A stretch of DNA of 64,000 nucleotides, from assembly GCF_029338355.1 (NCBI RefSeq), contig NZ_CP119803.1:62001-126000 (forward strand), read 5' to 3'. This document shows, piece after piece, positions 1 to 64,000 of this stretch (within the stretch, counting starts at the first letter, position 1; every line of letters begins with the position of its first letter). Position numbers and translations under genes: made by a program. The stretch is from Halosegnis marinus. Its GTDB lineage: Archaea; Halobacteriota; Halobacteria; Halobacteriales; Haloarculaceae. The notes beneath the pieces were generated by a model. The model had not been told where the DNA came from. It made no database searches and saw nothing but the letters and a program-made list of their open reading frames with translations.

Positions 1-2358
1 GAGCTCGTCGTCGATTCGGGCGCGCTCGCAGCGACGCTTCGGCGGCGGCATGGCAAGCAGCTTGCCGAGCACGCCGACCTAACAGCGCTCGACGCTGGGT
101 CCCGGGGTGGGGGCCACGAGCCAGCTCCAGACAGGGAGGCCATCGCGACGGCCCACCAGTGGGTGACGCAGGTGCGCGATGGGACGGGCCCGGTGGCGAT
201 GATCGCCGCGCTTGTTGCAGCCGACGGGCATGAACGGACGCTTGCAGCGCTCGCCGCGGATCCGGCTGTCGCGCCGGCACAGGCCACGCTGTACGTGTAT
301 GCCCGACGGCTCGCCGAGGCGGGGCTCGTCGAGTATGAGCGCCACACCGGTCGCAATGACTCCTCTGTCGTTCGGCTCACCGCGGCTGGTGTGGCCGCCA
401 GCCAGTATATCGCAGCCGATGGCCAGACGGTGCGTGACCCCTGGCAATCCCAGCTCGATGGCCAGTGTATCGATACCCACATCGATTCACCCAGTACAGT
501 GGACGACCGCTCGGTGGGGGGCCAAAGGGTCGAGGACGCCCAGTTGAGCGAGGACGCCCCGATCGACGGCCCCTCCGTGGAGGCACACCTTGCGAGCATG
601 GGCGATCCAGACGAGACGGACCGGTGGACCCAGTGGCTGACGGGCCCGTCGACGGCCGTGGACGGCCATGTAGTCCACCGACGGACGACCGCCCCGCTCG
701 CGACGGGCGCTGATGTCGCGCTTGCACCCGGGCCCACGCTGAATTGGCACGAAGAGGACGGCGGCGATGCTCGCGTTGGCTACATTTCGCAGGCCCACGA
801 CGATGAGCTCCTCGTGATGGTCCAGTACGCGCTTGATCCCCTCGCCACCCTGGGACGCATCGCGGCGAGTGTATGTTCACCCCGAGTGTTCGCCCGGTGT
901 CTCGACGACGAGCAGGTGGGCGAGGCCTTCGAAGCGCTGTTCGCGGACTTCGAGCGTGAGCTCGCGGAGCTGTCGCTTGACACCGAGCCCACCACGACGG
1001 ACATGCTCGTCGACGGGCTCCAGGCCGGGTGGGTGAGCCCGACCGAACGCGATCGCGACGCGCTCGCTGATCGTTGGCTCGGCGTTCGCGCCCACCTGCT
1101 TGAGCGAGTGGGCCAGCTCACGGGCCCGCCCGGTCACCGTGGCGACCCCGACGCCCGCGGCCGCGTCTTTGCGGCGCTGCATGGGCTCACGGCGAGCATG
1201 ACGAGTTTGCTGTATGCGGCTGGGTATACGCCCGTCATCAACGTGCGCGTCCCCCAAACCGCGACGCTCCAGGAGGACCGCCACTACCGGCGTGCCTTCC
1301 TCGACTTCTGTCGGTATACGATCCCGAAGCATGCCGTCTACGAGTCCGAAACGGGCTGGCATTCGTGGTTTCGACAAGTAGCAGATCCCGACGCTGTCGG
1401 CTGGGACACCGACAAGCTCTCGGCGCGTCTACCGCCTGGCCTCGACCCTGACAGCCCGATGGCCAATCCAACGACGAAATGGGTGCTTTCAGGGCCCGGC
1501 ATCGACACGTTCCAAGATGGGATCCGGCGGGCGATCGGCGCCGAACAACGCCGGCTTCGGACGCGAGCCGACGGCGAGGGTGCCCCGCCGGCGCTCGACA
1601 TCGCGATCGCCGACGCGAGCCATCCCGACGCGCTCGATGCGATCATCGAAACGCTGGCCGAGGCCAAGGGGTTTCGCGTGCCCGAGACCCCCAGTCAAGC
1701 TCCTGCACCTATTGCCCAGCTCAGGCGGCGCCTAACGCGCGTGCTTGGGTGCGACGACCGCGCGGGCTGTCCACCCCAGCATGTCGCGGATGCGCTCCTC
1801 CGGCTGCGTGCGCCCGCACAGCCACGGCCGCTTCGCGCCGGCGATATTGACGCGACGCTCGCACGGCTGCCCGCGGCGTGTGTGGTTCCGGATGCGCCCG
1901 ACACGAGCGGGCGGATTCTCCAGTGCATGCTCGCAAGCGACGGGCCGTGTGGGCGCAAGCAGGCGCTTGAACGCTTGGGCATTCATCCGAACACGTGGGA
2001 CCGGCGGCTGCGGGGGCTGCGCGAGCGCGGGCTTGTAACTGCAGTGGAAGGCGAGGGGTATGTGCAGTATGAGGCGACGCTGTCGACTCCGGAGGAGGCC
2101 ACGACAGAGCCTGATCAGTCGAGGAAGCCCAACAGAGATCCGGCGGCCACAGCTGCGCCGCACAGGCGATCGGCACAGAGGACAGAGCGGCGGCGCCACG
2201 AGGCTCCGTCCTGGAGTGGCATGCCACCTGGTGGGGCACCCCCGTTAGCTGCAGCTCTCTCGCCAGCGACGCGTGTGGTTCGGTTAGCCCGCCCGGTAGG
2301 GATGCCACTGGATGAGCGGATGGCCATGGAGGTCGACAACACTGCGTTGAGTGGGTGA
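1..2358 (+). CDS. Large winged-helix protein, 5' end outside window
   Basis: The frame is open from the first base, so the true start lies upstream; a GTG at 163 is only an internal candidate. The visible part is about 785 residues. Near the N-terminus a winged-helix-like segment can be seen (YVYARRLAEAGLVEYERHTG), and near residue 630 after the GTG there is a second one (LERLGIHPNTWDRRLRGLRE followed by RGLVTAVEGEGY). The middle is a long alpha-helical region of unknown fold, with no ATPase or nuclease motif. The last 80 residues are low in order and rich in Pro, Arg and Ala. Two DNA-binding ends suggest a regulator or replication-type protein of a haloarchaeal mobile element, but this is inference and no family is recognised. 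Confidence 0.6.
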   Translation, partial: ELVVDSGALAATLRRRHGKQLAEHADLTALDAGSRGGGHEPAPDREAIATAHQWVTQVRDGTGPVAMIAALVAADGHERTLAALAADPAVAPAQATLYVYARRLAEAGLVEYERHTGRNDSSVVRLTAAGVAASQYIAADGQTVRDPWQSQLDGQCIDTHIDSPSTVDDRSVGGQRVEDAQLSEDAPIDGPSVEAHLASMGDPDETDRWTQWLTGPSTAVDGHVVHRRTTAPLATGADVALAPGPTLNWHEEDGGDARVGYISQAHDDELLVMVQYALDPLATLGRIAASVCSPRVFARCLDDEQVGEAFEALFADFERELAELSLDTEPTTTDMLVDGLQAGWVSPTERDRDALADRWLGVRAHLLERVGQLTGPPGHRGDPDARGRVFAALHGLTASMTSLLYAAGYTPVINVRVPQTATLQEDRHYRRAFLDFCRYTIPKHAVYESETGWHSWFRQVADPDAVGWDTDKLSARLPPGLDPDSPMANPTTKWVLSGPGIDTFQDGIRRAIGAEQRRLRTRADGEGAPPALDIAIADASHPDALDAIIETLAEAKGFRVPETPSQAPAPIAQLRRRLTRVLGCDDRAGCPPQHVADALLRLRAPAQPRPLRAGDIDATLARLPAACVVPDAPDTSGRILQCMLASDGPCGRKQALERLGIHPNTWDRRLRGLRERGLVTAVEGEGYVQYEATLSTPEEATTEPDQSRKPNRDPAATAAPHRRSAQRTERRRHEAPSWSGMPPGGAPPLAAALSPATRVVRLARPVGMPLDERMAMEVDNTALSG

Positions 2359-2474
2359 CTCGCTGTCAACGGGGAACCGTAGTGCGAGCTCAATGGGCCA
2401 ACCGTGCCGCCATCAAAGCCGCCGCCGATGCGGGATCTCTCTCGGTGATGTGGCCAACGACGAACCCACGAATA

Positions 2475-2495
2475 CGTTCGTAGTGGCTACGAACG
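2475..2495. repeat. Hyphenated palindrome CGTTCGTAG-N3-CTACGAACG
   Basis: A perfect 9-bp inverted repeat with a 3-base centre lies in the 193-bp space between two convergent genes. The same core GTTCGTAG-N3-CTACGAAC recurs at 18407-18425 and 54773-54791, and with a 5-base centre at 54681-54703. Here it could act as a bidirectional hairpin between the converging stop codons, but no T-tract follows, and recurrence in promoter and origin regions fits a protein-binding site better. Confidence 0.6.
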
Positions 2496-2551
2496 AGGCA
2501 TCCCTCGCTGGAACAGTCCCACAGAGCTCGTGAAGAACACACTCTTGCCCG

Positions 2552-4345
2552 CTACCGCTCCGGCGTCACGTCCCATTCATATCCTTCCTGGAGCTCTTTC
2601 CGGCGCTCGGCCACTTCCTTCTGAAACTCCGAGAGCCACTCTTCGAACGTACTCCCGTCGTTGTCTTCATTGCCGATCAAGCGGCTGACTATGCCCTGTG
2701 GATCTGGCTTCGTATGAAGATGCGACATCGCATCGGGACGCGCTTTCCTGGGAAAAGTACCCTCTGCCGCATACGTGAATACGTTATCTACGACATCAAC
2801 CCCAAGCTCATAGTTCAGCTGACAGCGAGCGAACGTATCTGCGAACCCATTGGGCCGCCTAGCGCCGATACGCTCGATCTGATAGCCAAAGGAGAGCAAT
2901 GCGAGCCCAACCGTGACCGCAAGCCCATCCAGCTCCGCCTCGAGCGACTTGTTAAACATCGATGTCCAGACACTCAGTGGATTGCCGCCGCCAAACGGGA
3001 GCTCACCAGTCCGGCCATAGTATCTGAGGATATCGTTGTACAGGGTCCCAAGATATCGTATCTGGTTTCTGATCGCCCGCACCGCGTTTGACTCTGTACT
3101 GCCTCCAAGCCAAACTTCGGGGGATGCCACTAGCTTCCCGTTGTATTCCTTGACAAACTTTTCAAAAAATTGTGGGACAACCCTTCCACAGAAGTCAAAG
3201 ATCTGATCATGGAGGTTGTGATCTGTTTCGTTCCGCCTAAGCAGTATCACATACGGATGGATCAGATGATACCAAACACTGACGAACGCGATCGGATCGG
3301 TAGTGTCGACAGCCGTATTCAGAATGTCTCCCATCCGATCCGTCACTGTCCGATATGGCCACCAGAGGTCGATGTCTTCATCGTGGGCAACCACGATTGC
3401 CGAACCCAGGCCATCTAATCCAAGCTGCAACACATTGTGGTAATTCTCCGAGAGCCCGGCTATTGTAATCGTTTCGACACTCTCAGCTATCCGGTATACG
3501 ACGCGCCGATGACCGAAGCGCGACGCCTCGATGAGCATATCTTCGTAGGTGTTCTTCACCAGTGGCTCAATGAGGGCATCGACATACCCGGATGAATCGT
3601 CGATCGAGGACTCTGGTAGTGCCGCGATCATGGCGTTGATCGCTCGCTCTATCCCGCCAAGTCCAAGCTCGACAGTCGATGTCTGGCCATCATCCAACCC
3701 ACCACGAACCATGGTGATGAGCGACTCAAACGGATGGGTCGGGTCGTCCCGTATCGCCTTCACGCTTGGATACGCACCAAACAACGATTCCGGCGCGAGA
3801 TCTGTCTCTAAAAGGAGCTCGATGACAGACTCCGGATTCAGCCGCTCAACCATCGTGGTCACATACTCGACAAGCTCGTAGCTGGCCGCGATCCCGAGTA
3901 CGATCACACCAAGGATCAGCCCGCTCGCGACGGCCTGCCAGTCGGCCCCAATCCCAGGCGCCAGGTATGGGCCGGCGTAGAGCCCGACAATCGACCCGAC
4001 AACGACGACACCGAAGAGCGCGAACGTCTGTTGGAAGCGTCCATCGCGAACAAGCGCCGGCGCGGCACGCCCAGCGTGCGTGTCTGCAACCAGCTGAAAG
4101 CCGACGAAGGTCACCGAAAAGACGATTGCAAGGATCGTCCCGCTAATCGTCGCCAGGGTCAACACCACTCGGGTGAGTGTTTGTGGTGGTTGTGTGAACG
4201 GGATCGTGATGCCGAGAGCCACTGCAACCACCGTCGCAACGCCATATAATCCCCAGCGAAGTGCGCTTCTGTGGCCATCGAGCCACCCGTAGATCCGATC
4301 ACGCACGGGTGGATTGCTATCCATTGTTCCCTGGTACAGGGGCAA
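2552..4345 (-). CDS. DUF2254-like integral membrane protein
   Basis: A 597-residue protein with an N-terminal membrane block: about four hydrophobic helices near residues 29-50, 62-85, 107-128 and 137-160, followed by a long soluble region of about 430 residues with short hydrophobic helices. Two helices, a charged linker (VADTHAGRAAPALVRDGRFQ) and two more helices followed by a big cytoplasmic part resembles the DUF2254 membrane family; function is unknown there too. An alternative start at the second Met (4324) removes seven residues. It stands alone, convergent with the gene before it. I see no enzyme motif. Confidence 0.65.
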   Translation of the reverse strand: MPLYQGTMDSNPPVRDRIYGWLDGHRSALRWGLYGVATVVAVALGITIPFTQPPQTLTRVVLTLATISGTILAIVFSVTFVGFQLVADTHAGRAAPALVRDGRFQQTFALFGVVVVGSIVGLYAGPYLAPGIGADWQAVASGLILGVIVLGIAASYELVEYVTTMVERLNPESVIELLLETDLAPESLFGAYPSVKAIRDDPTHPFESLITMVRGGLDDGQTSTVELGLGGIERAINAMIAALPESSIDDSSGYVDALIEPLVKNTYEDMLIEASRFGHRRVVYRIAESVETITIAGLSENYHNVLQLGLDGLGSAIVVAHDEDIDLWWPYRTVTDRMGDILNTAVDTTDPIAFVSVWYHLIHPYVILLRRNETDHNLHDQIFDFCGRVVPQFFEKFVKEYNGKLVASPEVWLGGSTESNAVRAIRNQIRYLGTLYNDILRYYGRTGELPFGGGNPLSVWTSMFNKSLEAELDGLAVTVGLALLSFGYQIERIGARRPNGFADTFARCQLNYELGVDVVDNVFTYAAEGTFPRKARPDAMSHLHTKPDPQGIVSRLIGNEDNDGSTFEEWLSEFQKEVAERRKELQEGYEWDVTPER

Positions 4346-5143
4346 TGTGTTAGTTTATTCGACAGTCGCGCGATAAATATGTGAGCCAGCTTTTCAGTAT
4401 TCTGGCCCCCGGCGAACCGATGTATCGAGCACTACAGACGACTCCCTGCCAGCGTCCAGATTAACTGAAACATTCGCAATACTGCATCGGGGTAACCAGA
4501 GAGGCCAAGCTGGTCGTCGGGAAGCGTTTAGCACAGATACGACAGCTGTATAGGGCGTATCTGTGATCCGAGGCACCGGGGGTACAGTATGAGCGGGCAA
4601 ATCGATTCTACCAATGAATCCACCAGACAACGAGCCACTTCCGCGATGCGGGCAACACGGTTGTTCGTATCAGCCTCACTAAGAGATGCAGCCACTCCAG
4701 ATACAATCGCGTTAGATTGGGACACTGCGTCCATCATTGCGGTACCTATGAGTACTACTGTACTCTCGTACTGCGGTTTTGAACATCTAATCACGTCATA
4801 GGGAGTCCACCGCGAGTACTCCGATTTTGTCGGGCGTAGTTTCGATCAATGTGTGGATCGTCTGCTTGGAGATATGCGGGAGTATAGCCCGTTTTGCATG
4901 GTCTTACCTCGCTGAGAGCGTCTACACTACCACAGGGACATTGAGGCCTGCACACTCTATCTAGTCATACATATATACGTAATCTCACAGTCAGAGATCG
5001 AGGCACGCGCCGAGCGTGCAAACGAGCTCGCGTCGACACTCTTTCGACTTCGCGAGCAAGTCGCCCTTGCTGCAGATCTCGAGTGATTCTCCACTTGAAA
5101 TCAGGCCGAAAGCTTCGAGTCCCCACGGAACGGTGTTTGCGAT
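4346..5143. other. 798-bp region without a confident gene
   Basis: No intact gene is convincing. Two short stretches look like decayed coding sequence: on the minus strand about 4802-4910 (a 35-codon piece ending at a TGA, containing ISKQTIHTLIETTPDKIGVL), and on the plus strand about 4916-5086 (ending SEIEARAERANELASTLFRL and a further short helix). Neither has a start codon with a ribosome site. They may be remnants of deleted genes. The last 50 bases serve as the leader of the gene starting at 5144. Confidence 0.4.
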
Positions 5144-5596
5144 ATGGAAGATACCCGTCGGCTACTGCCACTGGTGTTGCTGCGCGCCAGTGACAACGAA
5201 GCAGTCGAGGGGATCACCCGGATGCAGAAGCTCGTCTTTCTCGCTCAAGAAGAGCTGTCTGAGCTTGATGTGGGGGAGTACAGGTTCGAGCCCGATTCGT
5301 ACGGCCCGTTCTCGAGAGATCTGTATGACGATATCGACAGCCTCGTCGCAGGGGGCTACGTTGAGGAGGACGAGGAAACGACACCAAGTGGCAACACGAA
5401 GCAGGTGTACGAGCTGACGGACAAAGGAGAAATGTATCTAAACACTATCGAGGAGCTCAATGATGAAGAGCTGCCGGAGGAAGAGCTGAAGGAGCTCAAG
5501 GAGGAGTACAATTCGATGGCGCTCTTGAAGCTCCTCAAGCGGGTCTATGATGGACATCCGGACATGACTGTCAACAGCGAGCTGAACCTCGCATAA
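5144..5596 (+). CDS. YwgA/SocA-like small protein
   Basis: A 150-residue protein. Residues 24-75 (ITRMQKLVFLAQEEL, then FEPDSYGPFSRDLYDDIDSL) match the pattern of YwgA-like and phage GepA/SocA-like proteins: a helical core with a conserved QKLVFL and a YGPFS loop, then a winged-helix-like end (YELTDKGEMYL). The C-terminal half is strongly acidic and probably a helical extension. In bacteria, relatives act as antitoxin-like adaptors or unknown partners; no partner gene is adjacent here (the next gene is convergent, 32 bp away). The family assignment is by eye and function is not known. Confidence 0.6.
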   Translation: MEDTRRLLPLVLLRASDNEAVEGITRMQKLVFLAQEELSELDVGEYRFEPDSYGPFSRDLYDDIDSLVAGGYVEEDEETTPSGNTKQVYELTDKGEMYLNTIEELNDEELPEEELKELKEEYNSMALLKLLKRVYDGHPDMTVNSELNLA

Positions 5597-5628
5597 AATC
5601 ACTCGGTAGCTGCACACCTGGCAGTGAG

Positions 5629-6549
5629 CTAGCCTTTGTATCCGAGAGCTTCCAGCCGATCGTCTATTTGATCCTCGGTAAGCTCTGGCGATGTCTTGTG
5701 GAGTCGTTTCTTGATTTCTTCAGGATCATTGGTGTTAATATTCTCTACATACTCAACGACGACATCAAGCATCGCCTCATCCACATCACCGCCTGTTGGA
5801 TGATCGCGCTCTGAGCGGCGTCCCTGATCCCGCTCCTCATCATCTACATCCGGTATTTCGCCGAATGAAATAAACGAGATATCCTGCTCATGAAGATACA
5901 CATACTGGGTCTCGTTATTAGATAATGCCCCATTCTCATTGTGGCTGGGTATATGCCCCTCAAAGTCGATGAGGAGATCGCGACTCTGGACTGTATTCCC
6001 CCTTATCATTACTTCTCCCTCGACAATCGCCCCTTCAGTTGTCACGACTTTTGCCAGGGGATCGTCTAATAATTCTTGTTGAAACATGTGGTCCCACACC
6101 TCAACGCGAGGTGTTGCATCGGGGCGACCAAACCTGCTAAGTTGATCATGCACCGCCGTGTACGGCCATGTCGCTGCGACTGTCTCTCGGACTTCCAGTG
6201 CCCGGCCGGATCCGAGTTTCGGGGTGAGATAATGCTGAATAGTCGCAAGGAGACCCGCCAGTAACAGGCACAATGCAACGATAGAGAGATATCCGTGAAT
6301 GATCGTTCCGATCCCCAAGCCTGTTAATCCGTCCGCCGTCAGCCAGGCTCGAGACGCCACACTGATGAGGACGTAATGAAGAATCAGCGAGACCAAACTA
6401 AGCACGATACTGCCGACAATCGAGTCAAGTCGTGAGTACTGGTCGACGGTCTTGCGGAGATACAAATAGAGCTTGATGCCGATAACACCAGGTACGATAA
6501 GCAGGATAACCGAGAGGATATTGAGCCCGACAAGATTCCCTAGTGCCAT
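5629..6549 (-). CDS. Membrane protein, DUF6338-like
   Basis: A 306-residue protein with four likely membrane helices within the first 125 residues (about 10-30, 44-66, 78-92 and 95-113). A soluble domain follows with a VWDHMFQQ segment, then a beta-rich part (VVTTEGAIVEGEVMIRGNTV). That order (membrane block, WD-F motif, small beta barrel) resembles DUF6338 membrane proteins, whose role is unknown. The C-terminus carries an acidic linker and a helical tail (TSPELTEDQIDDRLEALGY). It converges on the YwgA-like gene. The assignment to DUF6338 is tentative. Confidence 0.55.
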   Translation of the reverse strand: MALGNLVGLNILSVILLIVPGVIGIKLYLYLRKTVDQYSRLDSIVGSIVLSLVSLILHYVLISVASRAWLTADGLTGLGIGTIIHGYLSIVALCLLLAGLLATIQHYLTPKLGSGRALEVRETVAATWPYTAVHDQLSRFGRPDATPRVEVWDHMFQQELLDDPLAKVVTTEGAIVEGEVMIRGNTVQSRDLLIDFEGHIPSHNENGALSNNETQYVYLHEQDISFISFGEIPDVDDEERDQGRRSERDHPTGGDVDEAMLDVVVEYVENINTNDPEEIKKRLHKTSPELTEDQIDDRLEALGYKG

Positions 6550-6668
6550 TTCGCGTTTCTGTTGTGGCGGCTCCGTCCCTTATATCTTCGTAGCCAGTAT
6601 CGACTTAGATGATCCCTGACAGGCATGTGAATTAAGCCGATGGCCCTGGAGAGCATTTTCAACCCGTC

Positions 6669-7478
6669 ATGGCCCGCCTCTACAAATACGCAGCAAGCAG
6701 CGACAAATCGGGATACTACATCCTCAGTGGCTCGGACGAAGGGAACGCCACGATCTCGGTCACACCCTTTGGCGACCGACTATTCAACCGGCTCCCCTAC
6801 GAGGCAGGCATCCGCAATCAGAATCGCGGCCCACGCCTCCCCTCAGAGCTGTACTGGGGTTTGTTCGACGCCGGCATCCTCTACACAGGCGACGAGCCAT
6901 CCAGTGGGGAGCCGCCCGAGGCCTGGGACGACCTTGACGAGGCCACAGATGTCGACGAGGACGTCGTGGGCGCGCTGAAAGACGCGCTTGAAGAGCTCGC
7001 CCCGAGCACCCAGACGAGCCAGCAACTGGCCGCAACGTTCGATTTCGAGCTTGAGGAGCCGGACACCGGCCCGACACCCATCTGGGAGCTGCCTGAGTCA
7101 CGGTGGGCCGATATCGAATCGTTCGTACAAGCCGAGCTCGAAGACCTATATGCAGAGTACGTTGACGAAGGATGGGATCTCTCGATCTCGTTCGAGATCA
7201 CCGAACACGACGGTTTCGACAAAGCCATGCTGGAAATCATAGTGCGAAATATGCAAGGCGAGGAGTACTTCCGACATTTCGCATACGTTTGTCCCGCTCA
7301 CGGTTTCGAGACCATCGGGACGGTTTTGTACAGTGATCTAGACTGGGACCTTCGGCAATACGTGGACGCCCAGCGTTATGTGATTAAGACGGCAGTCCTT
7401 AACCTTCACGAGCAGTTCGATCTGGATCTCGGCCCTCCCTCCGCGACGACGGAGTACGTGACGGGGGTCGAATCATAG
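6669..7478 (+). CDS. Hypothetical acidic protein
   Basis: A 269-residue soluble acidic protein with typical haloarchaeal composition. I recognise no domain. The N-terminal 75 residues (RLYKYAASSDKSGYYILSGS, then a basic patch near GIRNQNRGPRLPSE) look like a small alpha/beta unit; a very acidic linker follows (residues 80-140), then a second alpha/beta domain (WDLSISFEITEHDGFDKAML). No membrane segment and no cysteine cluster. The start at the ATG at 6669 is the first in frame and follows the divergent membrane gene by 119 bp. It faces the small zinc-finger cluster, which ends 40 bp beyond its stop. Confidence 0.65.
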   Translation: MARLYKYAASSDKSGYYILSGSDEGNATISVTPFGDRLFNRLPYEAGIRNQNRGPRLPSELYWGLFDAGILYTGDEPSSGEPPEAWDDLDEATDVDEDVVGALKDALEELAPSTQTSQQLAATFDFELEEPDTGPTPIWELPESRWADIESFVQAELEDLYAEYVDEGWDLSISFEITEHDGFDKAMLEIIVRNMQGEEYFRHFAYVCPAHGFETIGTVLYSDLDWDLRQYVDAQRYVIKTAVLNLHEQFDLDLGPPSATTEYVTGVES

Positions 7479-7517
7479 TTCACTACTGCAAAAAGAACGT
7501 ACCGTGGCCGCCGCCGG

Positions 7518-7754
7518 TCACGACACCGTCTCGAAGACGTAGTACGTCCGGCCACAGCCCTCAACGGCCGTCGAGCCAGGGTACTGACACCGAACCGCCG
7601 CATACTGCGTACGGCTCGCCGCGTCGACGAGCCGGGAATGAACAGCGCCGCCTCGCATCCCCGGGGGCGGTGTGTTGTACTGGCCACAGTACGGACACTC
7701 GTCCGCCCGTCGAGAATGGCCGACTGGCCGAATCGTAAGCGACTGGTCAGTCAT
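7518..7754 (-). CDS. Small zinc-finger-like protein
   Basis: A 78-residue protein with a CPYCG knuckle at residues 20-24 and later cysteines at about 56 and 67 (RCQYPG, GCGRTYYVF), enough for one zinc site. It is a paralogue of the gene at 8006-8320: both have ADECPYCG, a spacer of roughly 40-50 residues, then GCGRTxYV close to the C-terminus. Its start overlaps the stop of the upstream 71-residue gene by 8 bp, so the two are translationally linked. Such tiny zinc proteins are frequent in haloarchaeal plasmids and viruses; a regulatory or nucleic-acid binding role is plausible but unproven. Confidence 0.6.
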   Translation of the reverse strand: MTDQSLTIRPVGHSRRADECPYCGQYNTPPPGMRGGAVHSRLVDAASRTQYAAVRCQYPGSTAVEGCGRTYYVFETVS

Positions 7755-7962
7755 ACAGATGCGCCTCCTCTTCGACGTAGACCGGCGTGCGGCCGGGATG
7801 CTCCTTCACCGGCGTCGGGAACCGGACACCGTCGCGCTCCTGGCTCGGCCGCCGGGTACGGCCAAACCCACTATTCGGGAGGAGCATCGGCCACGGGCCG
7901 AACCGCGACTCTGTCTGCGGTACTCGCTCTTCAGTGCGCGTCACCGTGATTTGTTCTTGCAT
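7747..7962 (-). CDS. Small 71-residue protein of the zinc-finger cluster
   Basis: An open frame of 71 codons starts at the ATG at 7962 immediately after an AT-rich promoter-like stretch, and its end overlaps the start of the 78-residue zinc-finger gene by 8 bp. That arrangement is the main evidence that it is real. The product is charged, proline-rich and probably disordered, starting MQEQITVTRTEERVPQ and ending VYVEEEAHLYD. No domain is recognised. The frame continues open upstream of 7962 to 8346, but that part lies over the next gene and the promoter and is likely non-coding. Confidence 0.5.
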   Translation of the reverse strand: MQEQITVTRTEERVPQTESRFGPWPMLLPNSGFGRTRRPSQERDGVRFPTPVKEHPGRTPVYVEEEAHLYD

Positions 7963-7965
7963 GAT

Positions 7966-7996
7966 ACAATTTACTATATTCGTACTATATTTGTAA
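7966..7996 (-). promoter_or_regulatory. AT-rich promoter of the 71/78-residue gene pair
   Basis: About 30 bases of nearly pure A/T in otherwise GC-rich DNA, containing two TATA-like hexamers on the minus strand (AATATAG twice), end just upstream of the ATG at 7962. In haloarchaea such a box about 25 bases before the transcription start, often with a nearly leaderless mRNA, is usual. The inference rests on composition and position only. Confidence 0.5.
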
Positions 7997-8005
7997 AGCT
8001 TGTCC

Positions 8006-8320
8006 CTAGTGAAGAATAGCGGAATACACGTAGAACGTGCGGCCACACCCCAGGGCTTGCCCAAGCGAACCGCGCGTGCGACACGTTCGCTCGCTGTACC
8101 GGCCCTCAATGAGCGAGCCATCACTGGGAATGTGCTCCTGGTCACGCACCGCACCATCGTAGTGTGCTTCCATTCCAACGAAGCAGCCACAGTACGGACA
8201 TTCGTCGGCCGGCGTCGTCTCGCGAGCCGCACGCGGAACAGCGCAACTGTCTCTCTGGCTTGTCTGGTTGGGCTTGTCCGGCTCGTAGTCCGTGACACGC
8301 CCATGCACTTTTGCCACCAT
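8006..8320 (-). CDS. Small zinc-finger-like protein, paralogue of 7518-7754
   Basis: A 104-residue protein with CPYCGCF at residues 42-48 and later cysteines (RTCRTRG, then GCGRTFYVY near the end). The knuckle ADECPYCG and the terminal GCGRTFYVY closely match the neighbouring 78-residue protein, so the two arose by duplication. The first 38 residues are an extra charged arm. It starts at ATG 8320 behind an AT-rich promoter with an inverted repeat. Function unknown; zinc binding is inferred from the cysteines. Confidence 0.6.
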   Translation of the reverse strand: MVAKVHGRVTDYEPDKPNQTSQRDSCAVPRAARETTPADECPYCGCFVGMEAHYDGAVRDQEHIPSDGSLIEGRYSERTCRTRGSLGQALGCGRTFYVYSAILH

Positions 8321-8331
8321 ATTACAGACAT

Positions 8332-8362
8332 TGCTAATGTTAGCATACTATATTATATTTGT
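8332..8362 (-). promoter_or_regulatory. Promoter with operator-like dyad TGCTAA-TG-TTAGCA
   Basis: Upstream of the 104-residue gene there is a perfect 6-bp inverted repeat with a 2-base centre at 8332-8345, directly next to an AT-rich TATA-like tract at 8346-8362. The dyad would sit between the TATA box and the start codon at 8320, where a repressor would block transcription. No protein is known to bind it; one of the small zinc proteins or the winged-helix regulator at 11048 are candidates. Confidence 0.5.
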
Positions 8363-8543
8363 GCCACCCAGCCCCAGGTGGGATGGGTAGAGCGCGGTGA
8401 ACAGCGTGAATCCCCTCGCTCACGGTTTTCTCAGGTATCACGCCCATCACAGCCCCATATCAAATCCACCCGAGCCACAACATAACAGAGATAGCAAATT
8501 TTATAATATATGCTATCCATAGTAGATATTGAGGTGCATCAAA

Positions 8544-8672
8544 ATGGCGTGTAAGGCATGTGGCGGTCCGGTTCGTACGGCGAACAACACTCGCGAGTGT
8601 CAGCATTGTGGGCTCCCGGAGGTACCACTCCGGCTCGATCCCATCTCGGATACTCCCCGCGGGATTCAGTAA
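8544..8672 (+). CDS. 42-residue double zinc-knuckle protein
   Basis: A very short gene with strong support: a GAGGTG ribosome-binding site at 8531-8536, an AT-rich promoter (ttttataatatatg at about 8495-8508), and a product with two CxxC knuckles, MACKACGG and ECQHCGLPEV, the classical four-cysteine zinc ribbon. Haloarchaeal genomes encode many zinc microproteins of this size, several with regulatory roles. It lies just past the convergent operon that ends at 8713 and is divergent from the 104-residue zinc-finger gene. Its target is unknown. Confidence 0.7.
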   Translation: MACKACGGPVRTANNTRECQHCGLPEVPLRLDPISDTPRGIQ

Positions 8673-8712
8673 CGACGGCTGCGGGCGCGGCCAGCGAGGG
8701 GCCCGCAGCCGG

Positions 8713-10059
8713 TTAGAATGCTTCGGCAGCTTCTGTTTTCAGCGACTCTCGAATGGCCTTGATTTCACCGGCATCCTCCAGCTTGCGGAACAGCTCCGCC
8801 GTCCCATGATACCGCTCCTCGCCAACCTCAGTCAGGAAATCCGACGTGGACGCATCCGGGAAGGCCTCCTCGGCCGAGAATTCACCGAGGACTGCCTGGA
8901 AGACCGTCCGCATGATTGCAGCGGATTCGGTGAACGTTTCGACAACCTCGCCCTGGTCGCGATGGCTGACGACCACATCGCCGGTCGCACTATTTTCGAT
9001 CACGATCGAGACCGGCTCCGGCTGGGACGTCATCCGGGTCCAGACATCGCCGATCCGATCTACCTCCTGGGGTGAGAACGATGCTTCATCTGCGAAGACG
9101 TTCTCGAGCGCGTCTTTGATATTGTCGCCCCGTGTGTGGTCTTCGTTGTAATCAAACCCAAGCGCTCTCGTGAGGTGCTCAGCAGCTGTTCGTGGCGTAT
9201 GCTGGCGATGTGGCGTGTCGAAGTCGGTGAATTGTGCGATGCGCTTTGCAGCGAGCATCACTTCCAGGAATTGGCGACCCACTCCAGTCCGCCAGCTGCC
9301 CGTTGTGCCGTCACGGGAGGCGAGCTGGGCGATACAGCTCATGTACTCCATAAACTGATGATCGCCTGTGAACGTGGCTTCCTCGTAGATACGCAAGGCC
9401 GCCGAGATCGTGACGCGCTCGTGTTGGTGATGGAAGCAGTCGACAGCTGCCGGGTCATCAGTTAACAGTGAGGTCGGCGGTTTGGATAAGTCGATCTCCG
9501 CCGGATCGTACTCCGACGCTGCGAGCTTTGTCTCGAGAGCCCCAATGGAATTCTCGAGCATGAGCTTGGTTGGCATCTGTGAGTGGTACGCGGCGTAGAT
9601 CTCACTGTAGGCCTCCTGGACCGGGCGCCAACTATCCTGAAACACCTGGATGCCACTGTGCCCGCGAAGCAGCTCCTCGACTGCGTCTGCCGAGGCGTCA
9701 CTCTCCGCCGCTAGTAAGTCATCAAGACTCCCGAAGAACATCTCGACGCTCCGAGCATTGAGCGCGAACATCCGGTCCCAGATCTCGGTGCTCTTCGAGA
9801 GTCGAACGTGGCCGAATTCATGATTGAACGGCCGCTCGAAGTAGGGGTTCTCCAGTGGGGCATCGACGACGAGCTGCCCTTCGCTGTTGATCTCCTCGAA
9901 GAGCCCGTCGTGCACCTGCAAGTACACCTCATCAGAGGTTTGATTGTATACTGCGCTGTGGATGACGCGCTCATTGTCATCGTCGTCGGCTTGATACAGA
10001 TGGACGGGCGCCTCGTACCCGTACGATGCAGGCCCGTCTTCGAGTCGTGTTCGCCACAT
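8713..10059 (-). CDS. Unknown protein with HEFGH motif
   Basis: A 448-residue acidic protein, second in an operon (its ATG lies 2 bp behind the stop of the 282-residue gene). Residues 80-84 read HEFGH, the zinc-peptidase signature HExxH, in the context RPFNHEFGHVRLSKS. A beta-rich part precedes it (residues 15-70) and helices follow. A third zinc ligand cannot be fixed; Glu 92 and Glu 105 are possible. The second half is helical with a His-rich spot (CFHHQHERV near residue 225). If the motif is real this would be a zincin-like peptidase, as in ImmA/IrrE-type regulators, but a five-residue motif can arise by chance and the rest matches no family I recognise. Confidence 0.6.
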   Translation of the reverse strand: MWRTRLEDGPASYGYEAPVHLYQADDDDNERVIHSAVYNQTSDEVYLQVHDGLFEEINSEGQLVVDAPLENPYFERPFNHEFGHVRLSKSTEIWDRMFALNARSVEMFFGSLDDLLAAESDASADAVEELLRGHSGIQVFQDSWRPVQEAYSEIYAAYHSQMPTKLMLENSIGALETKLAASEYDPAEIDLSKPPTSLLTDDPAAVDCFHHQHERVTISAALRIYEEATFTGDHQFMEYMSCIAQLASRDGTTGSWRTGVGRQFLEVMLAAKRIAQFTDFDTPHRQHTPRTAAEHLTRALGFDYNEDHTRGDNIKDALENVFADEASFSPQEVDRIGDVWTRMTSQPEPVSIVIENSATGDVVVSHRDQGEVVETFTESAAIMRTVFQAVLGEFSAEEAFPDASTSDFLTEVGEERYHGTAELFRKLEDAGEIKAIRESLKTEAAEAF

Positions 10060-10061
10060 GA

Positions 10062-10910
10062 TCAGTATTTGTAATCCGGGAGATCGCTGTCGTGGTCCCC
10101 CTCCTCACGCGCCGGGTCAAGTGCCTCGTCGAAGTCAGCATAATCCTCCATCGTATCAATCGAGTATTCGTGGAGACGGGGAATCGACTCGCGGAGGGAC
10201 TCCGCATTCTCGATCAGCATCTCGAGCGCCTGGTCGATCTCCTCGATGTCCTCCCCCTCGAGACCGAGCGACCCACCGCGGTTATCCAAGAAAGCCTCAA
10301 GCCGCTCCTCCTGGAACCGTGTGACACTCGCGAACATCGAAAGGACCGACGGCATGGGTGCCTGGATGTCCCAGAGATCGTCCACGCCCTGCTTGGCGAC
10401 CCAGTCGACGTACATCGTTGAGTCGTTTTCGCGATACTGGACATCGACGCCGTGTCCCGTCCAGTACTGATAGCCGTCCTCTTGCTGTATGGCAACTGGA
10501 ACGGCCTCAGCAATCCAGTTGTGTTCCTCCCACAAATCCACAAAATCACGGTGGGTGGCATCATCGATCTCCCCCGTGTTGCGAGCGATCGTCGCGAGGA
10601 TGCGCGCCCCTGCGACTGCGTCAGTCGTCCGTCGATAGATGTAGGCAGTAACGCGCCCGAATTCTACCTGTTCTTGGACTAAGCTGTAGAACGGGTCCCG
10701 TATGTCATCACCATTGAGGTGACTCGTATACAGATCCGGAAGCACCGCATCCAGGAACGGCTTCAGCTCGACAATCGATTCGATGTCCTCCGCAATTTGA
10801 GGGATGGCCGGATCCCACTCCTCCTGTGAGATGCCGAACACCTCTTCGAATTCAGTCGCCGAGATACCCATGTATGGGTCCTGCTCCCCCGAGCTATTCG
10901 TGTCAGACAT
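10062..10910 (-). CDS. Unknown acidic protein, first gene of the HEFGH operon
   Basis: A 282-residue soluble protein. The frame also offers a TTG at 10943, but the ATG at 10910 (MSDTNSSGEQDPYMG) is the better start. Mostly alpha-helical and acidic, with no cysteine cluster, membrane segment or catalytic motif that I recognise. Its stop codon is followed after 2 bp by the start of the HEFGH protein, so the two are almost certainly co-translated and may form a pair such as regulator/effector or toxin/antitoxin. That interpretation is inference from gene order only. Confidence 0.65.
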   Translation of the reverse strand: MSDTNSSGEQDPYMGISATEFEEVFGISQEEWDPAIPQIAEDIESIVELKPFLDAVLPDLYTSHLNGDDIRDPFYSLVQEQVEFGRVTAYIYRRTTDAVAGARILATIARNTGEIDDATHRDFVDLWEEHNWIAEAVPVAIQQEDGYQYWTGHGVDVQYRENDSTMYVDWVAKQGVDDLWDIQAPMPSVLSMFASVTRFQEERLEAFLDNRGGSLGLEGEDIEEIDQALEMLIENAESLRESIPRLHEYSIDTMEDYADFDEALDPAREEGDHDSDLPDYKY

Positions 10911-11047
10911 GGACTCGTATGCTACTGTGTCAGACACTGACAAAAAATTACCCCGAGTACCAGCTGCATTTTCAGATCACGCCAAGGGGAGGGTGTCAGT
11001 GTCGCCACTCCCCAGATATCAATAGCCAGGAGCGGTTCGCACGACAG

Positions 11048-11494
11048 CTACGCGGAGTCGTCGTCGAGGCCGAATTCTTCGCCGTACACATCCCGGACTT
11101 CATCGGGGTGGTCGCGGATCAGCTGCTTGATGAATTCATCGCTGTCACTACTCGCAAAGGCGCTGAGCTCTTCGATCCGATCACGAAGAGCCGATTGGCG
11201 GTACTCCTCGTACTCGTCTTCCATCGATTCGACTTCCTCGAGTAGCCATTCGCCTGTCTCGGTCGGAATAAGTGACTTCCCGTCTTTCTCGAGGAGCTCC
11301 CGTTCTTTAAAGTCGTTAATGTAATTCTGGAGTCCTGAGCGTGAGATATCTAACGCGTCCGCGACATCAATCGGCGCATCACCGTTCGCGAGGAGGACAT
11401 ACGATTGCAACCGTTTCACGCTTCCAAGCGCCGAGAATACTTCGCCCAGGGGTTTGTACTTCTGTACGCTAATTTGAGCATCTTCGTCTGACAT
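11048..11494 (-). CDS. Winged-helix transcription regulator
   Basis: A 148-residue protein. The better start is the ATG at 11494, not the TTG nine bases earlier. Residues 20-75 form a winged helix: SVKRLQSYVLLANG, then the recognition helix region VADALDISRSGLQNYINDFK, then a wing (LEKDGKSLIPTETGEWLL). The C-terminal 70 residues are a helical acidic extension, possibly for dimerisation. Haloarchaea have many such ArsR/TrmB-like regulators. It is in the same direction as the HEFGH operon, which begins 138 bp downstream, so it may control it. Confidence 0.75.
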   Translation of the reverse strand: MSDEDAQISVQKYKPLGEVFSALGSVKRLQSYVLLANGDAPIDVADALDISRSGLQNYINDFKERELLEKDGKSLIPTETGEWLLEEVESMEDEYEEYRQSALRDRIEELSAFASSDSDEFIKQLIRDHPDEVRDVYGEEFGLDDDSA

Positions 11495-11698
11495 GCAATA
11501 CAAAATGTGCGTATCATTGAAATAGCTTGTGGAGTATGGCGCTCAGATGGGGCTTAGCCGCGTCATTTCAGGCGATGATGGGTGCGTTAGCCGTCGATTA
11601 TTCCCGGCGGGTCACCCGGAAGGCGATACATCTCCGAACGCTGTGGCTCACCGTTGAGCATCGCAAAAAAGCCGCATGGGAGCCGGTTGGTCGCCGCT

Positions 11699-11893
11699 CT
11701 ACCAGTCCACGTGCGCGTTGTCCATCACGGTCCGCGAGCCGCCGCCCTCGCGGATGTCCGTGGAGCCGACCACGTTGTAGTGGTTCGGGTCGTTGAACGG
11801 CTCCGGCTCGCCTACGTCGATGCGGTAGTCGATTTGCTGGCCGTTCTCCGTCACGTACGTCGTCTCCGAGATCGTGCGGTTGCGTCGGGTCAT
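11699..11893 (-). CDS. 64-residue protein of a divergent small pair
   Basis: A small acidic protein starting MTRRNRTISETTYVTENGQQ and ending RTVMDNAHVDW; no domain recognised. The frame is open to an ATG at 11932, but 11893 is preferred because the longer form would place the inverted repeat at 11901-11919 inside the coding part and give an untypical Trp/Arg-rich start. It is transcribed away from the 79-residue gene at 12043, with about 150 bp between them. Such small unknown genes in pairs are common in haloarchaeal mobile regions. Confidence 0.5.
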   Translation of the reverse strand: MTRRNRTISETTYVTENGQQIDYRIDVGEPEPFNDPNHYNVVGSTDIREGGGSRTVMDNAHVDW

Positions 11894-11900
11894 TGTGATC

Positions 11901-11919
11901 AGTGGCCTCAGGGGCCACT
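11901..11919. repeat. Inverted repeat AGTGGCC-N5-GGCCACT, copy 1
   Basis: A perfect 7-bp stem with a 5-base loop lies 7 bases upstream of the start codon of the 64-residue gene, in the region of its ribosome site. The same two stem arms occur again at 12288-12308. In the minus-strand transcript it would form a hairpin immediately before the start codon, which could hinder translation. Confidence 0.6.
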
Positions 11920-12042
11920 TCCACCTATACACTGGAACCTATTATAGTTTTTGCAAATTGTGGTATATTCGCAATGCAAGGATTTTAGTATATGGCAACA
12001 GTAGTATGGATTGTCCTGGGCGACCGGGACAAACACACCACC

Positions 12043-12282
12043 ATGGACTACAACAATCCGCAGCCCGACCCGCAGTTCACGCAGGGACAGGTTCGCGACT
12101 CCGACCGGCTGCTCTCGGACGGGTCGCTCGTCAAGAACAATCCGAACAACACGATCCAGTTCACCGCCAACACGGACGACTTCGAGGAGCACATCACCGT
12201 GTTCGACGATGATCCGCAGGGGGCGCACTGGTCCGCGTACGGCGACAAGGGCAAGATCGGCCAGGAGCCGCTCGACTTCTGA
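12043..12282 (+). CDS. 79-residue protein of a divergent small pair
   Basis: The product starts MDYNNPQPDPQFTQGQ, is rich in Asn, Asp and Gln, and has a probable small beta fold (TIQFTANTDDFEEHITVFDD). No family recognised. The ATG at 12043 follows CACCACC and is more plausible than the ATG at 11992, which would add 17 residues out of an AT-rich promoter zone. A hairpin with the same stem as the one before the divergent neighbour follows its stop codon by 5 bases. Confidence 0.5.
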   Translation: MDYNNPQPDPQFTQGQVRDSDRLLSDGSLVKNNPNNTIQFTANTDDFEEHITVFDDDPQGAHWSAYGDKGKIGQEPLDF

Positions 12283-12287
12283 ACACC

Positions 12288-12308
12288 CAGTGGCCACATA
12301 GGCCACTG
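12288..12308. terminator. Inverted repeat CAGTGGCC-N5-GGCCACTG, copy 2
   Basis: An 8-bp perfect stem with a 5-base loop begins 6 bases after the stop codon of the 79-residue gene and is followed by a T-rich stretch (gtcttgctgtttcgttttgtc), so it could end transcription. The arms are the same AGTGGCC/GGCCACT as in the copy at 11901-11919, which suggests that the pair moved or evolved as a unit or shares a binding protein. Confidence 0.55.
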
Positions 12309-12572
12309 TCTTGCTGTTTCGTTTTGTCAGTGAAGGGCCGTTGTTGTCGCATTCATAATACTACACGGAAATGACAGTTTTCTAGTTATTTGTCCCATTT
12401 CTCGAAGCTCCATTAGGTCGCCCTTTCGTAATTTGGGACAATTTGAAAGTGCCCTATCAAGACATGTATCTAATATATCCGAAGGCCGAAGGGTTTTACA
12501 GATCGCTTGCCCCACAGCAGGCACTGCTCGTGGAAACACATATCTGACAGCCCGGAGAGGCAGCAATAACAA

Positions 12573-15194
12573 ATGGCCGTCTGGCGGTTGAACACCAACG
12601 ACACGGAGGAAGATCCGCTCGATGACGGCGGACGAGCACCACTTCATGACCGAGCCGGCGTCACCCACAGCGAGTCGTACCTCAACAAAGCACAACGGCC
12701 GACCGCGGGAGATCACATATTTTCGCATCAGAAGGGTGTCGGCATCGTCGCCTACGGGACCGTCCTCTCCGATGAGCCGACGATCGTCGAGGACCCAGAG
12801 GAGATGTACTACGAAGACGCGGCCAGTGAAAACCAACTTGAGATCCTCTGGCACTACGTCCTCCCAGAAGAGCGTGCAGTCACGTTTGAGACGGTCCGCA
12901 AAGTCTTCGATTACGATGGGGGCGGTATGCAAGGCGCCCTCACCGAATTTGGTGACGAAGACACACTCCCGAACCTCATCGAGGCTGTCCGGAGTAATGC
13001 TCGCGCCAGGATTGATCGCCCCGAGCCATCCGATGTCCAGCCCATTGTCGAGTCTAAGGACCATCATTTCAACCTCGCCGCAATCCATAGTGCCCTTTGG
13101 CTGTTCGGCGATCTCGCAGCCACGCCAACAGCCGAGGAGACAGAGCTGGCTGCAGAGGCCCTCGTAGAGTACTTTTGCGACTGGGGGCCACACCGTGAGA
13201 CCGACCCCTCCGACCATTTCCGGGAGTTAGAACTTCCCGAAGAAGAGCTCACGTCCATCTTTGACACGTGGACATCGGACATCTCAGTCGCGCTCGAAGA
13301 ACGCTGCGGGGCCACAGTCGATGCCGACACAATCGCTGCGCTTGGGCGAGAGATCGGCTACGATTCGTTCCCGGATCTCACCCATGATTATCTCCTCAAT
13401 TATCTCTGGGATACGTCCGCGCACCTTGCCGAGCTTGATGTCGAACCGGAGGCCGAGAGGCGAGATGACGTCTCAGTATTCAGCGGTGCGCTCAGTGAGC
13501 TCCCTGACGAGTACATCGACCACTGGCGCGAACGCGACACCGCCGACCAACCGATCAACGAGATCCGTGTTCAGCTGCTAACTGCCCATCTCAATGGCCG
13601 CCTCCATCCAAACAAGTACGAGAAGATTGTAACGGAGGTGAGCGACGCCCACGAGAATAACGTGATGCGCTCGTGGCGAGCGTACACCGTTCTGGGTGGT
13701 GCCTACTATGGCTTGCTTGGCCCACGCATTCGCCACCACTTCACGCGCCTCTCGAATGTGCTTCGAGTCGCAGTCGAGGATGAGTCGCTTGGCAGCCATA
13801 TCGTGACCTTCCAAGGGGCCCAATCGTACCTCAACCAGTTTGGCTGGCTCGCACTGTATCCTGACGGGGAGGGGACAAAGCACAAGGATCACTATCAACT
13901 ATTCCTTGGAATCAAGCCCAACCGCGTCCGCTATGGGCTCCACATCGGTGAGAATGTTCGTGACTCCGATTGGCGGTCGTTCCGGGATATGGACTCTGAG
14001 GAACGGCCCTCTGGAGTACCCCGGATAAGCTCAGTCAAGGCCAAACTCCGCCAAGTGAAACCCGAATTCGATCGGCTCAACACCTATGGCCAGGGCAGTG
14101 GTGAAGAGACGGATCTGAACCCAGCCGCCCCACTCAATACTACGCTCGATCCCGAGGAGATCACCGGGCTGCACTTCCCGGCAACGATGGGCGAAACGAC
14201 CGAATCGCTCCTCCAGAAGATCCAGGCCGCGCTCAATTCCGACAATCACATCATCTTCACCGGGCCGCCCGGCACAGGGAAGACGGAGCTCGCCGAGCAG
14301 GCTGCCGATCAGTTGCTCGACGCTGATGACTCACCATACACGGGAAGTCACCTCACAACGGCGACGGCTGATTGGAGTACCTTCGAGACAGTCGGTGGCT
14401 ACATGCCCGCACGCGACGGCGACCAGGAGCTCGAATTCCGCCCGGGGCAGCTCCTCCGTCGGTGGAAACGGAACGGCCACCAGCAAAACGATCTCACGGT
14501 CATCGACGAGATCAATCGCGCCGACATCGACAAGGCGTTTGGCCAACTGTTCACCGTACTCTCGGGCCAGCGTGTGACGCTGCCGTACGAAACCTATAAC
14601 GAGGAGGAGATCTCCATCCGGCCGGCCACCGAAGAAGATGCACCGAAGCCAGGCCAAGAGAGCCAGGAGCTGCCGATCTCCGAATACGTTGTTCCGGAGT
14701 CGTGGCGCTTGCTCGCGACGATGAACAGCTACGACAAGACGTCGCTGTACGACATGAGCTACGCGTTCATGCGCCGGTTCACATTCATCCGCGTGGATGC
14801 GCCACCCATCCCGGATCCCGACGACACCGATCCGTCGCCGAGTGACTTCCTCGAGGGGTATCTCGACGGCTGGAGCGACATCGAGCTCGGCGCCACTGAT
14901 GAGGCAGCGCTTGGTGTGATCGATGCCTGGCGCATCATGAACGGCAACGAGGATGCTCGAAGTCTTGGCCCGGCCATCGTGAAGGATATGCTCGGCTACG
15001 TCCAGGCGCTACCACTCGAGGACGACGACGCCATCCACAAGGCAGTCGCTGACGCCGTCGTCGGCTACGTGTTCCCGCAGCTCGAGGGGATGCTCGACCG
15101 GCAGCGCGGCGACGTTATCGATGCGCTCGCGACGGCCGGCCGGATCGACGAGCAGACAGTCCGGCGGGGAGCCGCCGAACAGTTCCGGAGCTAA
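12573..15194 (+). CDS. McrB-like AAA+ NTPase of a modification-dependent restriction system
   Basis: An 873-residue protein. The first 65 residues may hold a small PUA/EVE-like unit (GDHIFSHQKGVGIVAYGTV), which in this class reads modified bases. A long helical region follows, then a beta-rich part near residues 400-470. The AAA+ motor lies at about 535-800: Walker A GPPGTGKT at 564-571, Walker B VIDEINRAD with Asp 645 and Glu 646, and the McrB-type sensor LLATMNSYDKTSLY, where the MNxxD motif in McrB specifies GTP. The stop codon overlaps the start of the nuclease gene (TAATG). By family, the hexameric motor translocates DNA and drives its McrC partner. Target modification is unknown. Confidence 0.85.
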   Translation: MAVWRLNTNDTEEDPLDDGGRAPLHDRAGVTHSESYLNKAQRPTAGDHIFSHQKGVGIVAYGTVLSDEPTIVEDPEEMYYEDAASENQLEILWHYVLPEERAVTFETVRKVFDYDGGGMQGALTEFGDEDTLPNLIEAVRSNARARIDRPEPSDVQPIVESKDHHFNLAAIHSALWLFGDLAATPTAEETELAAEALVEYFCDWGPHRETDPSDHFRELELPEEELTSIFDTWTSDISVALEERCGATVDADTIAALGREIGYDSFPDLTHDYLLNYLWDTSAHLAELDVEPEAERRDDVSVFSGALSELPDEYIDHWRERDTADQPINEIRVQLLTAHLNGRLHPNKYEKIVTEVSDAHENNVMRSWRAYTVLGGAYYGLLGPRIRHHFTRLSNVLRVAVEDESLGSHIVTFQGAQSYLNQFGWLALYPDGEGTKHKDHYQLFLGIKPNRVRYGLHIGENVRDSDWRSFRDMDSEERPSGVPRISSVKAKLRQVKPEFDRLNTYGQGSGEETDLNPAAPLNTTLDPEEITGLHFPATMGETTESLLQKIQAALNSDNHIIFTGPPGTGKTELAEQAADQLLDADDSPYTGSHLTTATADWSTFETVGGYMPARDGDQELEFRPGQLLRRWKRNGHQQNDLTVIDEINRADIDKAFGQLFTVLSGQRVTLPYETYNEEEISIRPATEEDAPKPGQESQELPISEYVVPESWRLLATMNSYDKTSLYDMSYAFMRRFTFIRVDAPPIPDPDDTDPSPSDFLEGYLDGWSDIELGATDEAALGVIDAWRIMNGNEDARSLGPAIVKDMLGYVQALPLEDDDAIHKAVADAVVGYVFPQLEGMLDRQRGDVIDALATAGRIDEQTVRRGAAEQFRS

Positions 15195-16591
15195 TGGACT
15201 CCGACGAGCTCATTCGTCATGTCGCGGGGGATCTCGAGCTGTATGTCCAGTCAGGCACCGTCAACCCTGATGTCGTCGGTGACGCGCTCGCCGACGCCGC
15301 CTTCGGTGAGCGTATCGCTGGGTTCGGTGATCTCCTCTATCTCCATCTGTTGTTGGACGCTGAGACGGTAGCATTCGCGGAGAAACTACCGGGGCGCCTT
15401 CGAAGCCTCAACACGGGCACCAAGACCGAGCGCACCCTCGTCCGCTCAGAGGTATCCGAACGCATCGATTGGGGCGAGACGATCCAGGCACGTAATGAGC
15501 GGAACCCCGACGATACGACGCTGTTCGTGACCCAATCCCGGTACGAGAACTACGATCTCGCTGAGAATATCGTCCTGAAGCGGGCTGCAAACATTCTCGA
15601 ACGAGGCCTGCGACTCTGGGAGGAAGAGCTCCAACAGTACGACTGGGACAGTGGCTGGACAGACGATATCCTCGAGCGCACGCGCGCCACACTCGAACGG
15701 AATCGCAACCTCGATCGGATTCGGGAGCCGGAGACGAACGAGCCGTCGAGTCGAATGCTCACCACCGCACTGCAAGCCCGTGAGCCGTTGTATCGGGATG
15801 CCGCAGAGGTGGTCATTCGATACAACGGGACGGTAGGTGGGCAAAGCGACCCGGAGCTCATCGAGGAGCTCCTCAAGAAGACACTCATCGTCCCGCTCGA
15901 TGACAATGGGGGGCCGAGTCGGATGTACAGTACGCTGTTCGAGCTATACATCCTCTTTGCCGTGATTCGGGGGCTTGAGCGGCAATTGGATCAGGCGGCC
16001 AGCGTCTCGCCGATCGCCGCGGACCGAGGGGCCGTCGCGACGTTTTCGCTCGGCCCGAACACGACAATTCGGGTCTACTACGAACAGGCGGCGACCGCAG
16101 ACGGCTTTTCGTTTCTCGGGCATGGCGGCAGTGACCCGACCCGGCGCGAGGAGGTGCAGCGCCGTTACGTCGAGACAGTGAAAATGCTCCCAGGGGCGGG
16201 CGGGAAAACAGCCACGAATCGGCCGGATGTCCTCCTCGTCGTTGAGCACGAGGAGGCAGTGGTGCCGCAGTTGGCCTTCCCGATCGAGGGTAAATATCAG
16301 GATTCGGCGCACGGGGACCAGACGGTCAAACAGGGCATCCGTGAAGCGCTTGAGTATATCGCGTATATGCGCCACGACGGCGTCTTAGTCCACCCCGACA
16401 AGCGTGAGTGGTACGGAGCGGCGGAGAGTCCGCAAGGCGCCGTCGCGTTCAACGATCGAGCAGAGACAGTCGGGTCGGTGACGACGCCTGCGCTCGAGCT
16501 CTTCGAAGCATCGGCGGCGCAGGCAGGTGGCGAGGCAGCGATGGAACGGTGGCTTGAGCGTGTACGGCTGACACTGGGCATGCCGGAGTAG
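15194..16591 (+). CDS. McrC-like nuclease subunit
   Basis: A 465-residue protein translationally coupled to the McrB-like gene by a one-base overlap of stop and start. The C-terminal half carries a PD-(D/E)XK nuclease core: NRPDVLLVVEHEE with Asp 345, then AFPIEGKYQ with Glu 365 and Lys 367, then a helix that closes the fold. The N-terminal half is helical and would bind the NTPase, as in the McrC family. A leader-like region and a CRISPR array in the same direction begin right after it. Together with the previous gene it probably cuts DNA carrying modified bases. Confidence 0.8.
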   Translation: MDSDELIRHVAGDLELYVQSGTVNPDVVGDALADAAFGERIAGFGDLLYLHLLLDAETVAFAEKLPGRLRSLNTGTKTERTLVRSEVSERIDWGETIQARNERNPDDTTLFVTQSRYENYDLAENIVLKRAANILERGLRLWEEELQQYDWDSGWTDDILERTRATLERNRNLDRIREPETNEPSSRMLTTALQAREPLYRDAAEVVIRYNGTVGGQSDPELIEELLKKTLIVPLDDNGGPSRMYSTLFELYILFAVIRGLERQLDQAASVSPIAADRGAVATFSLGPNTTIRVYYEQAATADGFSFLGHGGSDPTRREEVQRRYVETVKMLPGAGGKTATNRPDVLLVVEHEEAVVPQLAFPIEGKYQDSAHGDQTVKQGIREALEYIAYMRHDGVLVHPDKREWYGAAESPQGAVAFNDRAETVGSVTTPALELFEASAAQAGGEAAMERWLERVRLTLGMPE

Positions 16592-16804
16592 GTGGCCGCG
16601 CGAGGTGGCGGCACCCGGCGCAGGTGCTCGGTAGGGCCAAGAGCAGCCGTGGTGAGGGCCGACGAGGGTGTCCTGGCTGTGAGAGGTGTCAAAACCGAAC
16701 AGCGAGATCTCAACCCCCCGGGGGTAAACCCAGAATTGGGGGTCGAGGGAAACACTGACGTGAGAATAGTGAGAAGAAGGCTTGTGTGCCCGGAATCGGG
16801 CATG
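16592..16804 (+). promoter_or_regulatory. CRISPR leader
   Basis: The 213 bp between the mcrC-like stop and the first repeat is the presumed leader, because the degenerate repeats are at the other end of the array. It holds two inverted repeats with an identical GAAT loop: CCCA-gaat-TGGG at 16729-16740 and TGCCCG-gaat-CGGGCA at 16787-16802, the second only 2 bases from repeat 1. No clear TATA box is visible, so transcription could also read through from the restriction genes. Confidence 0.6.
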
Positions 16805-17618
16805 GTTACAGACGCACCGTAGAGGGGTTGAAGCGACCCGTGCATCGTCGTAGTCGTCCACGCGGAACCAAGTTACAGACGCACCGTAGAGGGGTTGAAG
16901 CATGAGGGACTGATCGGATGTCTCAGTCTCTCACGTCGTTACAGACGCACCGTAGAGGGGTTGAAGCGACGCCTTGGAATTGGATGCTCACGGGGTCAGA
17001 CGGTTACAGACGCACCGTAGAGGGGTTGAAGCGACTTGGGATTCTGCGTTGCGAACACGCCCTTGGTTACAGACGCACCGTAGAGGGGTTGAAGCGCCCG
17101 AGGCCCTGGCGTCACTCAGACAGGTCAAGTGTTACAGACGCACCGTAGAGGGGTTGAAGCCGCCTCGACGCGGAACGGGATGCGTGGCACGACGCCGTTA
17201 CAGACGCACCGTAGAGGGGTTGAAGCATCTTCCCGCTCGGGGTCGCTGGCGCGGTTCTCGCGTTACAGACGCACCGTAGAGGGGTTGAAGCTAAGAGGCG
17301 TGTGAAGTATGCACCTCGAATATGCGAGTTACAGACGCACCGTAGAGGGGTTGAAGCAAATCCTCTCAGCAGAGCGAGCTTGAGAGCTACCGGTTACAGA
17401 CGCACCGTAGAGGGGTTGAAGCGCTTCCGGCTTGTCCGGCTTCCGTCCTCGGAGGTGTTACAGACGCACCGTAGAGGGGTTGAAGCGGTGCATAATGCCA
17501 CGACTGTCTGCAACCACGGGAAGTTACAGACGCACCGCAGAGGGGTTGAAGCACGGAAGACGACGTCGGCGGGTCGGACGCCGACGACCGTTACAGACGC
17601 ACCGCAGAGGGGTTGAGC
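16805..17618 (+). CRISPR. CRISPR array, 13 repeats and 12 spacers (type I-B)
   Basis: Thirteen 30-bp repeats start at 16805, 16872, 16938, 17003, 17066, 17131, 17197, 17262, 17328, 17393, 17457, 17523 and 17590. The consensus begins GTTACAGACGCACCGTAGAG and ends GGGTTGAAGC, a variant of the haloarchaeal I-B repeat. Spacers are 33-37 bp. Repeats 1-11 are identical, repeat 12 has T to C at position 17, and repeat 13 has the same change and lacks one A near its end. Degeneration at the right shows that the leader is on the left and transcription runs on the plus strand, giving crRNAs with a GUUGAAGC handle. Cas6 (31046-31864) would cut it. The cas operon lies 6.4 kb away on the other strand. Confidence 0.98.
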
Positions 17619-17630
17619 CTGCAAACCAGC

Positions 17631-17982
17631 TTATGTTTGAATTGACTCTCGCTCGGCGAATTCACGGCCAGCAAGCCCTTCGACGCGCATGATATGTTCG
17701 ACGAGCTCGCTGTCCATGTTGATCTCGTACATCGGTCCACCACCGACTTCGCGCGTCTTGACGACGATATTCAGCTCCTGGAGCGCGTCAATGTGATCAT
17801 ACACGGTGGTTCGCGCGACGCCAGCGATCCTGCATGTCGCTGACATTCAGATCTCGACCATGCTCGCTGCAGAGCGCGGCGATCAATCTTGTCCGGGCGG
17901 TGTCGCCGAAGACTGCCGGCAGTGAGGTGCCATCTGCGTGGGCCATCTCGTCTATCGGCTCCTCGCCTAGGTGTGGTTCCAT
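17631..17982 (-). pseudogene. Frameshifted winged-helix regulator beside the array
   Basis: Two overlapping frames together make one haloarchaeal winged-helix regulator of about 115 residues. The N-terminal part runs from the ATG at 17982 through TARTRLIAALCSEHGRDLNV; the C-terminal part continues in another frame with CRIAGVARTTVYDHIDALQE and the wing VVKTREVGGGPMYEIN. The break is near 17835-17845, where GACATGCAGG would need two more bases (GACATCTGCAGG) to stay in frame. Unless this is a sequencing error the gene is dead. The family is common in haloarchaea as a small DNA-binding regulator. It starts 12 bases past the last CRISPR repeat, converging with it. Confidence 0.7.
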
Positions 17983-18036
17983 ACTAGCGCCACGAGTTGA
18001 GGACGGATTGAAACAGACGCATGAAAATATCAGATC

Positions 18037-18366
18037 ATGCCAACAGGCGAAGATGGGTTCGCCCGAGCGATCGCGATGGCAGTCAATGGCGTCGTCGTCA
18101 GTGCCATTGGAAGCGTCTTGGTCGGTTCAGGCATCGTTCCGCAGTGGGTGTTCTCGGTGACTGCGGTTGTCTCCATCATTGGGGTCGTGCTCACCATCGA
18201 CGCGTCACGCTACTGGCCGTTTGCCTATCTCAGTGGGTTCGTGATTGGCATGGGCGTGATACTACCCGCGCTCAACGATACGCCATTCATCGGGCCGGGG
18301 GACTGGCTCCTCTATGGTGGCGCGGCGGTGGGGGCCGTCGCCCTCCGCGTCTGGATTCATTGGTAA
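18037..18366 (+). CDS. Small membrane protein
   Basis: A 109-residue protein with four likely membrane helices (about residues 12-32, 36-54, 60-80 and 88-108) linked by very short loops; the only charged parts are the N-terminal MPTGEDGF and single residues in loops. No motif recognised. The gene is isolated between the broken regulator and the DUF1156 methyltransferase, from which a 114-bp gap with a palindrome separates it. Confidence 0.6.
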   Translation: MPTGEDGFARAIAMAVNGVVVSAIGSVLVGSGIVPQWVFSVTAVVSIIGVVLTIDASRYWPFAYLSGFVIGMGVILPALNDTPFIGPGDWLLYGGAAVGAVALRVWIHW

Positions 18367-18406
18367 CTGCAGAGTCTAATTGAGGGCAGGTACCAGAGAT
18401 ACGCCC

Positions 18407-18425
18407 GTTCGTAGAAGCTACGAAC
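18407..18425. promoter_or_regulatory. Palindrome GTTCGTAG-AAG-CTACGAAC upstream of the methyltransferase
   Basis: A perfect 8-bp inverted repeat with a 3-base centre lies 55 bases before the start codon of the DUF1156 methyltransferase, followed by a TATA-like CATTTATACC at about 18440-18450. Position next to the promoter suggests an operator. The same palindrome occurs at 2475, 54681 (variant) and 54773. Confidence 0.6.
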
Positions 18426-18480
18426 AAGCCGACGTGTCACACATTTATACCACCAGCCAGCTTGGGTATCCTCAATTAGG

Positions 18481-21192
18481 ATGTCCCAGGAGCCAGATCA
18501 ACGGGAGCGTACCGAATTCCCGATCGAGCGCGGGTTTCCTATCGAACAATTGAATGACATTGCAGAAAAGGAGAGCTACGGTGGGGCCCGCCAATGGTAC
18601 CGGCCGATTTACACCATGCACAAGTGGTGGGCTCGACGTCTCGGTAGTGTCTTTCGGGCGATCTCTCTGTACTCGTTACTTGATGATCCGGCCGATGTCG
18701 ACGTGTTTGAACCGGGAGCAGACAGCCAGCTTGGGGACTTTACAAGTGGCGCCCCCGACATCGCGAATCTAATCGATGAGATATCGCTAGAGCAATCGGA
18801 TAGCCTCTGGTCGCTGTATCCGAAGGATGTTCGACTAGGCGACAAGAAGGTTCTCGATCCGTTCATGGGCGGCGGAACGTCCTTGATCGAGGCGTCGCGA
18901 TTTGGCGCCGAAGTACACGGGCAAGATATCAATCCTGTCGCATGGTTCATTTCGAAGAAGGAGGTAGACACTGGACACACTGACCCCGAGGCGCTCCAGG
19001 ATGCTTACGAAACGATCGAGGAGAGCGTCAAGGAGGAGCTGAAAAGTCACTACAAGACACGCTGTCCGAACGAACCAGACACCCACGATGCTGATCTGAT
19101 GAACAGCTTGTGGGTCAAGCAGCTTGACTGTACGTCGTGTGGTGAAGTCGTCCCTCTATTCGGCGATTATCGAGTCGGGAAGGGCCGGTTTGATCACGAT
19201 GACAAGTACCACGTGTACTGTCCTGATTGCGAATCAGTCGTACTCTGTGACGATTGGCGGAGTGAGTCTACGTGCGGGAATTGTGGGTACGAGTTCATCC
19301 CGCAGGAGGGGACCGTCTCCGGCAGCAAGTACACGTGCCACGACTGCGGCCACAAGTACAGTGTTACGGAGGCGATTCAAGAGCAAGATGGCTATAAGCT
19401 GAAGTACTACGCAACTGAGTACCATTGTCCTGACTGCGAGGAGGACAAATCCTACGGGAGAAGTGCAGCAAAGGGGTATCGCGCAGCCACTGACTTCGAT
19501 ATTGACCAGTTCGAGGCTTCAAAGGCTGAGTGGCAACAGCGCGACGAACTTCACCAGTACGTGCCCACCGAGGAGATCCCCAAAGGAGCGATTACTGTTT
19601 CGTCCAGCATCAACGGGAATGACGTCTTCCAACATGGCTACGAGACATGGGCAGATATGTTCAATGAGCGCCAGAAGCTCTGTCTGGCCACAATCTTATC
19701 TGAGATTGATGCTATCGAAAATGAAAACGCTCGAGAGTATCTCCTCCTCACGTTTACCGACTTCCTGTGCCGCAATTCGATGATGTGTGCGTACAGTCAG
19801 TCGGCAAACCAGGTGAACCACCTGTTCAAGACGAATTCGTTTGATCCCCCAATGCGGCCGACAGAGAGTAATGTCTGGGGCGCTGATTACGGCACCGGAA
19901 CGTTTGAATCCACGTGGCGGAAGGTGATCCGTGGTGTCAAGTGGGGTCGAGAGCCCACGGACCGGTACATCGAGTATCCGGATAAAGACGGATACCCAAT
20001 GGTGCCAAGAAGTGCCAGCCGTCAAGAACCGGACACAATTGAAACAGAGCCGTTTAACTACCCGGTGGGGCAGAACACGACGGTCTCACAGGGGGATGTC
20101 AGATCGATCAGCGCCACTGACGAGTATGACGCGATTATCACGGACCCGCCATACTATGACAATGTCATGTATGCAGATCTCTCCGATTATTTCTATGTCT
20201 GGCAGAAGATCCTGCTTGAGGACGAATACGAGTGGTTCGAGGACGATCAGACGCCAAAGCAGGAGAGTATCGTAACAAACCCGTTCTTAGGCAAAGACGA
20301 GGAGGACTTTGAATCAGATCTTCACGAAGCCTTCAGCGTGCTTCGCGAGGCGATCAAGGAGGACGGCATCCTCACGTTCACATATCACCACAGCGGGCCG
20401 GAGTCGTGGGGTGAGCTCCTCCAGTCACTCTGTGAAGCTGGCTTCGAAGTCACGGCTACATACCCGATTTCCGTAGATATTGCAAAGTTCATTGGCGGGG
20501 AGACAGTCGATTTCGACATCGTCATTGTCGCTCGGCCAGCCGGCGACAAAGAGCAGATCTCGTGGCGGAACCTCCGCCGTAAGATCATGCGTACCACGAA
20601 ACAGATCCACGCTCGCCTCACCGAAACACGAGATCTCTCAGAGGCGAATATCAGCGTCATTGAGATGGGCCGTGCGTTTCACGAATATTCGAAGTATCAC
20701 GGGGAGGTTCGGCGCGGCGACGAGATCATGGACGCAAAAGACGTCGTAGATGGAATCTACGGCATCCTCCGTGATGCGTCCGACATTGGGGAGCTAGATG
20801 TCTATCTCGATTTGGCCGATACTGCGTCGCCATCCTACAGCGACTTGAATATGCTCGTGAAGGGGACCGATGCGGATCCTGATCGAATGCGTGACATGAA
20901 GCTCTATCGGATGAATGGAAGTGATTTCGAGCTACTTGACTGGACTGACGACGACAGAATCGCATATATACAGTCCCGCGTGAACGGGGACGACGCGAGT
21001 CATTTGACTGCTCTGGACAAAGCACACTTCCTTCGGTATCGGTTCGAGCGGGGAGAAACGACTGAGAACTATGTGAACAAGTGGGGGGTCCGTGACGGCC
21101 TGCGCGATATGTGTGAGTCACTGGCCGAGATCACTGGAGACGAGACCTATCGCCGACTACTGGGGGGCGACTCTTCGTTGAGCCAATACTAA
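18481..21192 (+). CDS. DUF1156-family DNA methyltransferase
   Basis: A 903-residue protein. The N-terminus matches the DUF1156 signature (FPIEQLNDIAEKESYGGARQ, then MHKWWARRLGSVFRA). The AdoMet site is split as in circularly arranged amino-methyltransferases: LDPFMGGGTSLIEA at residues 125-138 with the acidic residue in GQDINPVA, and the catalytic DPPYYDNVMY from residue 555. Between them (about 215-335) there are several CxxC knuckles (CTSCGE, CPDCES, CGNCGYEF, CHDCGHKY, CPDCEE), probably zinc ribbons that contact DNA. By family it should methylate an exocyclic amino group, probably N6-adenine, of DNA. Such enzymes occur in archaeal defence systems with a DUF499 ATPase and helicase; these are absent here, so it may work alone. 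Confidence 0.85.
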   Translation: MSQEPDQRERTEFPIERGFPIEQLNDIAEKESYGGARQWYRPIYTMHKWWARRLGSVFRAISLYSLLDDPADVDVFEPGADSQLGDFTSGAPDIANLIDEISLEQSDSLWSLYPKDVRLGDKKVLDPFMGGGTSLIEASRFGAEVHGQDINPVAWFISKKEVDTGHTDPEALQDAYETIEESVKEELKSHYKTRCPNEPDTHDADLMNSLWVKQLDCTSCGEVVPLFGDYRVGKGRFDHDDKYHVYCPDCESVVLCDDWRSESTCGNCGYEFIPQEGTVSGSKYTCHDCGHKYSVTEAIQEQDGYKLKYYATEYHCPDCEEDKSYGRSAAKGYRAATDFDIDQFEASKAEWQQRDELHQYVPTEEIPKGAITVSSSINGNDVFQHGYETWADMFNERQKLCLATILSEIDAIENENAREYLLLTFTDFLCRNSMMCAYSQSANQVNHLFKTNSFDPPMRPTESNVWGADYGTGTFESTWRKVIRGVKWGREPTDRYIEYPDKDGYPMVPRSASRQEPDTIETEPFNYPVGQNTTVSQGDVRSISATDEYDAIITDPPYYDNVMYADLSDYFYVWQKILLEDEYEWFEDDQTPKQESIVTNPFLGKDEEDFESDLHEAFSVLREAIKEDGILTFTYHHSGPESWGELLQSLCEAGFEVTATYPISVDIAKFIGGETVDFDIVIVARPAGDKEQISWRNLRRKIMRTTKQIHARLTETRDLSEANISVIEMGRAFHEYSKYHGEVRRGDEIMDAKDVVDGIYGILRDASDIGELDVYLDLADTASPSYSDLNMLVKGTDADPDRMRDMKLYRMNGSDFELLDWTDDDRIAYIQSRVNGDDASHLTALDKAHFLRYRFERGETTENYVNKWGVRDGLRDMCESLAEITGDETYRRLLGGDSSLSQY

Positions 21193-21441
21193 TTCCTGCT
21201 TTCCTACTGGCATTTATCAAATACAGATACTGCGATGGGACCGAAGGTTCTCACCCAATCCGTGTGTTTACTAGAGAAGGCTAGCTTCGGCTAAGAAACA
21301 TTGTACCGAGGATGTATTGCTTAGCCAGGTATGATTCCAAAGACACTAAGTAGTGAACGAGGTTCCGACCCTCGCTAAGATAGACGGGCAACCAATCAGC
21401 GGCGACGACTACAAGGATCACCAAGGACCGGACGACGGCGC

Positions 21442-22602
21442 CTACGATTCAGTGCTCGTAAGTGGCCTGTCGAGGACGTCAAAGATATCTACGGCTTTGA
21501 ATTCCTGGTAGCGATCCTTCCCCGTTGTTTCCTCGAGAATCCCTTCAGCCTCCAGCTCTGCGATTGCACGCCGGGCCGTCGGTTGTGACACCCCGAGGAG
21601 CTCCTCGACATCAGTCGTCATCACGTAGGGCTGTTCGAACAATCGCATTGCAAGTCGGTCGGCAGCTGTCTGTTCCCGACCATACTGTCGTTCGTACTCT
21701 CGCTGCAGGCGTTGCAGTTCCCGCGTTCGCTCCTCGGCTTCGGCTGCCTGTGAGCGGATCCCCTCGATGAAAAAGCGGAGCCACGGCAACCACTCCCCGT
21801 ATTCGCTGACAGCGCGCATTCGCTCCGCATACTGGACTTTGTGTCGGTTGAAGTACGCGCTCGGGTAGAGGTATGGTCGCGACAGATATCCTTTGTCGAT
21901 CATCTGGAGCGTGATTAGAATCCGACCGAGCCGTCCATTACCGTCCTCAAATGGGTGGATTGTCTCAAACTGATAGTGGGCAATCGCGATCGCAAGCAGA
22001 TCATCGATCGACTGGTCGGTCGTGATGAAGTCGATGAGATTCTCCATCAACCCAGGCACCTTATCAGAGGCTGGAGGCACAAACGGCTCTTGGAAGCTCC
22101 CAGCTGGCGGGAGGTTCATCGGCCCGTTTCGGAACGCACCAGGGTGCTCGCAATGCCCACGTGCACCCTCCATCAGTGACGCATGCAGCTCTTGGAGGAG
22201 TTCGATCGAAATCGCCCTTCCGTCAGCGATTGCCTCAGCGCCCTGTTCAATCGTCCGCTCATAGTTGAGCGCTTCTTGAACGTCTTTTTTCACCGTTTGA
22301 CCGTGGTCGATTTCCTGTGTCCGGAATACTTGTTCAAGATCGGTGTCAGCGCCCTCAAGCACGACAGACTCGACGGCCTCTCGGCGGACCATCACCGTAT
22401 ACAGAAGTGGATTCGTGCGGGTCTCCTGGCCGATTCCTTTCAATTGACCTAGCTGTAAGACAGTATCTCTGAGCAACTGATGAAACTCACTATCCAATTC
22501 AAACGAAGCATCCGGTGGAAGTGGGTCAGGTGAGTAGTACGGCCGACGCCCGTACGGAATGTATTCCCCAGGGGCCTCCTCGGAGAGGGGTGTTTCTGCC
22601 AT
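21442..22602 (-). CDS. Fic-family AMP-transferase with N-terminal inhibitory motif and C-terminal winged helix
   Basis: A 386-residue protein when started at MAETPLSEEA; a longer frame to 22785 exists but adds sequence untypical for the family. The active-site motif HPFEDGNGRLGR lies at 216-227, with the catalytic His 216. Residues 79-84 (SVVLEG) fit the (S/T)xxxE(G/N) inhibitory helix, so it is a self-inhibited class II Fic protein. The C-terminus (about 325-386) is a winged helix: VEELLGVSQPTARRAIAELE and LEAEGILEETTG. By family it transfers AMP from ATP to a hydroxyl of a protein target, possibly itself or a DNA-associated protein. It sits between the methyltransferase and the cas region. 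Confidence 0.85.
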   Translation of the reverse strand: MAETPLSEEAPGEYIPYGRRPYYSPDPLPPDASFELDSEFHQLLRDTVLQLGQLKGIGQETRTNPLLYTVMVRREAVESVVLEGADTDLEQVFRTQEIDHGQTVKKDVQEALNYERTIEQGAEAIADGRAISIELLQELHASLMEGARGHCEHPGAFRNGPMNLPPAGSFQEPFVPPASDKVPGLMENLIDFITTDQSIDDLLAIAIAHYQFETIHPFEDGNGRLGRILITLQMIDKGYLSRPYLYPSAYFNRHKVQYAERMRAVSEYGEWLPWLRFFIEGIRSQAAEAEERTRELQRLQREYERQYGREQTAADRLAMRLFEQPYVMTTDVEELLGVSQPTARRAIAELEAEGILEETTGKDRYQEFKAVDIFDVLDRPLTSTES

Positions 22603-23046
22603 GTGTCTTACCTGGGTGCAGAATGCTCTAAGATAAATATCTGGCTGTGATTGAGGGTTAGAAGGATCCAATACCGTTGACTTCATATAGTTCCCCTTTT
22701 CGATCAGCGTCGCTAAGTAAGATCGAAGGTGGGCGGTGGGGAGCCAGCGCCACCCAACCGCGTCCAGAGGTGGGTATTGATACATCAGCTTGGCGGGAAT
22801 TATTCGATATCAATACCCAGATTTGAACAGCATCTATGCTGCCGACCGCCTTCTGTTGCCCGCGCTGCGTGACGCTATGACGACATAGGCGAAGAGAAGA
22901 GTTTGATACGGCCAACCAGTTCAACCTGATGGTAATCTAATTAGTTCTACCAACCGCCGGGACTATGCTGTAGCCCGTGATCGACCCACGGAGGGATCAC
23001 CAACCGCCAGGTAAATGCGATCATCGCGGCCACTGACTCCGGTGCC
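22603..23046. other. 444-bp region without a recognised gene
   Basis: No convincing coding sequence. On the minus strand the Fic frame stays open to 22785, but without similarity to the family. Two copies of CCAACCGCC near 22950 and 23001 are the only repeat seen. In haloarchaeal I-B loci the adaptation genes often stand downstream of cas3; nothing resembling cas1, cas2 or cas4 is detectable here. Confidence 0.5.
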
Positions 23047-23895
23047 CTAGGCCCCCGGGAAGTCGCCACCAAAGTGCTCAGTGGCGCGCTCACGGAACCA
23101 GTCAGCAAATTGGTCGTACTTCGGGTGGCCGTAGATCGCATCAGTGGCAGTCCGCCACAGGGCCCCATGGCGCGCAAAGTACACCCCGATCTCGTCGAAT
23201 TGAGACGGCACAGTCGTGTCGTCGGCTGCTAAATCTGTCAACACGGCGTATCCGACAAGCTGTCGCCAGTAGCCTACCTTCAGTGAGAGATCCTTGACTG
23301 TCTTAATATCCAGTAAGAGGCCGTCAAAGACGAGATCGGCATCGGCGCCATTGACCAATCGCGAGGCATCCCCGAACGTCGGATTCAACAGGACACTATC
23401 GGCGCCTCGAAACTCAGCTTCCGGAATAATCGCGAGCAGTTGCCGAAGGTCAGCGAGATCTCCTTCCGCATGTTCACCAAGCGACTCCGGTGGCCGGCCA
23501 GATCGATACACCCAATCAAACCTGGCCAGGTCGAGGGTCCCGCCGAGGAGCTCATCAGTCATCTCTCCCGACTCCAGATAGGCAGCATGCCGTTCCTCGA
23601 TCGCGTCAAGAAACGACTCAAGCGATTGTCCCTCGGGTGTTGCTGGGTCCATGGGCAGCGCTTGCGCGAGCTGTAACCCCTGGTGTGCAACCCATGGCTT
23701 GGTCTCTGCATCGGGATACTGTCGCTCAAGCCAAAACCGGAGGACGTAGTCGAATGCTGTTCCAATGAGCGCGTAGTTCCGAGTTTGAGGCTCGGCTCGC
23801 CGCGGTACCTCCATGGCAAACTCGGGCTTCGGAAACGTCTGGTCCAGGAGGATCCGAAGCTCACCGTCATCGCTGAGAAAGCTCGTCAGGCTCAT
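23047..23895 (-). CDS. PD-(D/E)XK nuclease-like protein next to cas3
   Basis: A 282-residue protein. The motif region reads NGADADLVFDGLLLDIKT, with Asp 187 (or 185) and Asp 196-Ile-Lys 198 as the likely metal and catalytic residues, followed by WRQLVGYAVLT, the helix usually seen after this core. It starts 168 bp beyond cas3 in the same direction. It takes the place where cas4 might be expected, but it has no cysteine cluster, so it is not a typical Cas4. The N-terminal half is helical and of unknown role. It may be a stand-alone defence nuclease or a protein tied to the CRISPR locus. Confidence 0.65.
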   Translation of the reverse strand: MSLTSFLSDDGELRILLDQTFPKPEFAMEVPRRAEPQTRNYALIGTAFDYVLRFWLERQYPDAETKPWVAHQGLQLAQALPMDPATPEGQSLESFLDAIEERHAAYLESGEMTDELLGGTLDLARFDWVYRSGRPPESLGEHAEGDLADLRQLLAIIPEAEFRGADSVLLNPTFGDASRLVNGADADLVFDGLLLDIKTVKDLSLKVGYWRQLVGYAVLTDLAADDTTVPSQFDEIGVYFARHGALWRTATDAIYGHPKYDQFADWFRERATEHFGGDFPGA

Positions 23896-24063
23896 TGCGC
23901 TATCTCAAGCATCCACCGCCCAATCCCAGAGTGAATGGGCCAGTGCGGACAGGTTGGACTACTCATGCTCATCTCATCGATGATACACAACATAATAGCT
24001 CGCGGTGACAACCTGTCGACGACGAACCAGAGCGGAGGAAATCCTCTACCGCAGTAGCTCCGG

Positions 24064-26916
24064 TTACGAGTAGGTAAATTGGCCACTCACGCCCTCCTCG
24101 GTGCCGATAAAACCACCATCCTCCAACTGGTAGCGTGCTCGATCCTCCGACCCGAAGTGAGCGAGCACGCGGACTCCTTCGGGATCACTGGGTGGCCTGC
24201 CATCAACCCGCGGATGCGCACGTAGTGCATCGTCGAACGAAGAAACAGGCACCGACACTCGGAGATCGTTGAACTCCTTCAGTCGGTCGAAGCCAGCCCC
24301 GCGGTCACCAGTAGCCAGCGCGTCCATGAGCGCCTCCAGTCGGCGTCTGTCGGCATCCGTCACGGCCACAAGGACATCGACCGTCTCGTAGGACTGATCG
24401 ATCAGCGATTCAAACCCGAGCGTCTCAGCCTCCGCGTCATCGACGAGCTGGCACAGCTCCGCATCGAAGTACTCACCCTCAGCGACGAAATCGAAGTAAT
24501 CAGGCACAGCCTCCCGCTCGAACGTCGTCGCCGTGATGGATCCATCCGATGTCGCATCGCGATGACTCACGAGGAGCTCTGCGACGTAGCTGAGCACCCG
24601 TGGCTCGTAGATGTATTTCGATGGAAGCTCATCTGCATCACTGTCTGGATCTGCCTCCGAGACCGGTGCGAGCGTCCAAATCGTTACTTCGCCAGCTTCA
24701 CTGCCCCATTCGAAGGAGCGATTACACCGGCCGGCCGTCTGGACGATGCTGTCCATCGGTGCGATATCGCGATAGGCGTGCGCGAAGCTGATGTCGACAC
24801 CCGCTTCGATCGCCTGGGTCGACACAAAGACAAATGGATGATCAGCCGTTGTCAGGCGGTCAGCCATCTGGATCAAGACACGACGATCAAGGGGCCGGAA
24901 CCGTGAGCTGAACGTCCCCACGACTGCATCTGGGGCCATATCTGTTGCTACCCAGCTATCATCGTCCGTCTCAGTGAAGCCGAGCTGTTGGAGGGCTCGT
25001 GTTGCAACCGCCTCAGGATCGGGAAGCGATTCACCGCCAGTATCGAGCGACTGCAGCGCGCTTTTACAAACGGCACCGAGGTGAGTCACCGATGCATCCC
25101 GGCTATCGAACGCCGCCTCAACAGCCGTCGCGAGCGTCTGCCCACTCGCGATGGTGTTGCAGACGCTCACGACCGACTGGCCAGCGCCCTGGAGGGCTGA
25201 CTCGACGATATCGCTGGCTGCCTCCGAATATCCAATCGGCTGGGCATCTTCCCCCGGCAGCCACTGATCAACAGAGGAGTGGACATCATAGGTCACGCGG
25301 GCAGCTGCATCGTAGGCGTACTCCTCGAGTCCTCCCTGTGACCCAGATCGTGCCGTCTCATCCGACGCCGACTGCTCACCACTCAACAGCGAGTACGTGT
25401 CGAACCCACCCTGGGTGAACAGTGTCGGCTGCGTCGCCGTCATCGAGATGATCCGCGCATCGAACGTGTCGATCAACAACCGAGACAGCCGGCGAATCGT
25501 TGGCCACCATCGGAGCGGCAGCGTCTGTGGCTCATCCAGGATGATTACGGCGTCATGTAGCGCCGGGAGTTTGAGGCCCTCCGAATTCGTCGGGCCAGCC
25601 AAGCTCTCGAAGAGCTGTACAAAGGTCGTCAGGACGGCGCCCGAGCGCCAGCTTTCTGCGAGGAGCTCCGCTCGTCGGTAATCCACATTGCCAAGCGGCG
25701 CACCATCCTCGCCTCGTTCGGTATCGAGGTACGTCATCGTCTCCGAGAGATAGTGGTGGACGGTGAACGTCGGGCCAAGCGGGTCGGCATTGAAGATCTC
25801 CTCGTCTTCGAAGATCTCCCGCGTTTGCTCGATAATCGAGGTGTACGGCAGCGCGTAGATGATCGGTGGCGGACTGTCACGGTCGCGATCTGTTTGCAAT
25901 CGGTCGGCCAGCTCGAAGGCGCCGGTGAGCCCACTGAAGGTCTTGCCCAGCCCAGTCGGGAGCGTCAAGAGTCCGACATCGTGGTCCGCAACCGCCGCCG
26001 CATTCGCTCGGACACGTTGTCGACCCGCCTCCCGGAGCGCGTTCAACGAGGCTTCGTCTGTTGGGTCGACATCGCCTTGCATCGCCTCACGAACCGCAAC
26101 CTCCGTATTTCGATGGCTTTGCTCTTGTTGATCCTCGAGGTAGCGATCTATCGAATCAATGGAAAGGGGCTCGGGCTCAAGCGCTTCCATCCCGATCTGG
26201 CCGGCAGCCGACTTATCGGCCAGCGTGAGCGCGCTCCAGTAGCGCACCATCTTGTCGTAGGTGCCATCGGGGATGCGTTTAGGGGCCGGATCCCACCCAC
26301 GCCCCATCCCCGAGACAGTGTCACCGAGCCTGTCAGGCAGGGCTCCCGACTCAAGCTGTTCGAAGAACGCTCCCCACGAGACTCGGCCGTTTGTCGCTCG
26401 CTCGAGCAGCTCATTCGCTTCACTCCGACAGGTAGTCGTCTGATCGATCATCGTCGCTTGCCGTCGTGCCCACGCATGCGAGCCATCGCTATCGAGTTCC
26501 GCAGTCAGCGTGTCTACTGTTCGGCCCGCGAGATTCGGAAGCTGGCCATGATGCCGAAGCACCGCCGCCCAGCCAGCAAGCTGCGTATCCTCCTCGACAC
26601 CAAGCGCCTGCAGCGCCGCAGCCGTCGCGTACGCGCCCAGACGGGCGTGATAACTGAGGCGGATTGGCTTCGGATCGGGCAGGCCACCGCGAATATATTG
26701 CTGGAATGGAGGAGCTACCTTCCCGAAGTCGTGCAACAGCCCGATCACACTGGCCACGGTGTTGGGGGCCAGGCCATCTGTACCGACTGGTTCATCGACA
26801 AAGTAACCGAGCGACAGCATCCGATCCCGCACTTGGTTTGCATGCGTCGCCAACAGCTCATCACCGCTATCGCGTTCGCGAGCGATCACCCGATCAAAGT
26901 CAGAAAAGTCGGCCAT
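24064..26916 (-). CDS. cas3: CRISPR-associated helicase-nuclease Cas3 (I-B)
   Basis: A 950-residue protein, last in the cas operon, starting 3 bp after the cas5 stop. The N-terminal HD nuclease has ATHANQV around His 25 and LLHDFGK with His 62-Asp 63, and further His at RHHGQ (121-123). The SF2 helicase follows: Walker A LPTGLGKT at 319-326, motif II IILDEPQT with Asp 461-Glu 462, motif III SMTATQPT near 491, and a late QTAGRCNRSFEWG as motif VI. In type I interference, Cascade recruits Cas3 to the R-loop, where it nicks and degrades the target DNA. All main motifs look intact. Confidence 0.95.
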   Translation of the reverse strand: MADFSDFDRVIARERDSGDELLATHANQVRDRMLSLGYFVDEPVGTDGLAPNTVASVIGLLHDFGKVAPPFQQYIRGGLPDPKPIRLSYHARLGAYATAAALQALGVEEDTQLAGWAAVLRHHGQLPNLAGRTVDTLTAELDSDGSHAWARRQATMIDQTTTCRSEANELLERATNGRVSWGAFFEQLESGALPDRLGDTVSGMGRGWDPAPKRIPDGTYDKMVRYWSALTLADKSAAGQIGMEALEPEPLSIDSIDRYLEDQQEQSHRNTEVAVREAMQGDVDPTDEASLNALREAGRQRVRANAAAVADHDVGLLTLPTGLGKTFSGLTGAFELADRLQTDRDRDSPPPIIYALPYTSIIEQTREIFEDEEIFNADPLGPTFTVHHYLSETMTYLDTERGEDGAPLGNVDYRRAELLAESWRSGAVLTTFVQLFESLAGPTNSEGLKLPALHDAVIILDEPQTLPLRWWPTIRRLSRLLIDTFDARIISMTATQPTLFTQGGFDTYSLLSGEQSASDETARSGSQGGLEEYAYDAAARVTYDVHSSVDQWLPGEDAQPIGYSEAASDIVESALQGAGQSVVSVCNTIASGQTLATAVEAAFDSRDASVTHLGAVCKSALQSLDTGGESLPDPEAVATRALQQLGFTETDDDSWVATDMAPDAVVGTFSSRFRPLDRRVLIQMADRLTTADHPFVFVSTQAIEAGVDISFAHAYRDIAPMDSIVQTAGRCNRSFEWGSEAGEVTIWTLAPVSEADPDSDADELPSKYIYEPRVLSYVAELLVSHRDATSDGSITATTFEREAVPDYFDFVAEGEYFDAELCQLVDDAEAETLGFESLIDQSYETVDVLVAVTDADRRRLEALMDALATGDRGAGFDRLKEFNDLRVSVPVSSFDDALRAHPRVDGRPPSDPEGVRVLAHFGSEDRARYQLEDGGFIGTEEGVSGQFTYS

Positions 26917-26919
26917 CGA

Positions 26920-27762
26920 TCAGTAGAACGCGATCGCTCGATCACCAACGGTTCCAAGCGAAAGCTCCGCCGGCGCAGCCTCGATCGATTCCCCGCCGGC
27001 AAAGGCGTAGTCAGCGTAGTCAGTGGTCCACCGCCCGGAAGCATCGGCGGCCATGGCCGCAGGCACACGCTCGACGTGTTGGGTTTGCCCGGGCTGCGGA
27101 ATTACAGCGTCCGTCGCATCCGGTATTGCGGAGGCAACCGACACACTGGTTCCATCACCAGCCACGGATCCCACACTCGTTTCGACAGCCTCCGGTGTCG
27201 TCACTGTGGCGAGGAGCTCCGACAAACCCATGCTGGGCGTATAATGGCTCGTCCCCGCGTCCAGGCGATTCGCAAGCGTCTCATAGACTGCCTGATCTTC
27301 GGTCGCGATAGAGAGCCGATAGGCGGGGTCGACGAGATACTCGTAGCTGTGGATCTGCCGGTTCGTCGTTGAATCCGGATACTCGACTTGCACCGTCTTC
27401 CGCCCCGTCCCCCCGGCTCGTTCGAACGTCTCGCTCGGATTCGTTCCAAGCCCGAGGCTCGGCATAGTCATGGTCCGAACGGGTTCGAGCACTTCAATCC
27501 CGATTGCCGACCGTTCGAGCGAGAATGCGTCGTAATACGAATCACGATCGAGACCCGCGATCGCAGCCAACAGTCCAGCGATTGTCGTACGCGGTGGAAT
27601 TCGATACGTTTGCTTTGTAACGGTCCGGTCGATCCGCCGGAAGTGCCCCCAGTCAGCTCGGATCGTACACTGTAAACACCGGTCAGGAACGCCGTCGCTG
27701 ATCACCGGTGCCTCCCAGTCACCGGTTCCGTGACCGGCCGTCGCACCGGACGACTCAGTCAT
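26920..27762 (-). CDS. cas5: Cascade subunit Cas5
   Basis: A 280-residue protein when started at ATG 27762, which overlaps the cas7 stop by 8 bp and so couples translation. The N-terminal RRM-like strand is CLQCTIRADWGHFRRID, followed by the Cas5 signature YRIPPRTTIAGLLAAIAGL, where the PPRTT segment leads into a conserved helix. A second typical part is the base-gripping region with REIHSYEYLVDPAYR-like sequence (QIHSYEYLVDPAYRLSI). By family it caps the 5' handle of the crRNA and holds Cas8b in the Cascade complex. Confidence 0.93.
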   Translation of the reverse strand: MTESSGATAGHGTGDWEAPVISDGVPDRCLQCTIRADWGHFRRIDRTVTKQTYRIPPRTTIAGLLAAIAGLDRDSYYDAFSLERSAIGIEVLEPVRTMTMPSLGLGTNPSETFERAGGTGRKTVQVEYPDSTTNRQIHSYEYLVDPAYRLSIATEDQAVYETLANRLDAGTSHYTPSMGLSELLATVTTPEAVETSVGSVAGDGTSVSVASAIPDATDAVIPQPGQTQHVERVPAAMAADASGRWTTDYADYAFAGGESIEAAPAELSLGTVGDRAIAFY

Positions 27763-28798
27763 CAGCCGGCAGTGTCTCCTCGTAGTCCGCGTACACGTCG
27801 ATCTCAGTTGCGGAGATCCCATGATCCTCGAGTATCGACGGGAGCTCCGCAGCCGTGCCGACCGGCTCGCCGTCGTAACTCAGCTCGAGGTACTCACTAC
27901 CGACGACATGGACTGTCTCGATGTGGTCCGCCGCATTGGCCAGCCGATCGATGAACGGCTTCACCTCAAGCGTGAGATCGGTCACGTTACGGAGCTCTGC
28001 ATCCGGCTTCGAATGGTCGCTCTCGAGCTCGAATCCGTTGTGCAGATCGCCAGCGTGGAACCCATCCTTAGCGTACTCGACACGCGCGTACAGGCGCGGC
28101 TCCTGGCCCACTTTGCTACGCGATATCGTCTGGTTCTTCAGCGCCCGCCAACAGAGCGTGTCGAGGCGACGAACATCCGCCTCGCTCAGCCCAGTGTCTT
28201 CCGCGCCGTGCTCGTCCACCAGCCCGTGGAACGGGAAGATCGCGTACTTCAGACGGTGGTCGTCGAGACCGTATCCACCGACGTCGTTGTCACCCCCGGT
28301 CGAAATCACGCTCGTGAGCATACTGGACTCATCGTTGAGCTCGGTGGCGTTCAGCGAGCGTGCCGGCGAGAATTGGACCGGGCCGGTGTAATTGCCACTG
28401 TTGAAATGCTCTGCGACAGCCGCTTCGAGACCCTCATCGTCAGCGTTGAAGCTCAACGTGGCCCCAAAGTACCGAACGTCAGTTGCTGCGGCCAGGAAAT
28501 CAGCCTCGACATCCACCTCCTCGAGATCCTCCTCCGAGGTAACGTCGTCGAGGACGTCAAGGGCGAGCTCCGCGCGGGTTGCGCTCGTGCCGTCGGTCTT
28601 CTTGACGAAGACACCGTGTCCATCGTCGATGAGCTGATCTCGCAGATAGCGCTTGAGCCGCACATCCGTGACGACGGCCTGGTCAGTGACTGGATCGCGA
28701 CGGGGGCGATTTTCCCCGAGGGGATTGCCGTTCGGGTTGCTGTCCTGTGCGTCGGTGATGAAGACGATCTCGGATCGGGTGTTGACAGTGTCGCTCAT
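27755..28798 (-). CDS. cas7: Cascade backbone subunit Cas7 (Csh2)
   Basis: A 347-residue protein starting MSDTVNTRSEIVFITDAQDS, followed by NPNGNPLGENRPRRDPVTDQ, the hallmark N-terminus of Csh2-type Cas7. A later RRLDTLCWRALKNQTISRSK and the Gly-rich GGDNDVGGYGLDDHRLKYAI also fit. By family, several copies wind along the crRNA spacer and form the backbone of the type I-B Cascade. It follows cas8b after 37 bp and overlaps cas5 by 8 bp. Confidence 0.96.
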   Translation of the reverse strand: MSDTVNTRSEIVFITDAQDSNPNGNPLGENRPRRDPVTDQAVVTDVRLKRYLRDQLIDDGHGVFVKKTDGTSATRAELALDVLDDVTSEEDLEEVDVEADFLAAATDVRYFGATLSFNADDEGLEAAVAEHFNSGNYTGPVQFSPARSLNATELNDESSMLTSVISTGGDNDVGGYGLDDHRLKYAIFPFHGLVDEHGAEDTGLSEADVRRLDTLCWRALKNQTISRSKVGQEPRLYARVEYAKDGFHAGDLHNGFELESDHSKPDAELRNVTDLTLEVKPFIDRLANAADHIETVHVVGSEYLELSYDGEPVGTAAELPSILEDHGISATEIDVYADYEETLPADD

Positions 28799-28835
28799 TG
28801 TGAATTAGTTGGTGTGGATGGTTGGACTCGGTTGG

Positions 28836-31046
28836 TTACGCATCGTCCGCCGGCTCGCTCGGGCGGTGTTCGTCTCGGAGCTCGTACGCCTGTGACTGGG
28901 CATCCGCCCCGTAGGCCGTGCCAACAGCGAAATGGAAGCGGATGTCCTCGACGGGAAGGGCCCAGTCACGCTCACTTGGCGGGTGATCACCAACCGCGTC
29001 GATCAGCCGCTCGATAGTTTCGGAGAACAGCTGTGTGCTCGACGATTTCATCTCGGTGGCATACGCGCTAGACTTCGAGATGAGCTCTGGGAAGAGCCGG
29101 CTCAATCGCGCGCCAGTCATGCGGTGGGCGGGGTGCATATCCCGGAGCGTCTGGTTCATGTCGCGATTCCGTCGCTGGTGGTGGGCAAGCTGCCCAAGCA
29201 GGACGCCAGCGAGGAAGACGCCTCGACGCTCCGGATTGTCAGCGAGCGCCGGGCGCTCGTCGATGAATCGTGCGAGTCGATATTCACGGAGCGAGGACAG
29301 CTTGAGCTCGCCGTCATCCGTGGGCTCCGGAAATGCGATGCTGGGTTGATCAGTCGGTGTGCCACCGTCCGCGAAAGCGGTCGGAGGCTCGGTCGTGTCG
29401 GTCGTGGAGTCGTGCATTCGTGGTGGTGTCGTGAGTTCCGTCTGTCCAGTTTGCGAGACAAGCAGTCCGGCCCGGGCAAGCGCCTCCAGCTGTGCGATCT
29501 GTACATAGAGGACGTACGTCCCGTACTGATCGTTGGCGAGGTCGGTTTCGTCCTCGAGCCGTGCAACGTACTCGCTGAGGAGTCGCTCAACAGGTATCTC
29601 TTGGCCAGTGAGGAGCGATTGCGTCAACCACTCGCGAGGATCGTCAGAAACAGGCGCTTCTTCGAACGGTCGCTCAAGCGTATCGCGGGCGTACGTACCG
29701 TCAACGACCGCACGGAGCATCGTGTTGGGGTGTCGGCCTGCTTGTCCGAGATGGCGGAACGACGAGTCCCCTCGGAGCCCTGCAAAGCCTGCCGTCGAAT
29801 CGAACGTGGTCGAGGTTTCCGTGTTAATCGTCGTTGTGTGTGCCTGTGCGACCCGTCGTGGCCAATATGCCGTGACCGACGGCTCCTCGAAGAGGACATT
29901 GATGTCGCCACTATCGTTGCGGACTCCGATGACGTAGAATCGGAGCCGCTCAACGGCATCGGGAAAGAGCTCCTCGCCCTGGTCATGATAGTCGCCGATC
30001 GAGGTCGCATCTCCCGTGATCAGCCTATGCAAATCGATTGCATCGTCAACCGAACAGTCGACGAAGTACGGGAGCGTGTAGACACGAATCCCGCCCCGCG
30101 TTCGGCTACACTCGTCGACGAAGGCGCCACCGGACTGGATCAGCAATGCCGCTTCCGCGGAGATCGAATGCGATCGCCACGCGTCGCTCTTCGAGAGGTG
30201 TGGGAACTTTTCCGCGTGTTGGACCGTGTAGAAGGCGAGCGGATCTTGGGCCGTGCCAAACACCTCTGCCTCTTTGCCAGTCACCATGCACGCACCCTGC
30301 CCACGGGACGGTGGGTCCGAATCCTCGAGGTTCTTACGCGAGAGTTTCTCAAGCTTGCGTGCTCGCATCCCCGCATTGAGAACGTGGAGCTGGCCAGGAT
30401 AGAATTCCCCGACACCACTGGCCCCCTCTGGGGCATGCTCAAGTTCGCCTGGGTCAATAGTAATCGCGACTGTTGCAGTTACTCGAGGCTCCGTAGCAGG
30501 GAATTCCTGTTCAACATGCTGTGTCAGCTGCTCCTCGATGTCATCTTTGCCTCCGAGGGCCGCCAGTTGGGTGATGACCCACCCGTCGGGATGCTCATCA
30601 GCGAGCTCGCCGATAGCTGGCTCTGCCCCCCCACCGTTGGTCCATCGGTAGAGGCGCTGCTTGAGGTAGCCCACCGTCTGCTCGCTATCAGAGCCACCTT
30701 TCGCACCTCGGTGCGTGATACTGTGGTCGATCCCGCGGCCCGGCGGATACCGTGCGTAGCCGAGCATGTCGACATCCGATGGCTGGAGCGGGCGGACCGA
30801 GACGTCGGTTAGCTCCGGACTCTCGCCCGTTAGATCGACATGGGCCGTCGCCAGGTAGCGCGTGTCCTCTCCCTGCGTAACATACCCGGAGAGATCACCA
30901 GGCGTATAGTACAACCCGAATTCACCATCGGCGTCACCGGCCTCCGCTTCAGCAAGCGCACCGTACAGCGCCTGGATCCGTCGCAGCGACGAGATCGGTC
31001 CGTCGGGAAGATACTGCTCGACGATGTCGGGATCTGGCTCCGCCAT
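28836..31046 (-). CDS. cas8b: Cascade large subunit Cas8b (Csh1)
   Basis: A 736-residue protein, second in the operon; its ATG shares one base with the cas6 stop. Typical halophile Cas8b features: an N-terminal DISSLRRIQALYGALAEA-like segment (PISSLRRIQALYGALAE), a single CMVTGKEAEVFGTAQDPL knuckle in the middle, the LAFYTVQHAEKFPHLSKSD segment, and a helical C-terminal part (SLREYRLARFIDERPAL) resembling the small-subunit fold that is fused in many I-B systems. By family it recognises the PAM and opens target DNA. Sequence varies strongly in this family, but order and size agree. Confidence 0.92.
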   Translation of the reverse strand: MAEPDPDIVEQYLPDGPISSLRRIQALYGALAEAEAGDADGEFGLYYTPGDLSGYVTQGEDTRYLATAHVDLTGESPELTDVSVRPLQPSDVDMLGYARYPPGRGIDHSITHRGAKGGSDSEQTVGYLKQRLYRWTNGGGAEPAIGELADEHPDGWVITQLAALGGKDDIEEQLTQHVEQEFPATEPRVTATVAITIDPGELEHAPEGASGVGEFYPGQLHVLNAGMRARKLEKLSRKNLEDSDPPSRGQGACMVTGKEAEVFGTAQDPLAFYTVQHAEKFPHLSKSDAWRSHSISAEAALLIQSGGAFVDECSRTRGGIRVYTLPYFVDCSVDDAIDLHRLITGDATSIGDYHDQGEELFPDAVERLRFYVIGVRNDSGDINVLFEEPSVTAYWPRRVAQAHTTTINTETSTTFDSTAGFAGLRGDSSFRHLGQAGRHPNTMLRAVVDGTYARDTLERPFEEAPVSDDPREWLTQSLLTGQEIPVERLLSEYVARLEDETDLANDQYGTYVLYVQIAQLEALARAGLLVSQTGQTELTTPPRMHDSTTDTTEPPTAFADGGTPTDQPSIAFPEPTDDGELKLSSLREYRLARFIDERPALADNPERRGVFLAGVLLGQLAHHQRRNRDMNQTLRDMHPAHRMTGARLSRLFPELISKSSAYATEMKSSSTQLFSETIERLIDAVGDHPPSERDWALPVEDIRFHFAVGTAYGADAQSQAYELRDEHRPSEPADDA

Positions 31047-31864
31047 CAGTCGTCACCCGCGACAGACGCTTGTCCCGACGCTGTCGCACGCTCCTTTGAG
31101 CCCTCCTGAATATTCAGGAAGCCAAGGCCGAGCGCGTTCCGCTCCCCGATCCCCGCATCGAGCGCGAGGTTCAGATGGCGGCGGTGGTGATCGTCGCGCA
31201 CACGATAGCCAAAGCGCCACTTCGAGAGCACATAGGTCAGCTCGACGCCCTGGGTCACCTCAACGGGGACGGCGAACGTCTTGATCAGCTCGTACTCATC
31301 AAAGAGCTCTCCCTCGCGATCACTGGGTCCTGGCAAGTGCTCCGGACAACAGTAGTCGTGCTTCTGGTCGAGGTTGTTCTCGAGCTGTGTCTTGAACGGC
31401 TCGAGCGTATGCTCGGGGCGCCAGTACAGCGCCTCGTCACCCTCATGCTCGATGCCGTAGTCGTCGGTGCGCCACGGAGGAATGCGGACCAAGACGCCCG
31501 TCCCGGATTCGATCGTGCCGCGAGTTCCGGGCTCGCCGACGTCCGGATGAAGCCCGGTGATTTCCTCGACGCTGAACGCCATCTCACCGACATTGAAATC
31601 GCGATTCTCGATGAGATCGCCGGCGATTGGCCCGAGGATGTCCGGATCAGCCGCCGACACCATCACGTGTCGGCGGTCACCTTCCTCGATGTCTCCCCAC
31701 GGGAAGATATTCGAGAACGTGAGCCCGATCGGGCGATCGGCGTCGTGGAGGTCGTCGTATTTGCTGCCGTCGATACCTTGCCACACACGGCCACGCAGTT
31801 TGTGATGCCAGGCGTTTTGATACGCGGCATCGGCCTCCGCGCGGAGCTTAATGAGCAATCGCAT
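31046..31864 (-). CDS. cas6: CRISPR RNA endonuclease Cas6b, first gene of the cas operon
   Basis: A 272-residue protein of the RAMP superfamily. The N-terminal ferredoxin-like strand is MRLLIKLRAEADAAYQ, followed by WHHKLRGRVWQG with two His that may include the catalytic one, and the C-terminal Gly-rich loop GIGERNALGLGFLNI is diagnostic for Cas6. By family it cuts the array transcript within the repeat, leaving the 8-nt 5' handle. The operon cas6-cas8b-cas7-cas5-cas3 is read from here on the minus strand; 230 bp without genes lie upstream. Confidence 0.94.
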   Translation of the reverse strand: MRLLIKLRAEADAAYQNAWHHKLRGRVWQGIDGSKYDDLHDADRPIGLTFSNIFPWGDIEEGDRRHVMVSAADPDILGPIAGDLIENRDFNVGEMAFSVEEITGLHPDVGEPGTRGTIESGTGVLVRIPPWRTDDYGIEHEGDEALYWRPEHTLEPFKTQLENNLDQKHDYCCPEHLPGPSDREGELFDEYELIKTFAVPVEVTQGVELTYVLSKWRFGYRVRDDHHRRHLNLALDAGIGERNALGLGFLNIQEGSKERATASGQASVAGDD

Positions 31865-32096
31865 TTAGGGGACTGGTTGCTGCATAGTTGTTCAGGATGG
31901 ATTCGGGTTTATGCTCGGAGAGAACGTGACATAATTGTATGGGGCAGAGCGAAAGTTGAGAGATATCTCCGCCAGGATTTGGAGAATCTTCTTTCGTGAT
32001 TCGACGGTCCGGAGTTTCCAATGAAGGACCTAATCGTAGTATTCCCCAGGCCCACTCAAACAACAGTGGTCGAAAGTTCAGCCGGCTGGAAAAGGT

Positions 32097-32522
32097 CTAG
32101 AGATGCTCATTGTACCATGCGAGCGTCTCGCCGAATAGGAGTCCATCGGTCGGTGTTTCGATATGGACGGGCGCTTCCTCTATCAACGGAAGTAATTCGG
32201 CGTAGTAATTCCGACCAGCGTGAAAGACGAGTCGGTTCCCCTCCGCCAGGAGCCCTTCAGCGTCTAGTTCCTCATACACAGTGTCCGCCCACTCGCGCTT
32301 GCGGGATAGTGACGCATTAGTTAGGGTATCATTGTACGGTTCGATAGGTGGCCCATGAGGGTCTAACAGGTGGTGCTTTGCTGAGAGAATGTACCAAGTA
32401 TCGTGATTGGCTTCGGCAAACTCACGTGCTTTCCGGTAGAATGCTGATGGCACATAGAGTTCAGCAGGCTCAACGGCTTCCTCACGTTTACTTTTCGTGC
32501 AGCTGACCAGCCCAATTTCCAT
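32097..32522 (-). CDS. DUF6884-like protein
   Basis: A 141-residue protein. The N-terminal strand and loop MEIGLVSCTKSK, then ELYVPSAFYRKAREFAE and the LSAKHHLLDP segment match the DUF6884 type of small alpha/beta proteins found in phages and archaea. The fold resembles a nucleotide- or sugar-binding Rossmann unit, and the lysines in CTKSK and SAKHH may form an active site, but no reaction is known to me. It lies 232 bp upstream of the cas operon in the same direction, and 234 bp from a divergent nuclease gene. Confidence 0.75.
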   Translation of the reverse strand: MEIGLVSCTKSKREEAVEPAELYVPSAFYRKAREFAEANHDTWYILSAKHHLLDPHGPPIEPYNDTLTNASLSRKREWADTVYEELDAEGLLAEGNRLVFHAGRNYYAELLPLIEEAPVHIETPTDGLLFGETLAWYNEHL

Positions 32523-32756
32523 AGTGAGCCTGTCGTCCAGAGGCCAGAGCTAAATATTTACCCACGGCATCGAGCTATCATCAGCCGGGCCCTATAGATA
32601 GGTGAGTTCCAAAAGTGGGTGTCCCCCTCGATTGTCCAGCCACAGTACTAGTCCAATTCCCCAGACACATTGTGAATTTTCTGGGGAGTCATTCAGCGAC
32701 ACTCCAGCATTAATCGGGAGAGATATTTTATCACTGACCACCCTCACTGAGGGAGT

Positions 32757-34043
32757 ATGGCGACCGGTGAAAAGCTGACCGACCGCTTCCGGGAGCTACG
32801 CTCCTCTCTCGACGCCTTGCCGGAGGTGACGGAACCGCCGAAACCGATGCTTCGCATTCTTGGCTCGGCGAGAGCCGAGCAGAAGTGGAACACACTACTG
32901 GCCTACTTTCTCGATCCAGCCCAACCTCACGGCTTCGGTTCGGACTTGCTGAAGGCGTTTCTGGACAAAGCGAACCAAGTCACGGGCGAACCGATCGAGT
33001 ACTACCACCGAGATCTCGATCTGATAAAAGTCGAGACAGAGGCCACCTCCCCCCAAGACAATCGTCTCGATATTCTCATTCGTGCCGGCGATGAGTGGTT
33101 TGTCTGTATCGAATCGAAGGTTGAGTCCACTGAGGGAGCCCGCCAAACAGAGCGATATGTCGAAGACTCACATATCGGAAGCACGGAGAAAGACGCGTAT
33201 CCCAACGACGGTCGATACTACCTGTTCCTCTCGAAAGAACACGCCCCTGACTCATCGGCTGGTGAATTCGAGGATATCAGTTGGCGAGACACCGTTACGG
33301 CGTTCCAGAGCGAGCTAAACCGCTCACACGGCCGGTATCCGGAGCGGAGCGTGAGCCAGCTCGAAGATTTCCTCTCCACGATAATTACGGTGACAAACAT
33401 GGAAGACGACGACTTCGAACAAATTCAGAAAGAAAAGGTCCAGCTCCTCAGCGAGTACAAAAGCGACATCGATGAGCTGTATGAGGCCGCAGAGGCGCTC
33501 CGGAAACGAGCAATAGAGGAGTGGCCGGAGTTACTCCGTGCTCACATTGCCGAGGACGTCTGGACCGAGGAGTGGCACACGCGTGATGACTACGGAAAAT
33601 ACGGATGCATCTTTCGCGATGGGTGGTACCGGGCCACCGATGATCTCGCCCCAACCCTCGACCACAACGACACTCGAGGTGGGCGGGGCATCCGCCTGCA
33701 CTTCGTCCATCTCATTCGCAAGCAACAATCGTTCGCTGACGGCGAGTTAACCTACGTACTGCGGTGTCCGGGGAGTGGTGACGTCCGAGATGAATTCAAT
33801 CGGCTCTACAACAGCCGCAAGTGGCAGGACAAGCTCGAGCCGCTCCTCGCCGATCGAGGGATTTCCAACAAAGGCAATCAGAGAGATTACACGAAAAAGA
33901 CCTATGACGTAGACCAGTCCCAGCTTCCCGAGAGCTATTTTGAGACACTCGCAGTCGCGTTTGAAGAACACCTTCCGGTTGCGATGGTGATCGATGAGAT
34001 ACTCGAGGAAGCGATCCAGAATAATAAGCAAAATCCCCTATAA
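32757..34043 (+). CDS. PD-(D/E)XK nuclease family protein
   Basis: A 428-residue protein. The core sits in the N-terminal third: ILGSARAEQKWNTLLAYFLD (a common opening of this group), DNRLDILIRAGDEWFVCIES with Asp 105 and Glu 119-Ser-Lys 121, then a helix (RQTERYVEDS) that closes the nuclease fold. The rest is helical and carries EEWPELLRAHIAED and a late alpha/beta part. Relatives occur as stand-alone putative restriction or defence nucleases. A TATA-like GATATTTTATC lies about 32711-32721. No methylase partner is adjacent. Confidence 0.75.
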   Translation: MATGEKLTDRFRELRSSLDALPEVTEPPKPMLRILGSARAEQKWNTLLAYFLDPAQPHGFGSDLLKAFLDKANQVTGEPIEYYHRDLDLIKVETEATSPQDNRLDILIRAGDEWFVCIESKVESTEGARQTERYVEDSHIGSTEKDAYPNDGRYYLFLSKEHAPDSSAGEFEDISWRDTVTAFQSELNRSHGRYPERSVSQLEDFLSTIITVTNMEDDDFEQIQKEKVQLLSEYKSDIDELYEAAEALRKRAIEEWPELLRAHIAEDVWTEEWHTRDDYGKYGCIFRDGWYRATDDLAPTLDHNDTRGGRGIRLHFVHLIRKQQSFADGELTYVLRCPGSGDVRDEFNRLYNSRKWQDKLEPLLADRGISNKGNQRDYTKKTYDVDQSQLPESYFETLAVAFEEHLPVAMVIDEILEEAIQNNKQNPL

Positions 34044-34248
34044 GGGCCTGCGAATCACAAAGTCGGTCCGATAGTTCCCAGCATCAGTGTATTTGTAAAG
34101 CATCGATTGTGGTCTCGGGGCAAGCGGACGAGATACGGCGTGACCGTTAGTTTCCGCCAATCAAATGGCGCCCCGGTAGGGTCAAAATGAAAAACCACAC
34201 TCAGATAGCAAGGGGCCAAAGAGAGGCAAGACGGGGGACGGCAACTGG

Positions 34249-34569
34249 TTAAACGATGATGCTTACCGCCGCGATGGACACTACCGCAATGCCCAGCCCA
34301 GCCGTATCAGTCCATCCCTCAGGCTGTTTCACGCGCCTTCGGACATCGTATGCAGCATAGAGCACACCGACCACGGTGGGGGCGAAGAGCACATGCCATA
34401 GTGTCAGCGTTGCATCCATTGCTGCAGCGAGCCCGAAGGCGGCGATAGTACCTGCGAGCACAGCGCGGAAGAACGGTAACATGCCCTCAACCACGTATGA
34501 CCACTTGCTAACTCCGTTGCTATTTACGCCACCCGACCCAGGGAACCGAGAGTGATTGGAGTTAGCCAT
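34249..34569 (-). CDS. Small membrane protein
   Basis: A 106-residue protein with a polar N-terminus (about 22 residues, Ser/Asn-rich) and three likely membrane helices (about 30-48, 56-73 and 88-106). No motif recognised. It is divergent from the next membrane protein gene with an 81-bp shared promoter region containing two dyads (34586-34610), so both may be regulated together. Confidence 0.55.
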   Translation of the reverse strand: MANSNHSRFPGSGGVNSNGVSKWSYVVEGMLPFFRAVLAGTIAAFGLAAAMDATLTLWHVLFAPTVVGVLYAAYDVRRRVKQPEGWTDTAGLGIAVVSIAAVSIIV

Positions 34570-34585
34570 TTGTAACTAAGGATTT

Positions 34586-34610
34586 GATCTAATAGATCTT
34601 AAATCTTAAG
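34586..34610. promoter_or_regulatory. Two adjoining dyads in a divergent promoter
   Basis: GATCTA-A-TAGATC (34586-34598) and CTTAA-ATC-TTAAG (34598-34610) abut each other in the 81-bp space between the two divergent membrane-protein genes. AT content is high here. Position and symmetry fit an operator, perhaps overlapping both TATA elements; the binding protein is unknown. Confidence 0.5.
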
Positions 34611-34650
34611 CCATCTTCGCGAGGTATTTCCGCATAGATGGTGACGGAAT

Positions 34651-35529
34651 TTGAGTAATGGGTCGGTGAGAGGGCTCAACCTCTACAGTTTTTATGCGAT
34701 ACTGATCCCGGGCGTGGCCGTCGTGTTAGGTCTTGTTCCGTTGTTGCCGGCTGGCTTGGAGGTGAATATTCTAACAGCCGTGGTCCCAGTCGCAGCAGCC
34801 GGCTTTATCACGGGTCAAGCTATCCATACGCTGGCTGTCCTATTACAAAGCGTAACTGCGGTTGACGAGCTTTCTACGTCACATAGGGAACTATTCATAG
34901 CGTTACTTCGGGATCAGAAGCTACTGTTTGATCCAAATATCTCTGAGGATCTCATTGGAGCGTTCACGAACAGAGTGAATTCATCGATGAGCGGAGGGCT
35001 GGAAACCAAAGTGATACACGAAGCGGATATTACAAACGCGTCCCTGGATCCAGATCTTCAAGAAGCCCCGGTCGTCCCCTGGGTTGTAGATTCGTTCCAA
35101 CCGATACCAGCGAAGCCAACCGACCGAAAGCCGGACCGCATGGCAGCAATCTACGCCCTGGTTCGGGGCCGAATACACATAGATGGTCGTGGGCGGAGCA
35201 GAGTATTTCAGTCCACGTACGCCTTCTGCCGATCGATCTTTGTGGCACTACCAGTCATCTGGGGCGTCTACGTTGCGTACGCAATAAGTACGACAATCGG
35301 TCTACAATCAATAATAGGTCGTGTTGCTGGACTAGACCAGGCAAGTTCTCTATTCTATACACCAATTGTTGCAAATAAAATCAGTGAACCCAGTGGGGTT
35401 GTCCTCCTAACCACGGTCACAGTGCTTCCTCTCCTACTCCTATTCTACAGAGCGACTAAGCAGTATAAGCGATATTACGTGGAATACACAATGGTAGACT
35501 ATGTCACGATCACTGCCGAAGGTGATTAA
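34651..35529 (+). CDS. Membrane protein of unknown function
   Basis: A 292-residue protein. The start appears to be TTG at 34651 (MSNGSVRGLNLYSFYAILIP); no in-frame ATG stands nearby. Two N-terminal helices (about 11-30 and 38-63) are followed by a soluble part of roughly 120 residues (70-190), then two C-terminal helices (about 193-215 and 243-265). A basic tail (RATKQYKRYYVEY) suggests a cytoplasmic C-terminus. No family recognised. The codon choice is less GC-rich than in the neighbours, which points to separate acquisition. Confidence 0.6.
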   Translation: MSNGSVRGLNLYSFYAILIPGVAVVLGLVPLLPAGLEVNILTAVVPVAAAGFITGQAIHTLAVLLQSVTAVDELSTSHRELFIALLRDQKLLFDPNISEDLIGAFTNRVNSSMSGGLETKVIHEADITNASLDPDLQEAPVVPWVVDSFQPIPAKPTDRKPDRMAAIYALVRGRIHIDGRGRSRVFQSTYAFCRSIFVALPVIWGVYVAYAISTTIGLQSIIGRVAGLDQASSLFYTPIVANKISEPSGVVLLTTVTVLPLLLLFYRATKQYKRYYVEYTMVDYVTITAEGD

Positions 35530-35608
35530 CAGATAAGCTAGCTTTCGAGGTCACCACTTCCAGGCGGGTTAGTAAAAAAGGAGTAGTCACGATCACAATT
35601 TTTTACTC

Positions 35609-35971
35609 ATGAAACCCTCACTTAGCGATCTCGCTGAACGGTATAATGCATTCGTCGAAGCACGCGATTGGAACAGGTTCCACACTCCACAAAACCTCGC
35701 GATGGCCATCTCCGTCGAAGCCAACGAGCTGTTAGAAACGTTCCTCTGGTTCGATAATCCAGACAGCGCCACCGTAGCTAGCGATGACGAGACGATGCGG
35801 GCCGTCGAAGAGGAGCTGGCCGACGTGATTATCTACGCGCTTGGCCTGGCCAACGAGCTGGATATCGATATACTAGCCGCCGTCGAGGCAAAGCTCGACG
35901 AGAATGACGAACGATTTGATCCAGAAACGAGTGAAGCGATAACCGCGGAACTAGACAAGTGGCAACGCTAG
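35609..35971 (+). CDS. MazG-like nucleotide pyrophosphohydrolase
   Basis: A 120-residue all-helical protein with the full MazG metal motif: Glu 37 and Glu 40 in ISVEANELLETFLWFD and Glu 69 and Asp 72 in EEELADVIIYALGLANEL. By family it hydrolyses (d)NTPs to monophosphates, cleansing the nucleotide pool or, in phages and stress, reducing nucleotides or (p)ppGpp. It converges with the EVE-nuclease gene; their ends overlap by 4 bp. An AT-rich TTTTTTACTC just before the ATG may serve as promoter or leader. Confidence 0.88.
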   Translation: MKPSLSDLAERYNAFVEARDWNRFHTPQNLAMAISVEANELLETFLWFDNPDSATVASDDETMRAVEEELADVIIYALGLANELDIDILAAVEAKLDENDERFDPETSEAITAELDKWQR

Positions 35972-37077
35972 CTATCGGTGATCGCGGAGAGCGTGCGCAT
36001 TGAGGACTCCAACCCGGCTACCCCACCATCGTCGACCCAAAACGTGTGGATGTCACGGTCCGTGAGCGACTGAAGCACGGGACGGTATGGCTCGGATGGC
36101 GGTCGGCTCAAGAGGAGACAGACAAGCCGCTCCTTTCCAGCCAGCTCCACATTGGTCGCGATGTCGGTGTGCGCATACTCGAGGACTTGCCCGATTCCCC
36201 GCCGAATTTGAGATCGTTCGTTCTGTCCGTGTATTGATTTTGCTTCCGCTAACACGACTGCACCATCGTCGAAGGAAATGAGATCGCTATTCGTTGTCTC
36301 TCCCCCACTCAATCCACGCTCGGCGAGGTACGTCTCAAAGATGTCGAGAGCCTCCTCGTGATCGATTGTCCCAGCAATCGTGTCACCGAGAGAGGGGGTG
36401 TATTCGACCGCCTCGTCCGAGAAAGCATTCGGATCGAGATTCCGGTCCTGGGCTCGTTCACGGATCTCAGCCGATCCGTTAATCGACGCCGTCCGCTCGC
36501 TACTTTCAGTTGCAGAGCTGGCGGCCTCGGTTTCCGGTGACGCGTCCAACCGTGATCGGATCAACGGGAACAGTTTCTCGGGCTGTGAGACATTCATCGG
36601 CGATCCCTGTGCCGGGATCTGATAGCCAGCTTCGGAGCGCATCTCCGGGAACGAGATGATATTCGCTGCCAGATGATGCACATCGGCAATCATCTCCTCC
36701 GTGTCTTTCTCAGCAACCGGCACATCGCGGATTTCATCCGTTTGCCCAAACCAAACGATGTCTTCGAGGTCGATGAGGTACGGGTATGTTCCGTCGCCAT
36801 GGATCTCCTGCCACCATGCAGCCTCCTCCTTCGTCCGTTTATTCGCCACCCGACCGAAGCCGATAATCCCGGTTCCGACTTCCTCTAGTAGTGATGGTGG
36901 GACGTCAAGGAATTCGGATTTCGATGCATGAAACAGAAACGCTTGCCCGGGCCTGATCGCCTCCCAGGCAGCCTGTTTGTCGGGGCGGAACCCCCAGTAT
37001 CCAGTATGGAAGGTCGTCACCCAATGCTCGATTGGGCCTGTTACCTTTTGGAAATCAAGCCGATGGGTAGCGCTCAT
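35968..37077 (-). CDS. EVE-domain/PD-(D/E)XK nuclease fusion
   Basis: A 369-residue protein from the ATG at 37077; a longer form from 37149 would start 15 bp after the xseB stop and cannot be excluded. The N-terminal EVE (PUA-like) domain shows HWVTTFHTGYWGFRPDKQ and GQAFLFHASKSEF, then GTGIIGFGRV and YLIDLEDIVWF; such domains flip out and read modified bases. A polar linker follows (about 170-230), then a nuclease core with SDLISFDDGAVVLAEAKS: Asp 265, Glu 278 and Lys 280 in the short form. This reader-plus-cutter build suggests restriction of DNA with modified bases. Third gene of the exonuclease VII operon. Confidence 0.82.
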   Translation of the reverse strand: MSATHRLDFQKVTGPIEHWVTTFHTGYWGFRPDKQAAWEAIRPGQAFLFHASKSEFLDVPPSLLEEVGTGIIGFGRVANKRTKEEAAWWQEIHGDGTYPYLIDLEDIVWFGQTDEIRDVPVAEKDTEEMIADVHHLAANIISFPEMRSEAGYQIPAQGSPMNVSQPEKLFPLIRSRLDASPETEAASSATESSERTASINGSAEIRERAQDRNLDPNAFSDEAVEYTPSLGDTIAGTIDHEEALDIFETYLAERGLSGGETTNSDLISFDDGAVVLAEAKSIHGQNERSQIRRGIGQVLEYAHTDIATNVELAGKERLVCLLLSRPPSEPYRPVLQSLTDRDIHTFWVDDGGVAGLESSMRTLSAITDS

Positions 37078-37164
37078 AGCGGCATCACTCACACCCAGGA
37101 TATAATCGTCCGGTCGCAACGGCTTCCCTACAAGACGCCCTTGGCCCATCAGGTATCGGCGCAG

Positions 37165-37350
37165 TCAGTCGTGGCGTGTGATCTCCCCATCGCCAACCGC
37201 GAGGTCAGATTCTAACTCTTCAAGCAGCTGCATCGCTTCGTCACGCAGCGCCTTTGCATCGGCCGGGTTCATCGTGTCGGCTTGCTGCAGCTCGTTCCGT
37301 ATCTCTTCGACGCGATCGATCTTCTGCCGAATATCGTCATTCTGTGTCAT
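37165..37350 (-). CDS. xseB: Exonuclease VII small subunit
   Basis: A 61-residue helical protein (MTQNDDIRQKIDRVEEIRNE, then NPADAKALRDEAMQLLEELE), the size and two-helix pattern of exonuclease VII small subunits: a first helix, a short turn with a polar residue, and a second helix used for binding the coiled coil of the large subunit. It starts 21 bp after the large-subunit gene in the same direction. On its own the sequence would be too short to assign; position beside xseA makes the case. Confidence 0.75.
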   Translation of the reverse strand: MTQNDDIRQKIDRVEEIRNELQQADTMNPADAKALRDEAMQLLEELESDLAVGDGEITRHD

Positions 37351-37371
37351 TGTCTGATGGTGCTCGCTCGA

Positions 37372-38820
37372 TTACAGCAATCCTCCAAGGGTCGCGAGGA
37401 GGACGAGGACGGTTATGATGAGCGCGGTGATGATCCCGTAGAGGATTAGCCGAGTCCGGCGGTTTCCTGTCCGCTCGGTGGCCAGAGTATGCTCTTGATC
37501 AATCGTCCTCACGGCTTGGTTGATGTCGGCCCGGGTTCGCTCGATCCAGTCGGTTCGGAGTCCGGTATAGGCCGATTCGATATCTCGTTCCCATACACGA
37601 AGGTTTCCGGCTAGCGACCGTTCGAAGCCAGACTTGATCGCCAACCTCTCGGTTTCGATCCAGTGGGTGATGTGTTGTGCCGCCGTCCGATCGATCTCGG
37701 CTTCGGTTTCGTCTAGCCAGTCGCTCGTTAACCGATCGCTCTCGGACTCGATCATCGTCGCCCGCCCGCGTTGCCACTTGCGCCACTGTGCCCGATACCC
37801 TTCAGCGATCGACTGGTCGATCTCCAGCCACTGTGATGCCAACCGTCTCGTTTCGCGGTTGATTGCGTCTGCTTCGCGTTCGAGCCACCGCCGTTGTTGG
37901 GAGCTGAATGCCTCCTCGATTGCTGCAGTCGCATTTTGGACAGCCTCCTCTAGCTCAGCCTGCTCCTCCACAACAGCCGCCCCTGCAGCAGTGGGCGTCT
38001 TTGCGCGATGATCTGACACTTGCTCGATGAGTGGTTCATCTGCGTCGTGTCCGATTGCAGCGACGGTTGGCGTCGAGCAATCGGCTGCCGCTCGCACGAC
38101 GGGCTCAGCATTGAATGGTCGCAGCGCCGTTTCACTGCCACCACCGCGCGAGATGATCAGCGCCTCCGCGTCAGATGCATCGGCTGCCTCGATCGCATCG
38201 ACGAGCTCGGACGATGCCGATTTTCCCTGGACAGTGCTCCCGAAGACATCAATGTTGACTGTAGGGTAGCGAGTGTGGATACTCTCGATGAGATCCTGCT
38301 CTGCGTCACTTCCGGGCGCAGTCACGATCGCGACACGAGCTGGAAACTGAGGAATGGCTGCTTTCCGCTCGGGCGCAAAGAGCCCCTCCTCTGCCAGTGT
38401 CTCCTCAAGAGCTGCGAGGCGTTTCCAGTATGCATTCTCGCCGACTGCGTGCGCCTCGCCGACCTCCAGGCTTGGATAGCCACCACCCTCAAAGTAATTC
38501 AGCCTGCCACGGACTGCGACGATCATCTCCGGTTCTAGCTCCACACCAATATCGTCGCGGCGACTTTGCCACACCACGCATTTGATCTTCTTGTTAGCGT
38601 GGGCGGCCGCGAGCGAGAAGTAGAGGTGATCAGCATCCCCTGAGAGATCAGTCACCGCACCAACGAGAAGGGATTCGTCATATTTGTCGAAGCCTTTGAA
38701 CAAGCCTCGCAGGGTCCCTGTGACTGTCTCGACGGGGACGAGCTCGTTGAGGCCCACGCCGTCTGGAAGCTCAGGCTCATCGACTTCATCAAGCGTGGAA
38801 TCGCCCGCCATGAAGGCCAT
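37372..38820 (-). CDS. xseA: Exonuclease VII large subunit with C-terminal membrane helix
   Basis: A 482-residue protein. An N-terminal OB fold (about 28-125: LVGAVTDLSGDADHLYFSLA, KIKCVVWQSRRDDIG) binds single-stranded DNA. The catalytic domain shows ARVAIVTAPGSDAEQDLIES, ALIISRGGGSETALRPFNAE and TVAAIGHDADEPLIEQVSDH with AKTPTAAGA, all hallmarks of XseA. A long helical region follows, rich in Trp and Arg (300-445). Unlike typical XseA, the chain ends in a hydrophobic helix, about residues 456-480 (LILYGIITALIITVLVLLAT), so the enzyme may be anchored at the membrane. By family, with the small subunit, it degrades single-stranded DNA to oligonucleotides from both ends. Confidence 0.88.
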   Translation of the reverse strand: MAFMAGDSTLDEVDEPELPDGVGLNELVPVETVTGTLRGLFKGFDKYDESLLVGAVTDLSGDADHLYFSLAAAHANKKIKCVVWQSRRDDIGVELEPEMIVAVRGRLNYFEGGGYPSLEVGEAHAVGENAYWKRLAALEETLAEEGLFAPERKAAIPQFPARVAIVTAPGSDAEQDLIESIHTRYPTVNIDVFGSTVQGKSASSELVDAIEAADASDAEALIISRGGGSETALRPFNAEPVVRAAADCSTPTVAAIGHDADEPLIEQVSDHRAKTPTAAGAAVVEEQAELEEAVQNATAAIEEAFSSQQRRWLEREADAINRETRRLASQWLEIDQSIAEGYRAQWRKWQRGRATMIESESDRLTSDWLDETEAEIDRTAAQHITHWIETERLAIKSGFERSLAGNLRVWERDIESAYTGLRTDWIERTRADINQAVRTIDQEHTLATERTGNRRTRLILYGIITALIITVLVLLATLGGLL

Positions 38821-39031
38821 CCGTACTCATTGTGCTAGTAGGTTGCAATTAAGCCGTTCGGTTGGACCAAGCTGATATAATCCGTTTTGGCGGGGCCCAT
38901 TGGGCATCACGAGCGAGCGCGCCGCGTATAATCATCCGGTCGAGCCCTTCTACGCCCCTCGGCCGTCGGGGGCGAATATAATCACCCGTTGTCGGCGGTA
39001 GGTTGAATAGTCCCATCGGAGTGGGTGGGCT

Positions 39032-41605
39032 GTGCCACTTCGGGAGGCGACGTCGATCGACGGGCTGGGGGAGCTGACGCAGGATGCCGATCTCACATTG
39101 ACGGCCGATCCGCCGCTTGCCCTCGCGCTCGACCGGCGGGTCAAGCGACCACAGTTGGGGCGTGTCGGGGCGACGCCCCGCGGATACGCCGTGAACGAGT
39201 TCACACCGATGGACCGGCGGAAACTGTTCGAGCAGCTCGTCACCGAGACGGAGCTGACATGGAAACAGGCCCACCGGGCGCTCGACCGGACGCTCAGTTG
39301 TTGGGATCAAACCGGGACACTCGACTCGATCCGCACACACGACGAGTTCGACACGCCAGCGATCCGGACGGCCGTCGAGACACTTCGCGACGGCGACTCG
39401 AGCTACCACGCGCTCACCGAACGGTCCCTCCCAGCCGACCAGGACGTCGCAGTGATCAACGAAGCCGCCCTCTCGTCGCTGGATCGTCGCCTGCTCCCCG
39501 ACGAGTACGACACTGTTGAGCCGTTCACGGGAGACACGACGTCGGTTCCCGAGTTTCACGTCTTTCCGTCGGCGACGGCGATCGTCGACGCGCTGCTCGC
39601 GCAGCTCGATGCCCACTCGGCGGAGTCGGTCGGGATCGTGCTCGACGAGTCAACGGTCTTCAGCCCACTCGTCGAGTCCGCACTCGAGACGGCGGAGATT
39701 CCGTACCAGGGCGGTCCGGGCTTCGTCGATGACGACAGCGTCCGGACGTTTCTACGGCTGTGTGACGCGGTCTTCGCCGGGAGCGACCTCCGGGTCGCCG
39801 ACCTTCGGCCACTATTGGCCCGCGTCGGCGTCACGATCGAGCGCCGCGCCGATCAGCGGCGTGTCGATCGAGTCGACGGACTTGATGTGTTCGACGACTT
39901 CCGAACAGCGCTCACCGATGGGACGCTTCGGGACGCGATCGGTGTGTACGAACGCCTCGCCGGCACCGAGCTCGGTCCGCTCCGCGAGGAGTGTGCGTCG
40001 CTCGGCCTTCTGGACGAGGCGTTCACCAGCGCCCACCTCGACCGACTCCAATACTATCTCGCGAGTTTCGACGTGCCCGTCGACCGTGAGAGCGAGGGAG
40101 TTCTGCTCACGGATGGCGCCTCGACGGCGTATATCGACCGACCGGTCGTGTTCTACCTCGGGCTTGGCGACGGCTGGGCGAAAACCCCGCCGGATGTCCC
40201 GTGGATCGACTCCGTCGAATACATCCAACGCGATCTCGATCGGTTTGAGATCCTCTTACAGAACGGCCACGAGCAACACTTTCTAGTGCAGGATACCCGT
40301 GCCGGCGCCGAGGTGACACCGTGTGTGTACTTCCGCGAGCTGTTTGAGCGTCCCTTCGACCGGTTCACCGAGCTGCCACACACCGATCACGGTGACGGCG
40401 TCACTCGAGATCGAATCGAGACACCGTTCGTTGCCCCGTCTAGTGATGAGACGGCGAATTCACCGGCGACGGTAAGCCAGTCAACGCTGTCGCGGCTGGC
40501 AAACTGTCCCCGCGAGGAGTTCTTCCACCGGCTCGTCGACTCACCGACGACGATTCCGATGGCCCGCGGGACGGTCGTCCACGAGGCCGCCGAACTGTAC
40601 GTCGCCCACCCAGACGCAATCCGGGCACGATTCGAAGACGTCGTCGACGCGATGCTCGCGCAGCTCCAGGCGTACACGGCCACGGCCCGCGAGCCCGTCG
40701 AACGGACCCAGCTGGCCCTCGCTCTGGAGACAGTCATGGCATATCTGGATGCAAACCCTCCCGTCGAGACGACGCACGAAGCGTATAGCGACCGGACACA
40801 GTCGAACGAGCTCGGGGACCGGCTCGGGCTTGCGGCCGAGTCGCCGCTCACGGAGCGCTGGTTCGACGCGCCAGAGATCGGCCTCCACGGGTTCGTCGAT
40901 TTACTGCAGTCCGCAACCACGATGGTTGACTACAAGACCGGCTCACAGTCGCGGGCAAGCAGGCTCCGCAAGCAGGCGTCACTATCCCCACTGGACGAGT
41001 CGCCGAACTTCCAAGCGGCAGCGTATCTCAGCCAGCAACGCCGCGACCGACCGGGCGAGCCGCTTGAAATTCGGTTTGTCCACGTTCTGGAATACGCCGA
41101 CCAGCTGGCCCGTGGAGACGACATCTCAGTTGACGAGCTGGTAACGACTGTCGAGTATCTGCCGTGTACGTTCGGGGAGTTCGCTGCTCGGCGTGAGACG
41201 TTTGAGGCGGTGACCGATTACGCTGATTCGAACGACCGCGTGAAAGCGCTGGAACCGCTCGGGTACGAGGCGTATCGGGCATTCTTCGAGGACCACGACC
41301 TCCCCAGGGCAGGCGTCGCTCCCGATCGTCGAGAGGCCATTATCGAGACGTTCATCGACTACACAAAGGAGCTGTTCAAGGACACGAAATACGTAGAACA
41401 GGGCTGTCGCGCCGCAGTCGAGGACATCGACGGATTGGTCGGTGAGCGGTATCTCGCCTCGGACCTCGATGCGTTCGAGGAGTTCGTTGCCACACAACGA
41501 GAACGGCTTGGGCGGTATCGTGAGGAGGGATTCCCGGTTCGCGTTCGGGATGAGGGCCCCAACTGGGACCGCGTCGACACTCGAGATCTGGTGATCGACG
41601 AATGA
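39032..41605 (+). CDS. RecB/AddB-like nuclease subunit
   Basis: An 857-residue protein starting with GTG. The N-terminal part resembles an inactivated UvrD-like scaffold as in AddB (LTADPPLALALDRRVKRPQL, FHVFPSATAIVDALLAQL, DDSVRTFLRLCDAVF). The C-terminal nuclease has LHGFVDLLQ with Asp 623 and MVDYKTGSQS with Asp 633 and Lys 635, then a helix FQAAAYLSQQR. Bacterial AddB carries four iron-sulphur Cys; here only CPREEFF and a lone C-terminal Cys are seen, so no cluster is likely. The stop overlaps the next start (ATGA). By family the two proteins process double-strand DNA ends. It is divergent from xseA, 211 bp away. Confidence 0.82.
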   Translation: MPLREATSIDGLGELTQDADLTLTADPPLALALDRRVKRPQLGRVGATPRGYAVNEFTPMDRRKLFEQLVTETELTWKQAHRALDRTLSCWDQTGTLDSIRTHDEFDTPAIRTAVETLRDGDSSYHALTERSLPADQDVAVINEAALSSLDRRLLPDEYDTVEPFTGDTTSVPEFHVFPSATAIVDALLAQLDAHSAESVGIVLDESTVFSPLVESALETAEIPYQGGPGFVDDDSVRTFLRLCDAVFAGSDLRVADLRPLLARVGVTIERRADQRRVDRVDGLDVFDDFRTALTDGTLRDAIGVYERLAGTELGPLREECASLGLLDEAFTSAHLDRLQYYLASFDVPVDRESEGVLLTDGASTAYIDRPVVFYLGLGDGWAKTPPDVPWIDSVEYIQRDLDRFEILLQNGHEQHFLVQDTRAGAEVTPCVYFRELFERPFDRFTELPHTDHGDGVTRDRIETPFVAPSSDETANSPATVSQSTLSRLANCPREEFFHRLVDSPTTIPMARGTVVHEAAELYVAHPDAIRARFEDVVDAMLAQLQAYTATAREPVERTQLALALETVMAYLDANPPVETTHEAYSDRTQSNELGDRLGLAAESPLTERWFDAPEIGLHGFVDLLQSATTMVDYKTGSQSRASRLRKQASLSPLDESPNFQAAAYLSQQRRDRPGEPLEIRFVHVLEYADQLARGDDISVDELVTTVEYLPCTFGEFAARRETFEAVTDYADSNDRVKALEPLGYEAYRAFFEDHDLPRAGVAPDRREAIIETFIDYTKELFKDTKYVEQGCRAAVEDIDGLVGERYLASDLDAFEEFVATQRERLGRYREEGFPVRVRDEGPNWDRVDTRDLVIDE

Positions 41606-44514
41606 GCGACCCGACGCCGAACGACAACCAGCAGCAACTGATCGGCTCCACTGATGGTATTTATCGGGTTGATGCGGGTGCCGGTACGGGGAAGACGTTC
41701 GCTGTTACCCGGCGCTACGCTCGGATTCTGGAGACGACCGACGCGGCGCCTGAAGACATCCTCCTCGTCACGTTCACCCGGAACGCCGCGGCGGAGATGC
41801 GCGACCGCATCGTCCAACAAACCGACTACGATCTCCGGCAGCTCCAGGACGCGCCGATCAGTACGTTCCACGCCTACTGTTTCCGGTTGTTGCGGCGGCA
41901 CGGCCACACGGCCCCTACGGCACTCGGGATCGACGACCAGATCCCTGATTCGCTGGATCTGATCGAGGAGCAGGCCCGTGCAAAGCAACTGTTCCGCCGG
42001 TTCATGTCCCGGTTCGCCGACGACCATCCGGAACATGCCGACCTCCTTCGGGTGTTCTACGACCGGGGGACACTCCACGCGCTGATCGGAGAGCTGGCTG
42101 CAAAGGGCGTTGTGCCGACACGCAACGGCTGGTATCGAGCGACGGGTGAGCCGTTGACCGGTGATCGCGAGCGGTTCTTCGACGCGTTCACAGCCGCCAA
42201 CCAACCGAACGAGGGTGCGAACGGCCCCACGAACAGCGACGCCCGCGGGGCGGTCGGTGGCTGGGACGCCGGCGAGTACGCGCCCGACGCCCCGACACGC
42301 GGCGAGCTCCACGACGATCCGCGGATTTCGCGGTCGGTCGTCGAAGATGCGTACGACGCTGATCGAGACGCGCTGCTCGCATTCATCCACGACGTCTACA
42401 TCGAGTACCTCGCGTTCGCGCTGTCACAGAACTACCTGACACAAGGGCTGATGCTGGCCCTCGCGTTCGTCATGCTGTGTGAATCGCCCGGTGTCCGCGC
42501 GCGGATCGGCCACGAGTACGTCATGGTCGATGAGTTCCAGGACACGAACGAACTCCAATTCAAGATCGCGCTGTTGCTCGCTCGGACGAACAATATCTGT
42601 GTCGTCGGCGATTGGAAACAGTCTATCTACGGGTTCCAACACACGAGCGTTGCGAACATCACTGACTTCGGCGAGCGACTTCAACGATTCACCAGCGAGT
42701 TGAACGCCGACTGTCGCCGAATCGACTACGCTGTCGACGACGTCCAGACAATCCCACTGTTCGAGAATTACCGTTCGTCGGCGTCGATACTCTCCTTTGC
42801 CGAGCAGAGCCTCTCCATCCCGGCGACGTCCAGCGAAGACGTCGGGGATCCGTTAGCCGGGACACGCTCACTCGAGGCGACTAACGCCGTTGACAACGCA
42901 CAGATCGACGCATACCGCGCGGACGGCGAGTACGACCTCGTCTTAGATCGGATTCAGCATATCGTCAAGAACGAGTCGTATGCCGTCGAAACGAGCAACG
43001 AGCCCCAGGCCGACGAGGACGCTTCGGACGAGGATCGCATCGCGGCCGAACACGAACGGCTCGGGCCGCCCAGCTACGACGATATCGCGGTTTTCACGCG
43101 GACACGGGCGTTCGCCCGCGGGCTTCTGGAACGTGCCGAGGAATACGGCATCCCGCTCGCCTACGAGGGCGGTGTGGAACTGTTCGACACGCCGGAAGCG
43201 AAGCTGGCGCTCGCCTGGTTGCGCATCGCCGAGTCGGATGGCCGACGCGGCTGGGCGGTCGCACTGGAGCGAGCCGGGTACGGCTTCGAGCGCACACAGA
43301 CGATCCTTGACGAGGAATCGTATCCGGACGCTATGCTCCAGTTCCGCGACGAGCTCACCGAGCTGGAGACGCTTGGCGGGTTCCTACGGCGGGTCTTCGA
43401 TCGGTACGGGCGGACGAGTGTGTATGCCGACGCCCTCGTCGATCATCTCACGGGATTGTACGATGGGACGTTACTCACGCGTGGGGAGACGATCAGCTAT
43501 ATCGAGGAGAACTTGGCCGCCGAGACGACCGTCGAGATCGACGCGAACCCCGGCAGCGACGCGGTGACGCTGCAGACGATTCACGGAGCGAAAGGACTCG
43601 AGTATCCGATCGTCATTCTCGGGAATTTGAACGAGCGATCATTCCCACATTACGGCCAGCCCCCGTCGTGTCCGATCGTCTACGACGACGCGACTGGGCT
43701 TCGACAAACCCGCATGTACAGTGAGGCCGGGGCCTATCCACATGTGTACCGCAACTGGCGACATCGGCTCTTGCAAGCTTGTCTGCCGTCGGACTACGAC
43801 GAGGAGCGGCGGTTGCTGTACGTGGCGATGACACGTGCCAAGCGCCACCTCTTGTTCACGGCCGGCGAGGAGCCGAGCCGGTTCATGGACGGGCTCTCGA
43901 TCGAGGCCGAGGAGATAGATCCGGATCCCACGCCGGAGTCACATTCCCCGATCGACCACGAGCCGTTCACTGTCGACGTACCCACAAGTCGAGACATTCC
44001 GACACGGCTCGGTGTCCATGACATCATGGACGACTCCGTCTATGACAACCGAACCGGGGGCCGCGGGACTGCTTTCGGAACGGAGCTCCACGATTTCGCG
44101 GAGGCATACGCGCTCGGCGAGTCCGTTGAACCAGCGAATAACGATCAACGCGCCGTCGCTCAGCTTATCAGCGGACTTGCTGGTGAGTTTCGCGTCGAGG
44201 AGACGGCGCTGTTGCCACTCCCCGGAGAGCCAGCGGTGACACTGTCTGGAATCATCGATCTGGTCCATGTGACCGATACACAGATCGACGTAATTGATTA
44301 CAAGACTGACCCGGACCGCGTTGCCCACGAGGAGTACCGAAAGCAACTGAGTGCCTACTATCATGTCCTCGCGAGCGTCTATCCGGATCGTGAGATCCGA
44401 CTGCAGGTGTTTTACACCCAGACGGCGGAGTCCGTCGAAGTCACCCCTCTCTCGACCGACCGGCTTCGAGAGCTCGCAATCGCAGCGATGGCTGGTAGTT
44501 CGGGCGAATCCTAA
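41602..44514 (+). CDS. UvrD/AddA-like helicase with C-terminal nuclease domain
   Basis: A 970-residue SF1A helicase. Motif I is AGAGTGKT at 25-32; motif II VMVDEFQDTNELQ; motif III region GDWKQSIYGFQ; motif IV region ENYRSSASIL; motif V TIHGAKGLEYPIVIL; motif VI LYVAMTRAKRHLL. The C-terminus adds a RecB-type nuclease: SGIIDLVHV with Asp 886 and VIDYKTDPD with Asp 899 and Lys 901, then RKQLSAYYHVLA. With the preceding gene it forms an AddAB/RecBCD-like helicase-nuclease pair which in related systems resects broken or foreign DNA ends. Both partners keep nuclease motifs, as in AddAB. Confidence 0.88.
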   Translation: MSDPTPNDNQQQLIGSTDGIYRVDAGAGTGKTFAVTRRYARILETTDAAPEDILLVTFTRNAAAEMRDRIVQQTDYDLRQLQDAPISTFHAYCFRLLRRHGHTAPTALGIDDQIPDSLDLIEEQARAKQLFRRFMSRFADDHPEHADLLRVFYDRGTLHALIGELAAKGVVPTRNGWYRATGEPLTGDRERFFDAFTAANQPNEGANGPTNSDARGAVGGWDAGEYAPDAPTRGELHDDPRISRSVVEDAYDADRDALLAFIHDVYIEYLAFALSQNYLTQGLMLALAFVMLCESPGVRARIGHEYVMVDEFQDTNELQFKIALLLARTNNICVVGDWKQSIYGFQHTSVANITDFGERLQRFTSELNADCRRIDYAVDDVQTIPLFENYRSSASILSFAEQSLSIPATSSEDVGDPLAGTRSLEATNAVDNAQIDAYRADGEYDLVLDRIQHIVKNESYAVETSNEPQADEDASDEDRIAAEHERLGPPSYDDIAVFTRTRAFARGLLERAEEYGIPLAYEGGVELFDTPEAKLALAWLRIAESDGRRGWAVALERAGYGFERTQTILDEESYPDAMLQFRDELTELETLGGFLRRVFDRYGRTSVYADALVDHLTGLYDGTLLTRGETISYIEENLAAETTVEIDANPGSDAVTLQTIHGAKGLEYPIVILGNLNERSFPHYGQPPSCPIVYDDATGLRQTRMYSEAGAYPHVYRNWRHRLLQACLPSDYDEERRLLYVAMTRAKRHLLFTAGEEPSRFMDGLSIEAEEIDPDPTPESHSPIDHEPFTVDVPTSRDIPTRLGVHDIMDDSVYDNRTGGRGTAFGTELHDFAEAYALGESVEPANNDQRAVAQLISGLAGEFRVEETALLPLPGEPAVTLSGIIDLVHVTDTQIDVIDYKTDPDRVAHEEYRKQLSAYYHVLASVYPDREIRLQVFYTQTAESVEVTPLSTDRLRELAIAAMAGSSGES

Positions 44515-44560
44515 CCGACGCACATAGATTTTTGAACGCCTGACTCTGCGGTAGAAATAT

Positions 44561-45748
44561 ATGACAATGGCAAGTGGGGTCTCGGTCGACCAGGCCAGTG
44601 GGCAAATCACTATTCAGGAGCTTACGATTCAGGATCCTGAGCTAGCTAATTACCTCTCCGAATTCGATGACGCGGCACAAGCCGACGCGGTCAAGCGAGC
44701 GCTACGCGTCGGAGCTACGACACTCGAACTTAGTGAAACGAGTAAGGACGTCGAGTTCGTTCGACGAGAATTTACCGCGATGGAACGGGCAGTCTCAGAG
44801 ATCATTCAGGAGATCGAGGAAGATATCGAGTCGACGTTCGGTGATGATGGTGAGGTCGCAGAGCTCCTTGAGCAACATTTTGGTGAAGACGGCGAGTTCG
44901 CCCGCCGGCTCGACGCGGAGCTTGGGGAAAACGGCGAGCGATTCCAGTCAGCGCTCGATCCTGACGTTGATGGAACACCGACAAACCGGCTCAAGGAGTT
45001 CCTACGGAACGACGTTCGCGAAGAACTTCGAAATGAGATCCGCTCGATTCACGAGAAACTCGACCGGGAGGACGCCCAAGCAGCGGTTCGCCAACGAACA
45101 CCGTTGAAAGGAGCTGACTTCGAAGACGATCTGGAAACGCTTCTCGAGGACCTCGTCCATGGATCGACAGACACCGTCGAGTACACCGGTGGGAACGAGG
45201 GCGAGCTTTCGGGGCGCAATGTCGGCGATTTCGTGATTACGCTCGGTGACACGAACCAACGAATTGTCGTCGAAGCGAAGAGCGAACAGGGGTACTCACA
45301 GCCGAGGATCAAATCCGAGATGGAGGAGGCGATCGAAAACCGCGATGCTGACTACGGTCTCTTCATTACAGAGTGTGCGACGTACGTTCCTAACAAAGTC
45401 GGCTACCTCCAGGAGTTTGATGGGCAAATCTTGTCGATCGCGCTTTGTGAGGACGAAGACGATGAGATCGACCCGCGGCTTCTCAAAATCGGGTTCAATT
45501 GGGCTCGGATGCGAACGGTGCAGGCGTACATCGACAGCGGCGACACTGTTGATGCCGAGGTTATCCAGTCGAAGGTCTCTGAAGTTAGAGACTCGGTCGA
45601 TCAGTTCAAAAACATCCGTCGAAAGTGCACAAGCATCCGCTCGACGGTTCAGGGCATTGAAAACGACCTGGACGACATTGAGGCCGATATCAATAGTGAC
45701 TTGAATCAAATGACGGCGGAGTTGAGCAAATCCGTTAGTGAGCAATAA
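44561..45748 (+). CDS. Coiled-coil protein with PD-(D/E)XK core
   Basis: A 395-residue protein. The first 175 residues are mostly helical and very acidic, including a near repeat (DDGEVAELLEQHFGEDGEFA then RRLDAELGENGERF). A nuclease-like domain follows: VGDFVITLGDTNQRIVVEAK with Asp 223 and Glu 238-Ala-Lys 240, then RIKSEMEEAIENRDADYGLF. The last 90 residues form a coiled coil (VQGIENDLDDIEADINSDLN). That order resembles DUF2130-type coiled-coil nucleases. It starts 46 bp after the helicase gene and may belong to its operon. The start may be the ATG at 44561 or the one at 44567. Confidence 0.72.
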   Translation: MTMASGVSVDQASGQITIQELTIQDPELANYLSEFDDAAQADAVKRALRVGATTLELSETSKDVEFVRREFTAMERAVSEIIQEIEEDIESTFGDDGEVAELLEQHFGEDGEFARRLDAELGENGERFQSALDPDVDGTPTNRLKEFLRNDVREELRNEIRSIHEKLDREDAQAAVRQRTPLKGADFEDDLETLLEDLVHGSTDTVEYTGGNEGELSGRNVGDFVITLGDTNQRIVVEAKSEQGYSQPRIKSEMEEAIENRDADYGLFITECATYVPNKVGYLQEFDGQILSIALCEDEDDEIDPRLLKIGFNWARMRTVQAYIDSGDTVDAEVIQSKVSEVRDSVDQFKNIRRKCTSIRSTVQGIENDLDDIEADINSDLNQMTAELSKSVSEQ

Positions 45749-45969
45749 CGCCGTGATTTCGTAGCAGGACCCACGCTTAATCGCTCTGGTAGCGTTTCGG
45801 ACCTTCACGCCCGTGGAAGAACTGTAATTCTCGAATATATGGCAATTTCTCACAAAGTCTGTATCTGTGGCGGGGGACGCGTAGAGCGGTGTTGCGGTTC
45901 GTGCGACTCGATCCCTGATACACCGTGGCAAGCTGTTATCAGCGGGTGCGTCGAAACCCCTCCCAACGA

Positions 45970-48054
45970 ATGGTTCCCGACGCCGCGAACCGTTGTTCGT
46001 ATGAGTACGCCCCGGAGAAAGACTCGTTACCGGCGACGGAGCTCGATTTACCCGCTCCGGCCGATCGTTCCTGCCACCATACTCCGATCGATGGGGGAGA
46101 CCGTCGCTGCTTGTTCCACAGTGCGGAGGCAGATCTGCCGCCCGGTGCAATAACTGAGGAAGTTGTCTCAATCATCGAGTCGGAGGCTCGGAGCCCGGTC
46201 TTCTCTGGAGGACGGCTTCCCGCCTTGGACCTCAGCGACCGGACACTCAGCCGTGCAGACGATGCGCCGATCGATCTACGTGGCGCGACGATCACCGGTG
46301 ACCTCGACCTCACGAATGCAGACGTCGAAGTGCCGCTGTTGCTTGGCAATGCTGCCATCACCGGATCGATCAACGCGAACGGCGCACGGTTTCACGAGCC
46401 GGTGGAGCTTACCGGCGCGGCTGTCGGTAGCAGTCTCCGCCTTCCTGACGTAACTTTCGATGGTGGGCTCGAGGCGACAGGACTCGAAGCCGGATTCATG
46501 GATGCGCGGGGGCTCACTGCCAGTGGCCCGGTCGTGTTCGATGCCGCGGAATTCAGCGTTAATGTCTATCTCGCCCGCGCTGCGATCGACGGAGCGCTCT
46601 CGCTCGAGCGGGCAACGTTCAGTGGAGCGCTGGATCTAACCGCTGTCGAAACCGCCGCTGTACTCTCGCTGGCGGAGGCCACGGTACGCGGGGAACTCAC
46701 CGCAAACGCGGTCAGCGTCAATGGTGACCTCCAACTTGACGAGCTCGCGGTCACCGACGAGGCGGTGTTCCATCACAGTGTCGTCTCGGGAACGGTGTCT
46801 GGCCGAAACGCACAGTTCGACGGGAGCCTTCAGTTCGCTGACCTTCACTGCGCCGCTGGTGGCGTCGAGTTCGATGGCTGTACTGTCGATGGCCGTACTG
46901 ATTTCCTATTTCTCGAAGCCGGAGCCGAGGGAGTTTCGATGACGGATGCAACACTCGATGGGGAGGTGTGGTTCACCTACGCGGATATCGTGGGTGACAC
47001 AACACTAGCCGGCACACGGACGACTGGCCATACGCATCTCCGCGATGCGACGTTCGGCGGCGATCTTATTCTCCGCGATGTTGAGTTCGAGTCCCAATCG
47101 TATCTCCACGGGTCGACGATCGAGGGGAACGTGGATGCGACCGGCGCACACTTCGAGCACTTCCAGTTTTCCGCGACCGTCAATGGCGAAGTCAGCTTTG
47201 CTGACGCGCTGTTTGACGCCCGAGCCCACTTCACGAACAGCGAAATCACCGGCGACGCGACGTTCGAGAGAGCGTCGTTCGCCGGCACACCGGACTTCAG
47301 CGACTCCCGATTCAAGAGTGGGATCTCGTTTGATGAGACGGAATTTCTCGTCGAGCCGGTATTCGACGGCACCCGGTTCGCGGTCTCCCCGGACTTCGAG
47401 TCCGCCACCTTCCCGCTGGAAAGCTCGACGGGGGTTTTGGATCAGCGGGAGACGCTCATCGTAGCACGACCGGATGAGCTGTCACACCGAGGGGTGACGC
47501 TTCCGATCGACAGCATCACCGGCGACCCCCAATTACCTGATGGAGCTGCCACGCTCGTCCACCCGGACACAGACCTCTCCGCAGCCATCACAGCCGCACT
47601 CCAGGAACTTGACGGAGCCGACTGGTACGATCTGTCGAGTCGTGCACTCGAGCTGTCGCGTACGGCGGTATCGGAACTCGGTCATGAGGATCCGATCTCT
47701 CTCGTCTATGGGGTGTGTCTCGATTCATCGGCGACCGATCCGGAGGCGCTTCTCACAGAGGTACGACTTGCCGGTGCGTACCGTGTGGACGCCGAGGAGA
47801 ACCAAGTGACGTTCAGCCACCTTGACCCGGCCCTCGATGAGTTCGCATATCTGATCGTCGTCACGGGTGACGACGATGCATTCGAATCAGGCGCCGGTGT
47901 TGCAAGCCGGGACGAATACCGGACGGCGATCGTTCGTCGCCAATTGATGCAGACGATGCTGCTCAAACGGGACGAACAGGAGGACAAAGCGACGGTGATC
48001 AACGATATGCTTCCTGTGCTCGTCGCCGGTGCGCAGCTTGACGAATCGGGATAG
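45970..48054 (+). CDS. Pentapeptide-like beta-helix protein with N-terminal Cys/His motif
   Basis: About 694 residues from the ATG at 45970; an upstream ATG at 45925 would add 15 residues. The N-terminus has a likely zinc site: RCSYEYAPE, then SCHHTP and RCLFH, an arrangement seen in haloarchaeal repeat proteins. Residues about 65-520 consist of roughly 20-residue repeats of the form GxLxLxxAxVxGxLxxxxAxF (DLRGATITGDLDLTNADVEV, ALSLERATFSGALDLTAVET), which would coil into a right-handed beta helix related to pentapeptide proteins. The last 170 residues are a helical alpha/beta unit. Possible role: protein binding or DNA mimicry, as for other pentapeptide proteins; unknown here. Confidence 0.75.
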   Translation: MVPDAANRCSYEYAPEKDSLPATELDLPAPADRSCHHTPIDGGDRRCLFHSAEADLPPGAITEEVVSIIESEARSPVFSGGRLPALDLSDRTLSRADDAPIDLRGATITGDLDLTNADVEVPLLLGNAAITGSINANGARFHEPVELTGAAVGSSLRLPDVTFDGGLEATGLEAGFMDARGLTASGPVVFDAAEFSVNVYLARAAIDGALSLERATFSGALDLTAVETAAVLSLAEATVRGELTANAVSVNGDLQLDELAVTDEAVFHHSVVSGTVSGRNAQFDGSLQFADLHCAAGGVEFDGCTVDGRTDFLFLEAGAEGVSMTDATLDGEVWFTYADIVGDTTLAGTRTTGHTHLRDATFGGDLILRDVEFESQSYLHGSTIEGNVDATGAHFEHFQFSATVNGEVSFADALFDARAHFTNSEITGDATFERASFAGTPDFSDSRFKSGISFDETEFLVEPVFDGTRFAVSPDFESATFPLESSTGVLDQRETLIVARPDELSHRGVTLPIDSITGDPQLPDGAATLVHPDTDLSAAITAALQELDGADWYDLSSRALELSRTAVSELGHEDPISLVYGVCLDSSATDPEALLTEVRLAGAYRVDAEENQVTFSHLDPALDEFAYLIVVTGDDDAFESGAGVASRDEYRTAIVRRQLMQTMLLKRDEQEDKATVINDMLPVLVAGAQLDESG

Positions 48055-48085
48055 CTGTTATACAGCGACCGGCTGCAGTAACCCC

Positions 48086-48514
48086 GTGAACGATCTCGAA
48101 CGCGCGATTGAGATCGCCGTCGACGCATACGCCGGCCAGACAGACAAGGCCGGGATGACCTATATCCGCCATCCGTTGCGAGTGATGGAGGCCGTCGAGA
48201 CCGAGCGTGAACGTGTTGTTGCCGTGCTCCATGACGTTGTCGAGGATGCCAACTACACGCTCGATGAGATCGAGACAGCGTTCGACGCTGAGATTCGCGA
48301 GGCGGTTGACGCACTCACGAAGCGCGACGGCGAATCGTACCAGGAGTTCATTGCTCGCACGGCAACGAATTCGCTGGCTCGTCAGGTGAAGATCGCCGAT
48401 ATCGAGGACAACATGGACCTCACTCGGTTGGCGGAACTCGATCAGGCGGTCCTCGATAAACAGGCCGAGTATCACCAAGCGCTACGCACGCTGCTCGAAG
48501 AGCAACAGCGATGA
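48086..48514 (+). CDS. HD-domain hydrolase, RelA/SpoT or MESH1 type
   Basis: A 142-residue protein started at GTG 48086 (NDLERAIEIAVDAYAGQTDK). The motif set matches the (p)ppGpp-hydrolase HD domain: His 29 in YIRHPLRV, His 49-Asp 50 and Glu 53-Asp 54 in VLHDVVEDANYT, and the late VKIADIEDNMDL with its Asp. By family such stand-alone enzymes hydrolyse (p)ppGpp or other modified nucleotides such as NADPH. No synthetase domain is present. It follows the repeat protein after 31 bp and may be co-transcribed. Confidence 0.85.
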   Translation: MNDLERAIEIAVDAYAGQTDKAGMTYIRHPLRVMEAVETERERVVAVLHDVVEDANYTLDEIETAFDAEIREAVDALTKRDGESYQEFIARTATNSLARQVKIADIEDNMDLTRLAELDQAVLDKQAEYHQALRTLLEEQQR

Positions 48515-48681
48515 CGGTCGTCGAGGAGTAGGCTCGCGAAAAGCGTCGCCAAGCTGCGTTCCCACCAAACCGAAATTGAACACAGAGCGGTTCGAGTCGA
48601 AGCTATCGAAGAGCTGCTTGCTGAAATTGAGGCCCATCTCAGGGAGTTGGAGACGTAGGAGCCACCACTGGCCGACGGCTG

Positions 48682-49083
48682 CTACTTCACGCCATGGCCC
48701 CACTCACGGAGCTGTGCGGCGATGGCTTCGGCGTCAGCGGTCGCGACCATCGCCTCCCGGAGATCGGTGAGGTAGACATCGTCCCCAAGCAGCTCTTCTA
48801 CGGCGTCGTGGACATCGTCTTCATGAGTGGCGTACTGATCGCGAAGAAAGAAGACCGCCTCATTTGTACGCCCTTCCTTGACTGTGTCGCGCGTCAGGAA
48901 ATACGGATATTGACGATCTGACTGCACAGCCGGCTCCTCGAGAGATGCCGCTGGCCCGCCACTTGATGTATCAGCATGTGGTGTATCAGCCGGCTGACGT
49001 TCGTCGACAGCTTGCTCCGAACGTTCTTCCTCCGGATCGTCCGCGAACGGATCATCACCAGCGCCCTCTTTCATCCCCGTCAT
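48682..49083 (-). CDS. ParA partner protein
   Basis: A 133-residue protein whose start overlaps the parA stop by 4 bp. The first 55 residues are disordered and acidic (DDPFADDPEEERSEQAVDER). The C-terminal 75 residues form a small helical domain (RTNEAVFFLRDQYATHEDDV, then AIAAQLREWGHG) which I take as the conserved part. Haloarchaeal plasmid ParA genes are commonly followed by such a short gene, which probably acts as centromere-binding or adaptor protein in place of ParB. No classical ParB motif is seen. Confidence 0.65.
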   Translation of the reverse strand: MTGMKEGAGDDPFADDPEEERSEQAVDERQPADTPHADTSSGGPAASLEEPAVQSDRQYPYFLTRDTVKEGRTNEAVFFLRDQYATHEDDVHDAVEELLGDDVYLTDLREAMVATADAEAIAAQLREWGHGVK

Positions 49084-49955
49084 GCGACCACCTCGTGTTC
49101 GAGATCCCCAGCAGTAGGCGGATGCGGCGCCTCAAGCCCGACCTGTTGCTCGAGATACCGAGCCAGTTCATCGAACTGTGCGAGGGTTTCCACTTCGTAG
49201 TCTCGCTGCCGATCACGATACTCACGAACGTAGGTAAACGCCGAACACTGGCGTTCCCAACACCCCTCCATCAGGGAGGTCCGGTCGCCGATTACCACCG
49301 GTTTTGAGTACGCGAGCTTTTCCAACATAGCCGTCTGATCACGCGTCCCTTTGAACCCGATCGGGACGGCCGCAAGGACACCCACTTCTATGCCAAGCGT
49401 CTCTTCCATCCCGGCAACAACCCCTTCGAGGCCTTCAATCGAGGCCTCGCCCTTCGCAGAGGGTTCAACGGGAATCACGAGCGAGCGCGTCGCGTTGATC
49501 GCATTATACAGGTGTGGCCCTTCGGTCGCAGGCGGATCGCAGATGAGAACATCATACCGATCGGGGACGCCCGCTTCGCGAAGCACACGCAAGAGCTGCG
49601 CATACATTCCGAACGACTCCCCCATTGCCTCGGCCTGTTCCGATTCCCGCTGAAGATACTCACCAAGGTCGGCAAGCATGTTGTGTTCAGGGATGATATC
49701 CACATCATGCTCGGCCGTCCGAATAAGCTCGTCAAACGGGCCTTTCGGCCGCCGGATCATATGCCGAACAATGTTATCGACTGGGTCGGCCCGCGCTTCG
49801 TCAACCCCGAGGAGACGGCTCAAGTCGCCGTCTTGGGGATCAAGTGGGACGACGAGGACATCCAAGCCTGCGCGTGCGTGCGCGACAGCCAGGTTTGCGG
49901 CCGTCGTGGTCTTGCCGACCCCACCGGCCTCGCTGTAGGTTGTGTAGCTTAGCAT
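49080..49955 (-). CDS. parA: ParA/Soj-type partition ATPase
   Basis: A 291-residue deviant-Walker ATPase. The P-loop reads EAGGVGKTTTAANLA at about residues 9-23; the signature lysine of the usual KGGVGKT is replaced by Glu/Ala (SEAGGVGKTT), a variant seen in haloarchaeal Soj-like proteins. Switch I is PLDPQDGDLSRLL, and Walker B DVLICDPPATEGPHL. By family it makes ATP-dependent gradients or filaments on the nucleoid that segregate plasmid copies. It is followed by its partner gene, and preceded by 13-bp tandem repeats (50013-50077) that could be both operator and centromere. Confidence 0.9.
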   Translation of the reverse strand: MLSYTTYSEAGGVGKTTTAANLAVAHARAGLDVLVVPLDPQDGDLSRLLGVDEARADPVDNIVRHMIRRPKGPFDELIRTAEHDVDIIPEHNMLADLGEYLQRESEQAEAMGESFGMYAQLLRVLREAGVPDRYDVLICDPPATEGPHLYNAINATRSLVIPVEPSAKGEASIEGLEGVVAGMEETLGIEVGVLAAVPIGFKGTRDQTAMLEKLAYSKPVVIGDRTSLMEGCWERQCSAFTYVREYRDRQRDYEVETLAQFDELARYLEQQVGLEAPHPPTAGDLEHEVVA

Positions 49956-50012
49956 ACCATCCCCGTCGACCCAACTGGTAATAAAGTTCAGTCAGACGCA
50001 CCAGCCATATCG

Positions 50013-50077
50013 ACCAACCAGTTAAACCGACTAGTTGAACCAATTGGTTAAACCAACTGGCCCAAACAATTGAACCA
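50013..50077. repeat. 13-bp tandem repeats upstream of parA
   Basis: Five head-to-tail 13-bp units with the consensus ACCRAYYRGTTRA: accaaccagttaa (50013), accgactagttga (50026), accaattggttaa (50039), accaactggccca (50052) and aacaattgaacca (50065). Weaker units at 50000 and 50078 may extend the array to seven. The central unit contains the perfect palindrome AACCAATTGGTT (50038-50049). The array lies 58 bp before the parA start. Iterated short repeats beside parA are typical centromere (parC/parS-like) or autoregulation sites; an origin iteron role is possible but the ORB cluster is elsewhere. Confidence 0.75.
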
Positions 50078-50160
50078 TCCAACCATGTGCACCAATAGAT
50101 GCAGACTATGTCACGAATCGATCGAATCAGATGGGAGATCCACCGCAATGAGGAGACCAG

Positions 50161-51402
50161 TTAGTCTATCGCGTCGAACAGTGAGTCGAGGCGATCACGC
50201 TGCTCTTCGACATCCAGGTGACGGTAGGCCGCTTCGGTCGTCTTCAGATCAGCGTGACGGCCAAGATCTTGTGCTTCACCACGGTCCCGTTTGAACACCT
50301 CTCCAATTGCTCCTCGTCGAGCCCCATGTGGGAGGAGATACTCGTGGTCGTCACCAGTGTCGATGCCAGCCGCCTGAGTGAGCGTCTTAAGACGTGTACG
50401 CACGCCTGCAGCCGTTAGCGCAGGTGGAATGATCTCGTACTCACGAAGAACTGCATGGATACTGCCACAGTCGTTAACGAGCGTCTCGACTTGTGAGTGA
50501 CCTGGGAGCTCCGCTTGGCGAGCAGCTGCCCACAGCGATGGGCCATGGTGTGAGGCAAACACGGGCCATGAATCGCTTGCGGGCTGTTGGACTCGCTTGT
50601 GACGGGTGAGGTAATCGACAGTAGGGCCTGGAATCGGGTGCCAAACGTGTTCTTGCTCACCCTTACCGAGTATCTGAATCCGGCCGCGATCGAGATCAAC
50701 TGATTCCCAACGGAGTCCAGCTCGCCCATCGCGCTGATCGTCGCTTCGTCGGGCGATTTCACCAACCCGAACGGCAGAATAGTATAGCAGTCCGATTAAC
50801 GCACGATCTCGTAATGCCGCTCGAAGCTCGCCTCGCGAAGAATCGTCGTTGAGAGCGCTGTCAACGGCGTCAGTTGTGTATGAGAGCAGCCGGTCCCGTT
50901 GTTTTGGTGTCCAGAATTGTTGTTCGCTCCGGGAGCGGGTGTCCGTAGGGAGAGCCTCCTCGACACTCGCCTTCGCAGCTGGATTCGTGTCCAGGAGATC
51001 CCGACGAACCATCCATTCGAGGCATGCCCGGAGATACCCGAAGTAGGTTTGCGCAGTCGTGCCAGCGATCCCCCCCGACGAGACACGCCCACGAAGCCGT
51101 TCCGCGTACGCGATTAGGTGGCGTTCGCCCGATCGATTCAGTGAATCGAGTCCGAGAGATCTGTCACCCATCCACGAGAGCCACCGTCGCAGCTCAGACG
51201 CCGCAGAGCGAGCGTACGCGCCGTTCCACTCGACTGTATCCCTGCGCTGAAGCCACTGCTCAATGTCTTGTTCTTCTGGGGCAGGATCTTTGGAGACGGT
51301 CCAGAGGTACTTCGCGATAGCTGTCGTTAGCTCGTCATCGACCACTAATTCAGGCTTCGTCGTTCGATTCTCGATTGCTGCATCGTACGGAGTATCACTC
51401 AT
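50161..51402 (-). CDS. Tyrosine recombinase/integrase
   Basis: A 413-residue protein. The N-terminal core-binding domain spans about 20-145 (TTAQTYFGYLRACLEWMVRR). The catalytic domain has the full set: Arg 212 in LLYYSAVRVGEIAR, His 359 and Arg 362 in LLPHGARRGAIGEV, His 383 in LGRHADLKTTE, and Tyr 393 in AAYRHLDVEEQ. By family it joins or resolves DNA at short inverted sites. Lying beside parA and the origin, it may resolve plasmid dimers or integrate the element; no tRNA or attachment duplication was found in the window. An inverted repeat 80 bp upstream (51483-51510) may be an operator or recombination site. Confidence 0.88.
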   Translation of the reverse strand: MSDTPYDAAIENRTTKPELVVDDELTTAIAKYLWTVSKDPAPEEQDIEQWLQRRDTVEWNGAYARSAASELRRWLSWMGDRSLGLDSLNRSGERHLIAYAERLRGRVSSGGIAGTTAQTYFGYLRACLEWMVRRDLLDTNPAAKASVEEALPTDTRSRSEQQFWTPKQRDRLLSYTTDAVDSALNDDSSRGELRAALRDRALIGLLYYSAVRVGEIARRSDDQRDGRAGLRWESVDLDRGRIQILGKGEQEHVWHPIPGPTVDYLTRHKRVQQPASDSWPVFASHHGPSLWAAARQAELPGHSQVETLVNDCGSIHAVLREYEIIPPALTAAGVRTRLKTLTQAAGIDTGDDHEYLLPHGARRGAIGEVFKRDRGEAQDLGRHADLKTTEAAYRHLDVEEQRDRLDSLFDAID

Positions 51403-51482
51403 GTGCGTGCTTGGGCCCTCAACCCGGGCGTTTCCGGAGGGATCTCCTCGGACAGCTATACTGCAGGAGGGTCCAAATATCT

Positions 51483-51510
51483 ACTTGTGTGTTCTGCCAC
51501 ACACACAAGT
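51483..51510. repeat. Inverted repeat ACTTGTGTG-N10-CACACAAGT
   Basis: A perfect 9-bp inverted repeat with a 10-base centre lies 81 bp upstream of the recombinase start. Two 9-bp arms around a short centre is the size of a Xer/integrase core site (usually 11-bp arms with a 6-8 bp centre) but also fits an operator. No second copy was found in the window. Confidence 0.5.
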
Positions 51511-51650
51511 GAATATCCATGATCTGGGAATCGCCGAAAACAGGCGATTCAGACATTATCTCGGGGAGATACGCCGACAGAAGTAGCTATACACCATATG
51601 TTACGATATGTAAATTCGAATTTGATGATGAAGCGAGAGTCCTCAACCCG

Positions 51651-52301
51651 CTACTCAACCCACTTCGAAAGATCCTGTCGATCCTCCCCAACGACATTAT
51701 TGCTCAGGTACTGGAGCTGTTCATCGGGCGTCTTGTCCTGGTTTACGCCCCAGTTAGCGTGGAAGTAGACTTTGAAGCAGTCCAGCGTAATTCCGTTCCA
51801 CTCGGCGGAAAAGCCCAGTATGTTGTGCGGATAGGTCACCTCTCTTCCGTTAAACGCCTCACGTAGAGCAACGAAGACATCGTTGAGAAAGCAGATCACG
51901 TAGTAGTGATCTTCACCAAGTAATTCTAGCTGATCAAGAAACGTATCGATGTCTTCGTCCTTGACCTCGACAGCATTCGAATCGGGGTTCACGCGCTCCA
52001 CCAAATCAGTCATGTACGCGCCCTCTAATCCAGCATTCACGACATAATCACGAAACTGGTCATTTTGGTGTTTAGGATTTGTTGAGTGAAAATTCTGGAA
52101 GTCAGACGGGAGATGTGTCGACGGATTCAGCGAGAGTAGCACGATCGCCGGGCGCAATGATTCGCGCCGCTCCGAGATATAATCACCAAGCCGCGTCGGG
52201 TCCTCCTCGACACACCCGTCGTCAGGGAAGGACGAGCTCCAAAGTGCCCAGCTCGCCGTTGGGTATTCATGCTTCAACCTCTCCAACGTACGCTCCTCCA
52301 T
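51651..52301 (-). CDS. Unknown protein, possible uracil-DNA-glycosylase/DUF1643-like fold
   Basis: A 216-residue protein. After a first helix there is PAIVLLSLNPSTHLPSDFQN, then GLEGAYMTDLVERVNPDSNA, and later DHYYVICFLNDVFVALREAF. The hydrophobic strand followed by LNPST and an early acidic residue resembles the DUF1643/uracil-DNA glycosylase superfamily, where a similar loop binds the base, but the usual second motif (HPS) is not visible, so the match is weak. It lies between the recombinase and the origin-flanking repeats and is read in the same direction as both. Confidence 0.5.
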   Translation of the reverse strand: MEERTLERLKHEYPTASWALWSSSFPDDGCVEEDPTRLGDYISERRESLRPAIVLLSLNPSTHLPSDFQNFHSTNPKHQNDQFRDYVVNAGLEGAYMTDLVERVNPDSNAVEVKDEDIDTFLDQLELLGEDHYYVICFLNDVFVALREAFNGREVTYPHNILGFSAEWNGITLDCFKVYFHANWGVNQDKTPDEQLQYLSNNVVGEDRQDLSKWVE

Positions 52302-52492
52302 CAGCCGAAGCTATTCCCTAACGCAAAATAAACCCACCCTGGTCTATGGGTATCTGAACCAGTGATCCCGTATTCGGTGATCGATCTCCACAAGAATCGA
52401 TCCCTCTCAATGCGAGAACCCGATGTCGTATAGTAGACGGGGAACGGATCGGATGGCTCTCTTCTCGACCCAGGACCCACACGTTTGTCGGA

Positions 52493-52697
52493 CACCTCGT
52501 TTCTGTTGAAGACAACATTCAGAAGCCCTCAAAGAGGTGTATTTGCGTTTGAGTGTGACTTACAACCGTAAGCCAGTGCACACCGCGTTTCCGGTGTACT
52601 TGACAGTAGCTCCAGATGAATCCGAGAAGGAGTACAAAGCCTCGTGAGGGAGTATACATGCTGACCCATCCTCAAGACACCGCGTTTCCGGTGAAAG
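52493..52697. repeat. ORB-like elements downstream of orc1/cdc6
   Basis: Within a 502-bp space without genes (52302-52803) there are two clear ORB-like elements in the plus direction, CACCGCGTTTCCGGTGTA at 52581-52598 and CACCGCGTTTCCGGTGAAAG at 52677-52696, plus a degenerate one (CACCTCGTTTCTGTTGAA) at 52493-52510. They match those upstream of the initiator gene. Orc1/Cdc6 would bind here too, so the initiator gene is flanked on both sides. Confidence 0.75.
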
Positions 52698-52803
52698 GGA
52701 ACAGAACCGATGAAGATATGTGGGGAGTCACAAGCCACGACCCCTCGTCGAAGAGAACGAGATAGAATATCGAAAGCCGAGTCCCCACGACTGATTCCTG
52801 CGC

Positions 52804-54024
52804 TTACTCTACTACTTGTTCCGCATCGACGTCTGGCTGGAGCACTTGCTGAATCACCTCAGGATCTTCGAGGAGCTTATGCTGTGTATACGCGCCTTCG
52901 GCACTACCGCCACTATGGCGCGTCTGCTCAATGACGTCGAGGAAGGCATGCTCTTTCAGTAGATCACGCACACGCCGAAGCGAGAGCGTCTCAGACGCTT
53001 CCTGTCGACAGATCTCCTCGTATAACTCGTAGATACGGCTCGTTCGGAAGCCATCCTCGTGGTCCGGGTCGTTCATCGAGAGAACAGTCAGTGCCTGGAG
53101 GACATATCGCGAGTGGGGCGTCGAGCCACGAATGAGCTCGCGGAATCGATCCGTCTCTGCGCGCTCGCGCGCCTGGATGACGTACTCCTCGCGAACGCGT
53201 GAGTCGCCTTTGGACTGCGCGATCTCTCCGGCATAGCGGAGGATGTCGATTGCTTTGCGGGCATCCCCGTGCTCGCGAGCGGCGAGCGCAGCCGCCTTAG
53301 GGACGACCGAGGGCTCAAGCACGCCCTCGCGGAACGCGTCGCTTCGGGCCTGCATAATTTCGCCGAGCTGTTCGGCGTCGTAGGGCGGAAAGACGAATTC
53401 ACGCTCACACAGGGAAGATTTGACGCGTTCATCCATCCGCTCTTTGTACTTGATCTTGTTACTGATCCCGACAACGCCGATCTTACAAGAGTCGATCTTC
53501 CCTGCTTCGCCAGCGCGCGAAAGCTGCATCAGAATCGAGTCGTCCTCGAGCTTGTCGATCTCGTCGAGGATGATCAACACGACATCGAAGGTGTCATCGA
53601 GAATGCTCCAGAGCCGCTTGTAGTAGGTTGCCGTGCTAATGCCCTTGTCCGGGATGTTAATCCCAGTGAGCTCGTCGTCGTTGAGCGCGGCGGCAATCGT
53701 CTGTGCAGCCTGGGTCTCTGTGGTATCCTGCGCACAGTCGACGTAGGCGGTGCCGACGGTGACCCCTTCCTCCTCGGCCGTGTCGACCAATCGCGACGTG
53801 ACGTACTTGGCACACAGCGATTTGCCGGTGCCCGTCTTGCCGTAGATGAGGACGTTACTCGGGCTCTGCCCGAAGATCGCGGGGTTTGCGGCGTTCGCGA
53901 GCTGTTTGATTTCGTCGTCTCGGCCTACGATGCGGCCTTCATCGGGTAGGTGGCTGATCTCGAGAAGTTCCTTATCGGTAAAGATAGGATCCTCCCGAGT
54001 GAAAAGATCGTCTCCCTGTGACAT
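52804..54024 (-). CDS. orc1: Orc1/Cdc6 replication initiator
   Basis: A 406-residue AAA+ protein. Walker A is IYGKTGTGKSLCAKY (near residue 59), Walker B VLIILDEIDKLED, sensor 1 VVGISNKIKYKERM, with the Cdc6-type FPPYDAEQLGEIMQAR and sensor-2 region HGDARKAIDILRYAGEIA. A C-terminal winged helix follows (SRIYELYEEICRQEASETLS, RRVRDLLKEHAFLDV). By family it binds ORB elements, melts the origin and loads MCM. ORB repeats stand on both sides; the closest begins 9 bp before the start codon, consistent with autoregulation. The gene appears intact, unlike the second orc1-like gene at 55936-56945. Confidence 0.95.
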   Translation of the reverse strand: MSQGDDLFTREDPIFTDKELLEISHLPDEGRIVGRDDEIKQLANAANPAIFGQSPSNVLIYGKTGTGKSLCAKYVTSRLVDTAEEEGVTVGTAYVDCAQDTTETQAAQTIAAALNDDELTGINIPDKGISTATYYKRLWSILDDTFDVVLIILDEIDKLEDDSILMQLSRAGEAGKIDSCKIGVVGISNKIKYKERMDERVKSSLCEREFVFPPYDAEQLGEIMQARSDAFREGVLEPSVVPKAAALAAREHGDARKAIDILRYAGEIAQSKGDSRVREEYVIQARERAETDRFRELIRGSTPHSRYVLQALTVLSMNDPDHEDGFRTSRIYELYEEICRQEASETLSLRRVRDLLKEHAFLDVIEQTRHSGGSAEGAYTQHKLLEDPEVIQQVLQPDVDAEQVVE

Positions 54025-54032
54025 GCGCTTGG

Positions 54033-54754
54033 CACCGCATTTCCGGTGAAATTACTTGAATCTACCTCCCAGACACACACACCACGTTTCCGGTGAAACA
54101 CGGTGCGAGGGCGTAAGGATCGCAGTCGAAACGGAGGATAGGATTCATCGGAAGGGCGGTTGTTATCGGAGTAGACCGCCACGAGAGCCCGTGTACCATC
54201 GGGACGCGAATTGTGTTTGGGTTCACGAATTGCCTCAACTACACGAAGAGCCGCACCTCCGACTCCCTGCGTGCCGATATCGAACGTTGGAGCAAGGACT
54301 CTTGCTCCATCGAATCCACTAGAAATTGGAGTCACTGAGCTGTTCCGACCGTGGGGTCTTAACTCTAGGCAAGACACGTGTCTAGATCTTGAGTGAAGAT
54401 CGGCCGAGAATAGCCTCCTCGAGAACCGTTAACCACGATTTCACCGGAAACGTGGTGTGTGTGTCTCGGTAGGGTGCCAACGACCACCTATCCCCAGCTA
54501 CTCTCTCATTCCTCGTATCGCGCGGAGCGTGGATCGTCGCTTAGGTGTCGCGACGAGACAGGGGTGAGTCGTGGTCACTTCTTCGCTCCACCACGACCGA
54601 GGTGGGGACACCGGGCTTCCGGTGAACTTCTCCACCCCTCGATTGCTATCCGGGATTTCATCGGAAACGAGGTGTGTTCTTCGTTCGTATGTTCTACGAA
54701 CGACAGCCTACCCTTGATGTCCTGGTGCCCGTGCTTTCACCGGAAACATGGTGT
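54033..54754. other. Replication origin with ORB repeats in both orientations
   Basis: The 770 bp upstream of orc1 has no gene and carries six ORB-like elements. Direct: CACCGCATTTCCGGTGAAAT at 54033-54052, CACCACGTTTCCGGTGAAAC at 54080-54099, CACCGGGCTTCCGGTGAACT at 54610-54629. Inverted: TTTCACCGGAAACGTGGTGT at 54439-54458, TTTCATCGGAAACGAGGTGT at 54656-54675 and TTTCACCGGAAACATGGTGT at 54735-54754. The stretch between the inner pair (54100-54438) is the natural place for duplex opening, though it is not strikingly AT-rich. Repeats of opposed orientation flanking a spacer beside the initiator gene are typical of haloarchaeal origins. Confidence 0.85.
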
Positions 54755-54791
54755 CTGTCTCGACGAATTGTTGTTCGTAGCCTCTACGAAC
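54681..54791. repeat. Two TCGTA palindromes inside the origin
   Basis: TCGTTCGTA-N5-TACGAACGA at 54681-54703 and GTTCGTAG-CCT-CTACGAAC at 54773-54791 flank the last ORB element. The second is the same 8-bp palindrome as at 2475 and 18407. It lies 4 bases past the stop codon of the next gene. A half-site (CGTTCGTAG) also stands at 55222-55230, just upstream of that gene. Shared binding protein is likely; identity unknown. Confidence 0.6.
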
Positions 54792-54794
54792 GCA

Positions 54795-55220
54795 CTATAT
54801 CTGGTCTCGCCGAATCGTCGCGAGATCCTCGGCACGGCGCGTTGTCCGGTGGCTTCCGTCAGTCACGAGTAACATATCTGGAGCTGTGATCACGGGGGCT
54901 GTGTCACCACGCTCAAATCCCGCGTCGCGAGCGTTCGGCAACTGGACTTGATAGCCGTGGCCTTCGATCTGGACTGCCGTGTAGACAATACGATAAATCG
55001 AGTCCGCATCTCGTGCTACACTCCCAACGAGCTCAACACGTTCACGGCCATCGATCCGATTTCGATTTCCGACGAGGAGTGTCCCATCGACCGCAACGAC
55101 GAAAAGATCAGCGAGGGTGGTCGTCTCTCCGTCTACCTCTTCGACAAGCCCAGCCGTCCGGGCTGGCTTCGTGATTTGAAGCGCGAGCCCGCCCCCTGAG
55201 TTTTTGATGCTGTTGGCCAT
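54795..55220 (-). CDS. Unknown origin-adjacent protein
   Basis: A 141-residue protein without membrane segments or cysteines. It is beta-rich at first (GGLALQITKPARTAGLVEEV, then ADLFVVAVDGTLLVGNRNRI), with an Ile/Val-rich middle (IYRIVYTAVQIEGHGYQVQL) and a basic tail (DGSHRTTRRAEDLATIRRDQ). I recognise no family. The pattern of paired strands and a basic end would fit a small DNA- or RNA-binding protein, but that is a guess. It lies directly beside the origin, and a palindrome half-site is found just before its start. Confidence 0.6.
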   Translation of the reverse strand: MANSIKNSGGGLALQITKPARTAGLVEEVDGETTTLADLFVVAVDGTLLVGNRNRIDGRERVELVGSVARDADSIYRIVYTAVQIEGHGYQVQLPNARDAGFERGDTAPVITAPDMLLVTDGSHRTTRRAEDLATIRRDQI

Positions 55221-55373
55221 TCGTTCGTAGTTGCTGGGAACACGACTTGGTGGTTTGGGTAGTCGCTCGGCTGACCTAGATGCCCCTGTTCAATTGCCTC
55301 TTATATTTGCTCGCCACTGACATTCGTCATCCTCTCCCGAACAGTTAACTCACCGACGGATCTGCGCACATAT

Positions 55374-55886
55374 ATGGATAAGCAGAACGAACTGTATGAG
55401 GAAATAACCCCGATCCTCACTGAAGATGAGCTCGATGAATTACTCAATCTAACTTCCGGACCGCTCGATAGTGCGGCCAAACTCCAACGTGATGCGTTCA
55501 GGCGGCATATCCGAGAACGCTCCGAAGATGAACCTGATAAATTACGGGTAGCTCTCCAGGAGCTCTTCAAGTGGGATAACTATCCCGCTGCGATCGCCCT
55601 TTGGGCTGGCTACATCGAAAAAGCCGATTCACTCCGTTCCGAGGCACGAAGCTTCCAAAGTAGCGACGCGATCGAGTACGCTCTGATCGAGCGTGTCGGC
55701 CAACCAGTCTACAATTCCAGCGATTTTGGAAAGGATGAGCTTGACGATGCCGTTACTTGTGTCCTGCAAACATCAGCTGTAGCGCAGTACCGGCCTGAAT
55801 TCTGGGCAGATGATGAAAAAGCGAGAGCACGAGTGGTGCATGTGCTTGACAAGGAGCTTGAAGACGTCTTCTCAGACGACGTCTGA
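55374..55886 (+). CDS. Hypothetical helical protein
   Basis: A 170-residue soluble acidic protein, almost wholly alpha-helical (MDKQNELYEEITPILTEDEL, then AAIALWAGYIEKADSLRSEA). No domain recognised. An AT-rich stretch (CACATATATGG) overlaps the start codon. The codon use is less GC-rich than in the flanking genes. It is convergent with the frameshifted orc1-like gene, with 49 bp between. Confidence 0.6.
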   Translation: MDKQNELYEEITPILTEDELDELLNLTSGPLDSAAKLQRDAFRRHIRERSEDEPDKLRVALQELFKWDNYPAAIALWAGYIEKADSLRSEARSFQSSDAIEYALIERVGQPVYNSSDFGKDELDDAVTCVLQTSAVAQYRPEFWADDEKARARVVHVLDKELEDVFSDDV

Positions 55887-55935
55887 ACGGTAATCCACTT
55901 TGTATGCGAGTCCTCCCCTGACGTCACTCAACCAG

Positions 55936-56945
55936 TCATTCTCCCCGCGAGCGCCTGGGCGTATAGCGCCGACTTGGGCCTTCACCCTCACTTCTGATGA
56001 GGTTATACTGCTCGAGCTTGCTGAGGTACTTTCGAACAGTGCGTTTCGATTTCGGGCTCGTGACTCGTCCCGTATATCGCTCATAGATGTCCTTCGGCAT
56101 CAGCGCCCCCGATTCAAGGAGGATGTCGTAGAGGAGTCGTTGATCATCAGTGAGCTTATCGAGGCTCCGTTGCCGGAGGGTATCTCTCGCAGCCGGGATC
56201 GCCGTTCGAATGTGCTCCTCTGTTATTGTGTCGGCACTATCCCATTCCGCTTCTTGGGCTGCTTGGCGGAGGAAGGTGATCGCATCACGAGCGTTTCCGG
56301 CAGCTGCATCTGCCAAGTGGTCCAGGTGGGGCGCATCAATCGCGCCTGGGGCGAGGCCAGCCTTCGCTCGAGCTTCGAGTATCGCGACGAGCTCGTCGTG
56401 GCTGTATTGATCGAAGTGAATCCGCATTGCCCCCGCAATCGTGATCGAACACGTTCGTCAAGCGGGTCGAGGATGTCCTCCTCGCGATTAGCGATCAGGA
56501 TCAGTGTGAGCTCCGGAATCGCCCATAGTTCGCGAAGGAGATCCTTATCGGCAAGTTGATCGACCTCATCGAGAATCACAACATACGGCTCTGCAAGCTC
56601 CTCCAGCTGGCGCAACATCTCATCCTGTGGGGTGTTCCGACGGATCTGGTGGGTTGGACCGATTCCGTCGAGCAAGTCGAGGAGCACACGGAAGCGCTTC
56701 GAGTGGTTCCAACAGTCGATATACTGTGTTTGTACCCCGAGCGCTTGTTCCTCCAGCTTCGCTGTGGTGAAGCGTGCAAGGCATGTCTTCCCTGCGCCCG
56801 AGGGTCCTTCGATGAGTGTGTCTTGGGGGACGTCTCCCTCAACGACTGGTTCGAGGGCGTTCCGGAGGCGGTTTTTCTCCGCGTTCCGGTGGACAACGTC
56901 CCCGGGAACCCAGTCCGCATCGAGCACACGGGCGTTGTGAAGCAT
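55936..56945 (-). pseudogene. Second Orc1/Cdc6-like gene with a single-base frameshift
   Basis: Two frames together give one Orc1/Cdc6-like protein of about 336 residues. The first (from ATG 56945) has Walker A IEGPSGAGKTCLARF, Walker B PYVVILDEVDQLADK and sensor LILIANREEDILD, and stays in register up to RVRSRLRG. The second frame continues MRIHFDQYSHDELVAILEAR, GNARDAITFLRQAA and a winged helix (LLYDILLESGALMPKDIYER). The shift falls at a run of five G near 56431-56435; one more G would restore the frame (RLRG-AM-RIHF). Either the gene is dead, or the base call is wrong, or a slippage event restores it. A 22-bp repeat lies 46 bp upstream. Confidence 0.8.
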
Positions 56946-56991
56946 CTGTTATCGAAGGGAGATATGCTGTGAGGGCATAAGCGGCAGGGGC

Positions 56992-57013
56992 GGGCTTCCG
57001 GGTTTCCGGGTTT
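56992..57013. repeat. 22-bp direct repeat, copy 1
   Basis: GGGCTTCCGGG followed by TTTCCGGGTTT, i.e. tandem TTTCCGGG units, lies 46 bp upstream of the orc1-like start codon. An identical 22-bp copy in the same orientation stands at 60800-60821, 39 bp before the polymerase operon. The core TTCCGG is shared with the ORB elements, and the GGGCTTCCGG part equals that of the ORB at 54610. Confidence 0.7.
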
Positions 57014-57104
57014 GGGAGAGTCGACTGCTCATAGGCGATTTCGATAGGGTATCTTTCACTGTGTCTATGTCCTGATCACTCCTGACTGGGTGAGAACCCG
57101 GTGG

Positions 57105-57611
57105 TCACGATGTCGGATACTCCCACACAAACAGAGGAATCGAGAAATCAAAATACTGCTTGAGCACCGCCTGAACGTCATTTTCTGTTCGACCAAGTGT
57201 GGGGAAATTGACGTATGAGGGGATCAATAGCACACCTGCATCAGCGCTTCTGCCCATCGAAAACACGTCCGGATCGCGATGAGCAATCTCCATTTTCATC
57301 AGGTGCCAATTTGCGCGCATCTGCTCGCCGCTTTCGTGCTCGACCACAACCCCATCCTTATACGCGTCAAAGCTGGCTCGGCGAGAAACCATGTCGTAGC
57401 CGACAGTCGTTTCAAACTTCACGGATACTTCCTGTTCCCAGCCGAGTGGGTCCAGTAGCTCACGTCGCTCACTCAGGTATTGGTTCCCGCCACCATGGTC
57501 GATATACGCTTCCGCAATTGCTGGGAGCTCCTGCTTCAATCCTTTCGCCTCGATGATCTCTCTACCCCCATTGAACGACCATGTGTCGCGTCTTCGAATT
57601 TCTGGCTTCAT
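57105..57611 (-). CDS. BglII/BamHI-like restriction endonuclease
   Basis: A 168-residue protein; the start ATG 57611 is chosen because the open frame upstream runs into the end of the polymerase gene. After a basic N-terminus (MKPEIRRRDTWSFNGGREII) comes EVSVKFETTVGYDMVSRRAS, then FDAYKDGVVVEHESGEQMRA with Asp 82, Glu 91 and Glu 93, the Asp...Glu-x-Glu set used by the BglII/BamHI group, where the second acid replaces Lys. NWHLMKMEIAHR and LLIPSYVNFPTLG also fit that fold. By family it cuts a specific palindrome. No cognate methyltransferase is adjacent; it follows the polymerase operon by 73 bp. Confidence 0.65.
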   Translation of the reverse strand: MKPEIRRRDTWSFNGGREIIEAKGLKQELPAIAEAYIDHGGGNQYLSERRELLDPLGWEQEVSVKFETTVGYDMVSRRASFDAYKDGVVVEHESGEQMRANWHLMKMEIAHRDPDVFSMGRSADAGVLLIPSYVNFPTLGRTENDVQAVLKQYFDFSIPLFVWEYPTS

Positions 57612-57684
57612 CGGCTGAGATGTCCGTTCTACATTGCTTACCCTTTGGGGCTGAGACGACACTATACCGTGCCGGGCGGCGGTG

Positions 57685-59811
57685 TTACTCCGATATTTTC
57701 GAGAACGATGTGAGTGTTCGCTCCGTCGTCTCACGGAGCTCACGCCGAATGTCCGTCTCCCCATACCCCATCGGGGAGAGCACGCTTGTGGCTGCTCGAA
57801 TCAGCTCTGTGGCGTAGTAGGCTGGATCATACGCTTCGATCTCCTCGAACGCGAGTCGCACACGCTCGGGACCGTGCGTATCGTCGTCGACGATAACATA
57901 CTCGACATCTTGGCCAGGGGCACGCGTAAGCCCGAGGGCGCGCGCCCGTCGCAGCGCCGCGGTCGTCGCCGTTCGCTGCGTGTATGCTTCCAAGGGCTTC
58001 GACGTTCGCGCTGTTTCGACCAGCGCGGCTGGGTCGACGTCTTCGTCACGCAGCCGCGTGAGCGCGCTGGAGAGCTCTTCGATAACAGTAGCTGTATCAC
58101 GCGATTGATCGTACGTCTCGACGAGCCGCCGTTGGATATCGGCGATGTACGCAGGGGTCGATCGCTGGCGTGTCTCGATCCCCCGGAACTTGTACTCGTC
58201 GCGACCAGCGACCTTCCCGAAGTACTTCGTCAGCGCACCGGCCTCCGAGTCACGTTTCGGGACGAAGGCAACCCACTCGAAGTCGTTCTCGTGTTCGAGC
58301 GGAATGTTGACATCGTCAGTGATAGCTGCACAGATGTCGGCGAGCGGCTCGTGCGTGTCGACACGCGGAGTCACCCACAACGAGTCGATAATTCCGTGCA
58401 CGACACGCCATCCCCCGCGTTCCAGTCGCGCCTTCGCGTCGAGCATGAGCTCGCGAGCGACAGCATTGATCGCTTCATGACACTCGATCCGCCCGAATTT
58501 CGCATTGCGGTAGCCTTGATAGCCGAAACACGAGACGAGAATCCATTTCAACGCATCCGCGCGGTGCTCGAAGTGTGCCCGCTCTGTGGGATCGTCTGTG
58601 GTGGCGATTCGCTCTTTGTAGGCGGCTCGATCATCGATGATTGGCCGAAGGACGTCCGGAATGAATCCACGGTCATCACACAGCGAGTAGTCGAGTCCCG
58701 GCACGTCTGCACGGTCATGACAGTCGCAGTCCGTCGTCTCCGGGGAGATATTCCACTCGCACATAATGTTCGGATACAACGAACCGAAGTCGATCTCTGA
58801 AATATCCTCGTGGACGCCAACCTCTGGAGAGAATATGAAACCCCCTCGATCGGCGGCGTGCAGTTGCTCGACGGACTTGAACGCCTCTGGATCCCACTTG
58901 TTCCACGGCGCGAGGACATCGCGAGCGGTCGCCTCGCGAAGCTGGATCGCCGTGAGAATGTTGCCGATCGATCCCCACGCAGTCTCCTGAATCGGCTTCC
59001 ACGAGCGCTCGACGAGATCGAGGATTCCCTCAAGGCCACCCTTATCCAACATGAAGCTGTTCAACCGATCGATGATGGCTCGCCCCGGGATAGCGTATCG
59101 GGCTGGCGAATGTCCCACCTGGCCGTAACTCTCGTAGGTACTCGCCCCGGCTAATTGTTGATACCCAGAGCGACGACCAAGCGCGAACGCGTCGAGGCCG
59201 TGGTCATCCGCTGCCGATTCAAGCAGTGGGATCAGCTGAGCCGACGAACAGAGAAGGACATCCGGATCCACCGTGTCGAGTCGCTCGGCAAGGACTCGGA
59301 GCGTGGTCGCAGTGTCTCCGGCAACTGTCTCACCGTCGATCTGGAGGGCGTCAATGCGTTTCTCGGCGAGGTGCGGCTCAGCGAGAGTCAGCTCAAGTGT
59401 TCGGAGCGCCCGGGCAGGGACTGGTTCGGTGTCCGTTTCGAGGCAGTAGCGAAACTGCGGTGAAAGGTCAACGTTGTACAGGCGGAAGGTCGCGGGTTGG
59501 AATGCCGCCGGCTCATGATGATGGCGGATCTCGTTCGCAAGCGTTCGAAGCTCCCGTTCACGGGCGACGTCCACTCGGAGCACACGTGTCCGCGTCTCGG
59601 CGCCGAGCTCCGTGTAGTGGCGCTCTGCAGCGAGGTGGACGACTTTTGGATCGTCGGTGAGCCGCTCGTGGAGCGTCACAAGCGCAGTATCAGGGCCATC
59701 GATGTACAGCGTCGGGGCATAGTCGGGATTCGTGACGGTGTCGACCCCATCGCTGGTTGCGTGCCACTCGACCACGCCGCCGTCGTGAAACTCAACCGTC
59801 AAGAGTGGCAT
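57685..59811 (-). CDS. Divergent family-B DNA polymerase (PolB2-like)
   Basis: A 708-residue protein from ATG 59811, which overlaps the preceding gene by 20 bp. Palm motif A is SEIDFGSLYPNIMCEWNIS with Asp 341; motif B KWILVSCFGYQGYRNAKFG begins at Lys 422; motif C is VHGIIDSLWVT where YGDTDS would be expected, so the first Asp is Ile 474 while Asp 476 remains. The exonuclease motifs are lost: the DIE of Exo I is replaced (RTLELTLAEP), and no Exo II NxxxFD is found. This is the pattern of archaeal PolB2, once called inactivated but with activity shown for one member. Short length and neighbours suggest a repair or translesion role. Confidence 0.82.
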   Translation of the reverse strand: MPLLTVEFHDGGVVEWHATSDGVDTVTNPDYAPTLYIDGPDTALVTLHERLTDDPKVVHLAAERHYTELGAETRTRVLRVDVARERELRTLANEIRHHHEPAAFQPATFRLYNVDLSPQFRYCLETDTEPVPARALRTLELTLAEPHLAEKRIDALQIDGETVAGDTATTLRVLAERLDTVDPDVLLCSSAQLIPLLESAADDHGLDAFALGRRSGYQQLAGASTYESYGQVGHSPARYAIPGRAIIDRLNSFMLDKGGLEGILDLVERSWKPIQETAWGSIGNILTAIQLREATARDVLAPWNKWDPEAFKSVEQLHAADRGGFIFSPEVGVHEDISEIDFGSLYPNIMCEWNISPETTDCDCHDRADVPGLDYSLCDDRGFIPDVLRPIIDDRAAYKERIATTDDPTERAHFEHRADALKWILVSCFGYQGYRNAKFGRIECHEAINAVARELMLDAKARLERGGWRVVHGIIDSLWVTPRVDTHEPLADICAAITDDVNIPLEHENDFEWVAFVPKRDSEAGALTKYFGKVAGRDEYKFRGIETRQRSTPAYIADIQRRLVETYDQSRDTATVIEELSSALTRLRDEDVDPAALVETARTSKPLEAYTQRTATTAALRRARALGLTRAPGQDVEYVIVDDDTHGPERVRLAFEEIEAYDPAYYATELIRAATSVLSPMGYGETDIRRELRETTERTLTSFSKISE

Positions 59812-60076
59812 CGGTCTCCTCGGTCTCTTCGAGCTTGGCCACTCGCGATTCGAGCTGGCGACGCTCTGCTTCAAGCCCAATCACCATCGATAACAGGAGC
59901 GCCGTTGTCGGATCGCTCCGATTGAGATAACCGGCGGCATCGGCGTATTGCTCTGCGTAGGCGAACACGGAATCGAAGTCCTGCGTCGCGTCATGGCGAA
60001 GCGCGCGCCGGTAATCGCCCCACTGATCCCGTCGGCCCTCAAGGAACCGCCGGTACGTGGGACTGGTCCGGCCCAT
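59792..60076 (-). CDS. Small helical protein of the polymerase operon
   Basis: A 94-residue protein: a basic first helix (RTSPTYRRFLEGRRDQWGDY), a second (FDSVFAYAEQYADAAGYLNR), and a third leading into a coiled coil (LLLSMVIGLEAERRQLESRV). Its ATG follows the RecA-like stop without any gap and its end overlaps the polymerase start by 20 bp. In haloarchaea a small gene of this type accompanies PolB2-like polymerases; it may be an adaptor between polymerase and the RecA-like protein. No function is known. Confidence 0.7.
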   Translation of the reverse strand: MGRTSPTYRRFLEGRRDQWGDYRRALRHDATQDFDSVFAYAEQYADAAGYLNRSDPTTALLLSMVIGLEAERRQLESRVAKLEETEETDATLDG

Positions 60077-60760
60077 CTATGCCACCCCGGCAAATTCCAT
60101 CTCGGATGCAGCCTCGACGAGCGTGGTGTCGCTGACTGCGCCGAATAGCTCGACCCAATATGGAATGGTCGTCTGCCAGCCTCCCTGGACCGGGTAGGCC
60201 CTTGTCTCGAAATCGTCACCCTCGAACAAACAGCCAAAGGGAGTCGTCTCGGCTGTTAGTTCACGGTCAGCGACCGTCGCGACGCGGTCGGCAAGCTCGT
60301 CGGTGGGGGCTGTTGAGACGAGTACGGCCACATCGTAGGTTTCGGCGAGTCCCTTCAGGCCAGTCAGGACAGCATCAAGCAGCGCATCGCGTTCGTGTGT
60401 TGGAACATCGTCGTCACGGTACAGCGACGTGATGTTCGGCAGGCAGAGCAATCCTGTCGAGCTGGTGGTTCGTGCCACCAGCCTGCGACACAGGGAGAAA
60501 TGCTGGTAGGCGGTAAACGCTCGAGCGATCTGTAACCCGGAAAGTGTGGCCTCCGAGTGGGCCCGCTCGTAGAGCCGATAGGTACTGGCCACGTTCCGAC
60601 TATCGACCCAGTATGCATGGTCGGTTGTCGGCAGTGCATCGAGGACGATTTCGTGGAATGCGGGCGACTGCGGGTGGTCAACCTGTAGATGTGTAATCCC
60701 AGAATCAATGTCTGGAATGGCCTGTCGGCGATGGCTTGTGCGGCTGGATGGTGTGTCCAT
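60077..60760 (-). CDS. RecA-fold protein without Walker A, first gene of the polymerase operon
   Basis: A 227-residue protein. Order of strands and helices fits a RecA/RadA core: HLQVDHPQSPAFHEIVLDAL, AYWVDSRNVASTYRLYERAH, IARAFTAYQHFSLCRRLVAR, then the Walker-B-like strand TGLLCLPNITSLYRDDDVP and the next VAVLVSTAPTDELADRV. No GxxxxGK[TS] loop is seen, so ATP binding is probably lost. Such inactivated RecA-like proteins next to PolB2 have been compared with the bacterial ImuA-ImuB mutagenesis cassette. The operon runs from here to the polymerase. A 22-bp repeat lies 39 bp upstream of the start. Confidence 0.7.
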   Translation of the reverse strand: MDTPSSRTSHRRQAIPDIDSGITHLQVDHPQSPAFHEIVLDALPTTDHAYWVDSRNVASTYRLYERAHSEATLSGLQIARAFTAYQHFSLCRRLVARTTSSTGLLCLPNITSLYRDDDVPTHERDALLDAVLTGLKGLAETYDVAVLVSTAPTDELADRVATVADRELTAETTPFGCLFEGDDFETRAYPVQGGWQTTIPYWVELFGAVSDTTLVEAASEMEFAGVA

Positions 60761-60799
60761 GGGGCCGCATGCACGCCAGGATGGATAGGTGTCGAGTGT

Positions 60800-60821
60800 G
60801 GGCTTCCGGGTTTCCGGGTTT
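60800..60821. repeat. 22-bp direct repeat, copy 2
   Basis: An exact copy of the repeat at 56992-57013, extended by another TTTCCGGGG unit to about 60830, 39 bp upstream of the polymerase operon. Same strand and nearly the same distance from the next start codon as copy 1. Fits a shared operator for both transcription units. Confidence 0.7.
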
Positions 60822-60955
60822 CCGGGGTTCAGTGTGGTGTGATCGGTGATGAGTCCTACGTCTGTGAAACTCCGTGTGTATCGATCTCTTCTGTGTCGTA
60901 GCTCATCGGCCCCTGATACTATTTACCCTCCACAATTCTGAATGTCTACTATCAA

Positions 60956-61387
60956 ATGGCTCCGGAAGATGTAATCCGAAATCCTGGGCATGTCGACGGG
61001 GAGCTAGCCGAATTTCACGCGGCGGCAGATCTCGTCGAGCACAATTGTCGCGTTTCATACACCCACGGCTTGTACAAATACGACCTGATCGCAGACAGGG
61101 AAGACGAGCTCCTCCGTGTGCAGGTTAAGAAGGCCAGACAGGACACAGATAAGAGCTGGAAGTATTCGATACCAACTGGTGGGTATACCAACGACGAAAT
61201 TGATCTCTTTGCGGGGTACGCACCTGGCCCAAACAAAGTGTTCTACGTCCCGGTCACAGATACCGGGAAGGAGTTTCGTGTCCTGGATAAGACGGGGGAG
61301 AACATGAACGAACACAATCGTGATCTGGCAAAGCTGATCGACGACTATACCTTCGAACGAGCGTTTCGGAAGCTGCGTGATGAGTGA
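60956..61387 (+). CDS. PD-(D/E)XK endonuclease, group-I-intron endonuclease type
   Basis: A 143-residue protein. The core is YKYDLIADREDELLRVQVKK with Asp 43 and Gln 56-Val-Lys 58, the D-QxK variant of the PDDEXK_11 group (relatives of the I-Ssp6803I intron endonuclease), preceded by a helix (LAEFHAAADLVEHNCRVSY) that usually carries the first acidic residue. After it comes YSIPTGGYTNDEIDLFAGYA, the typical loop and helix of that family. No intron is nearby, so it is likely a free-standing nuclease. The start follows TATCAAATGGC; an AT-rich promoter lies at about 60915-60945. Confidence 0.8.
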   Translation: MAPEDVIRNPGHVDGELAEFHAAADLVEHNCRVSYTHGLYKYDLIADREDELLRVQVKKARQDTDKSWKYSIPTGGYTNDEIDLFAGYAPGPNKVFYVPVTDTGKEFRVLDKTGENMNEHNRDLAKLIDDYTFERAFRKLRDE

Positions 61388-61423
61388 GTACAAGCGCCTT
61401 CTTCTGCCCCCTTGAGACAGTAA

Positions 61424-61522
61424 TTAAGTTTCGCGCTGTGTGAATCACGGGACATCGATGCAGTGTTGAGTTTCGATCGGGACTTCGATGGACTCGTCGA
61501 TCGCATTGAACGGGGACGCTGA
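61424..61522 (+). pseudogene. Remnant of a PIN-domain (VapC-like) toxin
   Basis: A 32-codon stretch ending at TGA reads ALCESRDIDAVLSFDRDFDG, then LVDRIERGR. This matches the C-terminus of archaeal VapC toxins, where a strand is followed by S(F)D.DFD with the last metal-binding Asp. A stop codon (TAA at 61421) cuts it directly upstream and no N-terminal part or antitoxin gene is found, so only the tail survives. In family members the domain cleaves RNA; this piece cannot. Confidence 0.6.
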
Positions 61523-61659
61523 AATTGGGCGGTGGGTGTCGACACCTACTAGAGGCAATCAGCTCCACTCCTGGCGACAGATGCAGCCAGTCTGCTTCCG
61601 ATGAACGTGCCAGGGCTGCCGATCGTCTGGTGCCGTCGCAGGATCACGGCACCACTACC

Positions 61660-61977
61660 TCAACGGACCAGTGACCCAAGCCACCCGAGGAGCTCCGTCA
61701 CCAGTCCTCCAAGTACCTGCCAGTCAATTCCGGGAATTACGCCTGCAAAGAGCGCGCCCAGAAACACGGCGGTCGTGACAACGAGTGAAACAGCCCCATG
61801 CCGGGCGGCGGCTCCGGCGAGCTCAACGACGATGCCGAACACAATGTGCGCGCGAACCCCTGCATAGAGGAGCATCGCCGTCGAAACCAGGGCGCCGGCC
61901 GAGACGCCAACAATCCCGAACGTGTCGAGCATGTACGCGACGGCCAGCTGCAGTGCCTCACTGACCGGGGCCATCAT
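61660..61977 (-). CDS. Small membrane protein, last gene of right-edge operon
   Basis: A 105-residue protein whose ATG (61975-61977) overlaps the stop of the previous gene by 4 bp. Three likely membrane helices: LQLAVAYMLDTFGIVGVSAG with continuation (about 8-42), AHIVFGIVVELAGAAA (about 44-60) and VSLVVTTAVFLGALFAGVIP (about 64-84), with an amphipathic end. No motif recognised. Role is presumably tied to the two membrane proteins encoded before it. Confidence 0.6.
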   Translation of the reverse strand: MMAPVSEALQLAVAYMLDTFGIVGVSAGALVSTAMLLYAGVRAHIVFGIVVELAGAAARHGAVSLVVTTAVFLGALFAGVIPGIDWQVLGGLVTELLGWLGSLVR

Positions 61978-62666
61978 TGGTGGTCGTGCTCCTCGATGAC
62001 TGTGTACAGCGCCTGGCCGCGCTCGCATCCGTGTGAGAGCATCTGGTGGAGTAGGCGCTCGGTGTGGGCGCGCTGTGCAGCTGCACGAGCATTGGCCGTC
62101 GCAACGGGGTCGACATCACCCGCAAGGACGGTCAGCGTCCAGCGTCCACACGCCCCGGCGAGGACACGCCACAGCTGCACGCCCTCGGGGGCGAATACTG
62201 TCTCAGGCGTCCTGTGGTGAGCCCACGCCCGATAGCGAGTCCGGGCGGTCTCGTGGCGGGCGAGCGCTCCTTCGTAGTGCGCTTGTGCCGCGGCCGTGCC
62301 CCCGTAGTTCCACGCGAGGGCGCGACCGAGTGGCGTCCCGCGTCTCACCGCGCGAAGGGCTGCGGTTCCACAGGCGCTCGCTGCCGGCCCGAACGAGAGA
62401 GGGAATGCGTGTCGCGGGAGTCGGTCGAGCGGGTGTTCGTGTGCGACATGGGCGTCCCACCACCCGATGAACAGCAACAGCGCAGGGACGACAGCATACC
62501 CGACGCCCAGTGGCGCTGCGAGGAGCCGCCACACTGAGATCGCAAACAAACCACCGAGCATGATGCGTGCCAACGCCGTTCGCGTAAATCGTTGGCCGTG
62601 TCGGTGTGCACGCTGCCGTTCCCGTTCCGATTGGGCCGTCCAGTCGTCGGGAGTTATCGAGACCAC
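61974..62666 (-). CDS. Membrane protein, middle gene of right-edge operon
   Basis: A 230-residue protein started at GTG 62666, which shares a base with the TAG of the previous gene. A basic N-terminus (RERQRAHRHGQRFTRTALAR) precedes two membrane helices (about 33-50 and 56-70, LGVGYAVVPALLLFIGWWD). The remaining 160 residues are soluble and helical, rich in Ala, Arg and His, likely on the cytoplasmic side, with no recognised motif. The operon layout resembles the small membrane genes of haloarchaeal conjugation-like clusters, but this is only a suggestion. Confidence 0.6.
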   Translation of the reverse strand: MVSITPDDWTAQSERERQRAHRHGQRFTRTALARIMLGGLFAISVWRLLAAPLGVGYAVVPALLLFIGWWDAHVAHEHPLDRLPRHAFPLSFGPAASACGTAALRAVRRGTPLGRALAWNYGGTAAAQAHYEGALARHETARTRYRAWAHHRTPETVFAPEGVQLWRVLAGACGRWTLTVLAGDVDPVATANARAAAQRAHTERLLHQMLSHGCERGQALYTVIEEHDHQ

Positions 62667-64000
62667 TAGTCGGCGCCCTCCTCTGTGTCCATCGCGTCCC
62701 GCGTGACTGTTGCGCCCTCAAACTGGATTGTGTTCACTTCATCGGGGGTCCCAGCGTCTTTCCGCCGGTTCCAGAGGTACAACAGGAGGGCTGCGCCACC
62801 GATCACGACGACGATCGGCCCGAGCGTCGTGATTGTCGTTGTGAGAACGCCCGGGGCGACGAGCTCTGCACCAAACACGAGAATGCCGGCGGCAACAAGC
62901 GCGTACAGCGCCAGCGACTGGACACCGACCCGGCGCATGAACAACGGAACGCCGGCCAGGAGTCCAACGAGGATGAGCACGCGGACAGTCGCCGCCGGAA
63001 TGAGACCCCCCGCGCCGAGAGAGATCGCTGTGAGCATCACGACACCACCGGCGAGCCATGTTTCCTGCTTCAGAATGCGGAAGCCCACACCCAGGAGCGA
63101 CAGAAACATCGAGCCGACTGTTGTGATGACGGTGCCAACGCCACCAGCCAAGCGACCGATAAGCCCCGATACACCGCCACGGCCGTCGTTGGTGTCGCGC
63201 TGGGTACCGGTCTCGGTATCGCTGTCGTGACTGCGACGGAGCCGACCAACGACGAGCACGACGGCGATTAGTAGTCCCAGTCCTGCGCCGCCTGCGAGGA
63301 GAATCGACACCAGGTTTCCGGTGAAAAAGCCGCCCCTCTCGTTTGAGGTGCCATCCGACGGGCCAGCCCCGCCCGCCACCGAGGCGTTCTCACTACCGTC
63401 CACGTGCTCGATACGGACTATCTGTGGCTCGTCGCTGATATCGAAGATTGCTGGTGACTCGGCTTCGTCCTCGGCGAGCTGGATGCCGCGTGAGACGGAT
63501 TGGAGCCGGTAGGTCTCGCCCGTCGTCGTGTTGTGATACGCGATGGTCAGCTCGTCGCCATCGTACTCACCAGGGGAGATAGCGAACGTCGGTGCCGTTG
63601 GATCGGGATCGATGACAGTCACCTCGACGTCGCCCGTCTCGACGGACACCGACACCGGGAGTGTCCGCATCGTCGCCTCGCCGTCTGCCGTCGCGTTTTG
63701 CATGACGACACGCTGCCCACCGGTCGATTCTGAGACCCATGACGACGACTGGTTCCATGTTGCAGCGTCGATGTAGTGGATAACGTTCGCCCGTGAGGTG
63801 TTGCCGACATCAATCGCGAGCGGCTCACCGGGGACGCGCGAGGAGACCGCGAACGCCGTGTTGAGATCCTCACCGGCAACCGACGGATCCAGTACCTCGA
63901 TACTCCCGCCAGATGTTCGCGTGACGACGCCAGTGACGCGGACGCTTACGCGTTCAGCCTGCTCGACGGCGCCGAATGCGACCGTGAGGTTCGTCTCCTC
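62666..64000 (-). CDS. Large membrane protein with extracellular domain, cut by right edge
   Basis: The frame is open to the last base on the minus strand, so the N-terminus lies beyond 64000; an ATG at 63703 is internal. The visible 444 residues start with a beta-rich domain (FGAVEQAERVSVRVTGVVTR, WVSESTGGQRVVMQNATADG) with Asn-x-Thr/Ser sites, followed by a Gly-rich linker, a membrane helix (LVSILLAGGAGLGLLIAVVL), a charged segment, and about six more helices up to IVVVIGGAALLLYLWNRRKD. An exported sensor-like or VirB6-like pore protein would have this layout. First gene of the operon that follows. Confidence 0.65.
   Translation of the reverse strand, partial: EETNLTVAFGAVEQAERVSVRVTGVVTRTSGGSIEVLDPSVAGEDLNTAFAVSSRVPGEPLAIDVGNTSRANVIHYIDAATWNQSSSWVSESTGGQRVVMQNATADGEATMRTLPVSVSVETGDVEVTVIDPDPTAPTFAISPGEYDGDELTIAYHNTTTGETYRLQSVSRGIQLAEDEAESPAIFDISDEPQIVRIEHVDGSENASVAGGAGPSDGTSNERGGFFTGNLVSILLAGGAGLGLLIAVVLVVGRLRRSHDSDTETGTQRDTNDGRGGVSGLIGRLAGGVGTVITTVGSMFLSLLGVGFRILKQETWLAGGVVMLTAISLGAGGLIPAATVRVLILVGLLAGVPLFMRRVGVQSLALYALVAAGILVFGAELVAPGVLTTTITTLGPIVVVIGGAALLLYLWNRRKDAGTPDEVNTIQFEGATVTRDAMDTEEGAD

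What the first reader, a model, noticed from the sequence alone, without database searches (positions are those of the whole stretch)
37077..38820. Exonuclease VII operon that ends in an EVE-domain nuclease
xseA, xseB and an EVE/PD-(D/E)XK fusion stand in one minus-strand run (gaps 21 bp and 15-87 bp). The EVE domain is known to read modified bases, the C-terminal core would cut, and exonuclease VII would degrade the single strands. I know of no described system that joins these three; as a unit it could detect, cut and clear modified phage DNA. The MazG-like gene overlaps its end tail to tail.
Basis: partly seen in the sequence, partly recalled or inferred. Interest (0 to 1): 0.72.

Follow-up and report, generated by a model that had tools for sequence, protein, structure and literature searches.

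The report
Modified-DNA cutter paired with dCTPase
The gene behind exonuclease VII in this haloarchaeon looks like an enzyme that cuts chemically modified DNA, but its recurring partner is not exonuclease VII: it is the tail-to-tail gene on its other side, which resembles an enzyme that destroys (modified) dCTP, and the same pairing recurs in other archaea and in bacteria.

Summary
The genes exist as described: xseA (37372-38820), an xseB-like gene (37165-37350) and a reader-nuclease gene (35968-37149, likely start 37077), all on the minus strand. The proposed three-gene unit is not supported. Relatives of the third gene never stand beside xseAB (0 of 6), and none of the 29 other xseA loci checked has it. 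It also has its own TATA-like element 27 bp upstream of its likely start. The nuclease reading holds: the model's N-terminal half matches EVE/YTH folds and its C-terminal half PD-(D/E)XK nucleases; relatives of the nuclease half also stand behind SRA readers. The recurrent partner is the MazG-like gene (35609-35971), whose stop overlaps in CTAG. Its best PDB match is human dCTP pyrophosphatase 1 (E=2e-17). The pair recurs in 4 of 7 family members. The same MazG-like family (7% of haloarchaeal genomes) also stands next to EVE-HNH nucleases in four haloarchaea, and next to EVE-NOV_C, EVE-HNH or DUF3578-HNH proteins in Pseudomonas, Streptomyces, Nocardiopsis and Priestia. I propose a type IV restriction module: the nuclease cuts modified DNA and the dCTPase removes modified dCTP, protecting self and/or starving the virus. 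Function is inferred, not shown. No paper found in the library describes this pairing.

The parts
35609..35971 (+). MazG-like / DCTPP1-like all-alpha NTP pyrophosphohydrolase (120 aa); proposed partner
   Evidence: PF12643 44.7 bits vs cut-off 27; human DCTPP1 / mouse RS21-C6 in the PDB at E=2.4e-17, ungapped over residues 2-108; metal motif E37xxE40...E69xxD72 invariant in A2; next to the gene-3 family in 4 of 7 genomes
35968..37149 (-). reader-nuclease gene (393 aa from 37149; likely true start ATG 37077, 369 aa)
   Evidence: homologues begin near residue 25-33
36607..37050 (-). N-terminal EVE/YTH-like (PUA-superfamily) reader domain, residues ~34-181
   Evidence: Foldseek top hits PH1033 (1wmm, 2hd9), MJECL36 (2p5d), then YTH domains; the same region is found in McrB-like AAA_5 proteins; profile-profile match to the EVE-HNH family A5, E=5e-6
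35977..36390 (-). C-terminal PD-(D/E)XK nuclease core, residues ~254-391, motif D289-x12-E302-A-K304...Q321
   Evidence: motif residues invariant in 7 relatives; Foldseek hits XisH (2okf, 2inb), Nt.BspD6I, Hjc, PaqCI; relatives behind SRA domains in L068-L070, L072
35968..35971 (.). CTAG shared by the two convergent stop codons
   Evidence: 0-4 bp convergent abutment also in L063, L064, L066, L137, L139
37099..37107 (-). GATTATATC, TATA-box-like, centred ~27 bp upstream of ATG 37077
   Evidence: the same 9-mer upstream of xseA at 38874-38882; 3 in the window vs 0.25 expected
37165..37350 (-). xseB-like small subunit (61 aa); neighbour, judged not part of the module
   Evidence: relatives adjacent to xseA in most xseA loci
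37372..38820 (-). xseA, ExoVII large subunit (482 aa) with a C-terminal membrane segment (~residues 457-475); neighbour, judged not part of the module
   Evidence: TIGR00237 250 bits, PF02601 1.4e-50; PDB 8txr E=3.7e-26; hydrophobic C-terminus

Best explanation
Gene 35968-37149 encodes a single-chain modification-dependent (type IV) restriction endonuclease: an EVE/YTH-like domain binds a modified base in incoming DNA and a C-terminal PD-(D/E)XK domain cuts. Its functional partner is not exonuclease VII but the convergent DCTPP1-like gene 35609-35971, which I infer hydrolyses dCTP and/or 5-modified dCTP. The pyrophosphatase would keep modified cytosine out of the host's own DNA, so the nuclease does not cut self. 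During infection by a virus with substituted cytosine it would also destroy the virus's modified dCTP. Shown here: gene structure, fold-level domain assignment, conserved catalytic motifs, and recurrent gene pairing across archaea and bacteria. Inferred: modified-base specificity (cytosine rather than adenine), pyrophosphatase substrate, and the two-layer mechanism.
For: Fold: AF2 model (pLDDT 73; N domain mostly 80-91, C domain 74-93) matches EVE-family PH1033/MJECL36 and YTH domains at the N-terminus, and XisH, Nt.BspD6I, Hjc and PaqCI at the C-terminus. Pairing: a MazG-like gene abuts the gene-3 family tail to tail in the window, G016 (Haloarcula argentinensis), G319 and G194 (Halorubrum lipolyticum). 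MazG-like genes occur in only 20 of 292 haloarchaeal genomes, and started from MazG the neighbour is an EVE-like-HNH protein in four more genomes (G087, G143, G142, G067). Bacteria: five Pseudomonas loci carry MazG 10-15 bp upstream of the same reader fused to NOV_C; Streptomyces NBC_01724 and Nocardiopsis flavescens have MazG plus EVE-like-HNH (7 bp gap; 4 bp overlap); Priestia has MazG overlapping DUF3578-HNH by 4 bp. The HNH partners match VcaM4I, TagI and EcoKMcrA, all modification-dependent enzymes. MazG partner: DCTPP1 family; DCTPP1 prefers dCTP and 5-methyl-dCTP (PMC4491611).
Against: Three of seven gene-3 family genomes (G244, G112, G070) have no MazG-like gene at all, so it is not obligatory. 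Most EVE-HNH relatives lack it too: 157 of 282 genomes have a match but only ~7% carry MazG-like. About half of the MazG-like genes pair instead with an SLFN-g3/DUF2075 helicase, and some have no such neighbour. Pfam EVE does not match gene 3. YTH-like readers can bind m6A, so the base could be adenine. No activity is shown for any of these proteins.
Confidence: 0.57

Rival explanations
1. One reading: xseA-xseB-gene 3 is an operon in which ExoVII clears the single strands left by the EVE-nuclease.
For: Same strand with 21 and 15-87 bp gaps in the window.
Against: Unique arrangement: 0 of 6 relatives and 0 of 29 other xseA loci; on separate contigs in G016 and G319; own TATA-like element; different gene after xseB in each locus.
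Confidence: 0.05
2. Gene 3 is a solo modification-dependent restriction enzyme; the MazG-like gene is a general house-cleaning or mobile-element gene that settles in the same islands.
For: MazG absent from 3 of 7 family genomes; MazG-like also pairs with SLFN-g3 helicases and occurs alone; EVE-PD(D/E)XK enzymes are described as solo (PMC7641849).
Against: Immediate abutment (0-4 bp convergent, or 7-15 bp or 4-bp overlap co-directional) with several unrelated reader-nuclease families in archaea and bacteria, well beyond island co-residence.
Confidence: 0.27
3. The pair is a nucleotide-depletion (abortive) system: the nuclease senses modified viral DNA and the MazG-like enzyme depletes dCTP to stop replication, independent of modified dCTP.
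For: DCTPP1 hydrolyses dCTP itself (PMC4491611); MazG was predicted as a defence domain without validation (PMC13092281).
Against: No sensor, regulatory domain or fusion that would switch a 120-aa stand-alone dCTPase on; the conserved partner already has its own nuclease.
Confidence: 0.1

Closest known systems
EVE-PD(D/E)XK and EVE-HNH modification-dependent endonucleases (Bell, Wolf and Koonin 2020, PMC7641849; VcaM4I, PMC7897488)
   Same: Single-chain fusion of an EVE-superfamily reader and a nuclease; fast-evolving, hard to detect by sequence; EVE-PD(D/E)XK listed as a known architecture
   Different: Gene 3 is below Pfam EVE detection; modified-base dependence untested; no MazG-like partner is mentioned in either paper
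SRA-PD(D/E)XK enzymes (MspJI-type) and archaeal HHPV4I
   Same: PUA-superfamily reader plus nuclease; related nuclease halves occur behind SRA domains in haloarchaea
   Different: Reader is EVE/YTH-like, not SRA; per the PMC10101028 abstract HHPV4I is m6A-dependent and has an SRA and a winged-helix domain
DCTPP1 / RS21-C6 dCTP pyrophosphatase
   Same: Closest solved relatives of the MazG-like gene; metal motif conserved
   Different: Housekeeping pool sanitiser in mammals, not encoded next to a restriction enzyme
SauUSI-MutT neighbourhoods (legend of Fig. 9, PMC7641849)
   Same: A nucleotide pyrophosphohydrolase gene next to a modification-dependent restriction enzyme
   Different: NUDIX fold rather than all-alpha MazG; the function of the pairing is not discussed there
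Exonuclease VII (XseA-XseB)
   Same: The window's xseA and xseB-like genes
   Different: A separate neighbouring unit

Membership tests
EVE-PD(D/E)XK modification-dependent endonuclease | EVE/PUA-superfamily reader domain | tested here: inconclusive
   Fold level yes (PH1033, MJECL36, YTH) and profile match to the EVE-HNH family; Pfam PF01878 does not match any of 7 members
EVE-PD(D/E)XK modification-dependent endonuclease | PD-(D/E)XK catalytic core | tested here: met
   Invariant D289, E302, K304, Q321; structural matches to XisH, Nt.BspD6I, Hjc, PaqCI
EVE-PD(D/E)XK modification-dependent endonuclease | Cleavage depends on a modified base | not testable with these tools
   needs biochemistry
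DCTPP1-like all-alpha dCTP pyrophosphatase | MazG-like domain with EXXE...EXXD metal site | tested here: met
   PF12643 above cut-off; E37xxE40 and E69xxD72 invariant
DCTPP1-like all-alpha dCTP pyrophosphatase | Closest to dCTPase rather than dUTPase or HisE among solved structures | tested here: met
   DCTPP1/RS21-C6 E=2.4e-17; dUTPase only 0.002
DCTPP1-like all-alpha dCTP pyrophosphatase | Hydrolysis of dCTP / 5-modified dCTP | not testable with these tools
   needs an enzyme assay
   0 of 6 relatives, 0 of 29 other xseA loci
Exonuclease VII | XseA catalytic/OB domains and adjacent XseB | tested here: met
   TIGR00237, PF02601, PF13742; XseB-like gene adjacent here and in most relatives
McrBC | AAA GTPase translocase (McrB) | tested here: not met

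The most novel reading that the evidence does not exclude
A modular two-gene immune system spread across archaea and bacteria: one constant DCTPP1-like pyrophosphatase paired with interchangeable modified-base-reader nucleases (EVE-PD(D/E)XK, EVE-HNH, EVE-NOV_C, DUF3578-HNH). The pyrophosphatase acts on the modified nucleotide and the nuclease on the modified DNA, so the same chemical mark is attacked at the precursor and the polymer level.
Probability: 0.35. Interest if true: 0.78.

Novelty: new variant of a known kind. Interest (0 to 1): 0.6.

Why it matters
Type IV enzymes cut DNA that carries modified bases, yet cells can make and salvage 5-methyl-dCTP; how a host avoids cutting itself is seldom asked. 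A conserved dCTPase next to such enzymes offers a simple, testable answer. It would also predict a second layer of defence against viruses that build genomes from modified dCTP. Haloarchaea are a natural test case: halobacterial phage PhiN has a fully cytosine-methylated genome (Vogelsang-Wenke and Oesterhelt 1988, cited in PMC4284463). It would also give a role to stand-alone MazG-like genes, which were predicted but not validated as defence genes (PMC13092281).

Tried and rejected
Three-gene ExoVII unit: rejected on neighbourhoods. Sequence-only identification of gene 3 by Pfam, NCBIfam, PADLOC and PDB sequence: nothing. Carriage by viruses: no relatives of gene 3 or of the Pseudomonas protein in IMG/VR contigs; plasmids hold only partial matches to gene 3; integrase-like ORFs near several copies were noted by eye only. 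The AF2 model of the Pseudomonas relative failed (pLDDT 32) and was not used. Searching Gammaproteobacteria with the window family gave one intact locus, the seed, in 369 genomes, so the Pseudomonas branch is rare; genus Pseudomonas gave 2 of 249. A sigma-70 promoter scan was uninformative for an archaeon. Housekeeping MazG hits (Listeria, Enterococcus, Polaromonas, Paenibacillus) served as negatives.
Full report
WHAT WAS CLAIMED AND WHAT IS THERE. The finding names xseA, xseB and an EVE-nuclease as one minus-strand operon. The ORFs are real: xseA 38820-37372, a 61-aa ORF 37350-37165, a 393-aa ORF 37149-35968. The gaps (21 bp; 15 or 87 bp) and the 4-bp tail-to-tail overlap with a plus-strand MazG-like ORF (35609-35971) are as stated. 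xseA is secure (TIGR00237 250 bits against a cut-off of 180; PF02601 1.4e-50; PDB 8txr). The 61-aa ORF has no significant Pfam hit, but relatives of it follow xseA in most other haloarchaeal xseA loci, so xseB is right. The third ORF has no hit in Pfam, NCBIfam, PADLOC or the PDB sequences, alone or as a seven-member family. Relatives begin near residue 25-33, so ATG 37077 is the likelier start. The stated range 37077-38820 therefore excludes the nuclease gene itself.

THE THREE-GENE UNIT FAILS. In 391 haloarchaeal genomes gene 3 has six relatives over most of its length and xseA occurs in 106. None of the six has xseAB within the ~8 kb read on either side. In two of the three genomes with both genes they are on different contigs (G016 C23 vs C6; G319 C1 vs C2). 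Of 30 xseA loci examined, 20 of them with longer flanks, only the window has gene 3. The gene following xseB differs from locus to locus and often lies on the other strand. A TATA-like GATTATATC is centred about 27 bp upstream of ATG 37077; the same 9-mer lies upstream of xseA (three in the window, 0.25 expected by chance). That is a reasonable place for a haloarchaeal promoter of a leaderless gene (general knowledge), though no transcript was measured.

WHAT GENE 3 IS. The AF2 model built from nine relatives has mean pLDDT 73, with confident N- and C-terminal domains and a disordered linker around 204-255. Foldseek puts PH1033 and MJECL36 first, then YTH domains for the N-terminal part, and XisH proteins, Nt.BspD6I, Hjc resolvases and PaqCI for the C-terminal part. 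Labelling PH1033 and MJECL36 as EVE-family proteins is my own knowledge. The PD-(D/E)XK signature D289...E302-A-K304 with Q321 is invariant in seven relatives. Domain sharing agrees: residues 34-181 recur in many 750-1300-aa ORFs, and those scanned in Pfam (L013, L015, L022, and G229's shorter protein) carry an AAA_5 (McrB-like) domain. The C-terminal part recurs behind SRA domains (L068-L070, L072) and, in G223, directly after an ORF with the EVE domain type of the EVE-HNH family. A nuclease with interchangeable base readers is what a modification-dependent restriction enzyme looks like. EVE-PD(D/E)XK fusions were listed by Bell, Wolf and Koonin (PMC7641849). The modified base is open: EVE-HNH VcaM4I reads 5mC/5hmC (PMC7897488), but the YTH-like domain of an archaeal McrB reads m6A (PMC7641849).

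THE PARTNER IS THE MazG-LIKE GENE. The convergent gene belongs to the DCTPP1/RS21-C6 branch: its best PDB matches are human and mouse dCTP pyrophosphatase 1 (E=2.4e-17), aligned without gaps, while dUTPases only reach 0.002. The metal-binding E37xxE40/E69xxD72 pattern is invariant. It abuts gene 3 tail to tail in the window (shared CTAG), in Haloarcula argentinensis (G016), in G319 and in Halorubrum lipolyticum (G194), with 0-4 bp between or overlapping. G244, Haloferax gibbonsii (G112) and G070 have gene 3 but no MazG-like gene.

TURNING THE TEST ROUND. A profile of this MazG-like gene finds it in only 20 of 292 haloarchaeal genomes (22 places). Besides the three gene-3 loci in that sample, four have an EVE-like-HNH protein immediately next to it: G087 (convergent, 4-bp overlap), G143, G142, and G067 (convergent; the MazG ORF is a remnant). 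G129 has a stand-alone EVE protein (PF01878 E=0.0014, below cut-off) on the other side. Most of the rest pair with an SLFN-g3/DUF2075 helicase, a second recurrent context. Rough estimate: EVE-HNH-type matches run at about one to one and a half per genome, so chance adjacency is of the order of 0.1% per MazG gene; four in 19 independent cases is far beyond that (about 1e-8 to 1e-9, my own arithmetic, treating lineages as independent).

BACTERIA SHOW THE SAME. The same reader domain occurs in Pseudomonas fused to a different C-terminal domain (NOV_C, PF13020), and in all five loci seen (P. peli, PB120, A-RE-19, NKUCC02_KPG, G874) the MazG-like gene is 10-15 bp upstream on the same strand. On plasmids, a Streptomyces and a Nocardiopsis have MazG followed by an EVE-like-HNH gene (7 bp gap; 4 bp overlap), a second Nocardiopsis has the two ~0.5 kb apart, and Priestia aryabhattai has a DUF3578-HNH gene overlapping MazG by 4 bp and followed by DUF2075. 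So the constant element is the DCTPP1-like gene; reader and nuclease vary.

MECHANISM. DCTPP1 prefers dCTP and 5-methyl-dCTP and lowers cellular 5-methyl-dCTP (PMC4491611); polymerases can use 5-methyl- and 5-hydroxymethyl-dCTP as readily as dCTP (Q5 polymerase; PMC10742078). A cell that carries an enzyme cutting modified-cytosine DNA would gain from removing modified dCTP, and a virus that builds its genome from modified dCTP would lose its precursor. Both follow from the same activity and are not separated here. A parallel exists: MutT-type pyrophosphohydrolase genes beside SauUSI homologues (PMC7641849 legend). [quoted passage not shown] Steps shown: genes, folds, motifs, pairing. Steps inferred: base specificity, substrate, purpose.

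NOVELTY. The pairing with a DCTPP1-like dCTPase was not found in the library: no paper holds both 'type IV restriction' and 'MazG', Bell et al. do not mention MazG, and DefensePredictor lists MazG only as an unvalidated predicted defence domain. Subscription literature was not searched. I class it as a new variant of a known kind.

LIMITS. Adjacency is not function; MazG-like genes are not obligatory; the model is moderate; reader assignment rests on fold and profile evidence, not on a Pfam hit; loci with G handles carry no species names; the promoter is a motif only; domain calls for several unannotated bacterial ORFs were read from sequence.

Noticed in passing
window 37372-38820 and L073-L092: All 13 haloarchaeal XseA proteins checked, including the window's, end in a strongly hydrophobic ~20-residue segment (19-residue hydropathy 2.8-3.7), suggesting membrane-anchored exonuclease VII; most xseA copies lie on small contigs.
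   Followed up: partly
L068, L069, L070, L072: Haloarchaeal SRA-type reader proteins that carry a relative of gene 3's PD-(D/E)XK domain.
   Followed up: partly
L140-L143, L135, L145, L161, L162: A second recurrent pair: MazG-like gene directly before or after an SLFN-g3 (DUF2075) helicase in haloarchaea and bacteria.
   Followed up: partly
window 12573-16591: McrB-like AAA_5 protein plus an unnamed second gene (McrC-like by position); a homologous pair in L067 carries a gene-3-type reader on the AAA protein.
   Followed up: partly
window 24064-31864: Type I-B CRISPR-Cas interference genes (Cas6b, Cas8b, Cas7b, Cas3b); no adaptation genes noticed nearby.
   Followed up: no
window 39032-44514: Divergent from xseA: a PDDEXK_1 protein (857 aa) and a UvrD-like helicase-nuclease (970 aa), an AddAB-like pair.
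   Followed up: no
window 32757-34043: PDDEXK_4 protein matching the PADLOC candidate family PDC-S26.
   Followed up: no
L096 9968-12709: A Bipolaricaulota MAG has the same EVE-like reader fused to a DUF805 membrane segment and PKD repeats, with no nuclease seen.
   Followed up: no
G000:C2 44503-44994 and 159847-160338: Two HNH-family matches with identical scores ~115 kb apart on the window's contig, possibly a duplicated or over-assembled circular replicon.
   Followed up: no
L131 5051-6799: In G239 the MazG-like gene abuts tail to tail a 582-aa protein of no Pfam family, with an AAA_5 (McrB-like) gene on its other side.
   Followed up: no
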